Of a stretch of DNA of 64,000 nucleotides, positions 1 to 64,000 are shown piece by piece. A program made the translations under genes and the position numbers. Below the pieces are notes generated by a model. The model had not been told where the DNA came from. It saw nothing but the letters and a program-made list of their open reading frames with translations, and did no database searches. Position 1 is the first letter of the stretch. Each line of letters starts with the position of its first letter. The stretch spans positions 1,178,001 through 1,242,000 of the forward strand of contig NZ_AP012324.1 in the NCBI RefSeq assembly GCF_001025175.1, read 5' to 3'. This stretch comes from Bifidobacterium breve DSM 20213 = JCM 1192. Lineage in GTDB: Bacteria; Actinomycetota; Actinomycetes; Actinomycetales; Bifidobacteriaceae.

Positions 1-703
1 CTCCCCCGGCGATGTCAACTGCGTTGGAAAGCTCCTGCGGATTGCCGATGGCCTTGACCACATACGGAGGTTTGATGGCCGTGCCATCGGAAATCAGCCC
101 TTCGTCAGCATCTTGAATATAGGTCGATGTGACAACGCGAACCTCGTTGATGGCAATGACTTCGGCGCCGGCATTGCGCAGCTCCTCGATGAGGTTGAAC
201 ATGATCGAAGCGTCGATTCTGGATGTCGAACCGCGGCTGACCGTAACCGTAATACCCTTGCCCTTGGCTGGGAGCCGGCCGGAAATCAGACCACTGGTTT
301 CCTCGTTCTGCTTGGCGATCTTACGCGCCTGTTCCTGCTCGTTGGCAGCCGACTTCAACGAGTTCAGCTGGCTGGTCAGCTGGGTTTTGCGCTGCTCGAG
401 GTTGGATATCTGCGTGTTCGACTCGTTGAGCAGACGAACCAGCTCGTTCTCATCCATCGTTTCATAGGTGGATTTGGTGTTGTTGATCTGACTCATGTAG
501 GCAAAGCCCAGCAATGCGCACATCAGCATGATGAAGATCGACGATATCAGTCGGGAACGATCGGAATTCCGGTTCAGGTTCTTACGCGGCTTTTTGCGTA
601 TAGTGGGGAACGAACCAGTTTCCATGCGGTCGTTCGCCTTATCTTGGGCATGCTGGTCATGCATTTTGTCCAGCATGTTGTTTGATTTAGCCCTTCGTAC
701 CAT
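1..703 (-). CDS. DUF881 family membrane protein (C-terminus beyond window)
   Basis: The first 234 codons are present; the gene runs off the left edge. The ATG at 703 lies next to the stop of the DUF1290 gene (705), so translation is probably coupled. A basic cytoplasmic N-terminus (about residues 1-50) is followed by one membrane segment (about 52-70, SSIFIMLMCALLGFAYM), a predicted coiled coil (about 85-130), then the DUF881 domain with GKGITVTVSRG and LIEELRNAGAEVIAINEVR. DUF881 proteins of Gram-positive bacteria are often encoded near division and envelope genes, but their biochemical role is not established. It is the second DUF881 paralogue in this cluster. Confidence 0.85.
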   Translation of the reverse strand, partial: MVRRAKSNNMLDKMHDQHAQDKANDRMETGSFPTIRKKPRKNLNRNSDRSRLISSIFIMLMCALLGFAYMSQINNTKSTYETMDENELVRLLNESNTQISNLEQRKTQLTSQLNSLKSAANEQEQARKIAKQNEETSGLISGRLPAKGKGITVTVSRGSTSRIDASIMFNLIEELRNAGAEVIAINEVRVVTSTYIQDADEGLISDGTAIKPPYVVKAIGNPQELSNAVDIAGG

Positions 704-704
704 A

Positions 705-1037
705 TCAGCCTCGGAAGATGAACCGGCGAATGGCGGACACGTTGGAGAAGATACGGATGCCGAGCACTACAATGACGGCGGTCTGCAGCTGCGAGCCGAC
801 GCCAAGCTGATTGCCGAGGAACACCAGCAAAGTTGCCGTCAGCACGTTGGCCAGGAACGATATGACGAATACACGGTCAGAGAAGCTTCGTTCAAAGTAC
901 GCGCGTGCAGCGCCCAGCAGTGCGTCGATGGCGGCCACCACCATAATCGGCAGATAGGGTTGCAAGACGACCGGAATGTCCGGCTTGACAAACACACCGA
1001 TTACCACGCCGATAATCAGACCTAGGACGGCTGCCAT
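705..1037 (-). CDS. DUF1290 small basic membrane protein (Sbp-like)
   Basis: 110 residues with three hydrophobic segments: an N-terminal GLIIGVVIGVFVKPDIP motif, a middle PIMVVAAIDALLGA motif and a third near FVISFLANVLTATLLVFLG. The C-terminal half carries GNQLGVGSQLQTAVIV. This pattern and length match the DUF1290/small basic protein family (B. subtilis Sbp, encoded beside division genes). Its ATG overlaps the stop of the upstream DUF881 gene by one base (TAATG), and the next DUF881 gene starts at its own stop, so the three form a tight operon. Function is unknown; family assignment is confident. Confidence 0.85.
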   Translation of the reverse strand: MAAVLGLIIGVVIGVFVKPDIPVVLQPYLPIMVVAAIDALLGAARAYFERSFSDRVFVISFLANVLTATLLVFLGNQLGVGSQLQTAVIVVLGIRIFSNVSAIRRFIFRG

Positions 1038-2014
1038 TATTCGTTCCTCTCTGCGTATTGGGTTTCGCCAGCCACTGCTGCCTCAAGTGTAATCGAATTG
1101 GACTTGTTTACCTGCGGATAAATACCTGCTTGTTTGAAGGAATCGTACAGGCTTGCCAGATTCTTTGATCCCATAGCTTCGGCCAACGTGTTCTTGTCTC
1201 CGATGGCTTCAATGGTGTACGGGCTTTCGATGGCATTCACGCCAATGAGAATATGTCCACCCGCCTTACGGATGGAGGTCTGTGCACCGAGCCTATTGCC
1301 GTTGATGGAGATGGCTTCGGCTCCATTTTGGAACATCAGCGATACCAGCTGCTGCAAATCAAGATCCGTGACGACGCGAATCTTGCTGGTGGTACCCACT
1401 CTGGTGGAGGTGGATTGGTCGGACTGGCTCGCCGCAATAGGATCGGCCAATGTCATGGTGATGCCTTCACCGGTGACGGCCACGGCACCGGTGACCAATT
1501 CATCCTGAATCAGCGTGTCGCTTTTGACCTTTCCGGAGACCTTCTTCGACTGCTCGTCAACTTGGGCCTTGACTGCATTCACATCTTTGGTGAGCTGTTC
1601 GATTTGCGCATTGCGGTTTTCGAGTTGGTCGGCCAACGTCTGACGCACCTGTTTGCGCGGATCGGACTGCAGCTGCTGGACGAACAGGCACCCCGCAAAC
1701 CCGACACCGACGCAAATCAGGAAAACGATAATGCGATTGAACCAGATGGAAAATACAGATCGCTGCTCATGGACCAGTCTCGAATCGGAGAACATGGGAT
1801 CCATCGGACGGTTCACGAGATCGTCGATGAGTTGCAGGGAATCATCGTTGGTTTTACGGCGACGGCGTCCGCGAACGGCCGTGGCATCATTGGGAGACAA
1901 CGCATGGTGGGATTTCACAGACCGAAATGCACGGGAAAAAATGGCACGACGGCGTACTGGCTCATTCTCTTCTGGTACGGGGAATGAGACCGGCGCTGTG
2001 GAATCAGGCTCCAT
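1037..2014 (-). CDS. DUF881 family membrane protein
   Basis: 325 residues. A long basic, probably disordered cytoplasmic N-terminus (1-90) precedes one membrane segment (about 92-113, FNRIIVFLICVGVGFAGCLFV). A coiled coil (about 125-165) and the DUF881 domain follow, with GEGITMTLADP and LVSLMFQNGAEAISINGNR. The start overlaps the end of pgsA by 11 bases and the stop overlaps the DUF1290 start, so pgsA-DUF881-DUF1290-DUF881 is one transcription unit. The long N-terminal extension distinguishes it from the paralogue at 1-703. A structural role at the membrane is inference. Confidence 0.85.
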   Translation of the reverse strand: MEPDSTAPVSFPVPEENEPVRRRAIFSRAFRSVKSHHALSPNDATAVRGRRRRKTNDDSLQLIDDLVNRPMDPMFSDSRLVHEQRSVFSIWFNRIIVFLICVGVGFAGCLFVQQLQSDPRKQVRQTLADQLENRNAQIEQLTKDVNAVKAQVDEQSKKVSGKVKSDTLIQDELVTGAVAVTGEGITMTLADPIAASQSDQSTSTRVGTTSKIRVVTDLDLQQLVSLMFQNGAEAISINGNRLGAQTSIRKAGGHILIGVNAIESPYTIEAIGDKNTLAEAMGSKNLASLYDSFKQAGIYPQVNKSNSITLEAAVAGETQYAERNE

Positions 2015-2621
2015 GCCGCTCCCCCAATTCCTTGCGCAACAAGCTCACACCTTGCTTGGTGTAGATATATCCGGCCAACCAGTACATGGCAATGCCCCAA
2101 ATCCCTGCGGCAAGCGCGGCAAGATAGAGCAGGTGGAAGAAGGCGTTGGTGCCAAGATCAGCGAAAATCAGGCTGACGATGGAAATCATCAATAATGCGG
2201 TGCCCGCTTTGCCCACGAAATGCACCGGCAACGGACCATATCCATATTGGGCAAGCCACAGCACCTGAATTGCCATCCACAAGTCGCGCAAACCCACAAT
2301 GATCAGCATCCACCAGGGGATGACGCCGGCGATGCCGAGAGCCAGAATCGAGCAAAAAATCAACAGGCGATCGGCTACCGGGTCAAGAATCTGCCCGATT
2401 TTGCTGACTTGGTTGAATCTGCGCGCGATGATGCCATCGAGTCCGTCAGAAGCGGAGGAGATGGCGATAAGCGCCAACGCCGCAATCATCTCATGCCGAG
2501 AGATCAGCGCGGAGATGAATGGAATCGAGATGATTCTCAACGCGCTGATCAGATTCGGCACAGTGAAATACAGGTCACGCGCCTCTGGACTGTATCTGCT
2601 GCTGAGTTTGTGGTCTGTCAT
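2004..2621 (-). CDS. pgsA: CDP-alcohol phosphatidyltransferase (PGP synthase-like)
   Basis: 205 residues from the ATG at 2621, chosen because the preceding in-frame residues overlap the hisG end and do not resemble the family. The CDP-alcohol phosphotransferase signature is complete: D59-G60-x2-D62-G63...A66-R67...G76...D80...D84. Several membrane helices follow. The family transfers a phosphatidyl group from CDP-diacylglycerol to an alcohol; by length and common annotation this is probably phosphatidylglycerophosphate synthase, but cardiolipin or inositol-phosphate specificity cannot be excluded from sequence alone. It leads the DUF881 cluster and lies 22 bp downstream of hisG. Confidence 0.85.
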   Translation of the reverse strand: MTDHKLSSRYSPEARDLYFTVPNLISALRIISIPFISALISRHEMIAALALIAISSASDGLDGIIARRFNQVSKIGQILDPVADRLLIFCSILALGIAGVIPWWMLIIVGLRDLWMAIQVLWLAQYGYGPLPVHFVGKAGTALLMISIVSLIFADLGTNAFFHLLYLAALAAGIWGIAMYWLAGYIYTKQGVSLLRKELGERHGA

Positions 2622-2643
2622 ATCGACAAATAGTCTACATGGT

Positions 2644-3495
2644 TTACATGCGAGAGGCTTGCAATGCGGTGACGATGATGCCTCGAGCACCGACTTCGTA
2701 CAAATCGTCCATCAGCTGGTTGACCTTGGCCTTGGGCACCATGACGCGCACGGCGTTCCACTGCTTGTCGTGCAGCGGGGAGATAGTGGGGCTCTCAAAA
2801 CCGGGGGTCACGGCCACGGCTGCAGACACCTTGCTTACGGGGATGTCGTAATCCATAAGCACGTACTGGTGTGCGGTCAGCACGCCTTGCAGACGGCGGG
2901 TGAGTACGGCGAGACGGGAGTCCTTCTCGTCCAGACGCGGAGAGCGAATCAGGCACGCTTCGGAGTGCATCAGCGGGTCGGAAAAAACGCGCAGACCGGC
3001 GTTGCGCAGCGTGGTACCGGTGGAGACCACGTCGGCGATGAGGTCGGCCACGCCCAGCTGCACGGAGGATTCCACGGCACCATCCAGGTGGATGGTTTCA
3101 GCTTCGATACCGTGTTCGACGAGGTATTCATGCACCAGCTTGTCGAAGGTGGTGGCCACGCGCTTGCCCTGAATGTCTTCCAGAGTGGTGATTGGGGATT
3201 CGTTCGGAGCAGCGAAGCGGAATGTGGAGGAGCCAAAGCCGAGCGGCATGTGCTCGAGTGCGGCGGTACCGGAATTCTTCAGCAGATCTTGTCCGGTGAT
3301 GCCCACATCAATGGCACCGCGGCCCACGTACACCGCGATATCCAACGGACGCAGGTAGAACAGCTCGATGCCGTTGTCTTCATCCTGGACGACGAGCTGA
3401 CGAGGATTAGTGCGCAGACGGTAGCCGGCCTCGGCCAGCATGTTCCACGCGGGTTCTGACAACATGCCCTTATTGGGCACTGCGATTCTCAGCAT
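2644..3495 (-). CDS. hisG: ATP phosphoribosyltransferase (long form)
   Basis: 283 residues. It catalyses the first step of histidine synthesis, ATP + PRPP to phosphoribosyl-ATP. The ATG at 3495 is preceded by GAGGAG; residues further upstream are not family-like. Visible motifs are the N-terminal [25 protein letters not shown] (59-72) and the PRPP-binding [14 protein letters not shown] (155-168). The length and the C-terminal segment with [10 protein letters not shown] indicate the long, HisZ-independent enzyme with a C-terminal histidine-binding regulatory domain. hisE follows upstream on the same strand (125 bp away), so the pair acts on consecutive reactions. Confidence 0.96.
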
Positions 3496-3620
3496 GAATG
3501 CTCCTCTCCCCTGTTGGGAGTTCGATGCGCTGCGGTTACTGCATTGTGCGGGGATTGCCAGCAGAATTGCCCGTGAATCCCTTGTGCTTGGTTCAGTGTT
3601 CTGCGGCCGCGGAACGGCGA

Positions 3621-3884
3621 TCACAGGTGCTTGTAGACGTCCTCGAGGGTCAGGCCGTGCTTGATCATCATGACCTGAACATGGTAGAGCAGCTGGCTCA
3701 TCTCTTCGGCGGTGCGATCCGCGCCCTCGTACTCGGCGGCCATCCAGGTTTCGCCGGCCTCTTCGATGATCTTCTTGCCGATGAAGTGGGTGCCCTTGTC
3801 GAGCTCATCGACAGTCAGGGAGCCTTCGGGACGGATCTTGGCCTTTTCGGACAGTTCGGCGAACAGGGATTCAAACGTCTTCAT
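3621..3884 (-). CDS. hisE: Phosphoribosyl-ATP pyrophosphatase
   Basis: 87 residues; hydrolyses phosphoribosyl-ATP to phosphoribosyl-AMP, the second step of histidine synthesis. The all-alpha pyrophosphohydrolase motifs are visible: [15 protein letters not shown] (about 37-51) and [17 protein letters not shown] in place of the usual acidic residue after EEMS also occurs, as I recall, in mycobacterial HisE, so it is probably normal for Actinobacteria. The start was set at the ATG of MKTFESLF; the upstream open stretch is low-complexity PRPRP and not family-like. It is a stand-alone HisE; HisI is encoded separately at 52.8 kb. Confidence 0.93.
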
Positions 3885-3933
3885 GATTATCTTTTCTTTG
3901 TTGCTTCTGCTGAGGTAATGGGCGCGCTGCGGC

Positions 3934-4602
3934 TCAGGCCTTAAACGCGGCCTCGGCCTTGGCACGGATGTCATCGACGGCCTGGGCGGGGTTCTCAGCG
4001 CCATATACGGCGGAACCGGCCACGAGCACGTCGGCGCCGGCTGCGGCCACGATGTGCGCGGTCTTGGGGCTCACGCCACCGTCGACCTGAATGCGGGTCT
4101 TCAGTCCGCGACGGGTGATTTCGTCGCGTAGACGGCGAACCTTGGCCATCTGGTTGTCGAGGAACTTCTGGCCGCCGAAGCCGGGCTCCACGGTCATGAT
4201 GAGCACCATGTCGAACTCATCGAGGATGTCGAAAATCGGCTCGACCGGTTCGGCCGGACGCACGGCGAAGCTCGCCTTGCAGCCCATTTCGCGCAGCTGG
4301 CGTGCCAGACGTACCGGGGCATGGGTGGCACCCATGTGGAAGGAGACCGAAGCGGCACCGAGCTTGGCGTATTCGGGGGCCCAACGATCCGGATCCTCGA
4401 TCATCAGGTGCACGTCGACGGGAAGGTCGGTGACCTCGCAGATGCGGCCAACGATGGGCTCGCCAAGGGTCAGGTTCGGCACGAAATGATGATCCATCAC
4501 GTCGACGTGAACCAAATCGGCATTGGAGATGGCCTTGAGGTCACGTTCGAGGTTGCAGAAATCAGCGGACAGGATGCTGGGTGCGATTGCGATATTGCTC
4601 AT
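3934..4602 (-). CDS. rpe: Ribulose-phosphate 3-epimerase
   Basis: 222 residues, full length for this TIM-barrel family. It interconverts ribulose 5-phosphate and xylulose 5-phosphate, which in bifidobacteria feeds the phosphoketolase (bifid) shunt. Motifs are [10 protein letters not shown] (5-14), [16 protein letters not shown] (32-47) with metal/catalytic D34, VHLMI (H65) and the late VDGGV (D174). The family usually has DGHF where this protein has DHHF, a small deviation beside the metal site. It is on the same strand as hisE and lgt, with short gaps. Confidence 0.95.
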
Positions 4603-4677
4603 GGTTTCCTACCTTATCTGTGCAATGGGACTTGGAGCCCCGTGTTTCGTGCTGTTTGGACGCTGTTCTTTCCAGTG

Positions 4678-5634
4678 TTACTTATTTTGCATATTGCCGC
4701 GCTGGGCTTTCTTCTGGCGCAGTCGTTCTTCTTCGATGCTCTGGCGTTCGAGTTCGTCGGCGGTGACCGCCGCAAGTTGCCGGGCCTGTACCTTGGAGTC
4801 AGGGCCATGCTGGTAGAGCACGACGAACAGGATGCAGCCGATCACGAAGACGATGATGGCGGTCCAGACGTTGGTGCGCAACCCCAGAATCACTGTGGAG
4901 TAGTTGATGCGCACGTTTTCGACCCAGGTGCGGCCCAGTCCGTACCACATCAGGTACATGGCGAACTGCTGGCCAGCCCTAAGGCGGTCGGCGAGCTTAT
5001 GGCCAAGGTAGATGATGATCGCGGCGCCGATGAGGTTCCAGATCATCTCATACAGGAATGTGGGGTGGAACAGGGTGGTTTTGTAGTCGGGGCACTCAGC
5101 GCCGGAATAGCAGATTTCGGATTTGCCGATGGCGTCCGCGTCGTTGAGTTTCAGACCCCAAGGCAGGGTGGTGGGCCACCCGTAGAGTTCCTGGTTGAAC
5201 CAGTTGCCGAGTCGGCCGATGGCCTGGGCCACGGGCAGCGCGGGGGCGATGGCGTCGGCGAAGATCGCGAACGGGTAATGCTTGTGGCGGCACCATAGGA
5301 ACGCCACCAGCGTGCCCACGGAGATACCGCCGAAGATGGCCATGCCGCCTTCCCACACCTTGAGGATGTTGATCAGGTTGCCGGTGGGCGGGAAGTAGTC
5401 GGCCGGCGTGGTGATGCAGTGGTAGAGGCGTGCGCCCACCAGAGCGCAGGGCACGGTGACGAGCGTGGTGTCGAGAATCTGGTCGAAGGTGCCGCCGTAG
5501 CGCTTCCAGCGCGTGGTGAGGATCCACACAGCCACGCAGATGCCAATCAGGATGCAGATTGCATACATGTGGATGGTAAACGGGCCGACCTGGAATTTAG
5601 AGAAGGTCGGCGAGGGGATATAGGCCAGATTCAT
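4678..5634 (-). CDS. lgt: Prolipoprotein diacylglyceryl transferase
   Basis: 318 residues, polytopic membrane enzyme that transfers diacylglycerol from phosphatidylglycerol to the lipobox cysteine of prolipoproteins. The Lgt signature GRLGNWFNQELYG lies at 140-152, with about seven hydrophobic segments and the N-terminal PSPTFSKFQVGPFTIHMYAI. The C-terminal ~40 residues are charged and cytoplasmic (ERQSIEEERLRQKKAQRG). Substrates in this window include the lipoproteins at 21.5, 22.0 and 30.1 kb. The region 5635-5868 upstream holds no gene I can recognise. Confidence 0.96.
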   Translation of the reverse strand: MNLAYIPSPTFSKFQVGPFTIHMYAICILIGICVAVWILTTRWKRYGGTFDQILDTTLVTVPCALVGARLYHCITTPADYFPPTGNLINILKVWEGGMAIFGGISVGTLVAFLWCRHKHYPFAIFADAIAPALPVAQAIGRLGNWFNQELYGWPTTLPWGLKLNDADAIGKSEICYSGAECPDYKTTLFHPTFLYEMIWNLIGAAIIIYLGHKLADRLRAGQQFAMYLMWYGLGRTWVENVRINYSTVILGLRTNVWTAIIVFVIGCILFVVLYQHGPDSKVQARQLAAVTADELERQSIEEERLRQKKAQRGNMQNK

Positions 5635-5868
5635 CGTGCCTCACTTACTCGTATTCGCTAATGCCGCCTGCCATACTACCGCATGGAAACCGGGACTCGA
5701 GGAACGCCTCACGCTTTGGCAGCGTACTCGTTTCATATGTGTCGAGCCTCAGGGTCCAAGCTTTTCCTCGATGGCTTCGATGGCGGATAATCCCTTTACC
5801 AGGGCGCAGGCGGCAATCCATGACGGAAGCAGGTGCCGAATACGCCCTGATTCTAGGGGCGGCAGGTC

Positions 5869-6738
5869 TTAGCGTGCGTTGTGGATGCCTTCGGCCAGTT
5901 CCTCGCTCTTGGCGGCGAGCAGCTTCAAGCCTTCCTTCGGGTCGCGTGCGGTCTTGTTGTCGTCCGCGAGCAGGGTGTGCACGAGCGCGGAGCCGACGAT
6001 GACGCCGTCCGCGTAGGAGCCGACCTTGGCGCCCTGTTCGGCGGTGGACACGCCGATGCCCACGCACACGTTCTCGGCACCGGCCTGACGGGTACGTTCC
6101 ACGAGGAGTTCGGGCGAGGCGTCGATGGTGGCGCGTTCGCCGGTGACGCCCATGCGGGCGGCCGCGTACACGAAGCCGCGCGCGTTACGGGCCACGGTTT
6201 CGAGGCGCTCGGTGGACGAGTCCGGGGAGACCAGGAAGATGCGGTCGAGTCCGTGGCGGTCGGAGGCTTCGATCCACTCCCCCGCCTCGTCCGGGATAAG
6301 GTCCGGGGTGATGAGACCGGCGCCGCCGGCGTTCTCGAAGTCGCGGGCGAAGCGCTCGACGCCGTAGTGGTACACGAGGTTCCAGTAGCTCATGATGAGC
6401 GGCACGCCGCCGGCGTTGGCCACGGTTTCGACGGCCTCGAACACGCGCTTGATGGTCTCGCCGTTGTTCAGGGCGATGGAGGCGGCAGCCTGGATGACCG
6501 GGCCGTCCATGACCGGGTCGGAGTACGGCAGGCCGATTTCCACGGCGTCGACGCCGTGCTCGACCATCGTTTTGAAGGCGTCAAGCGAGACGTCTGGGTT
6601 GGGGAAGCCATAGGGCAGGTAGCCGATGAAGGCGGGCTTGTTCTCGGCCTTGAACTTGGTGAACATAGCGCCCGACTTGCTGGGCTTGTGGCTGATGCCC
6701 AGCGGCTGGCCGGACGGCGTGGTTGCTTCGTTGGTCAT
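5869..6738 (-). CDS. trpA: Tryptophan synthase alpha subunit
   Basis: 289 residues; cleaves indole-3-glycerol phosphate to indole and glyceraldehyde 3-phosphate. The ATG at 6738 (MTNEATTPSG) is chosen; the open stretch above it overlaps the end of the trpCB gene. The catalytic pair is visible in EIGLPYSDPVMDGP: E67 and D78 correspond to E49 and D60 of the Salmonella enzyme. It follows the trpC-trpB fusion by 22 bp on the same strand, so alpha and beta subunits are co-expressed. Confidence 0.96.
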   Translation of the reverse strand: MTNEATTPSGQPLGISHKPSKSGAMFTKFKAENKPAFIGYLPYGFPNPDVSLDAFKTMVEHGVDAVEIGLPYSDPVMDGPVIQAAASIALNNGETIKRVFEAVETVANAGGVPLIMSYWNLVYHYGVERFARDFENAGGAGLITPDLIPDEAGEWIEASDRHGLDRIFLVSPDSSTERLETVARNARGFVYAAARMGVTGERATIDASPELLVERTRQAGAENVCVGIGVSTAEQGAKVGSYADGVIVGSALVHTLLADDNKTARDPKEGLKLLAAKSEELAEGIHNAR

Positions 6739-6760
6739 AATCAACAATCTCCTCTTCTTG

Positions 6761-8848
6761 TCAGGCGACGGTGTCGCCGTGGGCGCCGGCCACATCGAGC
6801 GCGGCGGCCTGATCGTCGGTCAGGTAGCCAAACCACTTGCCGGCGGTGGCCATGTCCTTGTCGCCCCGGCCGGAGATGTTCACGATCATCACGGCCTTGT
6901 TATAGCCCTTGGCCTTCAGATCCGCGGCGGCCTTGTACGCGCCGGCCACGGCGTGCGAGCTTTCGATGGCGGGGATGATGCCCTCGCTCTGGCTTAGGTC
7001 GCGGAAGGCGTTCATGGCCTCCTCATCGGTGGCCCAGCTGTAGTTCACGCGGCCGATGTCCTTGAGCCATGCATGCTCTGGCCCCACGGAAGCGTAGTCA
7101 AGGCCTGCAGAGATCGAGTAGGTATCGAGCGTCTGGCCTTCGTCGGTTTCCAGCAGGTAGCTCTTGGCACCCTGGAACATGCCGAGCTGGCCGGTGCCGG
7201 GGGCGAAGCGGATGGCGTGCTGGCCGGATTCGGGGCCGTTGCCGCCGGCTTCGTAGCCGTAGAGGTTCACGCGGTCATCGTCCAGGAAGGCGTTCATCAC
7301 GCCGATGGCGTTGGAGCCGCCGCCCACGCAAGCGCAAATCGCGTCCGGATGGTCGATGCCGTACCAGTCCTGAAGCTGCTGCTTGGCTTCCTCGCCGATG
7401 ATCTTCTGGAAGTCGCGCACCATGGCCGGGAACGGGTGCGGGCCTGCGACGGTGCCGAGCAGGTAGTGCGTGTCCTTGACGTTGGTGACCCAGTCACGCA
7501 GGGCCTCGTTGATGGCATCCTTCAGAATCTTGTCGCCGAGGGTCACCTCGACCACTTCGGCGCCGAGCATACGCATGCGGGCCACGTTCAGGGCCTGGCG
7601 GCGGGCGTCGATCTGGCCCATGTAGATGCGGCACTTGAGGCCAAGCATGGCGCACACGGTAGCGGTGGCCACGCCGTGCTGGCCGGCACCGGTTTCGGCA
7701 ATCACGCGTGTCTTGCCCATGCGCTTGACGAGCAAGGCCTGTCCGAGCGCGTTGTTGATCTTGTGCGCACCGGTGTGGTTCAAATCCTCGCGCTTGAGGA
7801 AGATACGGGCGTCGAGGCCGGTCTTCTCCTTGACGAGTGCGGCGAAGCGCGGGGCTTCGGTCAGCGGGCTCGGGCGGCCCACGTAACGCTGCTGGAGCGT
7901 CATGAATTCCTTGTGGAATTCGGGGTCGGCTTTGGCTTGCGTGTAGACGCGCTCAAGCTCGTCGAGGGCGGTGATGAGGGCCTCGGGCACATAGCGGCCG
8001 CCGAACTGACCCCAATACGGTCCCTGATGTTCGCTGAGCGGGGTTGTTTCGGATGCTTTCACTTGTGCTCCTGCCTTTACTAGTCGTTCCACTGCAAGTT
8101 CATGATCGTCGGCGGTGGCCACGCCCTCGCCGACCAGTACCGCGTCCGCTCCCGCGCGGGCGTAGTCTTCGACCTCGACCGCGCCGAATACGCCGGATTC
8201 CGCCACCTTGATGACGTCATCGGGCAGATCGGCCGCGAGTTCGTTGTATTTGTTCACGTCCACCTTGAGGTTCTTCAGGTTGCGCGCGTTGATGCCGATC
8301 ACCTTGGCGCCGGCCTGACATGCGCGTTCGATCTCCTCGCGGGTGTGCGTTTCGACCAGCACGGTCATGCTCAACTCGTGCGCCAAATCCAGCAGATGTT
8401 TGAGCTGGGCGTCGTCCAATGCGGCGACGATGAGCAGCACCAAATCGGCACCGTGGGCGCGGGCTTCGTAGATCTGGTAGTCGGTGACGATGAAGTCCTT
8501 GCGCAGCACCGGAATATGCACGGCGGCGCGAACCTTGTCGAAATCATCGAGGCTACCGAGGAATCTGCGGCCTTCGGTGAGCACGGAAATGGCGCTTGCG
8601 CCGCCCTTCTCGTACTCGCGGGCCAACGCGGCCGGGTCCGGGATGTCGGAGAGGTGGCCCTTGGACGGGGACGCGCGCTTGATTTCGGCGATCACCGGGA
8701 TGCCATCGGCGCGCTTGAGCCATCGTGTCGCATCGATTGGAGCCGGGGCCGCCAGCGCGGCCTTCTTCACATCCTCAAGAGACACGGTGAGCTCGCGGGT
8801 TTGCTGGTCCTCCAGTGCGCCCGCCACCAATTCGTCCAAAACCGACAT
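6761..8848 (-). CDS. trpCB: Fused indole-3-glycerol phosphate synthase / tryptophan synthase beta
   Basis: 695 residues in one reading frame. The N-terminal part (1 to about 262) is Trp[12 protein letters not shown] with E55/K57, LRKDFI with K117, INARNLKNL and ESGV near 217. From about 270 to the end it is Trp[28 protein letters not shown] with the PLP lysine K363, the GGGSNAIG phosphate loop, and SGRGDKD near the C-terminus. The linker is only about 10 residues. IGP made by the first domain could pass to TrpA, and indole to the second domain, so the fusion may bring three steps together. Start ATG follows GGGAGG. Confidence 0.97.
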
Positions 8849-9048
8849 GGTCCTCCCTTTGTTGGTATGCGATCATGCGTCACTCTAGGTCACGCCCTGC
8901 CCTTATTGCCTTGTGCGTCCTACATTCTGGGCTATTCCTCGTTGGTTCGTATCGCTACGGAACCAGAGCGGCCAACAAAAAGGAAAATCGCCATGAATAT
9001 CGGTCATACGGCCTGGGATTGATTCCATTGATGGCATAGACTGGGCGC

Positions 9049-9741
9049 ATGTGCAGGAGATTCGCGCTTGATTTGGATTGGGATGCCGTGGCCTCACAGT
9101 TCGCGGTAGACGAGGATGACGTGCGCGTTGACACTCTGCCACAGCCTTCCTACAACATCGCACCCACGCAGAACATTGGCGTGGTGGCACAGGGCAAGGA
9201 TGGCCGCCGTCATCTGACCGGTGCCTATTGGTCGCTGGTGCCGCGATGGAGCGCCAGCAAAGTGCTGAGCTACCCCACATATAATGCGCGTGTGGAGTCT
9301 GCGCATGTCAAGCCGGCGTTCGCCGAATCCACAAAATCCATGCGAGCCATCATCCCCGCTTCCGGCTACTACGAATGGAAAGGTCGCAGGCCGTTCTATT
9401 TTCACGCGCCACATGATGAACTATTGTCTTTGGCCGGCCTGTACTCATGGTGGAGGTCGTCTCCCGCATCGCCATGGCAGCTGACCGCAACCATCATCAC
9501 CTGTCCTGCCGCGGACGAGTTCGTCAAGGTGCATGATCGCATGCCCCTGCTGGTTCCTCGGAATATGGTTGCCTCATGGCTGGACCGCTCCGTTGACGGA
9601 GCCGCACTGTTAGATTCCATGCGGGAAGCGGGTACCATGCTTTCCCGGCGTCTGCAATTTCACGAAGTCGCGCCACTGAACAGCGATGGCAAACGTCTTA
9701 TTCAGCCATTGGATTCCACCGAACCCATGCGTCTGTTTTGA
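9049..9741 (+). CDS. SRAP-domain protein (HMCES/YedK-like abasic-site protein)
   Basis: 230 residues. The family senses abasic sites in single-stranded DNA by forming a thiazolidine crosslink through Cys2 exposed after Met removal. Visible features: MCRRFAL with Cys2, SYNIAPTQ, the YNARVES motif, GYYEWKG and VHDRMPLLVP with the family's histidine. All catalytic signatures are in place, though the family's usual MCGR start is MCRR here. It stands alone, divergent from trpCB and convergent with endonuclease IV, which also acts on abasic sites. The 9742-9870 gap shows no strong hairpin. Confidence 0.92.
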   Translation: MCRRFALDLDWDAVASQFAVDEDDVRVDTLPQPSYNIAPTQNIGVVAQGKDGRRHLTGAYWSLVPRWSASKVLSYPTYNARVESAHVKPAFAESTKSMRAIIPASGYYEWKGRRPFYFHAPHDELLSLAGLYSWWRSSPASPWQLTATIITCPAADEFVKVHDRMPLLVPRNMVASWLDRSVDGAALLDSMREAGTMLSRRLQFHEVAPLNSDGKRLIQPLDSTEPMRLF

Positions 9742-9870
9742 GCTCTTGCAGCTGGAACCGGCTATGCAGCTGTATATGAAGACGGATCAATCAACGCCCC
9801 GCTGATAGCTAACCTCGTATGGCCCTCAGTCAAAAACAGGTCTCTTCTGCTCGACATTGGTCGACTACGA

Positions 9871-10725
9871 CTACTTTTGCACCAATCCGCGCAACAACTC
9901 GATCTCGTCGCGATGCGTGGCGGGCGTCTGCTCCTTGGTTTCGAGGATCATCGGGAGCTTGGCCATGATCGGGTCGTTGACCAGTCGCGTGAAAAACGGG
10001 ATGCCGAGCTGGCCCTCGCCGATATTGGCGTGACGATCCTTATGCGAGTCGAGGCCGAACTGCGAATCGTTCACGTGAATCGCCTTGACCTTGGCCAAGC
10101 CGATCACCTCATCCAACTGGCGCATCACACCGTCGTAGTCGTTCACCAAGTCGTATCCGGCATCCAGCACATGGCAGGTGTCGAATGTGACGCCGACGTT
10201 CGCCTTGTTCTCCACGCCGTTCATGATCGTGGCGAGCTCCTCGAAGTTGCGCCCGCATTCCGTGCCTTTGCCGGCCATGGTCTCCAGCAGCACCATGACG
10301 CCGGTCGTACGTTCGAACACCTGATTCAGTCCCTCGCTAATCAGCCGGCAGCCGGTCTCGGCGCCTTGGCCCACATGCGCGCCGGGATGAATGTTGATAT
10401 ACACCTCCTGGCCGGTCTCGCGGATGGCGGTCAGCAGCTTGATATCCTCGGCCAGCGCCTCGATGGCAAATGCGCGCTTGGCCTCATCCTTGCCGGCCAG
10501 ATTGTAGACGTACGGCGCATGGACGACCAACGGCCCATAGCCTTCGGCCCTGAGCTGTGCGCCGAACACCGCCGCGCCGGCCAGGTCGAGCGCCTTGGAA
10601 CGTTTGCCATACGGAGATCGCGGAAAGAACGCGAACGCGGTGCCGCCCTCCTCATGGGAGCGTTTCAGCAGCTCGTTCCAGCCGCCAGCCGTCGACAAAT
10701 GCGATCCGATAAGCAAACCCGTCAT
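9871..10725 (-). CDS. nfo: Endonuclease IV (AP endonuclease)
   Basis: 284 residues from the ATG at 10725 (MTGLLIGSHLSTAGGW), preceded by GGCGGAAG. It is a TIM-barrel metalloenzyme that incises DNA 5' of abasic sites. Motifs: GSHLSTAGGW, NIHPGAHVG, LLETMAGKGTECG, FDTCHVLDAGYD, HVNDSQFGLDSHKDRHANIGEGQ and ILETKEQ, supplying the His/Glu/Asp ligands of the trinuclear zinc site. Convergent with the SRAP gene and divergent from the amino-acid permease. Confidence 0.95.
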   Translation of the reverse strand: MTGLLIGSHLSTAGGWNELLKRSHEEGGTAFAFFPRSPYGKRSKALDLAGAAVFGAQLRAEGYGPLVVHAPYVYNLAGKDEAKRAFAIEALAEDIKLLTAIRETGQEVYINIHPGAHVGQGAETGCRLISEGLNQVFERTTGVMVLLETMAGKGTECGRNFEELATIMNGVENKANVGVTFDTCHVLDAGYDLVNDYDGVMRQLDEVIGLAKVKAIHVNDSQFGLDSHKDRHANIGEGQLGIPFFTRLVNDPIMAKLPMILETKEQTPATHRDEIELLRGLVQK

Positions 10726-10857
10726 TTCACTTCCGCCTTTCGTGAGCCGTTTCATCTACCGCTATCATATGGTAGGCAGCATCGAGTGCAGCCCGCACAA
10801 CCGACATGAGGCACAACCCTCTGACCATCCGACCATCTGACCGAAGGAGACTTAAGC

Positions 10858-12258
10858 ATGGCGTCAGCCGGCAATCCCAAGGACGACACCGGCCTCGAAC
10901 GGAAAATGGAGTCGCGCCACCTGACGATGATCTCCCTGGGCGGCGTAATCGGTACCGGCCTGTTCGTCAGCTCCGGTTACACGATTCATCAGGCCGGACC
11001 TTTGGGCGCGATCCTCGCCTACGCGGTCGGTTCCTTGCTCGTCTACTGTGTAATGGTCTCGCTGGGCGAGCTGTCCGTGGCCATGCCGTATGCCGGCAGC
11101 TTCCACATGTATGCGAAGCGATTCATCGGACCCGGCACCGCATTCACCATCGCCATCCTGTATTGGCTGAACTGGGCGGTGGCACTCGCCTCGGAGTTCA
11201 CGGCGGCAGGGCTGTTGATGCAACGGTGGTTTCCTCATTCGCCGTCCTGGGTGTGGTCGGCCGTGTTCATTGCGGTGGTGTTCGCGCTCAACATCATGTC
11301 CGTGCGGCTATATGGTGAGGCGGAGTTCTGGTTCGCGTCAATCAAAGTGTTCGCCATCATCGCGTTCATTGTGATCGGCCTGCTGGCAATCTTCGGCTCT
11401 ATACCGATTGCCGGCCATGCTTCCGCGCCGTTGCTGGGCAACTTCGTGGCCGATGGCTGGTTCCCGAGCGGCATCGCACCTATTTTCTCGACTTTGCTGA
11501 CCGTGGTGTTCGCGTTCTCCGGCACCGAAGTGGTGGGCGTGGCGGCCGGCGAAACCAAAAATCCATCGCGCGCGATTCCCAAAGCCGTGCACACCACGGT
11601 GCTGCGTCTGGCAATTTTCTTCATCGGCTCGATTCTGGTGATGGCGGCCTTGATCCCCTGGCATCAGGCCGGCGTGGACACGAGCCCGTTCGTGCTGGTG
11701 TTCCAGTCGATCGGTATGCCGTTCGCCGGCGACATCATGAACTTCGTGGTGCTGACGGCTGTGCTTTCCGCCGCGAACTCCGGCCTGTACGTGTGCTCGC
11801 GCATGGTGTGGTCGCTGGCCAAGGAGCGGCTGATCCCGGCGCGCTTCGCCAAGACGAATTTCCGCGGCGTGCCGGTGTGGGCCGTACTGTTCAGCATGGC
11901 GGGTTCGCTGCTGGCGCTGCTGTCTTCCGTGATCGCCGCTTCGACTGTGTATCTGGTGTTGGTCGCCGTATCCGGCTTGGCGACGCTGGTGGTGTGGTTC
12001 TCCGTGTGCGTGTGCCATATCCGGTTTAGGCGTGAATGGACGCGGGACGGGCACAGCGCCGACGAACTCGGCTATCGCGCTCCCGGTTTCCCGGTGCTGC
12101 CGTGGCTGGCCATCGTGATGTGCATCGGCGCGCTGGTGCTCGTGGTGCTCGATGAGACGCAGCGTTCGACCCTGTATTGCATGATTCCGTTCGTTGCCTG
12201 CTGCTACGCGGCCTATTACGCCCTCGAACGGCAGCGTAAACGCGAAAATAACGCCTAG
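10858..12258 (+). CDS. Amino-acid permease, AAT/APC family
   Basis: 466 residues with about 12 membrane segments. The N-terminal [20 protein letters not shown] and GPLGAILAYAVG match the AAT family of proton-coupled amino-acid permeases (LysP, AroP, GabP, CycA). The ATG follows GAAGGAGAC. It is a close paralogue of the permease at 45670-47250 (shared [55 protein letters not shown]). The substrate cannot be read from sequence. Its stop codon is immediately followed by the inverted-repeat element at 12259. Confidence 0.92.
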   Translation: MASAGNPKDDTGLERKMESRHLTMISLGGVIGTGLFVSSGYTIHQAGPLGAILAYAVGSLLVYCVMVSLGELSVAMPYAGSFHMYAKRFIGPGTAFTIAILYWLNWAVALASEFTAAGLLMQRWFPHSPSWVWSAVFIAVVFALNIMSVRLYGEAEFWFASIKVFAIIAFIVIGLLAIFGSIPIAGHASAPLLGNFVADGWFPSGIAPIFSTLLTVVFAFSGTEVVGVAAGETKNPSRAIPKAVHTTVLRLAIFFIGSILVMAALIPWHQAGVDTSPFVLVFQSIGMPFAGDIMNFVVLTAVLSAANSGLYVCSRMVWSLAKERLIPARFAKTNFRGVPVWAVLFSMAGSLLALLSSVIAASTVYLVLVAVSGLATLVVWFSVCVCHIRFRREWTRDGHSADELGYRAPGFPVLPWLAIVMCIGALVLVVLDETQRSTLYCMIPFVACCYAAYYALERQRKRENNA

Positions 12259-12457
12259 CTCGGTTTCGAGGGGCTGATTTGGCGCTTACCGGAGATCTAT
12301 CTCCGTTTCAAGGGGCTGATGCCCAAGTAGACAAGGCTCCACAATGGCGTCATGTCGTTGCCACAAAGCCGTTTATACTCGCGGTTTGGCGTTTGAACAG
12401 CCCCTCGAAAGCCAAGTAGATGTCCCCACCGGACGAAATCAGCCCCTCGAAGCCGAG
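12259..12457. repeat. 199-bp element with 22-bp inverted ends (copy 1)
   Basis: The outer arms (12259-12280 and 12436-12457) are inverted repeats with one mismatch, built on TTCGAGGGGCTGATTT. A second inner pair (TTTCAAGGGGCTGAT near 12305; CAGCCCCTCGAAA near 12398-12410) gives a nested four-arm structure. A diverged copy lies at 45361-45566 beside the other AAT permease. It starts directly after a stop codon. It could be a non-autonomous mobile element, a bidirectional terminator or a structured RNA; no coding capacity is seen. Confidence 0.8.
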
Positions 12458-13081
12458 AAACCATTGATAGCCGATTATGTTGCGCCCAGTGACGTGCCTG
12501 GTTCCGTGCTCGAACTGGTACAATAATCGGAGTTTGTTTTTTGCAAAGGTGCATTGTTATGTACAAGGTGTTGGTGTCGTTCGCAGACAGCTAATGCGCG
12601 TTGACTCGTCGTGCTAAGCCGTGGTCACCGTTTGGGCCCACGGCGCTTCTGTTGTGCCATTTCCCTAACCTGTACATTTCGTCATATTCGAGTTTCACTT
12701 GTCTTCACGTGTCGCGTTGCCGCCGCCGTGCTTGCGCTCCCGACCGTGATCGGCTGGCTGCTGCAACAGCCGGGTCTTGGCTTCACGGCGGTGATGGGCA
12801 TGGCTGTGGTCTGTGCCATGGCTGAACTGGTCGTTGCATTGATTGGTCCGCTGCGTCGGATCTCGACCCCCGACCGGTGGAGCGAATCCGAGCTGTGAAT
12901 GCAGCGAACGCATACTCCGCGCCCGGATGTCGGTGCGGAACGTACTCAACCGTCAGCCAGACGGACACACTCCTGCTGACTGACGGTCATATTATTGGCA
13001 TACGGTGGTTGAGTCATCCACTAGCATGATTCATACCACTGCTGGATGGTATGGAATTCACAGTACGAATTATCAGCCATG
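12458..13081. other. Gene-poor stretch with probable coding remnants
   Basis: No complete gene is recognised. At 12559-12594 a short ATG frame with a plausible AAAGGT site reads MYKVLVSFADS and stops. At about 12700-12898 (+) an open stretch encodes two hydrophobic segments (AVLALPTVIGWLL and VMGMAVVCAMAELVVALIG) ending in RWSESEL; it lacks a convincing start and may be the C-terminal remnant of a membrane protein. The rest is AT-richer sequence without clear signals. Confidence 0.4.
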
Positions 13082-14095
13082 TCAAATCAGGTCGTACGGC
13101 ATCTGATGCTTGACCAGCCAGAAGATGCCGAGGCCGATGAACACCAGCAGATTGAATCCGCCGCTATGCCATGGCAGCACGATGATTAGCGTCGCCATAC
13201 GCGCCACATAGGACGCCGCACGCCGCCAGCCTTCTCGCGGCCGGGTTTCCACTGTCATATGCGTGAAACTGCCGCCGAAAGTGCAGCCGCCGCGCAACCA
13301 TGGCACCACGCCCTCGAAGAGGATGAGCGCCGCCAGGAAGAGGATCGAACCGGTCCAGTCGAACGGTTCCATCGACTGCCATGAGCCATTGGAGCCCGAG
13401 GGCAGGTTCGAGCGGACGATCATGACGAACAGATGCGTCGGCATCACGGCGAACGCAATCAGCGTCATGTCGATGATGAACGTGATCAGCCGCCTCATGA
13501 AGCCTGGTGTGGTGGTCGGCGTCATATCGGCGACCCGCGCCGGAATCAGGCGCAGCGAAAGCATGGCCAGCGCGAATCCGATCAGCGCGCCGGTCGTGTT
13601 CCACAGGAGATCGTCCACGTCGAACAGACGGTAGGCGCACGGGAACACGCCCATGAGGCCGGTCAGCTGCATCGTCTCCAGAAACAGCGACGTGGCGAAT
13701 GACAGTACTGCGGTAACCGGCAGCGGCCAACGCCAGATACGGCCCATGATGAAGCCCAACGGCAGGAAGAACACGATATTAAACGCGATTTGCAGTACGG
13801 CGGTGAGACCATCGGTACGGATGTCACCGATGAACTGCAATGGATTGAGCTGTGGCGTCAGATGGTGCGCGGCGCAATAGGCCGCCGCATCGGCCGGCAT
13901 CGGATACAGTGTGAAGCACAGCAGGCCGAGCAGGTACAGCACCGTGCCATACGCCACTATGGCCGACGACAGTCGGATGCGATTGTCGCGATGATATAGC
14001 AACGCCAGCACCGGCACCGTCAGCAGCATGGACACAAACGGCCACAATGCCAGCGCGAACGCAAACGGTTCGGAAAAGTTCTTGAGAAATCCCAT
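13082..14095 (-). CDS. VanZ-like protein with C-terminal RDD domain
   Basis: 337 residues from the ATG at 14095 (MGFLKNFSEPFAF), preceded by GGGAG. The N-terminal ~200 residues match VanZ: four or five membrane segments, NIVFFLPLGFIMGRI, ETMQLTG and RLFDVDDLLWNTTGALIGF. The C-terminal part is an RDD-like domain (MRRLITFIIDMTLIAFAVMP, then TFGGSFTHMTV). VanZ homologues are linked to glycopeptide tolerance in some Gram-positives, but most have unknown roles. Its stop is close to the gap above; no partner gene is seen. Confidence 0.85.
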   Translation of the reverse strand: MGFLKNFSEPFAFALALWPFVSMLLTVPVLALLYHRDNRIRLSSAIVAYGTVLYLLGLLCFTLYPMPADAAAYCAAHHLTPQLNPLQFIGDIRTDGLTAVLQIAFNIVFFLPLGFIMGRIWRWPLPVTAVLSFATSLFLETMQLTGLMGVFPCAYRLFDVDDLLWNTTGALIGFALAMLSLRLIPARVADMTPTTTPGFMRRLITFIIDMTLIAFAVMPTHLFVMIVRSNLPSGSNGSWQSMEPFDWTGSILFLAALILFEGVVPWLRGGCTFGGSFTHMTVETRPREGWRRAASYVARMATLIIVLPWHSGGFNLLVFIGLGIFWLVKHQMPYDLI

Positions 14096-14220
14096 CTTCA
14101 ATGCTCCCTGCTTCGGTCCGCTCCATTCGGTTTCGGACCATATCTCTCGACTTCTGATTCCAAGGTACGGAACATGACGGCACGCGGGTATCGGCCACGA
14201 GAGCGAAATCATTGGGATGA

Positions 14221-15066
14221 AAGGCGATTCGTATCATTCGCATGGATGAGGAAGATGCACCAGTTACCATTGACGCCGACGAGGATGGCGTGGTCGACGC
14301 CGTGACCGCGCAGATGAGCGAGCATACGTCGTTCATCGTGTTGGACCAGATTATTTCCGCCACCGCTATGCTGTTTACGGCCCAGCGCATCGCCGCCGAA
14401 GCCCATCGCCGCGGCATCCGCTTTTTGGTTGATGGCGCGCACGCTCCCGCCCAACTGGCCGATCCGGTCGGCGGACTGCAGCCCGATTGGTGGGTCGGCA
14501 ATTTTCATAAGTTCCCGTGTGCGCCGCGTGGCACGGCATTGCTGGTGATTCCGCCCGAAGGCGGTCAGGATGGTCAGGATTTGTGGCCGCTGATCGACTC
14601 GTGGGGTTTCGCCGACCCGTTCCCGGAGCGATTCGACGAGCAAGGCACCCAGGATTTATGCGGTCCGATCGCCGCGCCCGAGTCCTTGCGCGATATCGAG
14701 CGCCTGTGGGGCTGGGATGTCGTGCGCCGGTACATGTCCGATCTTGCCGATTACGCGGAGCGTCGGGTATCCGAGGCGGCCAGCGAGGTCGGCGGCGAGG
14801 ACTGCTCGTCGCCGGTGCGCATTCCCTCCCCCGCCATGCGCCTGGTGAAGCTGCCCCACGGAAACCGCACGCCGCAGGAACTGGACGCCCTATGCCCGGT
14901 ATTCCGTGACCGAATCCTCAACGAACTGCACGCCGAAGTCGCGGTCACCCAGTTTGACGGCGAACTGTACCTGCGCCTCACCGCCCACGCCTACGTCACC
15001 GCCGACGCCATAGACCGCTTCGCCGAACAATCTATCCCAACCATCGTCGGATGGCTGCGTGGGTAA
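14221..15066 (+). pseudogene. N-terminally truncated class-V aminotransferase-like protein
   Basis: The open frame resembles the last two thirds of PLP-dependent class-V aminotransferases (isopenicillin-N-epimerase/cysteine-desulfurase-like). RGIRFLVDGAHAPAQLA and the PLP-lysine motif NFHKFPCAPRGTALL are present, followed by the C-terminal domain. An in-frame stop at 14218-14220 lies just before KAIRIIRMDEED, which looks internal to the family, so about 100-130 N-terminal residues including the cofactor-phosphate region are missing. The ATG at 14242 has no good ribosome site. I call it a 5'-truncated gene. Confidence 0.75.
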
Positions 15067-15075
15067 GCGAATCGT

Positions 15076-15125
15076 ATGTTGCATTGGTGCCTTAACTATG
15101 GATGATTAAGGCGCCAATGCAACAT
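15076..15125. terminator. Long hairpin after the aminotransferase remnant
   Basis: Two 20-base arms (15076-15095 and 15106-15125), beginning ATGTTGCATTGG, pair with one mismatch around a 10-base loop. No strong T-run follows on the plus strand, so it may be a terminator with weak tail or a recombination scar. Confidence 0.65.
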
Positions 15126-15131
15126 TATTAG

Positions 15132-15386
15132 AGTTTTGCGGGTTGTAGAGCTGCTTACAGGAAATTTGCGGTCGAACGGCAGCCCCAATCTTCCGTCACA
15201 GTGGCTTGACGAAATCTTCGCCATTGAAGTCGCCGGCGATGGTATCCGTGGATTATCCGCGCCTATCTGCTGAGCAAAACCGCGGCGCAGGGCGTGGAAC
15301 TGACGCCGTTCACGGCGCTACGCGGAAATCCGCACGATTATTGGTTCCTCGACGGCGACTTTATCGACCGAGGCGAAATCGATTAA
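15132..15386 (+). pseudogene. Frameshifted remnant, family not recognised
   Basis: Two adjoining frames read as one broken protein. The first reads LRVVELLTGNLRSNGS ... QWLDEIFAIEVAGDGIRG, up to about 15240. The second reads IIRAYLLSKTAAQGVELTPF ... DYWFLDGDFIDRGEID and ends at TAA 15384-15386. A single-base change near 15240 would join them. No start codon with a ribosome site is seen. I do not recognise the family. The rest of 15067-15426 holds only the hairpin at 15076. Confidence 0.5.
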
Positions 15387-15426
15387 AACCGATTGATAAT
15401 CGGCCATTTACACGCAAGAGGCGCCG

Positions 15427-15960
15427 TCAATCGCCTCGCGCATAGAGGCCATCGCTCTCCGTGCAGGTGGCGATGCGTGTGTAGTATTCCGTCTTGTCCT
15501 CATGGTCGATACGTGCGCCGCAATGCTGCTGCACCGCAAGACTTGCCGGATTGGTTTTGTGGACACTCAGGTAAGCCTCCTTGATGCCGAGCTCGCGGGC
15601 CTTGGCAAGCGTGAGCTTGAGCCCGGCGGTTGCGTAGCCGTGACCGCGGTATTCGCGGGCGACACCGTAGCCGATGTGGCCCGGACCGTTGCGCAGGAAG
15701 TCGGTGAGCCGGTGACGCAGGTTGAAGATGCCCACATAGTCGCCCTCATCGTTGACGAGAATGTATTTGGTGGCTGGCACCCAGCCGTCCGGCAAGCCGA
15801 CGCCAAGCGACTCATCACGCAACCCTCGCACATATGCGGCGAACCGTTCACGATTCATGCCGGCCGCTGGGTTCTCGAATCCCGTCTCCTCCGCCGGGAA
15901 TTTCGCGAACAAGTCAAACGCGCGTTCCTGGTCCGCCAGCCATGTCTCAATCAGCCGCAT
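15427..15960 (-). CDS. GNAT-family N-acetyltransferase
   Basis: 177 residues; ATG preceded by AGGAGGAG. The acetyl-CoA motif A is visible as GYGVAREYRGHGYATAGLKL (Q/R-x-x-G-x-G/A type), followed by KEAYLSVHKTNPASLAVQQH, the typical motif B with the asparagine of the RimJ/RimL-like and YxbO-like branches. The N-terminal part has a predicted substrate-binding segment (GFENPAAGMNRERFAAYV). Substrate unknown. It is an isolated gene on the minus strand. Confidence 0.88.
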   Translation of the reverse strand: MRLIETWLADQERAFDLFAKFPAEETGFENPAAGMNRERFAAYVRGLRDESLGVGLPDGWVPATKYILVNDEGDYVGIFNLRHRLTDFLRNGPGHIGYGVAREYRGHGYATAGLKLTLAKARELGIKEAYLSVHKTNPASLAVQQHCGARIDHEDKTEYYTRIATCTESDGLYARGD

Positions 15961-16095
15961 TGGTCACACTCCTCCTGTTGACACAGCAGACCACACTACT
16001 ACTGTGCTCGGCCAACGGCCGCAAGCCTTATCTAGGGTGTGTTTACAGATAGGCAGCAAGTGTCTGCCAATGCGTTTATCGCAGGATATACCAGG

Positions 16096-16425
16096 TTACT
16101 TTCCCCGATACACGGCAGCGACGCCGAAGACAAATTGTATGATGAACAATCCCAGCAGGAAGATCAGAGCTCCTGGCCGGTACATGCGGTAGAAGTCGAC
16201 CATATCCGGCTGCGCCAAAGGCGCTGCCATGATATACACCAGCGCAGCGAACACGGCGCCGAGCGCGGAAACAACCAAGAACGCGCCTACGGCAAAACGC
16301 AGCAGGCCACGATCCGAGGTCCTCCGGCGCAGGCCACGGCATCCCACGAAGACGAATACCGAGATCAGCAGGTAGAACAGCAGCCCGTACGTGGGCAGCA
16401 TGTCGATAATCAGCAGATCGTTCAT
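16096..16425 (-). CDS. Small polytopic membrane protein, unknown function
   Basis: 109 residues from ATG 16425 (MNDLLIIDMLPTYGLLFYLL), preceded by AAAGGA. Three hydrophobic segments are seen (about 8-27, 43-68 and 83-105), separated by a basic RGLRRRTSDRG loop. No family recognised. The dispersed palindrome at 16485-16506 lies 60 bp upstream in the same orientation as at the other minus-strand genes, so it may belong to that set. Confidence 0.65.
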   Translation of the reverse strand: MNDLLIIDMLPTYGLLFYLLISVFVFVGCRGLRRRTSDRGLLRFAVGAFLVVSALGAVFAALVYIMAAPLAQPDMVDFYRMYRPGALIFLLGLFIIQFVFGVAAVYRGK

Positions 16426-16469
16426 GGCATATCCTTTCGTGGCGCAATCCCATTCAACCTGCGCATGGC

Positions 16470-16755
16470 CGCAAGCGCAACATCGTGTCAAGTAATCGCA
16501 TGATAGCAGGTTTTGTCCGGCTGCGACCGTGGCCACGATGAGCGGCATGGGACATGATGACATGACCGGGGCTGCGGCGCGGTCGATCCGTATCGCCCGT
16601 ATTGGACAATGATCCGTTCGCCCTGGATGCGATGTGCGCGATGATCTCGGCCGTATCCAAGGACTTCCATGTCATGCGGGGGCACGGGTTCGCCCGCAGT
16701 GGCGATCGAGCACTGCCATAACCCGCATACCAGGCCGGACGTGCCGGTGTCGGAT
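16470..16755. repeat. 286-bp direct repeat, copy A, with response-regulator 5' remnant
   Basis: Nearly identical to 18667-18952 at a constant offset of 2197 bp, with differences only in the last ~50 bp. From about 16538 (+) it encodes the start of a response-regulator receiver domain, broken by two single-base insertions (in the run before the first Asp pair and at about 16677). Both insertions are shared with the other copy, so decay preceded duplication. After 16755 the similarity ends. The rest of 16756-16834 shows nothing recognisable. Confidence 0.85.
16485..16506 (-). promoter_or_regulatory. Dispersed palindrome, site 1
   Basis: Half-sites TGTCAAGTA and CGCATGATA separated by AT; degenerate compared with the best copy at 41011. 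It lies 60 bp upstream of the membrane-protein gene ending its start at 16425, within repeat copy A. Confidence 0.6.
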
Positions 16756-16834
16756 CCTAAGGAATCTGTTGGTGTCGCTGCAGCTCATTGCCATTCCCAC
16801 TGAAGAGATGATTGGCGAAAACGATACTCACTAC

Positions 16835-17641
16835 CTATTCATTAGGCTTCAGCTCGTGTTCGAGCACAAGTTTCATCTTGCTGTTATCCATCAACCATGC
16901 GTGTAGGTCTCGGTCCAGGATCATCGCCAGAGCGAAGCACGCCTGCGTCGCATTCTCCAATGCAATCCGTCGATTCTCACCCGGCAGAGGTATGCCGTTG
17001 ACAAGCGGCTCATGGTGAGCGACCCGATTACGCAGGGCATGCACTGTTTTTACGATATCCAGCGCGTACTTTCTCGTCCAGCGTTCTTCCACTGCACGGG
17101 CATACTGGCGCCCATTGGAGAATGTCTTATCGAGTCCTTTGCGCCATAAATCGTTCTCATAATCTGCACGGCGCTGGTCTGGCCACTTCGTGTGGATTGT
17201 TCCGCCGTCTTCCAAGAGATTGCGCCAAAATCCGAATGTCAATGACGCTATGAGATGGCCATGCGTATGATTTTTTCGCTGGTGCGGGGTGAGATGGTTC
17301 CACGCTTCACGAATCTGGTACTGGGTTCGGTCATCGAATTGTAGCCCTGCCATATACCAGTCTTCAGTGCCATTCTGCTCCAGAGCGAGGAGGGAGAGTT
17401 GCCGGTCCATGCGGTTGCGCAGAGCGACCTCGAGGATGGCGATGTCGCCCATACAGGCGCTGGCCATGTCGTGATCCCACAGGTACAGCTCTAGCGCTGG
17501 GCATGAACGTCTTTGAGCCTCATAATTGTAGGTGGCAAGCCGTTCATCGGTAATGCACGCGCGCAGCGCCTTCTCCCGCGGACTTCCTTTCCTTGGAGTC
17601 CGTGAGAGGAAATCAGTTGTTGAATTTGACTGTCGGCTCAT
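16835..17641 (-). CDS. Abi-family HEPN-type protein (abortive-infection-like)
   Basis: 268 residues, close to the usual length of Abi_2 (AbiD/AbiF-like) proteins. The central part contains ALELYLWDHDMASACMGDIA and LEVALRNRMD, then TFGFWRNLLE. Near the C-terminus the HEPN RNase motif appears as RNRVAHHEP (R-x4-H). AbiD/F-type proteins block phage growth in lactococci; HEPN proteins are often RNases kept inactive by a partner. No obvious antitoxin is adjacent; the gene upstream on the strand (17804-18292) is a broken membrane protein. Defence role is inference. Confidence 0.82.
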   Translation of the reverse strand: MSRQSNSTTDFLSRTPRKGSPREKALRACITDERLATYNYEAQRRSCPALELYLWDHDMASACMGDIAILEVALRNRMDRQLSLLALEQNGTEDWYMAGLQFDDRTQYQIREAWNHLTPHQRKNHTHGHLIASLTFGFWRNLLEDGGTIHTKWPDQRRADYENDLWRKGLDKTFSNGRQYARAVEERWTRKYALDIVKTVHALRNRVAHHEPLVNGIPLPGENRRIALENATQACFALAMILDRDLHAWLMDNSKMKLVLEHELKPNE

Positions 17642-17803
17642 GGCTCATTATGATATATCAAGAATTCCCCCAAAGGGCCTCTCCGGACGGTCTTCGACTC
17701 AGCCGTGATGCACTGGGGGTTTCTTTTTATCTGGATAATCGGGGCTTGGTTGGTCTGGGCTCTTCTTCAGGACAATCGCATATGTTTCGGGAGTGCTCAG
17801 CTT

Positions 17804-18292
17804 TCAGACGAGGCATTCGAAGAAATGCCATTCCGAGGAATCGGCATCATGGATGATGATCAGCGTGCCGCCCTCGTTGGTTATCTCCTTATGAGGCCGG
17901 TCGTAGAGCGCATCGAGCTGTGTTCCCAGGTTCAATCGCAGGGTCGCATCCGCTTCCTTGATTATGCGGATGTTCTCCTGGGGCAGTTGGCCACTGGAGT
18001 AATCCCTGCCGTCCAGAATGGTGCCGTCGACTTGTTCTGGGTCAGCGGCGACCTTCACGTACCGGTATCCGTCCCCATGAAAGCTTTCCTCGTCCTTGCT
18101 GACGATTGCCCGCGCATCCTCGGAAAATGAGATCGAGAACGTCTGCGACAGATTCGAAACCGGACTATAGCCCTAGTATCGAGTCCATCCGAACCATACT
18201 CCCGCCACTACCAACGCCGCGATGCCCAAAGCGATGATCGTTCCGGCCCGGCCACCGGCGGAAGATTCACCTTTCCATACGCGGTTTCCCAT
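17804..18292 (-). pseudogene. Single-pass membrane protein interrupted by an in-frame TAG
   Basis: ATG at 18292 with an excellent AGGAGG site starts MGNRVWKGESSAGGRAG, then one hydrophobic segment (TIIALGIAALVVAGVWFGW). Codon 40 is TAG (18175-18173). The same frame then continues without interruption for 122 residues (SPVSNLSQTFSISFSEDA ... IIIHDADSSEWHFFECLV) to a normal stop. The frame, ribosome site and extracytoplasmic-looking tail argue for a recently inactivated gene of 162 codons. Family not recognised. A sequencing error at one base would restore it. Confidence 0.7.
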
Positions 18293-18439
18293 CGTCGGCC
18301 TCCTAGCCTTAGCCGTAGGGTCTGCTAGATCAAAGTGTGTATTACTGATTAGCGTGAGGTCGCCGCCACTACGTGAGCGGTCGAAAACCTCATGCCACCC
18401 GGCAAATCCGAGAAGCGGTCGGAGAACTATTCGAAGCCG

Positions 18440-18568
18440 TCAGCTAATCCAGTGTTGAACGTACGCGACGACACCCAGAAACGCTCCTATACCCGCTCCG
18501 AGGAAGACGAATCCCCATCCCAACCAGTCAGCAAATCGATTGACCGGGGATTTCGCAAAGCCCTCCAT
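18440..18568 (-). CDS. Possible small single-pass membrane protein
   Basis: A 42-residue frame (MEGFAKSPVNRFADWLGWGF ... VVAYVQHWIS) with one hydrophobic segment. The frame is open upstream to about 18631 (CRDAEEDNHESGEGSTGTNS) but lacks an ATG or clear ribosome site there, so it may be the 3' end of a gene cut by the repeat at 18667. Dispersed palindrome site 2 lies 113 bp upstream. The sequence 18293-18439 between it and the membrane pseudogene shows nothing else. Confidence 0.35.
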   Translation of the reverse strand: MEGFAKSPVNRFADWLGWGFVFLGAGIGAFLGVVAYVQHWIS

Positions 18569-18666
18569 CACCGAATTCGTTCCAGTCGAGCCCTCCCCTG
18601 ATTCATGGTTGTCCTCCTCGGCATCCCTACATAAAACCCGTTAGTCCAATTCAATCCGTTCGCGCC

Positions 18667-18952
18667 CGCAAGCGCAACATCGTGTCAAGTAATCGCATGA
18701 TAGCAGGTTTTGTCCGGCTGCGACCGTGGCCACGATGAGCGGCATGGGACATGATGACATGACCGGGGCTGCGGCGCGGTCGATCCGTATCGCCCGTATT
18801 GGACAATGATCCGTTCGCCCTGGATGCGATGTGCGCGATGATCTCGGCCGTATCCAAGGACTTCCATGTCATGCGGGGGCACGGGTTCGCCCGCAGTGGC
18901 GATCGAGCATTGCCATAACCCGCATACCAGGCCGGATGCACTGGTGTTGGAT
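18667..18952. repeat. 286-bp direct repeat, copy B
   Basis: Partner of 16470-16755. It forms the 5' part of the longer response-regulator pseudogene below and carries the same two frame-breaking insertions. Confidence 0.85.
18682..18703 (-). promoter_or_regulatory. Dispersed palindrome, site 2
   Basis: Same sequence as site 1, carried within repeat copy B; upstream of the small open frame at 18440-18568 on the minus strand. Confidence 0.5.
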
Positions 18953-19173
18953 ATGGCGTTGTGGGGGGAAAAAAAAACACGGGCGCTGACGTGTGCCGGC
19001 GCATCCGTCGCAGGAGCGGCGGGACGGGCAGCGTGTTCACGTACGTGCACCGCGTGGCCGACAAGCTGGGAGTCGCCAGCCGCAAGGAGGTGCTGGACGC
19101 ATGCGCCAGATACGATCTGCTCTGCCCCGGCTTTCCGACCGGCTTGGCCTGCGGCATGCCGGGCATCCGGTGA
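18735..19173 (+). pseudogene. LuxR-type response regulator, decayed
   Basis: Receiver-domain pieces are readable in shifting frames: DNDPFALDAMCAMISAVSKD, GTGSPAVAIEHC, LVLDMAL (phosphoacceptor Asp) and GADVCRRIRRRSG. They then jump directly to the last part of the LuxR helix-turn-helix, GSVFTYVHRVADKLGVASRK ... ACARYDLL. About 100 residues between are deleted, and at least three frameshifts are seen, one in a G6A8 tract near 18965. Best match in the window is the intact regulator at 20713-21408. Confidence 0.85.
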
Positions 19174-19605
19174 TCGCGGCGTCCTGCGCCGTATTGTCCG
19201 TGGCGGTGCTCGCGGAGTACGTGTTCTCGATGGCGGCACGGGTCCCCGGCACCGCGACCGTGCGCGATATCATGTTGGCTCTGGCTGTGCTTGCCGGCCT
19301 GGTCGGCGGCATGTTCCGCCCGGACCGGTTCCTGTGGCCGGCGCTTGTCACGGGCGTAATCCTCATGCTGGATGTCCCGATGGTCACGCCGGGACCGACG
19401 GCATGCCCGCCGACGAACACGAATACCAGCAACAGCTCGACGAATTGCGCGACGCCGCCAGCCGGGCCATGGGCCACACGCACGAGGTCATCGACTCGCT
19501 CGAAGAACACACACCAGCGCAAGCCAGCCGGACACCGAACAAGCCCACTGGCAGCTGGAGGCCGTCATTCCCTTTACCGGCGTGTTACAGACAATGGAAT
19601 GGTGA
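19101..19605 (+). pseudogene. Histidine kinase, decayed, partner of the regulator remnant
   Basis: It starts MRQIRSALPRLSDRLG, overlapping the regulator end just as the intact pair does (MRPIRSALNR at 20737). A membrane region follows (VIAASCAVLSVAVLAEYVFS, DIMLALAVLAGLVGGMF), then in another frame DEHEYQQQLDELRDAASRAM and HTHEVIDSLEEH. It ends with the last strand of the ATPase domain (QAHWQLEAVIPFTG). The ATPase core and the phospho-His region are deleted. It ends tail-to-tail with the intact kinase, overlapping its stop. Confidence 0.8.
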
Positions 19606-20737
19606 TGTTCGCGTTCCAGTTGTCGGAATCATCGGTGATGTCGAACGTCCCGGACATGGATTCGATAACGGTTCGGTATCTCTTGAGGCCGCTGCCGAGT
19701 CCGAGCCGTACCGCTTCGTCCTTTAGTACGTCGCTTGCCGAAATGATGACGTGCCGCCGGTCGAAGGAGATCGTGACGGCGTACCATTCGTGCGGGGCGG
19801 CGTGCTTGGCGATGTTCGCGTACAGTTCGTTGAGCAGTCCTTCGAGAAGGTCGAGGATGTCGTCCGCCAGTGGATGGTCGAACGTCCCGAGGATGTCGTC
19901 ACCTTGGAATCCGAGGCCGCCAAGGCGACGTCGTTGCGATTGAATGATGCCGTCAAGCCGTTCACGCTGCTGTTCGATTTTCCTGTCGGTTTTGTCGTCG
20001 TTATTTGTTTTGACGATGCGGCTGCGATCGTCTGGTTTGTCGGTGCGTTCAAGTTGTCGTATCACCTGGTGGGTGTGGTCGAGCGCCATTTCGGCGATGG
20101 CGCGCAGATCGGTGAGTTGGCGCTGATATTGCTCCCGATCGGCGGGGCAATCACTGCGGCTTGCCTGGTCGATGCGCAGGATCATGTAGGCGAGGTCGTT
20201 GCTGATGGTGTCGTGCAGGTGACGCGCCGTGTGTTCGCGGTCGAGTCGTTGCCTGAGTGTCGCGGTCGCCTGCCGTTGGGCGAACAGCAGGTTGAGACTG
20301 AACCCCAGCGACAATGGGCATAGGCACATGATGATCATGCCTACGATGTTCGACGAGGTGAGGTTGTTCTGCATGTTGTTCGCGGCGAGGGCGGCGAGGG
20401 CCGCCAGTGCGGAAGCGGCTCCAAGGCGGGGTTTGACGAACGAGAGGACCGCTATGGAGGTCAGTGCGGCGATCATGATGGTCGTCAACGGCGAGAACAG
20501 CCACAGCAACGCGTATCCTGAGACCGCGAACAGCAGACAGGCGGCCCATACCGGTGCCGCTCCGAGCATGGCGCACAGGACGGCGACGAGCAGCGATATG
20601 CGTATGGTCGACCATGACAGCAGGTTCTGGGATGAGTACACGCCCATCTCTACGGGGATCGCCACTGCGAGGACCAGCCCCGCGGCCAGTATGGCTGGGT
20701 GGTGTATACGGTTCAGAGCAGATCGTATCGGGCGCAT
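19574..20737 (-). CDS. Sensor histidine kinase, HisKA_3 (NarL-type) class
   Basis: 387 residues. The start ATG 20737 overlaps the end of the regulator gene by 25 bp. Several membrane segments occupy residues 15-155; then the dimerisation box ARHLHDTISNDLAYM with phospho-acceptor H175, a long linker, and a short HATPase domain (ELYANIAKHA N-box, IISASD, LGLGSGLKRYRTVIESMSG G-box). There is no sizeable extracytoplasmic sensor domain, as in intramembrane-sensing kinases. It presumably phosphorylates the regulator at 20713-21408 and so controls the divergent exporter operon. Confidence 0.9.
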   Translation of the reverse strand: MRPIRSALNRIHHPAILAAGLVLAVAIPVEMGVYSSQNLLSWSTIRISLLVAVLCAMLGAAPVWAACLLFAVSGYALLWLFSPLTTIMIAALTSIAVLSFVKPRLGAASALAALAALAANNMQNNLTSSNIVGMIIMCLCPLSLGFSLNLLFAQRQATATLRQRLDREHTARHLHDTISNDLAYMILRIDQASRSDCPADREQYQRQLTDLRAIAEMALDHTHQVIRQLERTDKPDDRSRIVKTNNDDKTDRKIEQQRERLDGIIQSQRRRLGGLGFQGDDILGTFDHPLADDILDLLEGLLNELYANIAKHAAPHEWYAVTISFDRRHVIISASDVLKDEAVRLGLGSGLKRYRTVIESMSGTFDITDDSDNWNANITIPLSVTRR

Positions 20738-21408
20738 ATGGCGAGGGCCTCCTTGCGGTCGGCGGCATGGAGCTTGCGGCATGCCCTGTTGACGTAGGTG
20801 AAGACGCTGCCCTTGCTGACATTCAGGAGCGCGGCTATCTCGTCGGTGGATGATCCATGCGCGTAGAGGCGCAGTACGTCCCGTTCCCTGGAGGACAGCG
20901 ATGGCTTGTCGTTTTCCGGCAGCCGGCCCTCGGTCGCGTGTCCTTCGTTGAGTTTGCGATTGGCTTCCCGTGCGGTGGGGAATCCGGTGCCGGGGACGGG
21001 CTCGCCCTGTGCCGCGCATCGTATGGCCTGCGGGAGCTCTTTGACGATGTCATCTTTGGCTATCAGGCATTGTGCGCCCGCCTCGACCGCGTCTTGCCGA
21101 TATGGATCAAGGTCATAGGAGGTGACGCACACCAAGCCGATCGTCGGAGTGCGCCGACGGATTCTGGCGCATATGTCCGCGCCGGTGATGCCTCCCAAGG
21201 CCATGTCGACGACCAGCACGTCGGGTCGCGCGCCGTGGGTCATGCAGCGCTGCAATGCCATCGCCGGGGACGTGGTGCTCCAGATGATGTGGAACCGCGG
21301 GGAGAGACGGCTCGTCATCACGGCTATGGCGTTGAGGGCGAGCGAATCGTTGTCCAGCACCCCGATGGAGATGGTATGCGAGTCCGATAGGTCTGTCATG
21401 CCGCCCAT
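20713..21408 (-). CDS. LuxR/NarL-family response regulator
   Basis: 231 residues from the ATG at 21408; an ATG three codons later (21399) is an alternative. Receiver domain with acidic pair in IGVLDNDS (D19, D21), phospho-acceptor D68 in VLVVDMALGG, and conserved T/S and K (CVTSYD, CLIAKDD). The DNA-binding domain is LSSRERDVLRLYAHGSSTDE ... SKGSVFTYVNRACRKLHAAD. It is translationally coupled to its kinase. A perfect 18-bp palindrome at 21442-21459 lies between this gene and the divergent lipoprotein/exporter operon and is a candidate binding site. Confidence 0.92.
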   Translation of the reverse strand: MGGMTDLSDSHTISIGVLDNDSLALNAIAVMTSRLSPRFHIIWSTTSPAMALQRCMTHGARPDVLVVDMALGGITGADICARIRRRTPTIGLVCVTSYDLDPYRQDAVEAGAQCLIAKDDIVKELPQAIRCAAQGEPVPGTGFPTAREANRKLNEGHATEGRLPENDKPSLSSRERDVLRLYAHGSSTDEIAALLNVSKGSVFTYVNRACRKLHAADRKEALAICARYDLL

Positions 21409-21440
21409 CGTATGCGCATCCCATGCTCCTCGACGTATCG

Positions 21441-21460
21441 TTGTCATGCGCGCGCATGAC
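21441..21460. promoter_or_regulatory. Perfect palindrome in the divergent intergenic region
   Basis: TGTCATGCG directly abuts CGCATGACA (21442-21459). These half-sites match the dispersed palindrome except that the 2-bp spacer is absent. It is 34 bp upstream of the regulator start and about 77 bp upstream of the lipoprotein start, so it could serve both. Confidence 0.65.
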
Positions 21461-21536
21461 AGTCTTTTGCTCCCGGATCGCCGTCTGTGGGCTAATGGTT
21501 GGCGACAGTTGTGCAATCGTCCGAAGGAGCATGATG

Positions 21537-22049
21537 ATGAAATCGGGAACACGACGCAGGGCCGCCATTCTGACCGCAGTGATGCTGCTGTCCGGTTGCG
21601 GGACGACTCCGAACGGCGGCACCTCGGGAAGTGGCGGCATGCTGACCTGGCAGCAGGCGAACGAGGAATACAAGGCGACCGTCGAGGATTTCCCCTTTGA
21701 ACTGATGAACGGCGATGCGTTTCCAGCGAATATACCCAAGGCGCAGGCCGCGTCCTCGCTGTATGCCAAGGGAAGTGGGGAAGGACAGGCGTATGTCTAC
21801 TGGCAGTGCTCGGTGGAACGCGACATTCTCGACAACAGCCAGACCAACGCGGAAGCAGCCCGAGGCGCCCTCCAGCAGCTGCGCAAGCTGCTGGATACCG
21901 ACTGGTTCAAGAACTACTACGAGGACAAGGATGGCATATACGAGAACGATGTGATCGGCAAATCCGAACTCGGCGACTATTCGACCATGCGGGACTTCTA
22001 CACCACGGACTGCACATGGTACCGGCATGAGAACGGACTGACGAAATGA
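21537..22049 (+). CDS. Lipoprotein, unknown function (exporter operon)
   Basis: 170 residues. Three consecutive ATGs occur; the third (21537) gives a 7-base spacing from AAGGAG and is preferred. Signal peptide MKSGTRRRAAILTAVMLL with lipobox LSGC (C21), then a Gly/Ser-rich linker and a mature domain rich in aromatic and acidic residues (WQQANEEYKATVEDFPF, WFKNYYEDKDGIYEND). No family recognised. Its stop overlaps the start of the next gene (ATGA), so it is the first gene of the four-gene exporter operon. Confidence 0.8.
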   Translation: MKSGTRRRAAILTAVMLLSGCGTTPNGGTSGSGGMLTWQQANEEYKATVEDFPFELMNGDAFPANIPKAQAASSLYAKGSGEGQAYVYWQCSVERDILDNSQTNAEAARGALQQLRKLLDTDWFKNYYEDKDGIYENDVIGKSELGDYSTMRDFYTTDCTWYRHENGLTK

Positions 22050-22936
22050 ATGCGATCGCACCGTTCAAATGCCTGTTGGCGTGCGTGACGGCCACGACGA
22101 TGTGCGCGATGATGACGGCTTGCTCGCCGTCGCGGACGCCATCGTCCGACGCCTCCTCCACGGCGAAGCGGCCAGCATCCACGGTCGAGGTGCGTAGGGG
22201 CGGCATCACGCCGTTGCCCTCTTCCTCCACCGGCGTGCAGGTGGCTCCTGTGTTCTCGCTTACGACTCCGGCGAAAGGCTGGTTCCACTCCACGACTGAT
22301 CAAGGAGCATACGTGCATGCGGGCGACGTGTTGGGTACCGTCGGCGATCAGCAGGTCACGGCTCCGGTCGACGGCGTGATCGAAACGGTCGCGCAGGACA
22401 ACGACATGGCCGCGGACTATCCGCTGTTCTCGATACGGTATGGCGGCATGAGCGCCAGCGTGGACGCGACCGCGCTGCTGGCGACCATAGACCCGGACCA
22501 GCCGTTGACGGGCCGATTCCAGATCACCGACGCGCAGGGGCCCACGGACTGTGCCGCGGTAGTGAATGACGGCGTCGCCACTCCGCCCTCATCAGCGGAA
22601 GATACGGCCGGATCGGCGACGACTGCGCATGGGACGGAATCGACTCGCACACTGCAATGCCTGTTCCCAAAGGACGTGCAGGCGCGTCCCGGGCAGAACG
22701 CCACCGTGGTACTGACCGCGACGGCGGTCGAGGACGCCTTGATCCTGCCTGTCACCGCAGTCGCCGGCAGGCTCGCCTCCGGCCAGGTCAGCAGGCGTGA
22801 CGGAGATTCGTTCGCCACCGTGAACGTGAAGTTGGGGGCATCGGACGGCACGTCGATCATCATCCTCGACGGTCTCGAGGAAGGTGACATGGTGTCCGCG
22901 ACAGCTCCGAATCTCACACCGGGAGCGCAATCATGA
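22046..22936 (+). CDS. Membrane-fusion-like lipoprotein (MacA/HlyD type)
   Basis: 296 residues. Signal peptide with lipobox MTAC (C26). A biotinyl-lipoyl-like segment follows (GAYVHAGDVLGTVGDQQVTAPVDGVIETVAQ), then beta-rich adaptor sequence and a C-terminal ALILPVTAVAG / DGLEEGDMV region typical of efflux adaptors. There is no long alpha-hairpin, as in Gram-positive adaptors without an outer-membrane partner. Overlaps both neighbours by 4 bp; together with the ATPase and permease it forms a MacAB-like exporter. Confidence 0.82.
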   Translation: MNAIAPFKCLLACVTATTMCAMMTACSPSRTPSSDASSTAKRPASTVEVRRGGITPLPSSSTGVQVAPVFSLTTPAKGWFHSTTDQGAYVHAGDVLGTVGDQQVTAPVDGVIETVAQDNDMAADYPLFSIRYGGMSASVDATALLATIDPDQPLTGRFQITDAQGPTDCAAVVNDGVATPPSSAEDTAGSATTAHGTESTRTLQCLFPKDVQARPGQNATVVLTATAVEDALILPVTAVAGRLASGQVSRRDGDSFATVNVKLGASDGTSIIILDGLEEGDMVSATAPNLTPGAQS

Positions 22937-23613
22937 GCACACTCATCCGGTTGGAACATCTGAGCGCCGAAGTCCGGCTGCCCGACGGCGAACGCCTGAC
23001 GACGGTGGACGATGTCAGCGCATCGTTCGAGAGGGGAACGTCCACCGCCATCATCGGGAAATCAGGATCCGGCAAAACCAGTCTCGCCTCCATCGTCGGG
23101 CTGCTCAACAACGACTATGACGGGACGCTCTCCTATGACGGGCGGGACTGCGCCGCGTGGAACGACGCCGACCGGGCGCGCTTCCGCTGCCGGCATGTCG
23201 GCTTCGTGTTCCAGAACTACTCCCTCATACCGCATCTGAGCGCATGGGAGAACGTGGCACTCCCATTGCAATACCGGGGAGGCATCCCCCTGCGGGTCAT
23301 CAGAAGACGAGCCTCGCGCATGCTGCACACCGTCGGGCTCGGGAGCCGGACGGTGTGCAGCATGCCGTCGCGCCTGTCGGGAGGCGAACAGCAGCGCGTG
23401 GCCATCGCCCGAGCGCTGGTGGGCGATCCCGATCTGCTGATCTGCGACGAGCCAACCGGCGCGCTCGATACCGAAACCGGCGACATGGTCGCCGACATAC
23501 TGTTCCGACATGTTCGTGAACTCGGGGTCACACTCATCCTCGTCACGCACGACCCGCAGCTCGCCGCCCGATGCGAACGCCGACTGACGATCGACAGGGG
23601 GCGACTGTCGTGA
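22933..23613 (+). CDS. ABC transporter ATPase, MacB/LolD type
   Basis: 226 residues. Walker A GKSGSGKTS (42-50), Q-loop VFQNYSLIPHLS, signature LSGGEQQRVAIARAL, Walker B LLICDEPTGALD, and H-loop VTHDPQL. The sequence pattern (DEPTGALD, LIPHLSAWENVALPL) fits the LolD/MacB/FtsE-type exporters. Start ATG overlaps the adaptor stop (ATGA) and the stop overlaps the permease GTG. Confidence 0.93.
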   Translation: MSTLIRLEHLSAEVRLPDGERLTTVDDVSASFERGTSTAIIGKSGSGKTSLASIVGLLNNDYDGTLSYDGRDCAAWNDADRARFRCRHVGFVFQNYSLIPHLSAWENVALPLQYRGGIPLRVIRRRASRMLHTVGLGSRTVCSMPSRLSGGEQQRVAIARALVGDPDLLICDEPTGALDTETGDMVADILFRHVRELGVTLILVTHDPQLAARCERRLTIDRGRLS

Positions 23614-24779
23614 TCCGCATGATCGCCAAGGATCTGCGCATCAACCCGTTGCGTACCAGCCTCACCGCCCTGTCGATGTTCATCGGCATCATCGCCCTCA
23701 TCGCCGGCGTTCTCGTCGGCACGCTCGGACGCGACTATCTGGAAGCAGTCAACGCGCGACTGGGAGGCAAGTCACCCACCTATAGCGCCATCGTCGACGT
23801 GCCATCATCGGTGAACATACAAGTCGTCACGGCTTTGCAGGAACGCCTCGCGCATTTCCGTCCGGGAATCGCATCGGCGCAATATCACCTCAACGACCTC
23901 GCCATATGGGCGTCGTCCGGTGACGGCAACACGGAGATACGCCGCGTCACCATCATCATCATCGACGCCGAACGGACAAGAATCATGCCCGCCCCCATCA
24001 TCGAGGGTACATGGCTGACCGGAGCGGACGAACCCGCCACGCTGGAAACCGCAGTCAACGAAAGCGCCCGCCAATACGTGCATGATGGCACCGTGGCACT
24101 CGCCCGGACAGGAAATCCGCAACAGGTGCCGGCACGGGTGAACGGTGTCATCGCCGACGGGACGGACACACCCACCATCTACGTCAACGCGACCACACTG
24201 CAACGCTACTGGCCGCAAGCCTGGGAACCGGATGGGCTGACCATCCTCGTCCATCCCAATGAAGGCGTGGACGATCAACACGCCAAAACCGTGTTGGACG
24301 ATCTGTTGTTCGACGTCGGGACCGGCAGCATATCGTCATGGAACCGTTCCGACAACGCCGATGATTACGAGCAGGTCATCGGTTTTCTCCAACTCGGCGT
24401 CACCGTCACCGCGATATTACTGTTGTCGGTATCCGCCATCGGCATGATCAACATCGGATTGGCCGGCATCGAGCAACGCTCGCACGAGCTGCTCATCCGC
24501 CGCGCACTGGGCGCGACCAGAGTCAGCATAGCCATACAGGTCATCGGCTCGTCCGTGCTGCTCGGCCTCATCATCGCCTTCGCCGCGGTGCTCATCTCCG
24601 CGGTGCTGGTCTGGGCAATTCCGTGGATGATGCCCGCCGACTCGCCGCTGGAACCGCCCGCATACCCATATACGGCGGCGATGATTGCGGCCTGTGCGTC
24701 CATCGTCACCTCACTTGTCGGCTCTCTTGCCCCGGCCATCAAAGCCATACGGCTGCAACCCGCGCTGGCGTTGCGATGA
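23610..24779 (+). CDS. ABC transporter permease, MacB/FtsX type
   Basis: 389 residues from GTG 23610, which overlaps the ATPase stop by 4 bp; the ATG at 23619 is an alternative. One N-terminal membrane segment (LTALSMFIGIIALIAGVLVG), a large extracytoplasmic domain (about 45-260), then three C-terminal helices with the FtsX signature (GMINIGLAGIEQRSHELLIRR) and SIVTSLVGSLAPAIKAIRLQ. This topology is that of MacB-like mechanotransmission permeases. Last gene of the operon; likely exports or senses an amphipathic compound or peptide. Confidence 0.92.
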   Translation: MIRMIAKDLRINPLRTSLTALSMFIGIIALIAGVLVGTLGRDYLEAVNARLGGKSPTYSAIVDVPSSVNIQVVTALQERLAHFRPGIASAQYHLNDLAIWASSGDGNTEIRRVTIIIIDAERTRIMPAPIIEGTWLTGADEPATLETAVNESARQYVHDGTVALARTGNPQQVPARVNGVIADGTDTPTIYVNATTLQRYWPQAWEPDGLTILVHPNEGVDDQHAKTVLDDLLFDVGTGSISSWNRSDNADDYEQVIGFLQLGVTVTAILLLSVSAIGMINIGLAGIEQRSHELLIRRALGATRVSIAIQVIGSSVLLGLIIAFAAVLISAVLVWAIPWMMPADSPLEPPAYPYTAAMIAACASIVTSLVGSLAPAIKAIRLQPALALR

Positions 24780-24905
24780 ACCAGAAGCCATTCTGGACAA
24801 GCCCGCCGACAGCTGGATGGTCGGCATTCCGATCATCGATTGCATCCGGTAAACAATCCGCCTGCGGGATGTGTACCATGGTCGAGATGCCGCAACCGCA
24901 GAATG

Positions 24906-24934
24906 TTGACTATTAGCATACAAATACATACTAT
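24906..24934 (+). promoter_or_regulatory. Sigma-A-like promoter of the toxin-antitoxin pair
   Basis: TTGACT, 17-bp spacer, TACTAT, in an AT-rich stretch 30 bp before the relB start. The sequence 24780-24905 upstream shows no gene. Confidence 0.65.
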
Positions 24935-24963
24935 TGTCTTACGTAATGATGTTGGAGGTTAAT

Positions 24964-25233
24964 GTGAGCATGGCATCCGTCACAGTCCGCGTGGATGCGG
25001 ACACCAAGCAGAAAGCCGCAAACATAGCCGAGGATCTCGGTCTGGACTTGTCTTCGGTCACCCGCGCCTTCTACAAGCAGATTGTCCGGGAGAGGCGCAT
25101 TCCTCTAAACCTTTCCTATACGACCGTGCCGCCTGAAACCATGGAGGCCCTTGACGAGGCGAAAAACAGGCTCGCCGACGGCAAACCTCGTTTCAACAGT
25201 GCCGATGAGATGTTCGATTCGTTGGGAATCTGA
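24964..25233 (+). CDS. relB: RelB/DinJ-family antitoxin
   Basis: 89 residues from GTG 24964 (5 bp after GGAGG); an in-frame ATG at 24970 is possible. The N-terminal ribbon-helix-helix is visible: ASVTVRVDADTKQKAANIAE ... SSVTRAFYKQIVRERRIPL, where the short beta strand VTVRVD would contact operator DNA. The C-terminal tail (LDEAKNRLADGKPRFNSADE) should wrap the toxin. The stop is 3 bp before the toxin start. The symbol is given at family level only. Confidence 0.88.
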   Translation: MSMASVTVRVDADTKQKAANIAEDLGLDLSSVTRAFYKQIVRERRIPLNLSYTTVPPETMEALDEAKNRLADGKPRFNSADEMFDSLGI

Positions 25234-25236
25234 TCA

Positions 25237-25530
25237 ATGCTCAAACCGGATTACACAGCGGCATTCCAGCGAGATATCAAGAAACTCAAACGCAAGCACG
25301 CTGATTTACGCCCGCTGAAAGAAGTCATTCGTCTGGTGCTTGAGGACACGGCGGACTCCAAGGAAGCATTGAGGCGTAGGCATCGCGCCCACACACTTAC
25401 CGGTGATCTAAACGGCGTACTGGAATGCCACATCGGCAATGCCGGCGACTGGCTGCTTCTATGGATTCGCGATGATGGTACCGCCATGTTCATGCGAACC
25501 GGCAGCCATGACGAACTGTTGGGCAGATAG
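25237..25530 (+). CDS. yafQ: YafQ-family mRNA interferase toxin
   Basis: 97 residues; RelE/ParE-fold toxin of the YafQ branch. Features: basic N-terminus (AFQRDIKKLKRKHADLRPL), HTLTGDLNGVLECHI, DWLLLWIRDDG, and the C-terminal MRTGSHDELLGR, where the RTGSH histidine is the likely catalytic residue. Cleaves ribosome-bound mRNA in characterised relatives. Immediately after its stop, convergent on the minus strand, is a scrap of a response-regulator 3' end, matching the arrangement at 35905-35955. Confidence 0.88.
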   Translation: MLKPDYTAAFQRDIKKLKRKHADLRPLKEVIRLVLEDTADSKEALRRRHRAHTLTGDLNGVLECHIGNAGDWLLLWIRDDGTAMFMRTGSHDELLGR

Positions 25531-25535
25531 CGGGT

Positions 25536-25577
25536 TTACAGCCTGCTTTGAACCAGCCGATGGCGATTTGAGTGCGG
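25536..25577 (-). pseudogene. 3' scrap of a NarL-type response regulator
   Basis: On the minus strand it encodes RTQIAIGWFKAG, the last residues of the regulator at 35955-36623; about 35 nucleotides are identical. It is joined directly to the kinase fragment that follows. Confidence 0.8.
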
Positions 25578-26001
25578 CAGCCGGCCGTGCCCGCAGAAGT
25601 CGGCATCGCCGCGCAGCGTGCCGGTCTGCAATCGCTGATCGATGAGGAGGAGTCCAGACTCGAAGCCCCGGGATTCACCGGCGACAACCTGCTCGCCGAA
25701 CCACACCGGCCGCTCACGCCGGAGACCATGCGACTGCTGTCGGGCCTGCTGGCGGAACTGTACGCGAACATCGCCAAACACACAGATCCGGGCGAATTGG
25801 TGCGCCATCTGCGTCACCTTCGACACGGACGCCATTCATATCTCCGCCAGCGACACCACCACACCCGCCGACATGGGACTCGGCCTGGGCAGCGGCCTCG
25901 ACCGCTACCGGACCATCATCGAAACACGCGGCGGCACCTTCCAAACCCGCGCCGGACAAGCCCACTGGCAGCTGGATGTCAGCATTCCTGCCAAGAACTA
26001 G
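25572..26001 (+). pseudogene. Histidine-kinase C-terminal fragment, frameshifted
   Basis: Homologous to the ATPase part of the kinase at 19574-20737. LQSLIDEEESRLEAPGFTGD, LLSGLLAELYANIAKH (N-box), then after a frameshift near 25800 HISASDTTTPADMGLGLGSG, LDRYRTIIETRGGTF and the terminal QAHWQLDVSIPAKN. The membrane and phospho-acceptor parts are missing. The gap 26002-26197 that follows has no recognisable gene. Confidence 0.82.
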
Positions 26002-26197
26002 CCAGGCTTGGGACTCGGTAATGCACGCGCGCAACGATTTCTTCTGTGAGTTTCTGTTCTTCTACACAACTTAATCCGATATGCCTTCCGGGCGTGTCGT
26101 TGCTCGTGTCGTGAACCGTCGGTTTGTTTCTAGCTACATACATCAATGAACGTTTGTTTACGATGTGCCGTGGAAGGAGCCGCATACGCAGGATGAC

Positions 26198-26749
26198 ATG
26201 ACCTCGCCCGGTGGGGCGGCGATGTGCGACGAGGATCTGCTCGTGCGGGTCGCCTCCGGGGACGAACGCGCCTTCGAGACCCTGTATGGGCGTCACGCTG
26301 CGGCGGTGCGGGCGTTCGTGCGCGTGCGCGTGCCGGATGCCGGCACGGCCGAGGAGGTGTGCGCCGACGTGTGGCTGGGCTGCTGGCGGTCGGCGAGGGC
26401 GTTCCGTGGTGATGCGAAGGTGCTGTCCTGGCTGCTGGGCATCGCGAAACGGCAGATCTACATGCGCGTGCGGCGCGTACGCCCGAATGTGACCGCGTTG
26501 GACGATGCGCCCGAACCGCGTGACGATGGACCGAGTCCGGAGACGGCCGTGCTGTCCGAAGTGGGCGTGGATGATCTGATGGCGTTGTTGCGCCGGCTGC
26601 CCGTAGAACTGGTGGAGACGGCCACGTTGGCGTGGCTGCACGGCCTGTCGTACCGGCAGATCGCCGATTTGTCGGACGTGCCGGAAGGCACGGTCAAATC
26701 CCGTATCTCGCGTGCGCGCCGTCTGCTGCGCGCGCAACTCGACCGCTAA
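26198..26749 (+). CDS. ECF RNA polymerase sigma factor
   Basis: 183 residues from ATG 26198; a GTG at 26165 would add 11 residues. Region 2: FETLYGRHAAAVRAFVRVRV, EEVCADVWLGCWRSARAF and VLSWLLGIAKRQIYMRVRR. Region 4: LPVELVETATLAWLHGLSYR and PEGTVKSRISRARRLLRAQL. It heads a plus-strand cluster of a membrane protein (probable anti-sigma), two further membrane proteins, an ABC ATPase and a lipoprotein, so it probably controls them in response to an envelope signal. Confidence 0.92.
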   Translation: MTSPGGAAMCDEDLLVRVASGDERAFETLYGRHAAAVRAFVRVRVPDAGTAEEVCADVWLGCWRSARAFRGDAKVLSWLLGIAKRQIYMRVRRVRPNVTALDDAPEPRDDGPSPETAVLSEVGVDDLMALLRRLPVELVETATLAWLHGLSYRQIADLSDVPEGTVKSRISRARRLLRAQLDR

Positions 26750-26782
26750 AACGATGCGGATGGAAAGGAACGGTGAATCCTG

Positions 26783-27610
26783 ATGACCGATCATCTTGAC
26801 GAAACGATCGACCGTTTGACGGACGAGACGCCCGACGGGCATCTGCTTGCGGCATTGGACGCCGTGGAACGATCCCATTCGGGAGACGCGCCTCCCGCTG
26901 CGGCGGTGATGGCGCGCATCCGCGCGTCGCGGTCCCCGTTGGACGGACCGGCATGGTCGTGGGCGCGCAGTCTGCGGTTGTTCATGCTGCTGCTGGGCCG
27001 GCAGTCGCGGGTGGTGCCGTGGCGGGTGGTGCCGGCCACGCTGGCGTTGATGGCGTTCGCCGGATTGGGGGCGCGGTTCTTCGCGGTCGGCTGGGGTGCG
27101 ACGGTCGTGTCCCATGCGTTCTGCTCGATGGTGCTGGCCGGCGTGCTGCTGAGCGTGACGATGGCGCTCGGGGATTCCCGCGCGGACATGATCTCGTCGG
27201 CCACCCCATTGGGCACGGGGGCGGTCACGCTGGTCCGGCTGGTGTTCATACTCGCCTGCGACGTCATGTTCGGCCTGATGGTGACCACCGTGATGGGCGC
27301 GCAGGGGTATGGGACGTTCGGCGTACTGCTGGTCGGATGGCTGTCGCCCCTGCTGCTGGTCGCCGGCGTGGGCGCGATGCTCGCGATCCGTTTCTCCTCG
27401 GGCGTCGGTTTCGGCGTCGGCCTGCTGCTGGTCGCCGTGATCCGTACGGACCTGCTCGGGCTGACGGGCCTGCCGGCCGCGGGCTGGATCGATATGACCC
27501 GGCCATTCGGGCAGCCGCTGCTGGCCGTCACGGGTCTGATGGCGTGCGCGGCGGCGGTGGCGTTCTCCGGACGATTGTCCGAGGCGCGCATGGCGGCCGC
27601 GGCCGTCTGA
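26783..27610 (+). CDS. Membrane protein, putative anti-sigma factor
   Basis: 275 residues. A hydrophilic N-terminus of about 70 residues (LDETIDRLTDETPDGHLLAA) precedes six hydrophobic segments, rich in Gly/Val/Leu. It starts 33 bp after the sigma-factor gene, and position plus topology suggest an anti-sigma factor; no zinc-binding HxxxCxxC motif is visible, so the assignment rests on context. GC content is very high throughout this operon. Confidence 0.7.
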   Translation: MTDHLDETIDRLTDETPDGHLLAALDAVERSHSGDAPPAAAVMARIRASRSPLDGPAWSWARSLRLFMLLLGRQSRVVPWRVVPATLALMAFAGLGARFFAVGWGATVVSHAFCSMVLAGVLLSVTMALGDSRADMISSATPLGTGAVTLVRLVFILACDVMFGLMVTTVMGAQGYGTFGVLLVGWLSPLLLVAGVGAMLAIRFSSGVGFGVGLLLVAVIRTDLLGLTGLPAAGWIDMTRPFGQPLLAVTGLMACAAAVAFSGRLSEARMAAAAV

Positions 27611-27742
27611 CCGGATTGAAGCCGACGGGCCTCCGGCGGCCGTTCGGCGTGTCGCGTGAACCATGCGGCTGCCGTCCGCTACCTATCAGGTGACGGACGA
27701 TAAGGAACGGCCGTCGAGCTTCGCATTTCAAGGAGGGACGGC

Positions 27743-28369
27743 ATGGCGGGAATGATTCGCGCGCAGGCCAGACGCATCGGCATGGGATTGCTGACAATGC
27801 CCGTGGCCTGCGGGATCGCGGTGGCGGCCGCCGGCATCATGGTATCCGGCGTGTGGTCGCGCACGCAGACGCTGACGGTGGTGAACTGGCTCGCCCAGCT
27901 GATGGTGATCGGCGCGGGCGTGTGCGTGGCGGTCGCGTTGACCGGCGACCCGCTGGTCGAGGCGAGCGAGTCCACGCCCGTGGGTTGGAGGCGCGTGCAG
28001 GCCACGCGGTTCGCACTCGCGGCCGTGTCCGGTCTTGCCGGCGCCGTGCTCATGTTCGCGCCGTTGCACGTACTGGGCCTGTGGCCGCAGGACACGGGGT
28101 GGATAAGCCTGATCGCGCCGACCGGCGCGGTGCTGGTCGTGGGGGCGGCCGGGTTCGCGGCCGCCGCGTGGTCCGCGTCCACGCGGGCCACGGTCATGGC
28201 GGTGGTCGCGGTATGGATGTTCCTCGCCCTCCTGTGGGATCCGTACGTGCTCGACCCGGTCGCGCAACGCGGCATCCCGCTCACCGTCGCCGTGATCGCC
28301 GTCGGGATCGCGTGGCATCTGCTGGGCGACGAGGAACGCAACGTGACGCTTGCGAGGAGGAGCATATGA
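27743..28369 (+). CDS. Polytopic membrane protein of the ECF/ABC operon
   Basis: 208 residues; start after AAGGAGGGACGGC. About six hydrophobic segments (MGLLTMPVACGIAVAAAGIM, VNWLAQLMVIGAGVCVAVAL, LIAPTGAVLVVGAAGFAAAA and others) separated by short loops, one of which has STPVGWRRVQATRF. Its last codons overlap the next permease start (ATGA). It is likely one membrane subunit of the ABC-2-type transporter encoded downstream. Confidence 0.75.
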   Translation: MAGMIRAQARRIGMGLLTMPVACGIAVAAAGIMVSGVWSRTQTLTVVNWLAQLMVIGAGVCVAVALTGDPLVEASESTPVGWRRVQATRFALAAVSGLAGAVLMFAPLHVLGLWPQDTGWISLIAPTGAVLVVGAAGFAAAAWSASTRATVMAVVAVWMFLALLWDPYVLDPVAQRGIPLTVAVIAVGIAWHLLGDEERNVTLARRSI

Positions 28370-29148
28370 ACATGCACATCGGCTTCCCGCGATTGATCCG
28401 CGTCCACATGATCATCGTGTGGCGGCAACGCTCCCTATGGGCCGCGGCCGTCCCATTGGCCCTGTTCGCGCTTCTGCTGGGCGTGATCTCCCCTGCCGGC
28501 CCGCACGACCACGGCGCGGGCGATCTGGCGTTCATGGCAAAGACGATGGCCATGTTCATGCCGATCGCCTACATGGCCGCGTTCACCGACTTCCACACGC
28601 GGCACTCCCGACTTGGCATTGGTCAATTGGAGGATTCCACGCCCATCCCCGCGCCCATGCTGGCCGCGGCTCGCACGTTCGGCGCGTTCCTGATCCTCAT
28701 CGCCCCGTCGCTCCTGCTGCTGGAGTGCGCCGGCACCGTCCAGACCCTGCACGGCTCGTGGCGGGCCATACCACAGGCATTGGCCGCCGGACTCGCGATC
28801 ACCGGGCCGGCCGTGCTGACCGCGATGAGCCTGTCCTCGCTGCTCGGCGCGATCCTGCCCATGATCGTCGCGCGCATCACCGGCGTGCTCGCATGGTTCG
28901 CGCTCGTGTTCTCCTCGCCGATGCTGCCCGTGCCGACCGTCAACGGCACCATCCTCAACGTGATCGGCGACGCCGTCGGCGCCGGATGGTTCGGGCTCGG
29001 CCCCGTCTACCCGGCCACGGGAGGCATCCTCGCGGTCACCGGCACGCCCGCCAACGCGGCCATATCCCTGATCGCGCAGCTCGCCGTCGCCATGCTGCTC
29101 ATGGCGTTGGGTGGATGGTGCTCGGCACACCCGCGCACAACGCGCTGA
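28366..29148 (+). CDS. ABC-2-type transporter permease
   Basis: 260 residues from ATG 28366, overlapping the upstream stop; GAGGAGG precedes it. Six hydrophobic segments with an amphipathic N-terminus (FPRLIRVHMIIVWRQRSLWA) and a loop LGIGQLEDSTPIPAPMLAAA. The layout and the adjacent ATPase indicate an ABC-2-like exporter permease. Substrate unknown. Confidence 0.78.
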   Translation: MNMHIGFPRLIRVHMIIVWRQRSLWAAAVPLALFALLLGVISPAGPHDHGAGDLAFMAKTMAMFMPIAYMAAFTDFHTRHSRLGIGQLEDSTPIPAPMLAAARTFGAFLILIAPSLLLLECAGTVQTLHGSWRAIPQALAAGLAITGPAVLTAMSLSSLLGAILPMIVARITGVLAWFALVFSSPMLPVPTVNGTILNVIGDAVGAGWFGLGPVYPATGGILAVTGTPANAAISLIAQLAVAMLLMALGGWCSAHPRTTR

Positions 29149-29200
29149 ACGGCACCGGCGGAACCCCCACCGAAAAAACATCACACGGAAAGAAGACGTC

Positions 29201-30076
29201 ATGTTCATCTCCATCAACCACCTGACCAAGGACTTCCTGAGGAAGCCCCGCGCGCTGGACGACGTGACCTGCGACCTGCCGCACGGCATGGTCGGTCTGA
29301 TCGGGCCGAACGGCGCAGGCAAGACCACGCTCATGCGCATCCTCGCCGGCATCATCCGCCCCACATCGGGCCAGGTACTCATGGACGGCCACGATCTGAA
29401 GGACGAGAGGACCCGCCGTGCGCTCAAACGCACGCTCGGCTACCTGCCGCAGGACATCGAACCCTACCCGCAGCTCACCCCGCTCGAATTCCTCGACTAC
29501 GTGGGCGTCCTCAAAGGCATCGACGACACGCGAAAGCGCATGCGCCAGGCGCACGAGCTCATCGAACGGGTCGGGCTCACGGACGTGGCCGACCGGCGCA
29601 TCGGCGGCTTCTCCGGAGGCATGCGCCGCCGCGTCGGCATCGCCCAGGCCCTCATGGCGGATCCCCGGCTCATCATCGTGGACGAACCCACCGCCGGACT
29701 CGACCCCGAGGAACGCATGCGTTTCCGCACGCTGCTCGCCGGCCTCGGCGGCGACCGCACCGTGATCCTGTCCACCCACATCCTCGACGACATCGCCCAG
29801 ACCTGCCCATACGTGTTCGTCCTGCGCCAAGGCCGCATCCGCTACGACGGGCCGACCGAACACCTCACCGAACACGCCACGGGCCGTGTCTGGCTCACCC
29901 AGCCATCCAACACCCCGCCACCGGCCGGCATGATCGTCGCCAACGCCGTCACCACCGCACGCGGCGTACGCTACCGCGTCATCACCGACACCCCGCCCGC
30001 CGACGCGCATCCCATGGACCCCACATTGGAGGACGGCTACATGGTCCTCATCGAGGAACACCCCGACCAGCATTGA
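29201..30076 (+). CDS. ABC transporter ATPase (CcmA/DrrA-like)
   Basis: 291 residues from ATG 29201. Walker A GPNGAGKTT, Q-loop LGYLPQDIEPYPQLTPLEFL, signature FSGGMRRRVGIAQALM, Walker B LIIVDEPTAGLDPEER and H-loop STHILDDI. The C-terminal ~60 residues form the extra domain common in ABC-2 exporter ATPases. Works with the permeases at 27743 and 28366. It is separated by 52 bp from the lipoprotein gene downstream. Confidence 0.92.
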   Translation: MFISINHLTKDFLRKPRALDDVTCDLPHGMVGLIGPNGAGKTTLMRILAGIIRPTSGQVLMDGHDLKDERTRRALKRTLGYLPQDIEPYPQLTPLEFLDYVGVLKGIDDTRKRMRQAHELIERVGLTDVADRRIGGFSGGMRRRVGIAQALMADPRLIIVDEPTAGLDPEERMRFRTLLAGLGGDRTVILSTHILDDIAQTCPYVFVLRQGRIRYDGPTEHLTEHATGRVWLTQPSNTPPPAGMIVANAVTTARGVRYRVITDTPPADAHPMDPTLEDGYMVLIEEHPDQH

Positions 30077-30129
30077 CAGCAGACGAACAAGCACCCCGAC
30101 CACCACCGAACACGACAAAGGAAACCAGC

Positions 30130-30528
30130 ATGACCAACACGACACACGCCATCCAAACCATCACCGCCACCGGCCTCGCCGCCATCATGGCCCTGGGACT
30201 GACCGCCTGCATGGACGGCATCGAACACCCCGAAAACTACCCTACCAACGGCAGCAAGAAAATCACCGCGACCAGCAACCCACAGGACATCAGCGCCGAC
30301 CAACTCGGCCACACATGGCCCCTCACCGTCGACCACGGCACCGTCAGCTGCACGCACAACAGCAAAGGCGATCCCGTCATGCGCTTCACCGCGCCCGACG
30401 GCACCCAATACGCCCTCAACCAGACCAGCGACAACAAGGACCTGCCCGACATCAATCAGCTCCTCGCCGACGGCAAATCCACCGGCACCCTCACCAGCTT
30501 CGCCTTCACCGTCTGCGACGTGAAATAA
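30130..30528 (+). CDS. DUF2511 lipoprotein
   Basis: 132 residues from ATG 30130, after AAAGGAAACC. Signal peptide (ITATGLAAIMALG) with lipobox LTAC, then the DUF2511/YebY-like domain: DQLGHTWPLTVDHGTVSCTH, VMRFTAPDGTQYALN, SFAFTVCDVK. The function of DUF2511 proteins is not known; two conserved Cys residues remain in the mature part. It closes the ECF-sigma/ABC cluster. A 70-bp scrap of the same gene lies at 40321-40395. Confidence 0.82.
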   Translation: MTNTTHAIQTITATGLAAIMALGLTACMDGIEHPENYPTNGSKKITATSNPQDISADQLGHTWPLTVDHGTVSCTHNSKGDPVMRFTAPDGTQYALNQTSDNKDLPDINQLLADGKSTGTLTSFAFTVCDVK

Positions 30529-30622
30529 TCATGCGCCCGCTGCCGGCGGCCGTGTCGATGTCGACCACCGTGCGCATACCGCGAGAATCCTGTGACGCTG
30601 ACGGTTCATCATCGTCTTGCAG

Positions 30623-30985
30623 TCAGGACCGGCGCGGTTCCGCCGCCGTTTTCTCCGTAACAATCGCGTATAGCACCAGTGCGACCAGCACGACGAGCCG
30701 GGTCCAATCGAAATTACGGATGAGCAGCCCGACGAGAATCAGGACGTCGTAGAACAGCGTGCGCGCCCACCGCCACGGGTATTCCTTACGGACGCGCATC
30801 GTCTCCGCCAATCCCCAGATCAGGGCGCAGACGGCGATGATACCGTTGAACCACAGCACTATGGGCCTGCCCTGCGGATCGGTGTCCGGCATAGCGAGAT
30901 TGCTGAAGAACATCACCAGAGCACCCGTATATACGGCCTCGGGCGCGACCGACAATCTTCCGCCTTCAACGCGAGGATCTGACAT
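30623..30985 (-). CDS. Small membrane protein, unknown function
   Basis: 120 residues; ATG after a strong AAGGAGG. Four hydrophobic segments (VYTGALVMFFSNLA, IVLWFNGIIAVCALIWGL, LFYDVLILVGLLI, LVVLVALVLYAIV). No family recognised. Dispersed palindrome site 3 lies 98 bp upstream, and a possible promoter (TTGAGC, 19 bp, TATAAT) lies between. Convergent with the DUF2511 lipoprotein. Confidence 0.72.
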   Translation of the reverse strand: MSDPRVEGGRLSVAPEAVYTGALVMFFSNLAMPDTDPQGRPIVLWFNGIIAVCALIWGLAETMRVRKEYPWRWARTLFYDVLILVGLLIRNFDWTRLVVLVALVLYAIVTEKTAAEPRRS

Positions 30986-31083
30986 GATTACCTCCTTATT
31001 GGGGGATCCGTCAACGCTAACGAATCATGCGAAAAACCATTATATTTGAATGGTATGAGCGGGGCTCAAGCATTCACAACATG

Positions 31084-31105
31084 CTGTCAAGCAATCGTAT
31101 GACAA
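31084..31105 (-). promoter_or_regulatory. Dispersed palindrome, site 3
   Basis: TGTCAAGCA AT CGTATGACA; preceded on the plus strand by CAACATG as in most copies. 98 bp upstream of the start of the membrane-protein gene at 30985. Confidence 0.65.
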
Positions 31106-31108
31106 GAA

Positions 31109-31984
31109 TCATCCGTTTACGGCATCGCCGCCGGATGACCACACCAGCAGGGCACCCGCGAGGGAGACGACGATGACGCCGATCACGGCCACCGCGGTGA
31201 TGGTCTGTCGCAATATCAGCGCGGCGATAATCACGCTCATGGCGGGGTCGATGGAGAACAGCGTGCCGACCACGCGCGCCGACGTGATACGCCCGGACAA
31301 CGTGTCCATCGTGTAGGGAATCGCAACTCCCAGCACCGCCGAGGCTGCGATGACGCCCCACTGGGCGGCCGACACATGCGGCGCGCGAGTGATGGATACC
31401 GGCGAAGTGGCCAGCGCCGCAACCGTGACCGACAGGGCGAGCCCGTCGAGCCCGGTGCCTGCCTTGCCGACCCGGTCGGCGAAGAGCGTGTACAGGCCGA
31501 AGCACACGGCCGAGCCCAGCGCGAACAGGTAGCCGGCCGGATTGAAGTAGCCGCCCGGCGTAAACGAGATCAAGCCCACACCCACCAGCGCGACCACCGC
31601 GCACAGGCCCTCGCGCCAGTGATGCGAACCGGCCAGGGCGACCACGCAGGGTCCGAGGAATTCCAGGGTGACGGCCACGCCCATCGGAATGCGGTCGATG
31701 GCCGAGTACAGGCAGACGTTCATCGCCGCCATCGCAAGCCCGTAGATTACGATGCCCAGCCATTCGCCTTTCGACCGGCCAGCCAGTTTCGGGCGGGTGA
31801 GTGCGAGAATGACGATCGCGGCGACCAGCATGCGCATCGAACTGACCGGAATTGGTCCCAACGCGCCGAACAACGACGCCGACAGGGACGACGACGTCTG
31901 GATACCCAACGACCCCACCATCACCATGCCGGCCGCCGCCATCACACGGCCACGCGCCGAACGCGGCGCCCGAAGCTTGCCCAA
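31109..31984 (-). CDS. EamA/RhtA-type drug-metabolite transporter
   Basis: 291 residues from TTG 31984, which has GGGGAGGGG just upstream; a start at ATG 31942 or TTG 32032 is also possible. Ten hydrophobic segments in two EamA halves: ALGPIPVSSMRMLVAAIVI, VAVTLEFLGPCVVALAGS, then SAVCFGLYTLFADRVG, ALSVTVAALATSPVSI, SIDPAMSVIIAALIL. The pattern YSAIDRIPMGVAVTLEFLGP is typical of the RhtA (threonine/homoserine exporter) branch. Ends 4 bp from palindrome site 3. The 32033-32187 gap holds no gene. Confidence 0.85.
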   Translation of the reverse strand: MGKLRAPRSARGRVMAAAGMVMVGSLGIQTSSSLSASLFGALGPIPVSSMRMLVAAIVILALTRPKLAGRSKGEWLGIVIYGLAMAAMNVCLYSAIDRIPMGVAVTLEFLGPCVVALAGSHHWREGLCAVVALVGVGLISFTPGGYFNPAGYLFALGSAVCFGLYTLFADRVGKAGTGLDGLALSVTVAALATSPVSITRAPHVSAAQWGVIAASAVLGVAIPYTMDTLSGRITSARVVGTLFSIDPAMSVIIAALILRQTITAVAVIGVIVVSLAGALLVWSSGGDAVNG

Positions 31985-32187
31985 TACCCCTCCCCTGTCA
32001 CGGCCATTCCCACACGACCTCTGCGCCACCAATGATAGTGTTCGGCGAAGACTCGCGACGTGCGGAGTCGACTTTGTATGGCGGGATCAGCGGAAAGCGG
32101 CAGGCTCACTCCCGCAACGGAATACGGTGAGAAAGCTGGCTGCCGGACGATTACGATCCGAAACAGTGCACCCGTATACGGCTTCGG

Positions 32188-32811
32188 TCAGACACGTTTC
32201 ACCGCCTTGAACAGCAGACATGCGCTTATCGCGGCGATGGCGACGCCGACCGGAATCACGTAACCGGCGAATTTCACCCCGTTCAACACCCATGTGGTTG
32301 GTATGACGGCGTACAGCATCGGCGCGTCCTCGAACATGCCGGAACTCACCGTAAGTCCGGCGACGATGAAGAAGGCGACGACGTTCCAGGCGACGAGAGG
32401 ACTGACCCAGAGCCGCAGAACGAAGCATGCCAGGGAAAGGACGACGGCGGTGAACGCAAGCATCAGAATGGTACGCGACGAAAGCGGCTCGTTGACGACG
32501 AGCCCGACGGCAAGCCCGTACAGCAAAGTCAGGCAGACGTTGATCACGACGCCGAGCGACAGCGACTTCACGCTGAAGCGAAGCAGGAGCCGGTCGTGGA
32601 TGCTGAAGGAACGGTACGAGGAGGGCACCCTCGCATGGGAGAAGACGAGACCGGCCGCGGTTACGGGAAGCGCCATCACCATCGCCGACTGCACCACCGC
32701 ACCCGTGTTCCCGTAACGCAAAAAGAACAACGGAAACAGCAGCACGGCCACGAAGGCGAGCGTCGACCAGCGGATCACCGCCACACGCTCAATACGCAAT
32801 AGGGACTTCAT
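32188..32811 (-). CDS. ABC transporter membrane protein
   Basis: 207 residues from ATG 32811, which overlaps the stop of the preceding permease (ATGA). Six hydrophobic segments (TLAFVAVLLFPLFFL, AVVQSAMVMALPVTAAGLVF, VVINVCLTLLYGLAVGLVV, ILMLAFTAVVLSLACFVLRL, VVAFFIVAGLTV, YVIPVGVAIAAISACLL). Forms a transporter with the permease at 32808-33536 and the ATPase at 33541-34197. No family beyond ABC-2-like is recognised. Confidence 0.75.
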   Translation of the reverse strand: MKSLLRIERVAVIRWSTLAFVAVLLFPLFFLRYGNTGAVVQSAMVMALPVTAAGLVFSHARVPSSYRSFSIHDRLLLRFSVKSLSLGVVINVCLTLLYGLAVGLVVNEPLSSRTILMLAFTAVVLSLACFVLRLWVSPLVAWNVVAFFIVAGLTVSSGMFEDAPMLYAVIPTTWVLNGVKFAGYVIPVGVAIAAISACLLFKAVKRV

Positions 32812-33536
32812 TTCCTCTCCACTCCTTCGCGACGGAACCGGCTCAACAGCACATAGGCAACCAAAAGCACCACGATCGGGACGACGACCATCACGGGGCC
32901 GACGGACGCTCGACTCGCCGCTTCCGCCGGCGACATCACGGTGCCGTTCAGGTTCAGCCCGACGGTCCGTAGGGCGTTCGCGACGTAGGGCGTCGCATAG
33001 TCGGGAAGGTCGCCCGGCAGGAGAATCCATGCATAGCAAAGGATGGCCGAGACGATTCCGGCGGTTCTGGGATCGGCGGCGATCTCGACGATCGAGTAGA
33101 TCAGGGAGGTCGCAAGGCTCTGCAGCACGACGAAGCACAGGACAGCTGCCAGATGCGGGTGCATTCCGGTACCCGTCAGGACCATGATGGCGTCGAAGCA
33201 CAGTACGCCAATCAGGTTCACGGAGGTCAGGATCAGGGCCCGGAACACGGCCCTGAGCGAGCATGGCGTCCACGCGGAATACACGTGGCGCGGCAGGCCA
33301 CCGTAGTGCGCCTTCGCGACCCTGGCATCGCATGCGAAGAGCAGCGAAAGACAGATCAACGGCTGGGTGGCGGTGAAATAGACGCAATACCCTCCGGTTA
33401 TCGGGGTTCCGTTCGCCGCGCTTGAGATCCACGCACCCAGCAGAAGGGACGAGACGGCCCCAAACACCGCGGCGAGGAAATACCACGTGTTCCAGTAGTA
33501 GGCGACCAACGCGCGAACAGGGGAAACGGCGTTCAA
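32808..33536 (-). CDS. ABC transporter membrane protein
   Basis: 242 residues; TTG start at 33536 after GGAGGT, 4 bp past the ATPase stop. Six hydrophobic segments; an extracytoplasmic loop near residues 175-205 (LPGDLPDYATPYVANALRTV). It resembles two-permease ABC systems with small unequal membrane subunits. Translationally coupled to both neighbours. Confidence 0.75.
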   Translation of the reverse strand: MNAVSPVRALVAYYWNTWYFLAAVFGAVSSLLLGAWISSAANGTPITGGYCVYFTATQPLICLSLLFACDARVAKAHYGGLPRHVYSAWTPCSLRAVFRALILTSVNLIGVLCFDAIMVLTGTGMHPHLAAVLCFVVLQSLATSLIYSIVEIAADPRTAGIVSAILCYAWILLPGDLPDYATPYVANALRTVGLNLNGTVMSPAEAASRASVGPVMVVVPIVVLLVAYVLLSRFRREGVERK

Positions 33537-33540
33537 GACC

Positions 33541-34197
33541 CTACCTCCCCTGATACAGATCCGCGAGGTTCACCCCGGTCAGATCCGTGACCTGCACGGC
33601 CCGGCCGTGACGAATCATGATGCACTCGTCCGGGACGCCCTGGATCTCATGAAGCAGATGCGTGGAGATGACGACGCAGTTCCCCTTGTCCCGGTAGGCG
33701 CGAAGCGTTTCGGACAAGGAGGCTATGCCATCGGGGTCCAGACCGTTCTGCGGCTCGTCGAGGAACAGGAACCTCGGATGCGGCACAAGGGCGAGGCACA
33801 GCTCCAGACGCTCTTTCATGCCCGTCGAGTAGTCCTTCGCCTTCCGCCCATACACCGCGCGATTGATGCCCACACCGTCCAACGCCGCCTCCGGGTCCAC
33901 ATCCAGACCCCAGAACGCGGAGACCACCTCGACGTTCTCTCTACCACTCAGGTAAGGAAAGAAACTGGGATGGTCTATCGCCGCGGACATCTCATTGATA
34001 TTCGTCCCTGTGTACGTGACCTCTCCGCTCACGGGCTTTATCCGTCCGAGTAGCGTCTTCATCAACGTGGTTTTGCCCGCGCCGTTTGCCCCAAGCAGAC
34101 AGATGATCCTACCCGTGCTCAACCGCAGGTTAATGTTGCTGACGATTGGGGAACCCTTGTACCCGATCGAGAGATTCGTAGCCGATATAACTGGCAT
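33541..34197 (-). CDS. ABC transporter ATPase
   Basis: 218 residues from ATG 34197, after AAGGGTGATT. Walker A GANGAGKTT, Q-loop DHPSFFPYLSGRENVEVV, signature degenerate as YSTGMKERLELCLAL (S-T-G-M in place of S-G-G-Q/M), Walker B FLFLDEPQNGLDPDG and H-loop STHLLHE. The YSTGMKERL form is common in bacteriocin/antibiotic ABC-2 ATPases. First gene of a three-gene operon; dispersed palindrome site 4 lies 113 bp upstream. Confidence 0.92.
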   Translation of the reverse strand: MPVISATNLSIGYKGSPIVSNINLRLSTGRIICLLGANGAGKTTLMKTLLGRIKPVSGEVTYTGTNINEMSAAIDHPSFFPYLSGRENVEVVSAFWGLDVDPEAALDGVGINRAVYGRKAKDYSTGMKERLELCLALVPHPRFLFLDEPQNGLDPDGIASLSETLRAYRDKGNCVVISTHLLHEIQGVPDECIMIRHGRAVQVTDLTGVNLADLYQGR

Positions 34198-34310
34198 AAT
34201 CACCCTTCACGAAAGGCGGGCCTGAAGGCAAAGGCAGGATGCCTTGCCCAGAGCCAGCGCGTTGCAATGTCGCCGCCATTTTACCCTTCAGCGGCCGCAA
34301 ACGTAACATC

Positions 34311-34332
34311 ATGTCAGGCAATCGCATGACGG
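34311..34332 (-). promoter_or_regulatory. Dispersed palindrome, site 4
   Basis: TGTCAGGCA AT CGCATGACG, upstream of the three-gene ABC operon. Downstream of it on the minus strand TTACGT, 17 bp, TAAAAT could be a promoter. Confidence 0.6.
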
Positions 34333-34380
34333 TTGCTCCATGCTACCTCGATTCGCCGAAACTATCCATCGGGCAAAGGA

Positions 34381-34452
34381 ATGAACCTGCGCATCATCCG
34401 CAAGGACGATGCATCCGACTCCCATCGCACACTTGCCGCCACCGGTCTCTCT
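34381..34452 (+). pseudogene. 5' scrap of a gene interrupted by the IS30 element
   Basis: After CAAAGGA an ATG reads MNLRIIRKDDASDSHRTLAA and runs into the C-tract that marks the element's left end. Too short to identify; the bases 34333-34380 before it show nothing else. Confidence 0.3.
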
Positions 34453-35892
34453 CCCCCCCCCCAAAAAAAATGGCGAAGGGCGGGTTCCAGTGATCGTCGC
34501 AACGCCTGGCTGACTGATGGGAGGGCCAGGTGGACAGGTGGGTGTTCGAGGGCGTGGAGTACGCGACGCGTGGCGAGATGTGCGCGGCGCGGCGGCGCCG
34601 CTACGCCGAGCTGCTGGAGGCGGGCATGAACTTCACGCAGGCCGCGCGGGCGGTGGGCGTGTCCAAACGCACCGGCAAGGTGTGGCGCAACGGAAGGACA
34701 CGATCGAACGGCAGGAACGAGAAGCCATCGGTGGACTGGTATCGTTCCACCGTGGACATTCCCCAAAAGATCAGTTCGAGGTATCTGAGCCAGGACGAGC
34801 GCATCAGCATCGCCGACTGGCGGAAGGCCGGCATGAGCGTGCGCGGGATCGCGCGCACGCTCAATCGTCTCGTGTCGACCGCCAGCCGCGAGCTGGTGCG
34901 CAACACGAATCCCGCGACCGGCATGTACGAGCCGTACCGGCCCCAGCAGATGAGCGCGGACGGCCCAGACGACCCAAGCCCGCGAAGATCCATACGGTGC
35001 CCGGCCTGCTCGCATACATTCGTGCAGGATTGCGGGCGCATTGGAGTCCCGAGCAGATCGCGGGGCGCCTGCGCGCCGATTTCCCGGATAATGATGCTAT
35101 GCATGTGTGCGCGGAGACGATCTACCAGGCCATCTACGTCCAGGCCAAAGGCGAACTGAAAAAGGACGTCATCAAGGCCCTGAGGAGCGGGCGCGCCCAA
35201 CGCCGGCCGCACGGGCAGGCGGGTTCGCGCAGGCCCGTTTCCGCGAGCCCATGATCATGATCAGCGAGCGGCCCGCCGAAGTCGAGGACCGGGCGATACC
35301 CGGTCATTGGGAAGGCGACCTGATCTGCAGCGCGGCCAACAAAAGCGCGATCGGCACGCTCGTGGAACGCTCGACACGGTTCACGATCCTCCTGCACCTG
35401 CCCGACGGGCACGACGCCAAACACGTCCGGCAGGCCGTCATCCGGAAAATGCAATACCTGCCCAAGCTCCTGAGGAACTCGCTGACCTGGGACCAGGGAA
35501 GCGAGCTCACCCTGCACAAACGCATCTCGACCACGCTGGACATGCAGGTGTATTTCCGCGACCCGCATTCACCCTGGCAGCGCGGCACCAACGAGAACAC
35601 CAACGGGCTCCTGCGCCAATACTTCCCCAAGGGCACCGACCTGAGCGCATACCCCGAGGACTACCTCGACGCGGTCGCCGAGGAACTCAACGACCGGCCC
35701 CGCAAAACACTCGGCTACAGGAAACCATCCGAGAAAATACTCGAACTCATCAACACAGCATGATACGATTGCACCAATCCAAGACCGCCATCAAGAGCGG
35801 CAAAACACACAGGTGTTGCAACCACCACTAAAATCCGCCAAGCCCACCTTGCCGAATGGGGTGTCGAACATGGAATCCGTCTTGGGGGGGGG
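34453..35892 (+). mobile_element. IS30-family insertion sequence, inactive
   Basis: About 1.44 kb. The left end has a run of ten C then A8 (34453-34470); the right end has TT then nine G (35882-35892), so the ends are inverted homopolymer-bearing repeats. The single transposase gene is broken twice. It sits between a cut 5' gene scrap and a cut toxin scrap, so insertion or associated deletion removed the sequence between. Ends are approximate. Confidence 0.8.
34530..35763 (+). pseudogene. IS30-family transposase, two frameshifts
   Basis: Starts at GTG 34530 (MDRWVFEGVEYATRGEM). The N-terminal HTHs are intact (AARAVGVSKRTGKVWRNGR; SQDERISIADWRKAGMSVRG). A first frame change lies near 34965-34975 and a second near 35230. 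The catalytic core is then intact: HWEGDLICSAANKSAIG, LTWDQGSEL and SPWQRGTNENTNGLLRQYFP, the DDE residues and the terminal NDRPRKTLGYRKPSE. Two shifts argue for loss of function rather than programmed frameshifting. Confidence 0.9.
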
Positions 35893-35904
35893 CGTGCGGT
35901 AGTC

Positions 35905-35946
35905 GCATTCGTAACAACAATCCGCTTGAATGAGCTGCTGAGCAAA
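35905..35946 (+). pseudogene. 3' scrap resembling the YafQ toxin end
   Basis: The sequence before the convergent regulator reads ...NELLSK and a TAG, and the next ~20 bp match the end and downstream bases of the toxin at 25510-25540 (GAACTGTTGGGCAGATAG versus GAGCTGCTGAGCAAATAG). Suggests that a toxin-antitoxin pair once lay here, removed with the IS30 event. Confidence 0.5.
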
Positions 35947-35954
35947 TAGCAGGT

Positions 35955-36623
35955 CTACATGCCTGCTTTGAACCAGCCGATGGCGATTTGAGTGCGATTG
36001 CGCAGGCCCAAAGTTGCGAGGATACGGGTCACGGCACGTTTGACGGAGGCAGGTTCGACGGTGAGTTGATTGGCGATTTCCTCGTTGATGAGCCCTTCGG
36101 AGATGAGTGCGCAGATTTCACGCTGGCGAGGGGTGAGTGCGTCGAAAGCTTTGCGTATTTCTTGCTGGCGCTGGCTGCTGGTGGGATGCGGAACGCCTCG
36201 TTCAAGCACTTGTCTGGTGATTCGTGGGGTGAGTATTGCGTCACCGTTGGCGATGGCGTGAACCGCGTCGATGAGGTTGTGCTTGGTGACGTCCTTGAGC
36301 AGGAAGCCGCTGGCTCCGGCGTCGAGACCACCAAAGGCGTAATCGTCCTCGTCGTACGTGGTAAGGATGAGAATGCTGATGGTGGGCCAGCGTCTGGTGA
36401 TGCGGCGAGTGGCTTCGATGCCGTCCATACCGGGCATCCGCACATCCATGAGGATTACATTCGGCAATGGACGATGCTGAACGGCGAGCTGTTCGAGCGT
36501 CTCGATGGCGGATCGGCCGTCAGCGGACTGGGCAGTGACGACGATGTCGGAAGCATCGTCAAGCATGAGTTGGAAGCCAAGTCGCGCGAAACGCTGGTCG
36601 TCTACGAGCATTATACGAATCAT
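35955..36623 (-). CDS. NarL/LuxR-family response regulator
   Basis: 222 residues from ATG 36623, overlapping the kinase stop (ATGA). Receiver: VDDQ (D8, D9), phospho-acceptor D60 in ILMDVRMPGMDG, TTYDEDDY, GFLLKDV. DNA-binding domain: LTPRQREICALISEGLINEE, ASVKRAVTRILATLGLRNRT and the end QIAIGWFKAGM. The same terminal segment is found as scraps at 25536 and 44440. Last gene of a four-gene ABC/two-component operon. Confidence 0.95.
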   Translation of the reverse strand: MIRIMLVDDQRFARLGFQLMLDDASDIVVTAQSADGRSAIETLEQLAVQHRPLPNVILMDVRMPGMDGIEATRRITRRWPTISILILTTYDEDDYAFGGLDAGASGFLLKDVTKHNLIDAVHAIANGDAILTPRITRQVLERGVPHPTSSQRQQEIRKAFDALTPRQREICALISEGLINEEIANQLTVEPASVKRAVTRILATLGLRNRTQIAIGWFKAGM

Positions 36624-37840
36624 GCGGTGTGGTCCTTTTCGTTCACTCCGTTGGACGGGATGGTCGCCTCGACGACCCATTCGCCGTCTTCGTTTGGACC
36701 GTATTCGAAGATGCCGCTTGCCGATTCGACGCGGTGGAATAGACGGACGAGCCCAGTACCGTCATCCTTGCGCGCGTCCTTGCGCGCGGGACTGCCGTCA
36801 TTGCGGATAATCACGGCGACGGTGCCGTTCTCGCTGTGGTTCCAGGCGATGCTGATATGCACCACGTTCTGTCCGTGACGTATGGCGTTGGTGATGGCTT
36901 CGCGAGTCACATCGAAACACAAATCAGCCTGAGCTTCGTCATCGGCGCGCGTACCAGTCTCGGTGAACACCGTGACGATGCCCAGCCGGCGTGCGTGCGC
37001 GAGAATCGGCCGAATGTCATCCCATGAATGCTGGTCTGATTCTTGGGTGTGCGTATCGTCACCGTTCGCCGCTCCATCGAACTCGGTCAGTGCGCGGACG
37101 GCTTTGCGCGTGTCGCCCAGACTCTCTCGTGCGATTTCGTTGATGCCGTGCAGCGCATCCTCCACGCGTGGGTCATCGGTTTTGCCGGCCAGACCCTCAG
37201 ACAGTGCGATGATTACGGTCAGATCCTGGCCCACACTGTCGTGCAGTTGACCGGCTATGCGCGAACGGCGTATTGCGGCATCGCGTTGGAAGGCCAGCTC
37301 GGCTGCCCGCCGGCATTCCTCGGCAGCTTTGTGTTCGGCTTCCTTGGCCTGTTGCCTGCCACGTACTGCAAGCGCGCCGCCTCCCACGGCTGCCAACGTT
37401 ACCACTCGACTCACCCATTCGGTCGCGAGAACGTCCGGATGCACCATGATGGCCGACGCGGTCATCGACAGCATCATGCCGATGCCTCCAACGCACAGCC
37501 CGCGCCCCCTCGCTGTCCGGGCGAACGCATAGCAGGCGACGAGCGTCTGAATCATCACGATTGAGTCCAACCGCCAGTACGAGGCAACTATTAACAATAC
37601 CGCTTCAAGCGCCAAGGCAACGGCTGGCAGCCAGTAACGGACAAGCAGTATCGCACTGCTGGCTATGGTCATCGCCAGCAGCAGAGCCAATCCCAGCGGA
37701 TCTTTGGCAAACGTATACATGGTGTCGGCCGGCGCTCCGATCGCATGCTCCCACAGCATCGCTGCACATTCGACCACGGCGATGACCAGTGGCACGGCCA
37801 GGACCGTGACCTTATTGGCCTGCGCGGATTGCGGTTTCAT
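36620..37840 (-). CDS. Sensor histidine kinase, HisKA_3 class
   Basis: 406 residues from ATG 37840; an in-frame ATG at 37849 would add three. Five or six membrane segments (13-150) with almost no external loops, then a coiled linker and RRSRIAGQLHDSVGQDLTVI with phospho-acceptor H200. HATPase motifs: N-box EAITNAIRHG, VIIRNDGSP, GTGLVRLFHRVESASG. Intramembrane sensing is likely. Lies between the FtsX-type permease (42 bp) and its regulator. Confidence 0.93.
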   Translation of the reverse strand: MKPQSAQANKVTVLAVPLVIAVVECAAMLWEHAIGAPADTMYTFAKDPLGLALLLAMTIASSAILLVRYWLPAVALALEAVLLIVASYWRLDSIVMIQTLVACYAFARTARGRGLCVGGIGMMLSMTASAIMVHPDVLATEWVSRVVTLAAVGGGALAVRGRQQAKEAEHKAAEECRRAAELAFQRDAAIRRSRIAGQLHDSVGQDLTVIIALSEGLAGKTDDPRVEDALHGINEIARESLGDTRKAVRALTEFDGAANGDDTHTQESDQHSWDDIRPILAHARRLGIVTVFTETGTRADDEAQADLCFDVTREAITNAIRHGQNVVHISIAWNHSENGTVAVIIRNDGSPARKDARKDDGTGLVRLFHRVESASGIFEYGPNEDGEWVVEATIPSNGVNEKDHTA

Positions 37841-37881
37841 GGCTCCCATTGTGGCTCTTTTTGTATGATGTTGCGTGCATG

Positions 37882-39306
37882 TCAGCATGTGCGTATCGTG
37901 TCGGCCACGCTGCGGTGTAGCGCGGGGCGAATCTGCGTGAACTGGATGAGGAACAATGCCAGCCAGCAGGCCGTGCCCATGCCGATTACGCCCGGCCATG
38001 GGATTTCGGCCACGGGGATGCCGACGAGCGCCGCGGATCTTGCGGCGAAAACGCTTGCGCTGACGGCGACCGGGATGAGCGAGAGAATGACCGCGCCGGC
38101 GGCCAGCTGCAGGCTCTGCCAGAGATACATGCGGATCACACGACGTGGGGACAGGCCGATGCTGCGCAGCAATGCCTGGTCGGCGACCATGCTGCGGTTC
38201 GACAGGGCGATGACCGCCATGCTGGTGGCCAGGGACACGATGCACAGCATCGTTATGAGCAGCAGCGAGTCCGCGTAGTTCAGGCTCTTCGGATGGCCGC
38301 CCAAGGCGAGTATCCGGCCATAGGATCGCGCGCAGGTCAGCAGGGTGACCGACAGTCCCATGGCAAGGGCGAGCGGGGCAATCGTGTTCGTGTTGCTGGC
38401 GGCCTTCGCCTCGGCGGAACGGGCGGCGAGCACGCCGGTCGCGGACCCGCACAGGCGACACACGACACGTCCGATGCCCAACAGAATCGGAATCAGCATG
38501 CTGACAAGGATGTACATGCCGAACGAGGCGATGATGCCGGCCCACAGCGCGCTGTTGAATGTCTGCCCCGCCTCCTGGCCGAACGCGAGCGCCCGTGGCG
38601 TGCCCATGCCGGAGAACGCCAATGCCAGCGCCGCCGCCATGACAATCAAACCAAGTGCCCAGTGCGCCCAAGACCGCCAACCGTGCCGTATCCCGATGGC
38701 TCCCGTGCCGCGAATCACCTCGATGGGACGGATCTTCGCTGCGCGCAGCGAGGGGATGGACGCGCCCAACATGCACGTGGCCACACCCAACAGCAGGGAT
38801 CCGAGCCACGCGGCCATCGACGGCGTGAACGCAGGAGGTGCGAACGAGCCGAATCCATCGGCGAAGCTTTCCGCAGCCATGGCGTTGAACTCGGGAACCG
38901 CCAGCAGGCTGGCCGGCACTGCAGCCAGAGAGCCGATCAGGGAACCGAACAGGCTCGCCACACCCACGAGCATCCACATGCTGGCAAGCACCTGACTCGG
39001 GCTGGCGCCCATAAGCCGCCATTGCGCGAACGTGCTGTGAATACGGTTGACCGTGGCCGAGCCGACCACCGTCAACGAGAAGAACGCGAGTAATGACACC
39101 ACCACATAGATCGTGACCGACACCATGCCGAACTCGGCCGGATCAAGACCCGCCTGCCGCGCGGCCAATGTGAACGACGGAGACGAGGTCCACACGAATT
39201 GGTTCATGCATATGCCCACCAGCGTGGTCACCACTGCGACCACCAGAATCGTGGGTACCCATCCCGTGACATTGTCGCGGAACACACGCAGCACATACCT
39301 AGCCAC
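37882..39306 (-). CDS. ABC transporter permease, FtsX type
   Basis: 474 residues; GTG start at 39306 after AAGGAGG, overlapping the ATPase end by 8 bp. Duplicated FtsX-like layout with about eight membrane segments: an N-terminal one, an FtsX block (HSTFAQWRLMGASPSQVLAS ... LFGSLIGSLAAVPASLLA), a central loop with SIPSLRAAKIRPIEVIRGTG, and a second FtsX block (QALLRSIGLSPRRVIRMYLW). No large external domain, unlike BceB. Together with the ATPase and the kinase/regulator it forms a probable peptide-sensing detoxification module. Confidence 0.92.
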   Translation of the reverse strand: MARYVLRVFRDNVTGWVPTILVVAVVTTLVGICMNQFVWTSSPSFTLAARQAGLDPAEFGMVSVTIYVVVSLLAFFSLTVVGSATVNRIHSTFAQWRLMGASPSQVLASMWMLVGVASLFGSLIGSLAAVPASLLAVPEFNAMAAESFADGFGSFAPPAFTPSMAAWLGSLLLGVATCMLGASIPSLRAAKIRPIEVIRGTGAIGIRHGWRSWAHWALGLIVMAAALALAFSGMGTPRALAFGQEAGQTFNSALWAGIIASFGMYILVSMLIPILLGIGRVVCRLCGSATGVLAARSAEAKAASNTNTIAPLALAMGLSVTLLTCARSYGRILALGGHPKSLNYADSLLLITMLCIVSLATSMAVIALSNRSMVADQALLRSIGLSPRRVIRMYLWQSLQLAAGAVILSLIPVAVSASVFAARSAALVGIPVAEIPWPGVIGMGTACWLALFLIQFTQIRPALHRSVADTIRTC

Positions 39307-40201
39307 GATGAGCCTCCTTCCGCTGCTGCGGATACGCCACGCGCTGGACCGGTCGGCCCGGTTGGACGGATTGGATAGGCTGGGCGTTCACCATCATCGG
39401 GCCGACAGACCGCGCCGCCGCAACCAACGGCGGCGACCCGGCCGGTACGAAAGTGCGGCGTATGCCATCGGCAATCTGCTCGGCGGTGAGTCTGCCAGCG
39501 ATGTGGGTGACCTGACCGTCGCGCAGGAAGATCACGTGGTCGGCCAAAGCGGCGGCATCCGTGTCATGCGTGACCATGACCACGCTGGAGCCCGCATCCG
39601 CCAGCTCGCGCAGCACCTGCAGCACAAGCTCGCTGTTCGCGGTGTCGAGCGCGCCGGTCGGCTCGTCGGCGAACACCACCGCCGGACGCATGAGCAGCGC
39701 ACGGCACAGGGCGACGCGCTGCTGTTCGCCACCGGACAGGGCGCTTACCGTCGTCTTCGCCCTCTGGCGAAGACCGAACCGGGACAGCAGCTGCGTGACC
39801 TGCACGTAGTCGGCCTTGCGATGGGCGAGCGAGAGCGGCAACATCACGTTCTCCTCGACCGTCAGATACGGCACGAGATTGTATTGCTGGAACACGAAAC
39901 CGATATGCCCGCGAATGAACCGCGAACGCCGTTCCTCATTCAGTGCGTAGACGTCGGTACCGCCGATGGTCACCCGCCCGGAATCGGGCCTGTCCAATCC
40001 GGACAGCACATACAGCAGCGAGGTCTTGCCTGCGCCGGACGGACCGACGATCGCCGTCAAGCCCGCTCCATCGATATCCAACGAAACATTATTGAGAACA
40101 GTCTGCGTGTTTGCGGGTCGGGAGGCGGTTCGAGCATCGAACCCTGTCCGTTTCACCAGTCCGAGCGCCTGAATCGGTGTGCCGGCATTTTGCCAAGTCA
40201 T
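39299..40201 (-). CDS. ABC transporter ATPase, LolD/BceA type
   Basis: 300 residues from ATG 40201. Walker A GPSGAGKTS (53-61), Q-loop VFQQYNLVPYLTVEENVMLP, signature LSGGEQQRVALCRALL, Walker B VVFADEPTGALD, H-loop VTHDTDAA. The C-terminus has an extra ~60 residues rich in Pro/Gln/Val (QPIQSVQPGRPVQRV) beyond the usual fold. First gene of the operon; a palindromic candidate operator lies about 85 bp upstream. Confidence 0.93.
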   Translation of the reverse strand: MTWQNAGTPIQALGLVKRTGFDARTASRPANTQTVLNNVSLDIDGAGLTAIVGPSGAGKTSLLYVLSGLDRPDSGRVTIGGTDVYALNEERRSRFIRGHIGFVFQQYNLVPYLTVEENVMLPLSLAHRKADYVQVTQLLSRFGLRQRAKTTVSALSGGEQQRVALCRALLMRPAVVFADEPTGALDTANSELVLQVLRELADAGSSVVMVTHDTDAAALADHVIFLRDGQVTHIAGRLTAEQIADGIRRTFVPAGSPPLVAAARSVGPMMVNAQPIQSVQPGRPVQRVAYPQQRKEAHRG

Positions 40202-40285
40202 GAGGTAGCCCCCTGTCGTGAAAGTTGACGCCGTTTTTCTCAACCTTCGCGCCAGGGGCATGGCAGGTCGAGGTAAACACGGAAA

Positions 40286-40305
40286 GTGACACCCTAGGGT
40301 GACAG
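40286..40305. promoter_or_regulatory. Palindrome upstream of the ABC/two-component operon
   Basis: CACCCTAGGGTG is a perfect 12-bp palindrome flanked by TGA repeats (GTGACACCCTAGGGTGACAG). 85-104 bp upstream of the ATPase start, so a possible site for the operon's own regulator. It differs from the dispersed motif. Confidence 0.5.
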
Positions 40306-40320
40306 ATTCCAGTAGCGTTC

Positions 40321-40395
40321 CATGACCGGCACCCAATATGCCCTCAACCAGACCAGCGACAACGAGGACCTGCCCGGCATCGTCCAACTGCCCGC
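40321..40395 (+). pseudogene. DUF2511 gene fragment
   Basis: About 70 bp encode GTQYALNQTSDNEDLPGI, nearly identical to the DUF2511 lipoprotein at 30400-30470. Neither the signal peptide nor the C-terminus is present. It ends at the 3' end of the convergent membrane-protein gene. Confidence 0.82.
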
Positions 40396-40929
40396 CTATG
40401 CCAAGTATGATGGACGGCTGCTCGTCATACTTGGTTCCTCCGGGAAGCGAATATCCTTCTGTCGTTTGCGGAAACAAGCCCTGCCGATGCCCAAGACCGC
40501 CAGATAAAGCAGGAACATCACGGGCACGACCCATGTCACGTACCGCCACGGGTCAATCTGGAACGTATCGAAGACGATGAACATGACGCCCCACACGTTG
40601 ATGGCGACGATCGCCAGAATCTGGGCGGCCGCCGAATCGAACCTGGATTCGGCCGGGCTGGTATCGTTCGCGTCGGCCGGAACGTCAGGCGTCCGCCCGG
40701 CGCGACGCATGAAGCCGAGCGCCGCCCACACGATGGCCGCCACCAACGCCACGGCCGCCGGCACCACCAGCTTCCAGAACTCCCCGTCATTCCAGCCGTA
40801 CCGGATGACGGCGCACGTGATGGCCGTGACGGCGGCCACGCCCAATGTGGCGGAAGCGCCGAAAAACCACAGCAGACCTTGATTCCGACGCCCACCATGG
40901 GAGGCCCGCACCTCATCGTCCGCAACCAT
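40396..40929 (-). CDS. Membrane protein, unknown function
   Basis: 177 residues from ATG 40929, after GGGGACG; ATGs at 40947 and 40977 are alternatives. Four hydrophobic segments: LLWFFGASATLGVAAVTAIT, LVVPAAVALVAAIVWAALGF, ILAIVAINVWGVMFIVF, YVTWVVPVMFLLYLAVLGIG. No family recognised. The last ~12 residues (SMTSSRPSYLA) may be foreign, as they adjoin the DUF2511 fragment. Dispersed palindrome site 5 lies 81 bp upstream. Confidence 0.68.
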   Translation of the reverse strand: MVADDEVRASHGGRRNQGLLWFFGASATLGVAAVTAITCAVIRYGWNDGEFWKLVVPAAVALVAAIVWAALGFMRRAGRTPDVPADANDTSPAESRFDSAAAQILAIVAINVWGVMFIVFDTFQIDPWRYVTWVVPVMFLLYLAVLGIGRACFRKRQKDIRFPEEPSMTSSRPSYLA

Positions 40930-41010
40930 ATCGTCCCCGCATTCCATAAAGTCCGACGCGTACGCATGCCATCTCAATTATGGCACTCAAAGAGTCAATC
41001 AGACAACATG

Positions 41011-41032
41011 CTGTCAAGCGATCGCATGACAG
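41011..41032 (-). promoter_or_regulatory. Dispersed palindrome, site 5 (best copy)
   Basis: TGTCAAGCG AT CGCATGACA, one mismatched pair from perfect. Downstream on the minus strand TTGTCT, 18 bp, CATAAT resembles a promoter for the membrane protein at 40929. The remainder of 40930-41260 holds only the plus-strand promoter below. Confidence 0.7.
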
Positions 41033-41193
41033 GAATCGGCTATCCGTCAATGCCTTAGGGTGCTGTCGATGCATATCCGATTGACCGATGCTTCTACATG
41101 CGTGCCGACATGTGCCGGTCCTTCGCGTCCGCGTACGCATTCTTACATCACGACCTCAAACTAATCTACGAAAAACTTTAAACAGATATCTAT

Positions 41194-41221
41194 TTGATTT
41201 TAATATTATTTATGGTATACT
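41194..41221 (+). promoter_or_regulatory. Sigma-A-like promoter for the DUF2089 pair
   Basis: TTGATT, 16 bp, TATACT in a strongly AT-rich stretch 40 bp before the start codon. Confidence 0.65.
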
Positions 41222-41260
41222 TAATTTTATTAAACCCGCCGTGAATTGAAGGAGGCAGGT

Positions 41261-41563
41261 ATGGATACGACGATGATCCCGCCGTGGATGTCGAACCTCG
41301 ATGACGAGGATATGACGTTCATCAAACGGTTTCTGCTCGCATCAGGCTCCATGAAGGAGGTCGCCGCGCAGTACGACGTCTCCTACCCCACCGTTCGGCT
41401 TCGGCTCGACCGGCTCATCCAGAAAATCAAGTTGGGCGAGCAGATCGAGAACGAGCCGTATATCGCGCTCATCAAACGGCTCGCGGTCGACGACAAGCTC
41501 GACTTCGACACCGCCAAAATCCTCATCAGCGAATATCGCAAGCAGCTCAAGCAAGGAGAGTAA
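41261..41563 (+). CDS. DUF2089 family protein (HTH-like)
   Basis: 100 residues from ATG 41261, after GAAGGAGG. The DUF2089 domain is evident: PPWMSNLDDEDMTFIKRFLL, then GSMKEVAAQYDVSYPTVRLR, a helix-turn-helix-like segment, and a charged C-terminal helix. DUF2089 proteins usually pair with small membrane proteins and are thought to be regulators. A membrane-protein gene follows after 2 bp. The upstream region is unlike the GC-rich neighbours. Confidence 0.85.
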   Translation: MDTTMIPPWMSNLDDEDMTFIKRFLLASGSMKEVAAQYDVSYPTVRLRLDRLIQKIKLGEQIENEPYIALIKRLAVDDKLDFDTAKILISEYRKQLKQGE

Positions 41564-41565
41564 TC

Positions 41566-41910
41566 ATGATTGGCGCCACAAGATTTGCCGTAGTGTTTTT
41601 CGTGTTTCTCATCGCCATCTGCATCGGCTTCATCATATTGCAGATCAGGCTTTCGAAGATGGACAGCAAGTGGCCCGGTCTGGTATTGCCCGCCATCACA
41701 TTGCTGCTGTCGCTTGTGGCGGCGATTACCGTCTTCGCCAGGGCGGACATCGGTGCGTATGGCAACATGTGGAACGTCGTGCTTTCCGCATTCATCGCGT
41801 TCCTGTCCAACAACGTATCCACCATCGTGCTGGCCGGCATCTACTTGTATCAGCGTGACAAGATCAATCGTCGCGCCGAGCTGGCCCGTATGAACGTTCA
41901 GGACCTGTAA
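41566..41910 (+). CDS. Small membrane protein paired with DUF2089
   Basis: 114 residues with three hydrophobic segments (FAVVFFVFLIAICIGFIIL, LVLPAITLLLSLVAAITVFA, VVLSAFIAFLSNNVSTIVLA) and a basic tail. Two bases after the DUF2089 stop, clearly co-transcribed. Function unknown. The bases 41911-42050 after it show no gene. Confidence 0.75.
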   Translation: MIGATRFAVVFFVFLIAICIGFIILQIRLSKMDSKWPGLVLPAITLLLSLVAAITVFARADIGAYGNMWNVVLSAFIAFLSNNVSTIVLAGIYLYQRDKINRRAELARMNVQDL

Positions 41911-42050
41911 CTCACTGTGCAAAACACGCAGACTGAACCCTACGCCGCTTATGCCGACTCATCATCTTTTGCGCCGCTTCGCGCAGCTTGGATGATTAAG
42001 CCGGTGACGTGGTCGCAGGGTTCGTCGCGCAATCGGAGCCGGACGCCCTG

Positions 42051-42464
42051 TCATTTCGGCTGATTCCGTACATCCTGTTCCGCCGCGAACCGTTCGGCGA
42101 TTTGCCGTGCGTGGATGTTCTTGGCTTCGTTGACGAAGTCGGCGCATGCCTTGCTGCCGTAGAGCGCCTCACCACACGGGTCGGCGAAACGCGGATCGCC
42201 GACCAGCGCGGAGCGAATGGCCCCGAACGAGCCGGACAGCGGCATGGCGTTCATCACGGTCGCGGTTTGATTCTGTGCCGCCCGGGTGCGGGCGGTCTTG
42301 ACCAGACCGGTCTCGTCGCAGTAGCGCAACGTGCGCGTCGTCACGCCGCTGATCAATGCCGCCTGATCAATGGGCCACAACCGGCCCGTATCCAGCGGAT
42401 TGCCCTCCACATCGAACGCGCCGGAACCGTTGACGGCGTTCGCCGTGTTGTCGTTCTCGTTCAT
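42051..42464 (-). pseudogene. MerR-type regulator with internal deletion
   Basis: Reads LWPIDQAALISGVTTRTLRY and CDETGLVKTAR, a MerR helix-turn-helix, but the following GYRxY wing and dimerisation helix are absent. The frame jumps to SALVGDPRFADPCGEAL ... ACADFVNEAKNIHARQ, which looks like the C-terminal part of a TipAS-like effector domain. The 137-residue frame is open, so a shortened protein may be made, but an in-frame deletion is likely. Confidence 0.55.
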
Positions 42465-42885
42465 GATCGATCATCCCCCTTGAAGCCGATTATCCTCTAC
42501 CCGCCGTGCGTGTTTCGCGGCGTTGCCGTCAGGATAGACGTTTACGCAACGTCAACCGCAAGCGATAATGGGATGTATCGTTCAAGCCAGGCAATATGCC
42601 GTCAAGCAATCGCATGACAGCACCATGTTCGGCACATACCAGATGGAAGAATTGGCAAACCTTAAAAAATACCGCGGTTATTGCTGTGCCGAGAACGCCA
42701 ATATGACCATAGACGTGCTTTCCCGCTACACGTTATTCACCTGTCATGCGCCGATATCAATCAAAAGACACTTGCATAACCACCGCTACGCATCGCCAAT
42801 AACATACCGATGAGCCAGAATGAGGCCCAGGCCACGATGCTAATCCGTAAATAATACTGGTCAGAGTGGCAGGTACATTGGTCCT
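42465..42885. other. Gene-poor stretch with palindrome site 6
   Basis: Upstream of the MerR remnant. It holds the dispersed palindrome (42599-42620). A short plus-strand frame at 42625-42813 (MFGTYQMEELANLKKYRGYC) has no ribosome site and no recognised family. Nothing else is seen. Confidence 0.5.
42599..42620 (-). promoter_or_regulatory. Dispersed palindrome, site 6
   Basis: CGTCAAGCA AT CGCATGACA, 135 bp upstream of the MerR remnant; TTGCCT, 18 bp, CATTAT follows on the minus strand. Confidence 0.6.
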
Positions 42886-43527
42886 ATGGCTAAGCGCAAA
42901 CATATCGGCACTGTTGTTATTGCAATACTGGTCGCTATTCTGCTGGCGGTGGGCGTTTCCGGCTGGCTATTCTGGCAGTCGGTACAACGGGTGATCGGCG
43001 AGGCGCAGCAGGCGGGCGAATATGCGGCTGAAGCACAGCAATCCGTCGGGCAGGGCGACTTCAAGCAGGCGCTTGAGCAGATGGACAGCGCTGGCAGTCA
43101 CATCGTCACGGCGCACGACGAAACCCAGGGCGCGCTATGGCAGGCCGCCGAATACGTGCCATATTACGGTTCGGACGTGAAAGCGGTGCGCGGCATGCTG
43201 GGCGCGGCCGCCGACGCCGCGACCAACGCCCTGCCCAAAATCGACAGTGCCGCGCAGGGCACGTTGGTGGACTTCAATATCGAAGAGCTGCTGTCCGGCA
43301 TGAACTTCTCCGACGGCACGCTTTCCATTCCCAAAATCGCTTCCATCAAGCAGGACCTGTCCGACGCCGGTGCGGTCTTGAAGCGCGTCAAGACGTCGAT
43401 TTATGCGCTGCCGCAACCCCGCACGGAACAGATCACCGAAATGGTCAACCAGGGCAAGCAGGTAGTGGACCAAATCGATGAGACTTTCGACACCTTGAAC
43501 ACCATCGTCGAAAAGATTCCGGGCTGA
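42886..43527 (+). CDS. DUF4012-like protein, probably truncated
   Basis: 213 residues. A basic N-terminus and one membrane segment (GTVVIAILVAILLAVGVSGW) precede an extracytoplasmic helical region. ALWQAAEYVPYYGSDVKAVR matches the DUF4012 pattern. DUF4012 proteins are usually 500-700 residues; this one stops after about 200, just before the expected core, without a visible frameshifted continuation. May therefore be a truncated remnant or a short paralogue. ATG at 42886 has no strong ribosome site. Confidence 0.65.
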   Translation: MAKRKHIGTVVIAILVAILLAVGVSGWLFWQSVQRVIGEAQQAGEYAAEAQQSVGQGDFKQALEQMDSAGSHIVTAHDETQGALWQAAEYVPYYGSDVKAVRGMLGAAADAATNALPKIDSAAQGTLVDFNIEELLSGMNFSDGTLSIPKIASIKQDLSDAGAVLKRVKTSIYALPQPRTEQITEMVNQGKQVVDQIDETFDTLNTIVEKIPG

Positions 43528-43619
43528 CGTTGGTTCGTTCTTGTCGTATATTGGCGTAACCTCCGCATAAGGCTAGTCCATACAAATTTATGTTTAAATT
43601 TGGGATAGGAGGTGCCAAT

Positions 43620-43913
43620 ATGCCGACACGCACACCAATCCCGGTCAGTCGGGCGATGCGTCATATATCCGCCAACCTCGATTTGGCGCGCAGACAACAG
43701 CGCATTCCCGTAGCCTTGCTGGCCGAGCGGGCTGGATTATCCATGCCAACGGTCACCAAAATGCTGCGTACGGGTAATGGCAGCTTTGAGAACTTCCTCC
43801 GCATTGCTCGTCTGCTTGGACTGCTGGACGGCGTACAGCAAGCGACGGACCCTCTTAACACAGATATCGGCAAATTACGCGCCGACGAAGACACTCCGAA
43901 ACGTATTCGATAG
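43620..43913 (+). CDS. XRE-family HTH protein (HipB-like antitoxin)
   Basis: 97 residues from ATG 43620, after AGGAGGT. Helix-turn-helix: LDLARRQQRIPVALLAERAG, LSMPTVTKMLRTGNGSFENF, LRIARLLGLLDG. It resembles HipB antitoxins, which act as operator-binding partner of HipA. The gene next to it is a broken HipA, so this is an orphan antitoxin. The stop and the HipA start are 23 bp apart. Confidence 0.8.
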   Translation: MPTRTPIPVSRAMRHISANLDLARRQQRIPVALLAERAGLSMPTVTKMLRTGNGSFENFLRIARLLGLLDGVQQATDPLNTDIGKLRADEDTPKRIR

Positions 43914-43936
43914 TACAGCAGGAGGCGCAACACATC

Positions 43937-44397
43937 ATGGAAGCAATCGTCACCCTGCAGTTCAACGGCACAGACGTCACCGTCGGGAAATTATTCACCA
44001 GTATCAGGCGCGGCATCGAATCGGCAAATTTCACATACGATACGGCCTATATGCGCTCTTCAAACGCAGTATCCCTCTGTCCAGAGATGCCCCCTCCCCC
44101 GGAACGTTCCCGGCCGAGCATAATGCGATGCATCGCATCTTTCAAGACTGCATGCCGGATCGTTGGGGCAGGAACCTCATGCTTCGTGCAGAACATCAAG
44201 ATGCTCGTTCGGAGCATCGCACAGCACGCACACTATTTGAGGGAGATCTCTTGCTATCCGTCAACGATGAGACCCGACAAGGCGCATTGCGCTTCTGGAA
44301 CAACGACGGTGACGCGCTAGCTCCCAGTGAGACCGGCGGTCCAAGAGAAGTGACCATTCAGTCCCGCATCCATAGCAATGATGAGCAGCTGCTTTGA
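43937..44397 (+). pseudogene. HipA-like kinase toxin, truncated and frameshifted
   Basis: Start MEAIVTLQFNGTDVTVGKLF and SANFTYDTAYM match the HipA N-terminal domain. A frameshift near 44075 leads to LSRDAPSPGTFPAEHNAMHR, then DCMPDRWGRNLMLRAE and LSVNDETRQGALRF. The frame stops after about 150 residues, before the kinase domain (about 250 residues missing). Only the regulatory N-domain remains, so no toxicity is expected. Confidence 0.85.
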
Positions 44398-44439
44398 ATC
44401 CGGCATTGCGCGGCTTCGCGAAGCAAGCGCACAATGACT

Positions 44440-44541
44440 TCACATTCCCGCCTTGCACCAGCTGGCTGCAATCTGCGTATGGTCATGTATCTGTAGGCCG
44501 GCACGAATGCGGCTGATGGGTGCGGCGAATCGTGAGGCACC
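44440..44541 (-). pseudogene. 3' scrap of a NarL-type response regulator
   Basis: Encodes ISRIRAGLQIHDHTQIAASW and CKAGM, matching the HTH end of the regulator at 35955. Third copy of this 3' end in the window. Confidence 0.65.
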
Positions 44542-44550
44542 GTCTCCTCT

Positions 44551-45346
44551 TTCTATGGCGGCGGCATGGTCGCCGGCCAGCCCATCGGCACCATGATAGG
44601 CTCTCGCATGATCAACAATGCGCAAGCCGGCTTCATCATCGGCGCCGTGATCATGCTGGCTTTCGGATTCGTGGCGCTTGCCATCTGGCCTCGCGAGGAA
44701 TCCTCAAAGGACATGGAACGCACCAAGATGACGCTCAAGGATCTCGCTGTCTCCTTCCACTTCCCGAAGTTCTCCACCTCGCGTGACTTCTACAAGGCGT
44801 TCGGCTGCCGAGTGTGCATGTTGCTCAGCTACCAGATGATCTCCGTGTACCAACTCTACATCGTCGAGGATTACGTGCACCAGACCAAGACCGAGGCTGC
44901 CGGCACCATCGCCACCATGTCCATCATCACCATGGTCGTTTCCCTGAGCGCTTCGCTGATCTCCGGCCCGATCTCCGACAAGATGCACACGCGCGCAAGG
45001 TACTAGTCATCATCGCCTCGCTGCTGTTCGCGATTGGCACCGCGATGCCGTGGATCATGCCGAGCGTCACGGGCATGTACCTGTATGCGGGCATCGCCGG
45101 CTTCGGCTACGGCGTGTACTCAGCCATCGACCAAGCGCTCAACGTCGACGTGCTGCCGAACAAGGAAGAGGCCGGTAAGGACCTCGGCATCCTCAACCTG
45201 GCCACCACGCTCGGCCAGGCGGTGGGCCCCACCATCACCTCGACGGTAAAGACCGCGACCGGAGCTTTACGCCTGCATTCGCCATCTCCATCATCATGGC
45301 CGTGTGCGCCGCCGTGTTCGTGCTGCGCATTCAGAAGGTGAAGTAG
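44551..45346 (+). pseudogene. MFS transporter, 5'-truncated and frameshifted
   Basis: Reads MVAGQPIGTMIGSRMINNAQ, then GFIIGAVIMLAFGFVALAIW. A frame change near 45000 gives VLVIIASLLFAIGTAMPWIM and LGILNLATTLGQAVGPTITS. Another near 45265 gives PAFAISIIMAVCAAVFVLRI, ending at TAG 45344. About the first half (around 200 residues) is missing. The sugar-like family of the transporter cannot be read. Confidence 0.82.
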
Positions 45347-45360
45347 ACGCTGCAAAGTGC

Positions 45361-45566
45361 CCATCTCCGTTTCGAGGGGCTGATTTTGACTTTGCGGAAC
45401 ATCTATCTCCATTTCGAGGGGCTGATGCCAAAGTAGCTACTGGTCAAAAACAACGGAATGACGTTGGAGTAATGCCATTTCTATCCGCGATCTGGCAGTT
45501 GACCAGCCCCTTGAAACGGGAGTAGACCTCCGACAAGCACGAAATCAGCCCCTCGAAACTGAATTT
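45361..45566. repeat. Inverted-repeat element, copy 2
   Basis: Diverged copy of 12259-12457: TTTCGAGGGGCTGATTT near 45370 and its inverse near 45542, with the inner pair at 45412-45426 and 45503-45517. It lies between the MFS remnant stop and the second amino-acid permease. Covers most of the 45347-45669 gap. Confidence 0.8.
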
Positions 45567-45669
45567 GGCTCAATGCATCGCCCGGCGCAACTATATCCTC
45601 GGTGCGGGTATACTATTTCGGGCCGTCACGATGACGTCCACGGAACGCACGCATGGCAAAGAGAGAAGC

Positions 45670-47250
45670 ATGAGTCAGCCCGATACCGACATGGCAAAGC
45701 AGTCGCCGTCCTCGCAACAGGAAACGCGGATTAGGATGGATGCCCCGCAGCATAAGCCAAATCAGGCAGACGAATCGAGCGCATTAGGCGAGCAGTCAAC
45801 TGAGCCGACTGGCCAGCACAATAAACACGCTCTGCACACGAACCTGAAGCGCGGCATGGAATCCCGCCACCTACAAATGATCTCGTTGGGCGGCGTGATC
45901 GGCACCGGTCTGTTCCTGAGCTCCGGATATACCATTCAGCAGGCAGGCCCGATCGGTACGATTCTGGCGTACAGCATTGGTGCGCTCATCGTCTATCTGG
46001 TCATGCTCACGCTCGGCGAGCTCTCCGTGGCCATGCCGGTGACCGGTTCCTTCCATGTGTATGCCGAAAAGTTCATCGGCCCCGGCACCGGTTTCGTGAT
46101 CGCGATCCAATATTGGCTCACTTGGACGGTGGCTCTCGGCTCCGAATTCACCGCCGCCGGTCTGCTCATGCAACGATGGTTTCCGGACAGCCCCACATGG
46201 GTATGGAGCGCGGCGTGCATCATCCTCATCTTTACCTTGAATGCCCTGTCCGTCCGATTCTTCGCCGAGGCGGAATTCTGGTTCGCTTCAATTAAGGTGT
46301 TCGCCATCTGCGCGTTCATCATCATCGGTCTACTCGCCATCTTCGGCATTATTCCTATCGCCGGATATCAGCATGCGCCGATGTTCGGCAATCTCGTCAA
46401 AGATGGCATCTTTCCCAACGGCTTCGTGCCGGTGTTCGCGACGATTCTGACCGTCAACTTCGCGTTCTCCGGCACCGAGCTCATTGGTGTGACCGCCGGC
46501 GAGACGCGCGACCCGGAAACCGCCGTGCCGAAAGCCATCCACACCACGCTGTGGCGTCTGGTGCTGTTCTTCATCGGCTCGATCACCGTGATGTGCGCGC
46601 TGATTCCGTGGCGCCAGGCCGGCGTGGGCGAAAGCCCGTTCGTGCTCGTGTTCAACAGCATCGGCATCCCCTATGCGGGCGACATCATGAATTTCGTGGT
46701 GCTCACGGCCGTGCTTTCCGCCTCGAATTCCGGCCTGTACGCTTCCACGCGCATGGTGTGGTCGATGGGTAACGAGGGCATGATTCCACGCTGGTTTGCC
46801 AAGACGAACCGTTGCGGTGTGCCGATGCTCGCCTTGTGCGCCGCAATGGCCGGCGGCCTGTTGGCTCTCCTGTCTTCCGTGATCGCCGCTTCGACCGTGT
46901 ATCTGGTGCTGGTGGCGCTGTCCGGCCTGTCCGCCGTGGTAGTGTGGATTGCCATCGCTTACTGTCAGATTGTGTTCCGCCGCCGTTGGCTGGCATCTGG
47001 CCATTCCGCTGATGAACTCAAATACCGCACGCCTGGCTACCCTTATGTTTCCTGGGCGGCGTTCATCCTGTGCACCGCATCGTTCATATTGGTGATTTTC
47101 GATGTGGAGCAACGGTTCGCGCTTGTGGCTGAGCTCGTGTTCATCGTGGTCTGTTACGGCATTTACTTCCTGCAACAATGGTGGCGGAAACGCAGAAAAG
47201 CGTCTGACAGCGAAGACGATCTATCCATGCCGTGGGCCAATCAACGCTGA
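45670..47250 (+). CDS. Amino-acid permease, AAT/APC family (paralogue)
   Basis: 526 residues from ATG 45670, after AAGAGAGAAG. A long hydrophilic N-terminus of about 65 residues ([20 protein letters not shown]) precedes the conserved core [20 protein letters not shown]. Twelve membrane segments. Closely similar to the permease at 10858-12258, which lacks this N-terminal extension. Substrate unknown. A 20-bp perfect hairpin lies 165 bp downstream. Confidence 0.92.
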
Positions 47251-47415
47251 TTGAACGATTGCATTTTGTTCCGGGTTCCAGCTCCGGTTCTTTGCATTGC
47301 GGATTGCGTATATCCGAACAATAGATACAACACAATAAAAAAGCCATATTTGATTGGAATGCCGTCCATCCCCATTCATAGGTCAATAGAAGGCCGGCAA
47401 ACAGATAATAAACCG

Positions 47416-47465
47416 CGAGGGGCGGTGACGTTCGGATGATGATAACCGAACGTCACCGCCCCTCG
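47416..47465. terminator. Bidirectional hairpin terminator
   Basis: Perfect 20-bp stem (arms 47416-47435 and 47446-47465), 10-base loop, core GGGGCGGTGACGTTCGG. A T-rich tail on the minus strand. Serves convergent permease and LEA-like gene. Bases 47251-47415 show nothing else. Confidence 0.9.
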
Positions 47466-47492
47466 CACTCATTGCGGGATCAAAGCCACGAA

Positions 47493-47732
47493 TCAGTTCT
47501 CCGCATTCTCGCGGAGAGCCTCCTTGGCGTCGTTCTTGACCTCGGTGGCCTTCTTGGCAGCCTCGGCTTTGGCGACATCCGCCTTGGCTTTGGCCTCGTC
47601 GAGCGCATCCCCGGCCTTGTCCACCAGGTCAGAGGCCTTGTCGGTAGCCTTGTCTTTGATATCGCGGGCCGTATCGGCAACTTTGCTGCCGGCCTGTTTG
47701 GCAAAATCCTTCGCATCATCGATCAAACTCAT
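47493..47732 (-). CDS. LEA-like small coiled-coil stress protein
   Basis: 79 residues, almost entirely Ala, Lys, Asp and Glu in 11-mer-like repeats: DAKDFAKQAGSKVADTARDI, KDKATDKASDLVDKAGDALD, KADVAKAEAAKKATEVKNDA. This is the pattern of LEA group-3/CsbD-like amphipathic helices that stabilise membranes or proteins on drying or stress. No membrane segment. Ends beside the terminator at 47416. Confidence 0.75.
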   Translation of the reverse strand: MSLIDDAKDFAKQAGSKVADTARDIKDKATDKASDLVDKAGDALDEAKAKADVAKAEAAKKATEVKNDAKEALRENAEN

Positions 47733-48019
47733 GGTTGCTCCTTAGTACATGTATGCATGGAACTACTGAAATTGCTGACAATACTGTTCGATTATTCTTG
47801 AGTTGTGGTGAGCCTTACTTGCGACGTTCCCGCGCAAATATCCAGCTCACGCATAATTATACATAGCGTGAGTGAATGGAATCCGTCAACTCGGCAACCG
47901 TCAAATGAATTTCAACGGCTCATGCAGACTGCAATCTCAATGGTTCTCCACATTCCCGCAGCAACGGATTGCTCCTTGCCGTGCGCCGCCTCTTGACTTT
48001 TTATGAGCACGCGCCAATC

Positions 48020-48382
48020 ATGGAATATATGGGGATTGCAATCAAGCGCATATATGAGGAGCCGGCAGCATCGGACGGGTTCCGCGTGCTGGTGGACCGC
48101 CTGTGGCCGCGCGGCATGACAAAGGAGCGCGCGGCCCTGGACCTGTGGCTGAAGGCCGTCTCCCCTTCTCCCTCGCTACGCAAATGGTTCGGCCATGACC
48201 CCGCGAAATTCGCGGAATTCCAAGCCCGGTACGTTGCCGAACTTGACGCCAATACCGCCGTCGAAGACCTGCGCTGTATCTGCGCGGAGCATCCCGACGT
48301 GACGTTGCTGTATGCGGCCAAAGACCCGCAAGTCAATCATGCCTTGGTACTGCGCGACTATCTCAATGAGTCACTTCAATAA
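48020..48382 (+). CDS. DUF488 family protein (YeaO-like)
   Basis: 120 residues from ATG 48020; ATG 48029 (MGIAIKRIYEEP) is equally likely. Conserved motifs: RIYEEP, VLVDRLWPRGMTKERAALDL, LRKWFGHDP, and LLYAAKDPQVNHALVLRDYL. The family is widespread but its role is not known. The upstream gap 47733-48019 holds no gene. Confidence 0.85.
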   Translation: MEYMGIAIKRIYEEPAASDGFRVLVDRLWPRGMTKERAALDLWLKAVSPSPSLRKWFGHDPAKFAEFQARYVAELDANTAVEDLRCICAEHPDVTLLYAAKDPQVNHALVLRDYLNESLQ

Positions 48383-48447
48383 TCGGCAGCACAAGCAAAT
48401 GTTCAAAAACGACATTCGCTTCTCGCGGCGATTTCGAATTCCAAAGT

Positions 48448-48876
48448 TCACACCAACGGCTTGCGTACATCCAGTTCGCAAGTGATGCCAGTCTCCTTGC
48501 GAGCCCATTCCGCCGCCTGCAATGCGGCGATGTTCCAGAGCGCGTGCGGCACACCGCCGAGATCCGGATGGGAACCCCAGAACGTGATGTCATCGGAGTA
48601 TGCGGTGATGAGCGAATCCTCCGTAACCGGCATAATCGTGTGGTAAAGCCGATCGGCCAGCGTGGACACGAATTCATTGGCCGCGGCAAACGTGTCGATG
48701 AGATGCTGCTCGGCAGTCACCGGCGGGCCAACTAGCTCCCAGGATTCGACATCCGTAGCGCTCCATTGCGCGGCCTCGCCGTCCACCTCGCGCTGCAGTG
48801 AAACGAACAGCCTAGCGAACTCGTCCGAGGTCAGACCTGTAACTCGACGACGGGTCGAGAGTTCAATCGGAGTCAT
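48448..48876 (-). CDS. Hypothetical protein
   Basis: 142 residues from ATG 48876, after AAGGAGAAGTTG. Mixed alpha/beta composition, no signal peptide or membrane segment: MTPIELSTRRRVTGLTSDEF, LYHTIMPVTEDSLITAYSDD, WGSHPDLGGVPHALWNIAAL. I do not recognise the family. Isolated on the minus strand between plus-strand genes. Confidence 0.6.
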   Translation of the reverse strand: MTPIELSTRRRVTGLTSDEFARLFVSLQREVDGEAAQWSATDVESWELVGPPVTAEQHLIDTFAAANEFVSTLADRLYHTIMPVTEDSLITAYSDDITFWGSHPDLGGVPHALWNIAALQAAEWARKETGITCELDVRKPLV

Positions 48877-49073
48877 CAACTTCTCCTTTCCATGTATTTA
48901 TGCATCATATGCTCTTAAGGGTCAAATTCGATTCATGCGGACGAACGAATCCATCTAGTAAACGAAAAGCATGGCTGCAATGCATTACAGAATTGACTCA
49001 AGATCCCCAGATGAATGCTTTTTCTTGTAAATCGGATAGACTGGCGCGAGAACAGTGCGAGAAAGAGGCGAGG

Positions 49074-50090
49074 ATGACCGAGAAACAATCGCGGAAGCAA
49101 ACGACAACATACGCCAACCTGCAGAACGACCAGTCCGGTCAGCCACAGCAAGGCAAGCCGCGCAAGCCGTCGCTGCATGCACGCTGGAAAACCATGAGCC
49201 AAGCTATGGGCATGGAAATCCGCGAGCACAAGAGCTCGTTCGCGGTCTATGTGGTGCTGCGCATGCTGGTGCTCGCCATGGCCATACTCCAATTCTTCAA
49301 CGGCAATTATGAGAACGTATTTCTGTGCATCCTTACGTTACTGCTGCTGTTGGCACCGGCATTTATCCAGGTGCAGTTCCGCATCGAGCTGCCTTCGGTG
49401 CTCGAAGTCATCGTGCTAGTGTTTGCGTTCTCGGCCGAGATTCTTGGTGAGATCAGCTCGTTTTATGAGATCTTCCCGTTCTGGGACACAGTGCTGCACA
49501 CGATGAACGGCTTCCTCGCCGCGGCGATCGGCTTCTCATTGGTCGACCTGCTCAACCGATCCGACCGGGTGAAGTTTGAGCTTTCGCCTCTGTATCTGGC
49601 GATTGTCTCCTTCTGCTTCTCCATGACCATCGGCGTAATCTGGGAGTTCTTCGAATTCGGCATGGACCAGCTATTCGGGTTTGACATGCAGAAAGACGCC
49701 ATTGTGCATTCCATCAGCTCGGTGATGCTCGACCCCACGCACACCAATCACGCGATTCATATCAGCGACATCACACAGGTTACAGTCAACGGCCAGAATC
49801 TGGACCTCGGCGGCTATCTCGATATCGGCCTGATCGACACGATGGAAGATCTCATCGTCAACTTCATCGGCGCGGTCGTGTTCTCCGTGTTCGGCTTCTT
49901 GTATGTGAAAAACCGCGGCAAAAAGGACTCCATCATCAGCCGGTTCGTGCCGCATCGCAAGTCCGCCGACCGCGATTATCTGCGACTGGTGATCGATGGC
50001 GGGAAAGCAACTGACGTCGATTCGGCTGATGGGGCCGCAGCCAGTGCCGGTAGTGCCAGTACCATCTCAGCTGTCACTGCCAAGCCTTGA
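49074..50090 (+). CDS. Polytopic membrane protein, possibly YjdF/DUF2238-like
   Basis: 338 residues from ATG 49074, after GAGGCGAGG. Hydrophilic N-terminal ~60 residues, then about seven hydrophobic segments and a basic/Ser-Ala-rich tail. Conserved-looking motifs FWDTVLHTMNGFLAAAIGFS, WEFFEFGMDQLFG and IDTMEDLIVN suggest the YjdF/DUF2238 group of unknown function. The 3' end overlaps the convergent DUF1287 gene by 17 bp. Confidence 0.65.
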   Translation: MTEKQSRKQTTTYANLQNDQSGQPQQGKPRKPSLHARWKTMSQAMGMEIREHKSSFAVYVVLRMLVLAMAILQFFNGNYENVFLCILTLLLLLAPAFIQVQFRIELPSVLEVIVLVFAFSAEILGEISSFYEIFPFWDTVLHTMNGFLAAAIGFSLVDLLNRSDRVKFELSPLYLAIVSFCFSMTIGVIWEFFEFGMDQLFGFDMQKDAIVHSISSVMLDPTHTNHAIHISDITQVTVNGQNLDLGGYLDIGLIDTMEDLIVNFIGAVVFSVFGFLYVKNRGKKDSIISRFVPHRKSADRDYLRLVIDGGKATDVDSADGAAASAGSASTISAVTAKP

Positions 50091-50922
50091 GCACGCTCTG
50101 CGGTACTTTCGACGCGTCAAAACGGTAGTGCCCGGTGACCGTCATGTGCTTCTTGAATGAGAAGTAGTCATTCTCGCGCTGCTTCTGGGCCATATTGTGA
50201 ATCACGTACGGGGTGCCATTCTTGTCGCGTTTGTCCGAGATGACGCCGATATGCTTGACGTGCTGGAAGACCACGATGTCACCGCCCTGCCATTGCGCAA
50301 CGTCGGCGGTGTCCGTGGTGAGCGTCTGCCCGTATTTCGCGAAGAACACGTCAAGCACGCCGGTGCGGCGGAAATCGATGTTCGAATCCGGCTTCGGTGC
50401 TACGGCAACGTAGCTAGCCGGGTCGGCGGCGATATCTGTATCGACCATGGCCTTCAGATCGTAACCGGCTTCACGAAACGCACGCCACACCGAGTCGGTG
50501 CAGGCACCACGATCGGCCGGCGGGTAGCCGCCCTGATAATAGTCGGAGTCATAGGCCGGGTGATTTTCGGCATCCTTACGGGCACCGGTAACAATATCTG
50601 CATAGTCGTCCACACCGTTGCCGTTGAAATCAACCGTGCTGGCGGCTTTCGAATACTTGCGATTCGCCTCATCAGTCGACATGATATCTGATTCCGATGC
50701 AGCCGAATCCGCTGAGGTTGGGTCCGGTGTTCCCGCCAGCAAACCCGCCACCTGTGTTACGCCAGCCGTTAATGACATGGGCAGTACTCGGGCCAGGTGA
50801 CGTGCAGCCAACACACCACCTAAAACAAGCATCACAATCACTGCAACAGCAAGTATCCGTTCGAAGCGTCGGCGTGTGCTTCGACTGTTTTCATGCCCTG
50901 CTTCAGTCAGATGATGTGCCAT
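50074..50922 (-). CDS. DUF1287 family membrane-anchored protein
   Basis: 282 residues; one N-terminal membrane segment (LAVAVIVMLVLGGVLAARHL) and an extracytoplasmic domain. The DUF1287 pattern is visible: DDYADIVTGARKDAENHPAY, YYQGGYPPADRGACTDSVWR, GGDIVVFQHVKHIGVISDKR and VIHNMAQKQRENDYF. The conserved Cys in GACTDSVWR and His in VKHIG form an NlpC/P60-like catalytic pair, so a cell-wall amidase activity is plausible. Confidence 0.8.
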   Translation of the reverse strand: MAHHLTEAGHENSRSTRRRFERILAVAVIVMLVLGGVLAARHLARVLPMSLTAGVTQVAGLLAGTPDPTSADSAASESDIMSTDEANRKYSKAASTVDFNGNGVDDYADIVTGARKDAENHPAYDSDYYQGGYPPADRGACTDSVWRAFREAGYDLKAMVDTDIAADPASYVAVAPKPDSNIDFRRTGVLDVFFAKYGQTLTTDTADVAQWQGGDIVVFQHVKHIGVISDKRDKNGTPYVIHNMAQKQRENDYFSFKKHMTVTGHYRFDASKVPQSVLKAWQ

Positions 50923-51001
50923 ACCGGTCTCCCAGCGTGAGACTTCCCAATCGCTTGTTTCGGTGGCTTACACCGTAGTCGCATGACTTATGAAATGCTT
51001 G

Positions 51002-51026
51002 GCCCATACAGTTTTTCTGTATGGGC
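51002..51026 (-). terminator. Terminator hairpin after trpE
   Basis: 10-bp perfect stem GCCCATACAG with a 5-base loop, 18 bp past the trpE stop on the minus strand; only a modest T tail. Confidence 0.75.
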
Positions 51027-51044
51027 TTCCCATGTCCGTCTATC

Positions 51045-52601
51045 TCACAGCTCGCGCAGCTGGGCGGCAATCTGGATGGATTCGACGCTGGCTTCGGCCT
51101 TGTTGCGGGTCTCCTGCCATTCGGTGGCAGGCACAGAGTCGAGCACGATGCCGGCACCAGCCTGCACGCTCGCCTCATGATCGCACAGGAACGCGGTACG
51201 AATGGCGATGGCCATATCCATATTGCCGGAGAAATCGAAGTAGCCGACGGTACCGCCGTAGATACCACGATCGGCCGGTTCCAGTTCGTCGATGATTTCC
51301 ACCGCGCGCGGCTTGGGAGCTCCGGAGAGCGTGCCTGCAGGGAACGCGGACTTGAACACGTCAAAGGCGGTTAGCGACGGGTCGACCTTACCGGTGACCG
51401 TCGAGCAAATATGCATGATGTGGCTGAAACGCTTGATATCCATGAGCTGTACGACTTCCACGGACTGTGGCACGCACACCTTGCTCAGATCGTTGCGGGA
51501 CAGATCCACGAGCATGATGTGCTCGCTGCGTTCCTTCGGATCGGCAAGCAACTCCTTGGCGAACTTCTCGTCCTCCTCCGGGGTGGCACCACGCGGGCGA
51601 GAACCGGCAATCGGAAAGGTCATCGCGTGGCCATTGTCTACCTTGATAAGGGTTTCCGGGCTGGAGCCGATGACATTGAAATCACGGCCCTGCGCGTCGG
51701 TCAACGCCATGAAATACATGTAGGGGCTCGGGTTCAGCGTACGCAGCACACGGTAGACGTCGAACGGGTCGGCGGGCGAATCGATGTCGAGACGCTGGGA
51801 GATGACCACCTGAAACACATCGCCGTCCACGATATGTTGCTTGGCACGTTCGACGGCCTGCTCGTAGTGGCTTTTCTCAGTACGGAAACGCAACTCAGGC
51901 TGAGCAACCGTTTCGTCCAGAATATTGACACGAAACTCGTCAGGAGCCGGCGTGACAGCGTCACGCTGCATCTGGTCGAGTCGAGCGACGGCTTCGTTGT
52001 AGGCGGCGTCGGCTCGGGTCGACTTGTTGTCCACGTTGACCGCGTTGGCAATGAGCCATACCGAACCGGATATGTGGTCGACCACGGCGATATCGGTGGC
52101 CAGGGCAAGCACGGTTTCCGGCTGGCCGGTCTCATCCGGGGCCTCGGCGCGCAAGGTCGGTTCCCAATGACGAATCGCATCCCAACCGACTGTGCCGACC
52201 AGACCGCTGGTCAGGTTCGGCAGACCCGCCACATGCGGGGCTTTGAGGGCCTTCAGAGCGGCGTGAGCGACCTCGATCACGTCACCTTCGGTGGGCACGC
52301 CGACAGGGACTTTGCCCAGCCAGTCGGCCTGACCATTGTTGGAACGCAGTTGAGCCATCGAGTTGACGCCAATGAAGCTGTATCGGCTCCACGTGCCGCC
52401 ATATTCCGCGGATTCGAGGATGAATGTGCCGGAACGGCCGCCAGCAAGACGCTCGTAGAAGCCGACCGGGGTGAGCGAATCGGCAAGCAAACGACGCACG
52501 ATGGGAACCACACGATAGCCGGCATCGGCAAGCTCGTGAAACTGTTCGCGACTGGGCCAGGTGGCACCCCACTTCAGGTGTTCGACGCTGCATTCGCTCA
52601 T
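51045..52601 (-). CDS. trpE: Anthranilate synthase component I
   Basis: 518 residues, full length; start ATG after AAAGGAG. Converts chorismate to anthranilate with the TrpG amidotransferase, which is not in this window. N-terminal feedback-type motif LLADSLTPVGFYERLAGGRS and ESAEYGGTWSRYSFIG, then the chorismate-binding core: PSPYMYFMALTDAQGRDFNV, IAGSRPRGATPEEDEKFAKE, VDLSRNDLSKVC, and AFPAGTLSGAPKPRAVEIID. Transcribed alone, far from trpA/trpCB, with its own terminator. Confidence 0.96.
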   Translation of the reverse strand: MSECSVEHLKWGATWPSREQFHELADAGYRVVPIVRRLLADSLTPVGFYERLAGGRSGTFILESAEYGGTWSRYSFIGVNSMAQLRSNNGQADWLGKVPVGVPTEGDVIEVAHAALKALKAPHVAGLPNLTSGLVGTVGWDAIRHWEPTLRAEAPDETGQPETVLALATDIAVVDHISGSVWLIANAVNVDNKSTRADAAYNEAVARLDQMQRDAVTPAPDEFRVNILDETVAQPELRFRTEKSHYEQAVERAKQHIVDGDVFQVVISQRLDIDSPADPFDVYRVLRTLNPSPYMYFMALTDAQGRDFNVIGSSPETLIKVDNGHAMTFPIAGSRPRGATPEEDEKFAKELLADPKERSEHIMLVDLSRNDLSKVCVPQSVEVVQLMDIKRFSHIMHICSTVTGKVDPSLTAFDVFKSAFPAGTLSGAPKPRAVEIIDELEPADRGIYGGTVGYFDFSGNMDMAIAIRTAFLCDHEASVQAGAGIVLDSVPATEWQETRNKAEASVESIQIAAQLREL

Positions 52602-52740
52602 GTTCGCTCCTTTACTTGCGTTGATGACGTTTATTCTACTGCCGATGAAGCTCCCCCCAGTCAGCTGTGCTGACAGCTCGTCGCAAGAGAGGACAGCCTC
52701 CGGCTGATTATATTTTGCTCACTGTCGTTCGCCTTCGCCT

Positions 52741-52759
52741 AAAAACGCCTCCGCGTTTT
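52741..52759 (-). terminator. Hairpin after hisI
   Basis: On the minus strand AAAACGC and GCGTTTTT flank a 4-base loop, giving a compact stem with T-run typical of an intrinsic terminator. The sequence 52602-52740 upstream of trpE carries degenerate pieces of the inverted-repeat family at 60527. Confidence 0.75.
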
Positions 52760-52806
52760 CTTGACGGTTCAGCCTCAGAGAGGGGAGCCAGAGAAAGGAA
52801 CCAACT

Positions 52807-53202
52807 CTACTGCTCGACCGGACGATGACCTTCGACCACGGGCAGAGGGCCTCCTTCGAGGAAGCAACTGCGCTTGCCGGTGTGGCAGGCGGCACCGACC
52901 TGATCGACCTCAACCAGCAGTGCATCGCCGTCGCAGTCCAAGGACACACCCTTGACGTACTGCACATGGCCGGAGGTGTCGCCCTTGCGCCAGTATTCCT
53001 GACGGGAACGGGACCAGAAGGTCACGCGCCCGGTGGTGAGCGTGCGGCGCAGAGCCTCATCGTTCATGTAGCCGACCATCAGCACCTCGTGGGTGTCGTA
53101 CTGCTGCACGACTGCGGCGACCAAACCTTTGGCATCGCGCTTGAGGCGTGCGGCGATGCGGGGGTCGAGTTCAGTGGAATTGTCGTATATAGTGTCTGTC
53201 AT
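52807..53202 (-). CDS. hisI: Phosphoribosyl-AMP cyclohydrolase
   Basis: 131 residues from ATG 53202; the upstream in-frame codons (MVHIKKTN) are unlikely to be used. Opens the adenine ring of phosphoribosyl-AMP. Motifs: [40 protein letters not shown], the metal-binding [15 protein letters not shown] and CHTGKRSCF. It is a stand-alone HisI, complementing the separate HisE. hisF lies 82 bp upstream with a repeat element between. Confidence 0.95.
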
Positions 53203-53217
53203 ATTTGTCTTCTTTAT

Positions 53218-53267
53218 GTGGACCATCCTCAGTCACGCTACGCGTGACAGCTCCCGCCAGCAGGAGC
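53218..53267. repeat. Half copy of the nested inverted-repeat element
   Basis: Contains AGTCACGCTACGCGTGACAG and CTCCCGCCAGCAGGAGC, matching the right half of 60527-60624. Lies between hisF and hisI and may act as a weak hairpin. Confidence 0.65.
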
Positions 53268-53284
53268 AATAAGGTGTATGCGTT

Positions 53285-54055
53285 TTATCGAACGGTGTAA
53301 CCGTGCTTCTTGAGTTCGGCCTTAACATCGGCGATGGTCAGAATTCCGTAATGGAACACGGAAGCCGCCAGCACAGCATCCGCACCGGCCTCGATGGCAG
53401 GAGGGAAATCCTCGACCTTGCCGGCACCACCGGAGGCGATAATCGGAATCTTGACTTCCTTGCGCACTGCGCGAATCATTTCAAGATCGAAGCCTTCTTT
53501 GGTGCCGTCGGCATCCATCGAGTTCAGCAGAATCTCGCCAGCGCCCAACTCTTCAGCTCGTTTGACCCACCAGATTGCGTCGATACCGGTGGATCTGCGG
53601 CCACCCATCGTGGTGACCTCGAAGCCGGACTGGGTATGCTGTTCGCCCTGTTCACGGCGGGCATCAACGGACAGTACCAGCACCTGGTTACCGAAGCGGT
53701 CGGCCACGCGGCTGATCAACGACGGATCGTTGATGGCGGCGGTGTTCACTCCGACCTTGTCCGCGCCGCAGCGCAGCAGCGAATCGACATCTTCGGGCGT
53801 GCGCACGCCGCCGCCCACGGTCATCGGAATAAACACCTGCTCGGCAGTACGGGAGACCACGTCGATCATCGTATTGCGGTGGGAACTGGAGGCGGTCACA
53901 TCCAGGAAGGTGATTTCATCGGCACCCTGACGGTAGTATTCGGCGGCCAATTCCACCGGATCGCCGGCATCCTTGAGGTTTTCGAAATGCACACCTTTTA
54001 CCACACGACCGGCGTCAACATCCAGGCATGGGATGACTCGTACCGCCAACGACAT
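53285..54055 (-). CDS. hisF: Imidazole glycerol phosphate synthase cyclase subunit
   Basis: 256 residues, (beta/alpha)8 barrel. Catalytic D12 in [11 protein letters not shown] and the second Asp in [10 protein letters not shown]. Other motifs: [52 protein letters not shown] and [13 protein letters not shown]. Works with HisH, which is not in this window. Start ATG after GGAGTGA. Confidence 0.97.
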
Positions 54056-54240
54056 GCTTCACTCCCTGTTTGGCTTTGCTTTACAACTTTTCAGACTACC
54101 TACCGCCCGTTACATGGGAAGCAGTCATTTCTGGAATATGAGAATTACCACTATATGCGGTCGGCAAAGCAGGCGCATAGCAGCCCGAACCGTGAGAGAA
54201 TAGCCAGTGGAACAATCCCAATCGCGTGAAGGAGACCACT

Positions 54241-54790
54241 ATGGCTGTGGAGAACAGCAAGGTTCTGATTATCGTCAACAAACTGGGGCATTGAGGAAAC
54301 TGAGCTGACGCGCCCGCTGCGTGACCTCAAGGCTGCCGGAGCTCAGGTGACGCTTGCCGCCATCACGCTGGACCCGTGCGAGACCGTGCAGCACGACCGT
54401 TACGAAGGCGAGACGCTGACGCCGGATGCGCTGCTGAGCGATGTGCAGGCCTCTGATTATGACCTGCTGGTGGTGCCCGGCGGCACTTGCAATGTGGATC
54501 GCATTCGTGTCAATGAGGATGCCATTACGCTGGCGCAGGAGTTCGCGCATGAGGGCAAGCCGATTGCCGCAATCTGCCATGGCGCTTGGCTACTGGTCAA
54601 TGCTGGACTGGTTGCCGGCAAGACCGCCTCCCCTTGCCGTTACACCGCCGCCGATATCAAAAACGCCGGCGGTCATTACGTCGACGAGCAGTTGCACGTG
54701 GATGATGCCAACGGCTTCAAGCTCATCACGTCCCGCAAGCCCGCTGATTTGGACTACTTCGTGGACGCAATCAAGGATGCGCTGAACTAA
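54241..54790 (+). pseudogene. DJ-1/PfpI-family protein with a single-base insertion
   Basis: ATG 54241 reads MAVENSKVLIIVNK, then a stop after 17 codons. The expected VNNWGIEETELTRPLRD is recovered if one A is removed from AACAAACTGG (54279-54288). Downstream the DJ-1 core is complete: DLLVVPGGTCNVDR, GKPIAAICHGAWLLVNAGL with the nucleophile-elbow Cys, and GHYVDEQLHVDDANGFKLIT. The rest (about 165 codons) is uninterrupted, so the lesion is very recent or a sequencing error. Confidence 0.85.
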
Positions 54791-55960
54791 CTACCGCTCC
54801 TTGGCAGCGAGCTGACCGCAGGCACCGTCGATGTCCTGGCCGCGGGTGTCACGCAGAGTTGCGGTGATGCCCGCGCGGTGCAGAATTTCCAGGAATTGCT
54901 TCTCGTCTTCCGGCTTGGAAGCCGTCCACTTTGAGCCTTCAATCGGGTTCAGCGGAATCGGATTGACGTGAGCCCAATTATCACCGTAATGGTTGAGCCG
55001 CTTGGCCAGCAGCTGCGCATGCTCGGCCTGATCGTTGATGCCACGCATGAGTGCGTATTCGATGCTGACACGGCGCTTGGAGGCAAGCCAGTAATCATGT
55101 GCCGCGTCCAGCACCTGAGTGGTGTTGAAACGCTTGTTCATCGGCACCAGCTCATCGCGCAGCTCGTCGCTAGGCGCATGCAGGGAGACCGCCAAACGCA
55201 CCGGAATGCCTTCGGCAGTAAGCTTCTTGATACCAGGCACCACACCCACCGTGGATACGGTGATATTGCGTGCGGAAATGCCAAAGCCCTCCGGCGGCAT
55301 CGCAGAAATCTGGCGCACGGCGGAAAGCACGGAATTGTAGTTGCCCATCGGCTCGCCCATGCCCATGAACACGATATTGCTTAAGCGGCCTTCTCCCCCG
55401 GCCACTTCACCATCGCGCATCATTTTGGCGGCCACACGTACCTGTTCGACGATCTCGCCGGTGGACATGTTGCGGGTCAAACCCAGCTTGCCAGTGGCGC
55501 AGAACGGGCATCCCATGCCGCAACCGACCTGCGAGGAAATGCACAGCGTGGTACGGGTCGGGTACCGCATAAGTACCGATTCGATCAAGGAGCCGTCAAA
55601 CAGCTTCCATAACGTCTTGATAGTGGTGCCCTCATCGGCCACCTGACGGGTCACTTCGGTGATGAGCTGCGGGAAGAATGCAGCAGCGGCCTCATCACGC
55701 TTCGCAGCGGGAAAATCAGTGAATTCCGCGGCATTCACATCGAAATGCCCGAAATAATGATTGGCCAACTGCTTGACGCGGAATTTAGGCAGTCCCAATT
55801 CGGCCGCCTTTTCAATACGCTGCGCGGGAGTCATATCCACGAAATGCAGCGGCGGCTTGCCTCGCCGGGCGTGATCTTTGGAAAGCACGTCGCGGAAAGC
55901 TCCAGACGTACCACCAGGAGTGATGCCGGTCTCCGGGGTATCGATTTCAGGTATGGTCAT
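54791..55960 (-). CDS. rlmN: 23S rRNA / tRNA adenine C2-methyltransferase
   Basis: 389 residues from ATG 55960. Radical-SAM enzyme that methylates C2 of A2503 of 23S rRNA and A37 of some tRNAs. Fe-S cysteines C147, C151 and C154 lie in VGCGMGCPFC, and the methyl-carrying Cys is C381 (IDGACGQL). Also VFMGMGEPMGNYNSVLSAVR and LAVSLHAPSDELRDELVPMN. The upstream in-frame residues (MRCCGSPD) precede the cdsA stop and are not family-like. Confidence 0.96.
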   Translation of the reverse strand: MTIPEIDTPETGITPGGTSGAFRDVLSKDHARRGKPPLHFVDMTPAQRIEKAAELGLPKFRVKQLANHYFGHFDVNAAEFTDFPAAKRDEAAAAFFPQLITEVTRQVADEGTTIKTLWKLFDGSLIESVLMRYPTRTTLCISSQVGCGMGCPFCATGKLGLTRNMSTGEIVEQVRVAAKMMRDGEVAGGEGRLSNIVFMGMGEPMGNYNSVLSAVRQISAMPPEGFGISARNITVSTVGVVPGIKKLTAEGIPVRLAVSLHAPSDELRDELVPMNKRFNTTQVLDAAHDYWLASKRRVSIEYALMRGINDQAEHAQLLAKRLNHYGDNWAHVNPIPLNPIEGSKWTASKPEDEKQFLEILHRAGITATLRDTRGQDIDGACGQLAAKER

Positions 55961-55985
55961 AACCAGTCGTTCCACTCTCAATCGG

Positions 55986-56972
55986 TCACAGTCCGGTGAC
56001 CCACAGCAACGCACAGGTGAACGGCGCGCTCATCAGAATCGAATCCACGCGATCCATCACTCCGCCGTGCCCCTTCAACAGATGGCCCATGTCCTTGATG
56101 CCGATATCACGCTTGAGCATGGAGGCGCACAAATCACCAAACGTGCCAACTGCACCAATCAGAATGCCCGCTACAATCGGCACCCACCAACGGCTGGTCT
56201 GCAACGACGGGTCATAGGTGAAGATGAATACGGCAAACGAGCCAATCATGGCGAACAGCATCGAGCCAATCAGACCTTCGACGGACTTCTTCGGCGAAAT
56301 GCGCGGGCTGAGCTTGTGCTTGCCGAGCCATGCGCCGGCAAACAGACCACCCGTATCAGACAGTGCAGGCATGAACACCAGCATGATGGCATGGGCAATA
56401 GGATGATCGTTGAACGTCAGCGGAATGATGATGCAGCTGGCCAGCAACGGAATGTAGAGCACGGTCAGCACGGAAACTGCCACATGGCTCAACCGGGAGT
56501 GATGCTGTTCACCGCCGTCGTGATTGTATGAGGATTCCAGACGAGCGCTGGCGTCCGTGTTGGACAGTTTGCCGGCGACCGCCAGAGAAAGCCGGTTGCC
56601 AAGCGTAAGCTTTGCGCTTGCGGCGATGGCAACAAGAATGATGGAGACGATGACGCTCAGCGACATCGTGATGAGATGGTAGGGAGAATAATACGTGGCA
56701 ATCAGGGTGAAGGAGGAGCAAATCCAGAGCATAACTACAGGAATGTGCAGTCCTACCGTGGCGAAGTCCACGCGGAGTTCCCAGAGTGCCAGAATCATGA
56801 ACGCAACGACCAACAGCACGAACACATCAATGCTGAGCAACAGGCAAGCGACGATCAGTATGACCAGTGCCGCACCCGTGGCAATTGCCTGAGGCATATT
56901 GCGACCAGTCTTCTTGTTGATCTGATCGAGAGCCTCTTCGGCCTCTTCATGGAGTTGTTCGTTGCGTTCCAT
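55986..56972 (-). CDS. cdsA: Phosphatidate cytidylyltransferase
   Basis: 328 residues from ATG 56972 (7 bp from GGAGA); ATG 56978 is possible. Makes CDP-diacylglycerol, the substrate of PgsA at 2.0 kb. About eight membrane segments; the signature S-x8-R-x2-K-D-x3 is seen as KHKLSPRISPKKSVEGLIGS and FGDLCASMLKRDIGIKDMGH and GGVMDRVDS. Follows frr closely, part of the cdsA-frr-pyrH-tsf-rpsB block. Confidence 0.95.
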   Translation of the reverse strand: MERNEQLHEEAEEALDQINKKTGRNMPQAIATGAALVILIVACLLLSIDVFVLLVVAFMILALWELRVDFATVGLHIPVVMLWICSSFTLIATYYSPYHLITMSLSVIVSIILVAIAASAKLTLGNRLSLAVAGKLSNTDASARLESSYNHDGGEQHHSRLSHVAVSVLTVLYIPLLASCIIIPLTFNDHPIAHAIMLVFMPALSDTGGLFAGAWLGKHKLSPRISPKKSVEGLIGSMLFAMIGSFAVFIFTYDPSLQTSRWWVPIVAGILIGAVGTFGDLCASMLKRDIGIKDMGHLLKGHGGVMDRVDSILMSAPFTCALLWVTGL

Positions 56973-56996
56973 AGCCATTCTCCAGGTCTGATCGAA

Positions 56997-57548
56997 TCAG
57001 ACCTCCATGATCTCCTTCTGCTTGGTGTCCAGCAGAGCATCAATCTCATCGGTAACGGACTTGGTGACCTTGTCGAGATCCTTGAGCAGACGATCGCCCT
57101 CGTCCTCGCCCATGTCGCCGTCCTTGACAGACTTATCGATGGTTTCCTTGGTCTTGCGGCGAATGTTGCGCACGGCCACCTTGCCATCCTCGGCCTTGGA
57201 CTTGGCGAGCTTGACGTATTCCTTGCGGCGATCCTCGGTGAGTTCCGGCATGGTCAGACGGATGACATTGCCGTCGCGGTTCGGGCTGACACCCAGATCG
57301 GAGTTGCGAATGGCCTTCTCCACCGCGGCAGCCTGAGAGGCGTCAAACGGGGTGACGGACAGGGTGCGGGGCTCAGGCACACCGATGGAGGCCACGGCCT
57401 TGATCGGCGTCGGAGCACCGTAGTAATCGACCACAATGCCGTTCAGCAGAGCCGGATTGGCGCGACCGGTACGAATACCAGCGAAGTTCTCTTTGGTGTT
57501 TTCCACGGTCTTGGCCATCTGTTCCTTGGCCTGATCGATGAGGGACAT
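56997..57548 (-). CDS. frr: Ribosome recycling factor
   Basis: 183 residues from ATG 57548, after AAGGAGTGAAC; a GTG two codons earlier overlaps the ribosome site. Splits post-termination ribosomes with EF-G. Motifs: ENTKENFAGIRTGRANPALL, VDYYGAPTPIKAVASIGVPE, RNSDLGVSPNRDGNVIRLTM, and DKSVKDGDMGEDEGDRLLKD. Full length. Confidence 0.98.
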   Translation of the reverse strand: MSLIDQAKEQMAKTVENTKENFAGIRTGRANPALLNGIVVDYYGAPTPIKAVASIGVPEPRTLSVTPFDASQAAAVEKAIRNSDLGVSPNRDGNVIRLTMPELTEDRRKEYVKLAKSKAEDGKVAVRNIRRKTKETIDKSVKDGDMGEDEGDRLLKDLDKVTKSVTDEIDALLDTKQKEIMEV

Positions 57549-57610
57549 GTTCACTCCTTGTGTTTGGGGTTCTTCTATGAACGCTTGTATTCGATTGTAG
57601 GCGCTCGGGA

Positions 57611-58351
57611 CTACTCGGCCACGCGCGACTCGGCGGTGGAGACCAATGTGCCGATCTCTTCGCCAATCAGGGCGCGGGTCACGTTGCCGGTTCCTTCAAG
57701 ACCGAACACACGGATGCGCTTCTTGTTGTCGCGGGCCATGGAAAGCGCGGATGCGTCCATAACGGCCAGATTGTCGACCAGCGCACGGTTGTAGCTCAGG
57801 GTCTCGAAGCGCTTGGCTTCAGGATCCTTGCGCGGATCGGCGGTGTATACGCCGTCGACGCCGTTCTTGCCCATCAGCACCTCATCGCAGTGGATTTCCA
57901 GAGAGCGCTGGATGGAGACGGTATCAGTGGAGAAGTACGGCATACCTGCGCCGGCACCGAAAATCACCACACGCCCCTTTTCAAGATGGCGAATGGCCTT
58001 CAGTGGAATGTACGGCTCAGCGACCTGACCCATGGTAATGGCGGTCTGCACGCGGGTGGCCTGGCCCTCCTGCTCGAGGAAGTCCTGCAACGCCAGGCAG
58101 TTCATGACCGTGCCGAGCATGCCCATGTAATCGCCACGGGAACGGTCGATACCGGCCTGTTGCAGCTCAGCGCCACGGAAGAAGTTGCCGCCGCCGACCA
58201 CGATGGCCACCTGCACGCCCTGCTGCACAGCGGGAACGATTTCCTCGGCGATACGACGAATCACGTGGGTGTCGATGCCGACCTTGCCTCCGCCGAATGC
58301 CTCGCCGGACAGCTTGAGCAGAACTCTGCGCGGCTTATCGCTATCAGTCAT
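57611..58351 (-). CDS. pyrH: UMP kinase
   Basis: 246 residues from ATG 58351, after GAAGG. Hexameric bacterial UMP kinase of the amino-acid kinase fold. Motifs: [67 protein letters not shown] and [20 protein letters not shown]. Lies between tsf and frr; a terminator hairpin separates it from tsf. Confidence 0.98.
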
Positions 58352-58451
58352 ATTGATGCCTTCCTTCAACCGAAAATGCCTGAAAATATCCGTAGACAAG
58401 CGTATCGGCTTACAACGACACCCCTTGCAGCGACACCCTCGGTATACAGAC

Positions 58452-58490
58452 AAAAACGCCACCCGGCTGCAATCAGCCAGATGGCGTTTT
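58452..58490 (-). terminator. Intrinsic terminator after tsf
   Basis: On the minus strand CGCCATCTGGCTG and its complement form an almost perfect stem followed by TTTTTGTC. Probably separates rpsB-tsf from pyrH. Confidence 0.9.
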
Positions 58491-58526
58491 GAAAATTACG
58501 CTAGTCGCGTGAAATGAGCGCTAGGC

Positions 58527-59378
58527 TCACTCCTCTTCGCCCTTGCCGACTTCGACGCGAGCGAAAGCAGTGGCATTGCCACCGACTTCCTTGAACAGGG
58601 CGCCGACGGTCTTGGACGGATCCTTGACGAACGGCTGCTCGAGGAGCACGACTTCCTTGAAGAAAGCGTTGAGACGGCCTTCGACGATCTTCGGAATGAT
58701 CTTCTCCGGCTTGCCTTCGGCCTGGGACTTCTCGGTGGCCACGCGACGCTCGGACTCGACCACATCGGCCGGCACGTCCTCGCGGGTCAGCCACTTGGCA
58801 CCCATAGCGGAAATCTGCAGGGCGGCTTCGTGAGCCACGGCGGCACCGGCCTTGTCGGTGGCGATCATGGCGACGATGCTCGGCGGCATCTCGGCGGACT
58901 TCTTGTGAGCGTAAATCTCGACGTGCTCGCCGGAAATCTTGGCGAACTGGCCGACCTTGACATGCTCACCGAACAGAGCGGCGGCCTCTTCGACAGCCAG
59001 CTTGACGGTGGTGTCGCCAGCCTTGGCGCCTTCCAGCTCCTCAGCGGAGTTGACGTCGGCGTCCACGGCGTAGCCGAGCACTTCGTCAGCGAACTCGACG
59101 AACTTCGGGGTCTTGGCCACGAAGTCGGTCTCGGAGTTCAGCTCGACGGCGTAACCGGTCTCGCCATTGGCGGTCTCGACGACCTTGGAGGCGATGGTGC
59201 CTTCCTGAGCCTTGCGACCCTCACGCTTGCCAGCTGCGGCGATGCCCTTGGCGCGGATGATCTCCTTGGCACGAGCGACGTCGCCTTCAGCCTCGGTGAG
59301 AGCCTTCTTGACGTCGAGCATGCCGGCGCCGGTGTCTTCACGAACCTGCTTGATCAGTGCGGCGGTAATTGCTGCCAT
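58527..59378 (-). CDS. tsf: Elongation factor Ts
   Basis: 283 residues; ATG after AAAGGAG. Nucleotide-exchange factor for EF-Tu. N-terminal UBA-like domain IKQVREDTGAGMLDVKKALT, the TDFVAKT contact motif in LNSETDFVAKTPKFVEFADE, and the C-terminal LLEQPFVKDPSKTVGALFKE. Downstream of rpsB on the same strand, 81 bp apart. Confidence 0.98.
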   Translation of the reverse strand: MAAITAALIKQVREDTGAGMLDVKKALTEAEGDVARAKEIIRAKGIAAAGKREGRKAQEGTIASKVVETANGETGYAVELNSETDFVAKTPKFVEFADEVLGYAVDADVNSAEELEGAKAGDTTVKLAVEEAAALFGEHVKVGQFAKISGEHVEIYAHKKSAEMPPSIVAMIATDKAGAAVAHEAALQISAMGAKWLTREDVPADVVESERRVATEKSQAEGKPEKIIPKIVEGRLNAFFKEVVLLEQPFVKDPSKTVGALFKEVGGNATAFARVEVGKGEEE

Positions 59379-59459
59379 TGATTATTCTCCTTTAAGAAGA
59401 TGTTGCTTACCGTGTGAGCGATGGGAGGCGCTGTTACCAGTGCTTCCCATCGCGTAGTA

Positions 59460-60299
59460 TCACTCGGCCTTGGGGGCCTCAGCGGTCTCCTCAGCAGCGG
59501 CCGGAGCAGCGGCTTCGGCTTCGGCAGGAGCCTCGTTGGTCAGGAGTTCCTTCTCCCAAGCGGCCATCGGCTGCTCGGCGGTCTCGCCCTCAGCCTTGGC
59601 GGCCTGGCCGGAACGCTCCAGCAGACCCTCGGCGACGGCGTCGGCCATCAGGCTGGTGAGCAGCTCGATGCCGCGAATGGCGTCGTCGTTGGCCGGGATC
59701 GGATACTCGACGGTGTCCGGATCGGCGTTGGTGTCGACCAGGGCGACAACCGGGATGCCCAGCTTGTGAGCTTCCTCAACAGCCAGGGATTCCTTGGTGA
59801 TGTCGACCACGAACATCGCGGACGGGGTGCGGTTCATGTTGCGGATACCGCCCAGCTGCTTGTTGAGCTTGTCCTTCTCGCGCTCGAGCAGGAGGAGCTC
59901 CTTCTTGGTCAGACCGGAGCCGTGCACGTCGGAGAAGTCCATCTCCTCAAGTTCCTTGAGGCGGTTGACGCGCTTGGAAACGGTCTGGAAGTTGGTCAGC
60001 ATGCCGCCGAGCCAGCGCTCGGAGACGTAGGGCATGTTCACGCGGGTGGCCTGGTTGGCAATAGCTTCCTGAGCCTGCTTCTTGGTGCCGACAAAGAGCA
60101 CAGTGCCGTTGTGGGCCACGGTGGTCTTGATGAAGTCGTACGCCTTGTCGATCATATCGAGCGACTTGAACAGGTTGATGATGTGGATGCCGTTGCGCTG
60201 GGTGAGGATGAACTGCTTCATCTTCGGGTTCCAACGACGGGTCTGGTGGCCGAAGTGCAGGCCAGCCTTCAGCATCTCGCTCATAGTGATCTGAGCCAT
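59460..60299 (-). CDS. rpsB: 30S ribosomal protein S2
   Basis: 279 residues from ATG 60299, after GAAAGGTAG. Core: [76 protein letters not shown] and [20 protein letters not shown]. An actinobacterial C-terminal tail rich in Ala/Glu ([20 protein letters not shown]) adds about 40 residues. Upstream 60300-60526 holds only promoter-like sequence. Confidence 0.98.
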
Positions 60300-60526
60300 G
60301 GTATTACTACCTTTCATTGTCGGTTCTTGCCTGGCCATGCGCACCTGCGTGCAGCTACTCCCCCGTTGTTTCACGGGCTTGCAGCCGACCGACACAGGCC
60401 GTCGCGAGCATGACGCGAATTTGTTGTGTGCCGGTTGACAATAATGGGTGGCTCCGAACGCCAGCGACTGCGCTCGTTGCCGGGTGGCACACAAAATTCG
60501 AGAATAGCATGACCCGAGAATAATAT

Positions 60527-60624
60527 GCTCCCGTTGGCGGGAGCTGTCGAACGGAGCGAGACCGAGGGTGGTTGAAGTGGACCACCCTCAGTCAGCTTCG
60601 CTGACAGCTCCCTCCAGCGGGAGC
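60527..60624. repeat. Nested inverted-repeat element (MITE-like)
   Basis: 98 bp whose two halves are inverted: left GCTCCCGTTGGCGGGAGC...GAGGGTGGT, right ACCACCCTC...GCTCCCTCCAGCGGGAGC, with each outer arm palindromic itself. Lies between def and rpsB, 10 bp from the end of def. A half copy is at 53218, and diverged pieces lie near 52650-52790. Confidence 0.8.
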
Positions 60625-60634
60625 CAAGAACGGA

Positions 60635-61120
60635 CTACTTCTGATGTTCGCGCATGTACTTCATGGCAGCGCGACGCTCTTCCTTTTCGAGGCGATCCAG
60701 GTAAACGTGTCCGTCAAGGTGATCGCATTCATGTTGAAGCATACGACCCATAATGCCAGTGCCCTCGAGCACGACTTCCTTGCCGTCCAGATCAATGCCA
60801 CGCACACGGGCATACTCGGCCCTGCGGGTCTTGTACCACAGTCCTGGCACGGACAAGCATCCCTCGTCACCGTACTGTTCGCCGGATTTCTCCTCGAGTA
60901 TCGGGTTCAGCACGTAGCCAACCTTCCCATCGATGTTGTATGAGAAAGCCCTCAAACTGACGCCAATCTGGTTGGCGGACAGGCCAGCACGTCCCGGATC
61001 GTCCACCGTTTCTAGCAGATCATCAACCAGTCGGCGCACGGCAGGCGTGATTTCCTTAATCTCGTCGCAGGGGGTGCGCAGGACGGGGTCAGGCACGACC
61101 CTGATCTCACGAATGGCCAC
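60635..61120 (-). CDS. def: Peptide deformylase
   Basis: 161 residues. Removes the N-formyl group of new proteins. The three metal-site motifs are present: GLSANQIG (46-53; the family usually has GLAAxQ), EGCLS with C88, and QHECDHLDG with H130, E131 and H134. The start lies 6 bp after the stop of the acyl-CoA ligase gene, so the two are co-transcribed. Confidence 0.96.
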
Positions 61121-61126
61121 TTCTCG

Positions 61127-63208
61127 TTACTCCTCGTTGTTCTCGCCGGCTGACTGATCAGGCAGCTCATCGGCAGTTGCCTCTGCGGACTCGCCTTCCT
61201 CAGCCTCATCGGCTTCGTTCTTCGTCTTCTTGATTTTCTCCGACACGCTAGCAATCGAATCAGACACGCTGGCCTTCATCTGCTCGGAAGCCTGCTTGAC
61301 CTGTTCCGAGGCCTGCTTGACCTGCTCGGAAGATTTCTTGACGGTTGCCACCGTGCTGTCGATAATCTTTGCCGTGGCCGGCAATGGTTTGTTGGAAGGC
61401 TTGGGCGCGTACAGGTCTTCTTCGATGATGGCTGTGTAACGCTGCAGCACCTTAGGACGCACCACCTTCATGCTCGGGGTGAGCGTGCCATGTTCCTGAT
61501 TGAATTCCTCGTCGAGAATCGCGAACTTGCGCACGGATTCGGCGCGGGACACATTGGCATTGGCCTGATCGATGTACTGCTGCACGAAAGCGCGCACCGC
61601 ATCGTTGCCGCTGGCCTCGGCTAGCGACATATCAGGGTCAAGGCCCTGTCCTTCCAGCCACGAATGCAGCATCTCAGGGTCAAGCTCAATCAGTGCGGAA
61701 ACGAAGGGCTTACCATCGCCGACCACCACCGCGTGAGCGACGATTGGACAGGTGTCGATGACATCTTCCATAGGTGCCGGGCTGATGTTCTTGCCGCCGG
61801 CGGTAATGATGATGTCTTTCTTACGGCCGGTGATGTATGTGAAACCACGGTCTTCGATACGTCCAAGATCACCGGTTTTGATCCAACCGTCGGCGGTCAT
61901 TGCCTGGGCGGTGAGTTCCGGCTGCTTGTAATAGCCGAGGAACACGTTCGGACCGGTGAGCTCGATTTCGTCATCCTCGCCAAGACGCACGCCCATACCG
62001 GGACCGGGCTTGCCGACCGATCCGACCTCGTTGTCATCCTCCCAGTTGACCAGCATCGGAGCGGCGGTTTCGGTCATGCCGTATCCCTGAATGAATGTGA
62101 TGTCGTCCATGCCATTGAAGAAATGAGCCAGATCCACGTTCAGCGGAGCACCACCGCAGGCCAGCCATTTGAGATTCGGGCCAAGGGCGGAACGAATCGA
62201 CTTGCCGACTGTGGCCATAAAGAAGGAATGCGCCATACGGTCGATGAACGAATGGCCATGCCCCGACTGCTCGTCCTTGCTCCACTTGACGAAGTGCTTG
62301 ACGGACAGGGCAAAAATATGGCCTTGAACGCCCGCGCCGGCTTTCTGCGAGGCGGCGTTGTATACCTTCTCGAACACACGGGGCACACCAAGCAGGTAGG
62401 TGGGTTTGAAGCTGCGAATGTCGGCGAGCAGATGCTTGGCATCGGGAATGTATCCGACCACACCGCAGCCGCCGATGCATACATATTGGATGTACCGCGC
62501 GAAGCAGTGCGCAAGCGGCAGGAAGAGCAGCAGGCGATTGTCGTCATAGAGCATGCCACGCAGAATCTCATAGCCGTTAAGCACAATATGCGTGTAGTTG
62601 CGATTCGAGAGCATGGCCCCCTTGGGCTTGCCGGTGGAACCGGAGGTGTAGACCACAGTCAGCAAATCGTCGGCCTTGATGCGCGCAATGGCAGCGTCCA
62701 AGATCTCGTCGGATACGTTTTGTCCGAAATCGGCAACCGCATCGAGCCCATCGGCCTTGAAGTTGAACACATATTTCAGGCCCGGATGTGCAGCGCGAAT
62801 CTGCTCCAACGTTTGCGCATGCTGGAAACCACCGGCAAAGGCTATGACCGGATCGACCTCTTCCACAATGCCGGCAGTCTGCTTGGCGGAATCAGTCTCA
62901 TACACCGGAACCACAACCGCTCCGATAGCCGCACAGGCAAAATCAGCCACGCCCCACTCGTAACAGGTGGGCGAGTAGATAAGCACCATGCTCCCGGCCT
63001 TCACGCCGAGGCCGAGCAGTCCCTTGGCCACCTCGCGGACACGGCTGAGCATTTCCGTTGCAGTGGCGCCACGCCATTGATGGGTATCGTCATCCTGCCA
63101 TTCGGCAATGGTGTCATCCGGCGTGCGGGCTGCACGCTTGACCAGCAGAGAGAACACCGTGTCCTCGTCGGTGGTGACATACCTAGGTTCTTCAACATGT
63201 TCACGCAT
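61127..63208 (-). CDS. Long-chain acyl-CoA synthetase (AMP-forming)
   Basis: 693 residues, adenylate-forming enzyme. P-loop TVVYTSGSTGKPKGAMLSN (about 185-205), GYGMTETAAPMLVNWED, GWIKTGDLGRIEDRGFTYIT and the C-terminal lid KNISPAPMEDVI. Similar in architecture to FadD15-type enzymes of Actinobacteria. The C-terminal ~85 residues are an added tail: near-repeats of EQVKQAS, an amphipathic helix and an acidic end (EADEAEEGESAEATADELPD), not part of the enzyme fold. Confidence 0.93.
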   Translation of the reverse strand: MREHVEEPRYVTTDEDTVFSLLVKRAARTPDDTIAEWQDDDTHQWRGATATEMLSRVREVAKGLLGLGVKAGSMVLIYSPTCYEWGVADFACAAIGAVVVPVYETDSAKQTAGIVEEVDPVIAFAGGFQHAQTLEQIRAAHPGLKYVFNFKADGLDAVADFGQNVSDEILDAAIARIKADDLLTVVYTSGSTGKPKGAMLSNRNYTHIVLNGYEILRGMLYDDNRLLLFLPLAHCFARYIQYVCIGGCGVVGYIPDAKHLLADIRSFKPTYLLGVPRVFEKVYNAASQKAGAGVQGHIFALSVKHFVKWSKDEQSGHGHSFIDRMAHSFFMATVGKSIRSALGPNLKWLACGGAPLNVDLAHFFNGMDDITFIQGYGMTETAAPMLVNWEDDNEVGSVGKPGPGMGVRLGEDDEIELTGPNVFLGYYKQPELTAQAMTADGWIKTGDLGRIEDRGFTYITGRKKDIIITAGGKNISPAPMEDVIDTCPIVAHAVVVGDGKPFVSALIELDPEMLHSWLEGQGLDPDMSLAEASGNDAVRAFVQQYIDQANANVSRAESVRKFAILDEEFNQEHGTLTPSMKVVRPKVLQRYTAIIEEDLYAPKPSNKPLPATAKIIDSTVATVKKSSEQVKQASEQVKQASEQMKASVSDSIASVSEKIKKTKNEADEAEEGESAEATADELPDQSAGENNEE

Positions 63209-63283
63209 ACGCTCTACTATAGGCGCGACCTGTCCTATGACTACGCCGTCCGCATGAAGTCATGTCAGCTTTGAGCCGAAACG

Positions 63284-63772
63284 CTACCCCAAATCGGCAA
63301 AGACACACATCCATCTGGAACCGATATACCGGAACTTGAGATTCACCCGCAAATCTTCCTGGCCAATGGTCATGAATACCACCATCTCCATCGTGTCCGC
63401 GCCGGTGATCACGCCATCAATCAAAGTCGGCACTGTGGGCAGATAGCAGAATTTGGTTTTGATTTCCGGATGAGTCACCATATGGGAATCCAGCAAGTAC
63501 TGCATGGTTCTCAGACGTTCTAGACAAGGGTTGGTCAGCGCTCGGCGCAAATGATCCACGCTGAGCTTGCCTCGGATGGCATCGGCGCAATTGCAGGCGA
63601 TTCGACATGCAGCCATCGCCATCGTATGGCATTCCCGCGCACTCATGCTGCTGGCGAAGGTAGGTTGTATGTGGTACTTGACCGGACGATCCGATAACTC
63701 TACGACGATGAATCCGTCATACCCCGGCAAAGGCCCGCATCGACGCATATCAAAAAAGCCCGTATATTCCAT
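63284..63772 (-). CDS. Rv3235-family protein (DUF6459-like)
   Basis: 162 residues. C-terminal half matches the actinobacterial Rv3235 family: CADAIRGKLSVDHLRRALTN, PCLERLRTMQYLL and the end KFRYIGSRWMCVFADLG. In many Actinobacteria the gene lies beside secA. The N-terminal half (MEYTGFFDMRRCGPLPGYDG) is variable. Function unknown. The gap 63773-63917 holds the terminator below. Confidence 0.75.
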   Translation of the reverse strand: MEYTGFFDMRRCGPLPGYDGFIVVELSDRPVKYHIQPTFASSMSARECHTMAMAACRIACNCADAIRGKLSVDHLRRALTNPCLERLRTMQYLLDSHMVTHPEIKTKFCYLPTVPTLIDGVITGADTMEMVVFMTIGQEDLRVNLKFRYIGSRWMCVFADLG

Positions 63773-63840
63773 GGAATCCCCCTCGATCCCCCTCGAGGCC
63801 CACCACCATCGGCAGGCGCAGGATTACACAACATCATGAA

Positions 63841-63874
63841 AAGGCGTGTCAAGTCAAGTAACTTGACACGCCTT
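63841..63874 (-). terminator. Intrinsic terminator of the gene entering from the right
   Basis: Perfect 14-bp stem AAGGCGTGTCAAGT with a 6-base loop; TTTT follows on the minus strand. Confidence 0.88.
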
Positions 63875-63917
63875 TCTCACATGATGGATTAGTTCATGGA
63901 ACGCGAACGTCTTGCGA

Positions 63918-64000
63918 TCAGCGGCTGGAATACGGGTTAACCACCATGCCGCAACGCTGGAAGTTCTTCACATCGACATAGCCGGTGGAAGCCATTGCAC
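63918..64000 (-). CDS. C-terminal end of an unidentified protein (partial)
   Basis: The minus-strand frame entering at the right edge reads AMASTGYVDVKNFQRCGMVV and NPYSSR, then TGA. Only about 27 residues are in the window; the hairpin at 63841 follows at the expected distance. Too short to name; the reading is chosen because the other two frames have early stops. Confidence 0.5.
   Translation of the reverse strand, partial: AMASTGYVDVKNFQRCGMVVNPYSSR

Follow-up and report, generated by a model that had tools for sequence, protein, structure and literature searches.

The window, by which we mean the whole 64,000-nucleotide stretch analyzed here, carries an intact two-component system beside a divergent exporter operon. 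The response regulator, RR-A (20713-21408, minus strand), consists of a receiver and a GerE (LuxR/NarL-type) helix-turn-helix (HTH), both above the Pfam cut-off (Response_reg, 1.1e-12; GerE, 5.2e-13), and its neighbor HK-A (19574-20740, minus strand, start approximate) is an intact open reading frame for a HisKA_3 sensor kinase (PF07730, 9.3e-06, above cut-off) and, by adjacency, the candidate partner of RR-A. On the plus strand, the operon begins with a lipoprotein-like gene with no Pfam hit (21534-22049) and continues with an adaptor protein (22046-22936) that also has no Pfam hit and whose weak RND_mfp similarity falls below the family cut-off (41.3 bits to TIGR01730, cut-off 94.9), an ABC ATPase (22933-23613) and an FtsX/MacB_PCD permease (23610-24779). 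The ATPase and permease form a MacAB-type pair, scoring above the Pfam cut-offs and below the NCBIfam MacB equivalog cut-off. Structure models of the adaptor and the lipoprotein (mean pLDDT 42 and 45) were too poor for use. A toxin-antitoxin-like pair, recognized by reading, forms the right end of the RR-A island (24934-25530), and part of this DNA matches the genome G074 elsewhere.

In 10 aligned proteins of RR-A and its sister RR-B, residues D19, D21, D68, and K118 are invariant, which we take to be the acidic pair, the phospho-acceptor aspartate and the conserved lysine. Judged by sequence, RR-A has the features of a NarL/FixJ regulator, namely the receiver and GerE HTH, the conserved acidic, aspartate and lysine residues, and a putative operator that is an inverted repeat with a 2-bp spacer.

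The divergent region runs from 21408, where RR-A has its ATG on the minus strand, to the lipoprotein ATG at 21534. It holds a perfect palindrome, as the original prediction had placed there, although the operon start given at the time, 21537, is the second ATG. The palindrome (21442-21461, no strand assigned) reads TGTCATGCG-CG-CGCATGACA, 20 bp in a 9-2-9 arrangement with a CG center, and is annotated from its sequence and conservation as a putative operator of the RR-A type. It had been described as a spacer-less 18-bp variant of a dispersed motif; the half-sites are in fact separated by the same 2-bp spacer as in the dispersed sites, and the claimed 18-mer TGTCATGCGCGCATGACA has no match in the window, even with 3 mismatches. 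The 18-bp reading, with coordinates off by one, arose from one dropped CG. The spacer-less form is ruled out by the sequence at 21442-21461, and the spacing difference on which the earlier idea rested does not exist. The claim that the half-sites are those of the dispersed sites held, with six places in the window matching the 2-bp-spacer pattern at ≤3 mismatches, 21442 included, against 0.05 expected.

This is the sole perfect 9-2-9 palindrome within the window, where about 0.34 (simple expectation) to 0.43 (first-order Markov, 30 runs) would be expected, so that palindromy alone is modest evidence; the expectation in 128 bp is about 0.0006. Strong evidence for a putative operator comes from the matches to other sites, the promoter layout and the conservation. 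Taken by its sequence, the palindrome looks like a regulator-binding site of the ordinary operator type rather than a variant.

Conservation of the intergenic region, which had been named as a check, was found in all cases available. Orthologues of RR-A (82-85% identical) occur in Bifidobacterium simiiventris, B. olomucense, B. amazonense, and B. vansinderenii, and the CG-centered palindrome is kept in all five RR-A intergenic regions, including that of the window, with one base changed in two of them; TTTG and GTGGGCTAATGG are likewise kept in 5/5. In B. olomucense (G054; L061, 10640-10690) a 13-bp insertion past the palindrome brings in another half-site, TGCATGACA, the third, with TTG still at the 5-bp distance. 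The kinase-to-permease block (19593-24780) has 81-85% DNA identity in three of the four genomes with an orthologue, and the RR-A gene of B. vansinderenii may be interrupted, since its match has a weaker E-value than its identity suggests. These sequence comparisons, together with the promoter layout described below, give good support for assigning the 21442 site to the neighboring two-component system and exporter operon.

Seven sites with a common promoter layout

A scan of the 2,269,415-bp genome with the palindrome followed by 5 bp and TTG (≤3 mismatches) returned seven distinct sites, all of them inside the window, at 16486, 18683, 21442, 31085, 34312, 41012, and 42600; the reversed control pattern matched at 0 places in the same scan. 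The sites have in common the palindrome, 5 bp, TTGnnn (TTACGT at one site), 17-18 bp and a -10-like hexamer. At 21442 these would be a putative -35 TTGCTC (21467-21472, plus strand), 5 bp past the palindrome, and a putative -10 GCTAAT (21491-21496, plus strand) within the GTGGGCTAATGG stretch that is invariant in the five orthologous regions, and they face the exporter operon. Lying just upstream of this predicted promoter, the site is in the place of an activator.

The other six sites are AT-centered and point toward the minus strand, and all but one have a gene downstream. The site at 16486-16505 (2 mismatches; TTGCGC/TTGAAT) reads toward a gene for a small (109 aa) hydrophobic protein, probably a membrane protein (16096-16425, minus strand). 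Its duplicate at 18683-18702 has the same 2 mismatches and promoter hexamers, and no open reading frame of at least 50 aa was found behind it; the twin sites exist because the stretch 16448-16755 is repeated at 18645-18952 (95.5% identity). Farther along lie 31085-31104 (1 mismatch; TTGTGA/TACCAT, the weakest -10 among the window sites), before a small membrane gene (30623-30985); 34312-34331 (2 mismatches; TTACGT/TAAAAT), before an ABC operon (32188-34197); 41012-41031 (perfect; TTGTCT/CATAAT), before a membrane gene (40396-40929); and 42600-42619 (1 mismatch; TTGCCT/CATTAT), before a MerR-like gene (42051-42464). A further match at 39562, with 3 mismatches, lies within the open reading frame of an ATPase-like gene (by reading), has flanks without the layout and was dropped as chance.

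For the layout we compared the window sites with those in 20 stretches from 16 other genomes, collapsing duplicates between genomes (69 rows to 53 non-redundant sites). Two rows were left out before counting, namely the RR-A site of B. olomucense, because its 13-bp insertion misdirected the automatic orientation, and position 2402 of G074, which has 4 mismatches and was judged chance. In the remaining 51 sites, TTG stands exactly 5 bp past the palindrome in 48, compared with 2/51 on the opposite side. Site orientation was chosen by a script using the TTG score and agrees with the sequence asymmetry in asymmetric sites; among these alone (n = 47) the counts are 44 vs. 2. Hexamers resembling a -10 (≤2 mismatches to TATAAT) peak at offsets 28 (19 sites) and 29 (28 sites).

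A regulon of small membrane proteins and ABC transporters makes sense in that homologues of the 16425 gene lie behind sites in several RR-B loci of relatives. Those of the gene behind 41012 were matched in 16 other genomes and stand directly behind a site in nine of them (the G074 site among the nine is decayed), the rest having no site. Speaking against it, the ABC operon behind 34312 has a site at only one of seven orthologues (G015), and for the 31085 gene the genus offers just two relatives, both weak.

Regulators that accompany the sites

Across 112 genomes of the genus, one per species, RR-A or its sister RR-B (52-57% identical to RR-A) is present in 17. The palindrome (≤1 mismatch to TGTCANGCGNNCGCNTGACA) occurs in 16 of these 17 and in 5 of the 95 others (Fisher p = 3.5e-14, a guide only, since the genomes are related), and the reversed control pattern matched in 5/112 genomes. 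In the seventeenth regulator genome, G097, a looser pattern is matched at a site with one mismatch. Among the five exceptions, the sites of G003, G034, and G042 lie near a regulator of a third clade, RR-C (helix SSVKTYVMRA), which in these three genomes, as in G010 and G005, is no farther than about 1.5 kb from an AT-type site. AT sites are therefore not private to RR-B, since G003, G034, and G042 lack it. A similar AT-type site is carried by contig C23 of G054. In the fourth exception, G030 (L044), the palindrome takes the variant form TGTCACGCGCGCACGTGACA and immediately precedes a regulator with 44% identity, and it is possible that operator and regulator are drifting together there. The site of the fifth, G095, which has neither RR-A nor RR-B, does not fit the clade pattern.

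The site centers separate the two sisters. A CG center was found in three of the 51 sites, all of them RR-A promoters, and the other 48 have AT (42), TT (3) or GT (3); RR-B sits with AT-type sites. The recognition helices of RR-A and RR-B have GSVFTYV in common and differ at residue 207, N in RR-A and H in RR-B, a position that by eye aligns with what we take to be the base-contacting lysine of NarL. The helix alone does not predict a site, since G056 has a regulator with a very similar helix, NSVFTYVHRA, yet no site. The earlier suggestion that two related regulators might be involved was therefore right in substance, with CG centers at RR-A promoters vs. the other 48 of 51 and RR-B decayed here, although the spacing ground for it is absent.

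In the genome of the window itself, the protein closest to RR-A shares 40% identity with it, and an RR-C protein has its best match in RR-A, at 38%, so neither an intact RR-B nor RR-C was found there. RR-C was accordingly rejected as the reader of the AT-centered sites in this genome.

Remnants of a sister system in a mosaic region

Decayed paralogous regulators had been said to be present, and tblastn with the RR-B and HK-B proteins of relatives bears this out, finding in the window, beyond the intact RR-A and HK-A, only pieces, all on the plus strand. They comprise the N-terminal part of a first RR-B copy (16599-16755), a second copy (18796-19122) with an N-terminal piece (18796-19035) and an HTH piece (19000-19122), and HK-B residues 1-97 and 202-253 (19101-19540, in pieces 19101-19391 and 19385-19540) and 259-395 (25581-25989). 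More distant matches to the same queries lie at 35985-36635 and 38123-38401. In G074, only about 17 bp separate the DNA of the HK-B pieces 19385-19540 and 25581-25989 (90-92% identity), so about 6 kb, containing RR-A, HK-A, the exporter and the toxin-antitoxin-like pair, lies inside a dead kinase gene. Through a 65-bp repeat (25513-25576 and 35932-35996, 89% identical), the dead hkB piece has beside it what reads like a 3'-end fragment of the regulator gene at 35955.

G043, otherwise collinear, is 99.3% identical over 15242-18654 and then continues at 42871, the 24 kb from 18655 to 42870 being absent; given about 72-98% identity in other aligned stretches nearby, recent interspecies exchange of 15242-18654 is likely. 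No regulator close to RR-A or RR-B was found in G043 (best E 6e-14), which retains two candidates for decayed sites, both with two mismatches. One lies in homologous DNA and has the sequence of 16486, and the other is possibly chance, as the reversed control of the scan reached two matches in one genome. When six genomes were searched, 25581-42870 matched several in pieces, including a 4.4-kb match at 92% identity next to the B. olomucense RR-B cluster. By these comparisons, 18655-42870 is a mosaic region, acquired or lost, and probably mobile. Within it, runs of C/A and of G (34448-35900) flank a transposase-like gene pair that by eye is IS30-like (34517-35763).

Mismatches to TGTCATGCRNNYGCWTGACA are found in five of the six AT-centered sites of the window; in relatives the proportion is six of 40 after removal of redundant sites (Fisher p = 0.0018; 0.006 when the duplicate is entered only once). 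The p-values are approximate because related sequences and a mismatch cut-off are used. Left out of this test were the three CG-centered sites and also the two G074 sites that remained (3 and 1 mismatches), these because RR-B in G074 is without its normal N-terminus. RR-B also has an in-frame TAG in a locus common to three genomes (G023 C1, G005 C20, and G072 C24, the last being one of two copies in G072). Two of the three sites at this locus are perfect and one has three mismatches, so decay need not follow the loss of RR-B immediately. If the first two rows listed for this locus are omitted, the relatives stand at 5/38 (p = 0.0012). The six AT-centered window sites are probably orphaned RR-B operators.

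Predicted regulation of the exporter and the fate of the regulon

We consider it likely that phosphorylated RR-A activates the exporter operon from the 21442 site and that the other sites are the orphaned operators of RR-B. RR-A, encoded beside its kinase HK-A, would switch on the divergent operon through this operator, where a dimer of the presumably phosphorylated regulator would occupy the 9-2-9 inverted repeat and, bound 5 bp upstream of the weak -35 TTGCTC, would recruit RNA polymerase to the -10 GCTAAT. The six AT-centered sites, with the same layout, would be operators of RR-B, the former ruler of a local regulon; with RR-B and HK-B broken and the RR-A island inside the dead hkB, they would have been orphaned and left to drift. 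Binding, activation and phosphorylation, as well as drift reflecting the loss of RR-B, are inferred. The inducing signal is likely a membrane-active compound, as exporters of the MacB/FtsX type beside two-component systems would suggest. Several observations speak against this reading, namely the G056 helix without a site, the association of RR-C with AT sites, the poor -10 at 31085, the mostly site-less orthologues of the 34312 operon, and a palindrome centered near -51 (assumed start), 6 to 7 bp farther out than that of NarL at ogt (-44.5).

RR-A may possibly bind both kinds of site and have inherited the RR-B regulon, so that its exporter and the scattered genes for membrane proteins would be under one regulator, which was the main idea of the original prediction, here on corrected grounds. 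The half-site TGTCATGCG and the promoter layout are the same at CG and AT sites, the helix GSVFTYV is identical with a single adjacent difference (N207 vs. H), site 41012 is perfect, and RR-C and intact RR-B were not detected in the genome; the CG center of the RR-A promoters, however, has no counterpart at the other 48 sites of the 51 (AT, TT or GT), and the mismatches in five of the six AT window sites speak somewhat against inheritance. Since the two regulators would recognize one half-site, set equally far from the promoter, one may go further and propose that a mobile two-component/exporter island landed in the kinase gene of its resident sister, killed it and took over the regulon, a sequence of events that we regard as doubtful and that, if true, would be a natural one-step regulator replacement by insertion into the predecessor.

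Autorepression, in which the palindrome would be an rrA operator whose outer half-site supplies a -35-like TGTCA (with GATACG or GATACA as the -10) and RR-A binding would mainly limit its own synthesis, appears unlikely as the main role, although it is compatible with exporter activation. The GTATCGT adjoining the palindrome on the rrA side is invariant in 5/5 regions, which speaks for autorepression, but the -10 candidate is poor and the layout of the other sites falls on the exporter side at 21442. It is highly improbable that some unrelated regulator binds the sites, or that they represent a repeat element with no part in regulation: AT-type sites do share flanks beyond the palindrome (mostly NNAYGTTG), as a repeat would, yet the sites co-occur with the RR-A/RR-B regulator clade and keep a fixed distance to promoter elements before different genes.

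The predicted system resembles several known ones in part. Cell-envelope stress systems such as VraSR and LiaSR likewise pair a HisKA_3 kinase with a NarL-type regulator, and the best PDB sequence matches of RR-A are DevR, DesR, and VraR; HK-A, however, matches the LiaS model very weakly (17 bits, cut-off 450). Bce systems are defined by an OmpR-type regulator, and RR-A differs from the regulators of BceRS-BceAB modules in having a GerE HTH. For MacRS, a 2019 report by Liu et al. is said to name membrane protein genes in its title, and the motif is reportedly TGAGTACnnGTACTCA, unlike the sequence found here. According to a review, a MacRS consensus was identified in Streptomyces coelicolor for morphogenesis genes (PMC10345050). 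Two papers on Escherichia coli describe NarL at yeaR and ogt on 7-2-7 operators, in which inverted half-sites, 2 bp apart, directly precede the -35 (PMC7419079, PMC4549865). Both cases combine a GerE-type regulator with a 2-bp-spacer inverted repeat beside the -35, but the half-site here is another one, the center lies at about -51 (assumed start) vs. -44.5, and exporter and membrane genes take the place of nitrate genes. A further parallel to RR-A/HK-A, in that a two-component system lies beside its target operon, is the serpin system SerRK, presumably of the same species as the window. Serpin control in B. breve is described as exerted by a two-component system adjoining its own target operon (PMC8012564). 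Within the open-license literature searched, we found no description of the motif or of such a bifidobacterial regulon.

For one clade of two-component systems in bifidobacteria, the analysis predicts an operator, the layout of its promoters and a local regulon. The 21442 site leads to a well-defined local regulon and possibly to an instance in which a regulator has taken the place of its sister. Some genomes carry both regulators, some RR-B alone and some RR-A together with orphan sites; this natural series may serve to test how a regulon persists, disappears or is passed on when a paralogous regulator supplants the original one.
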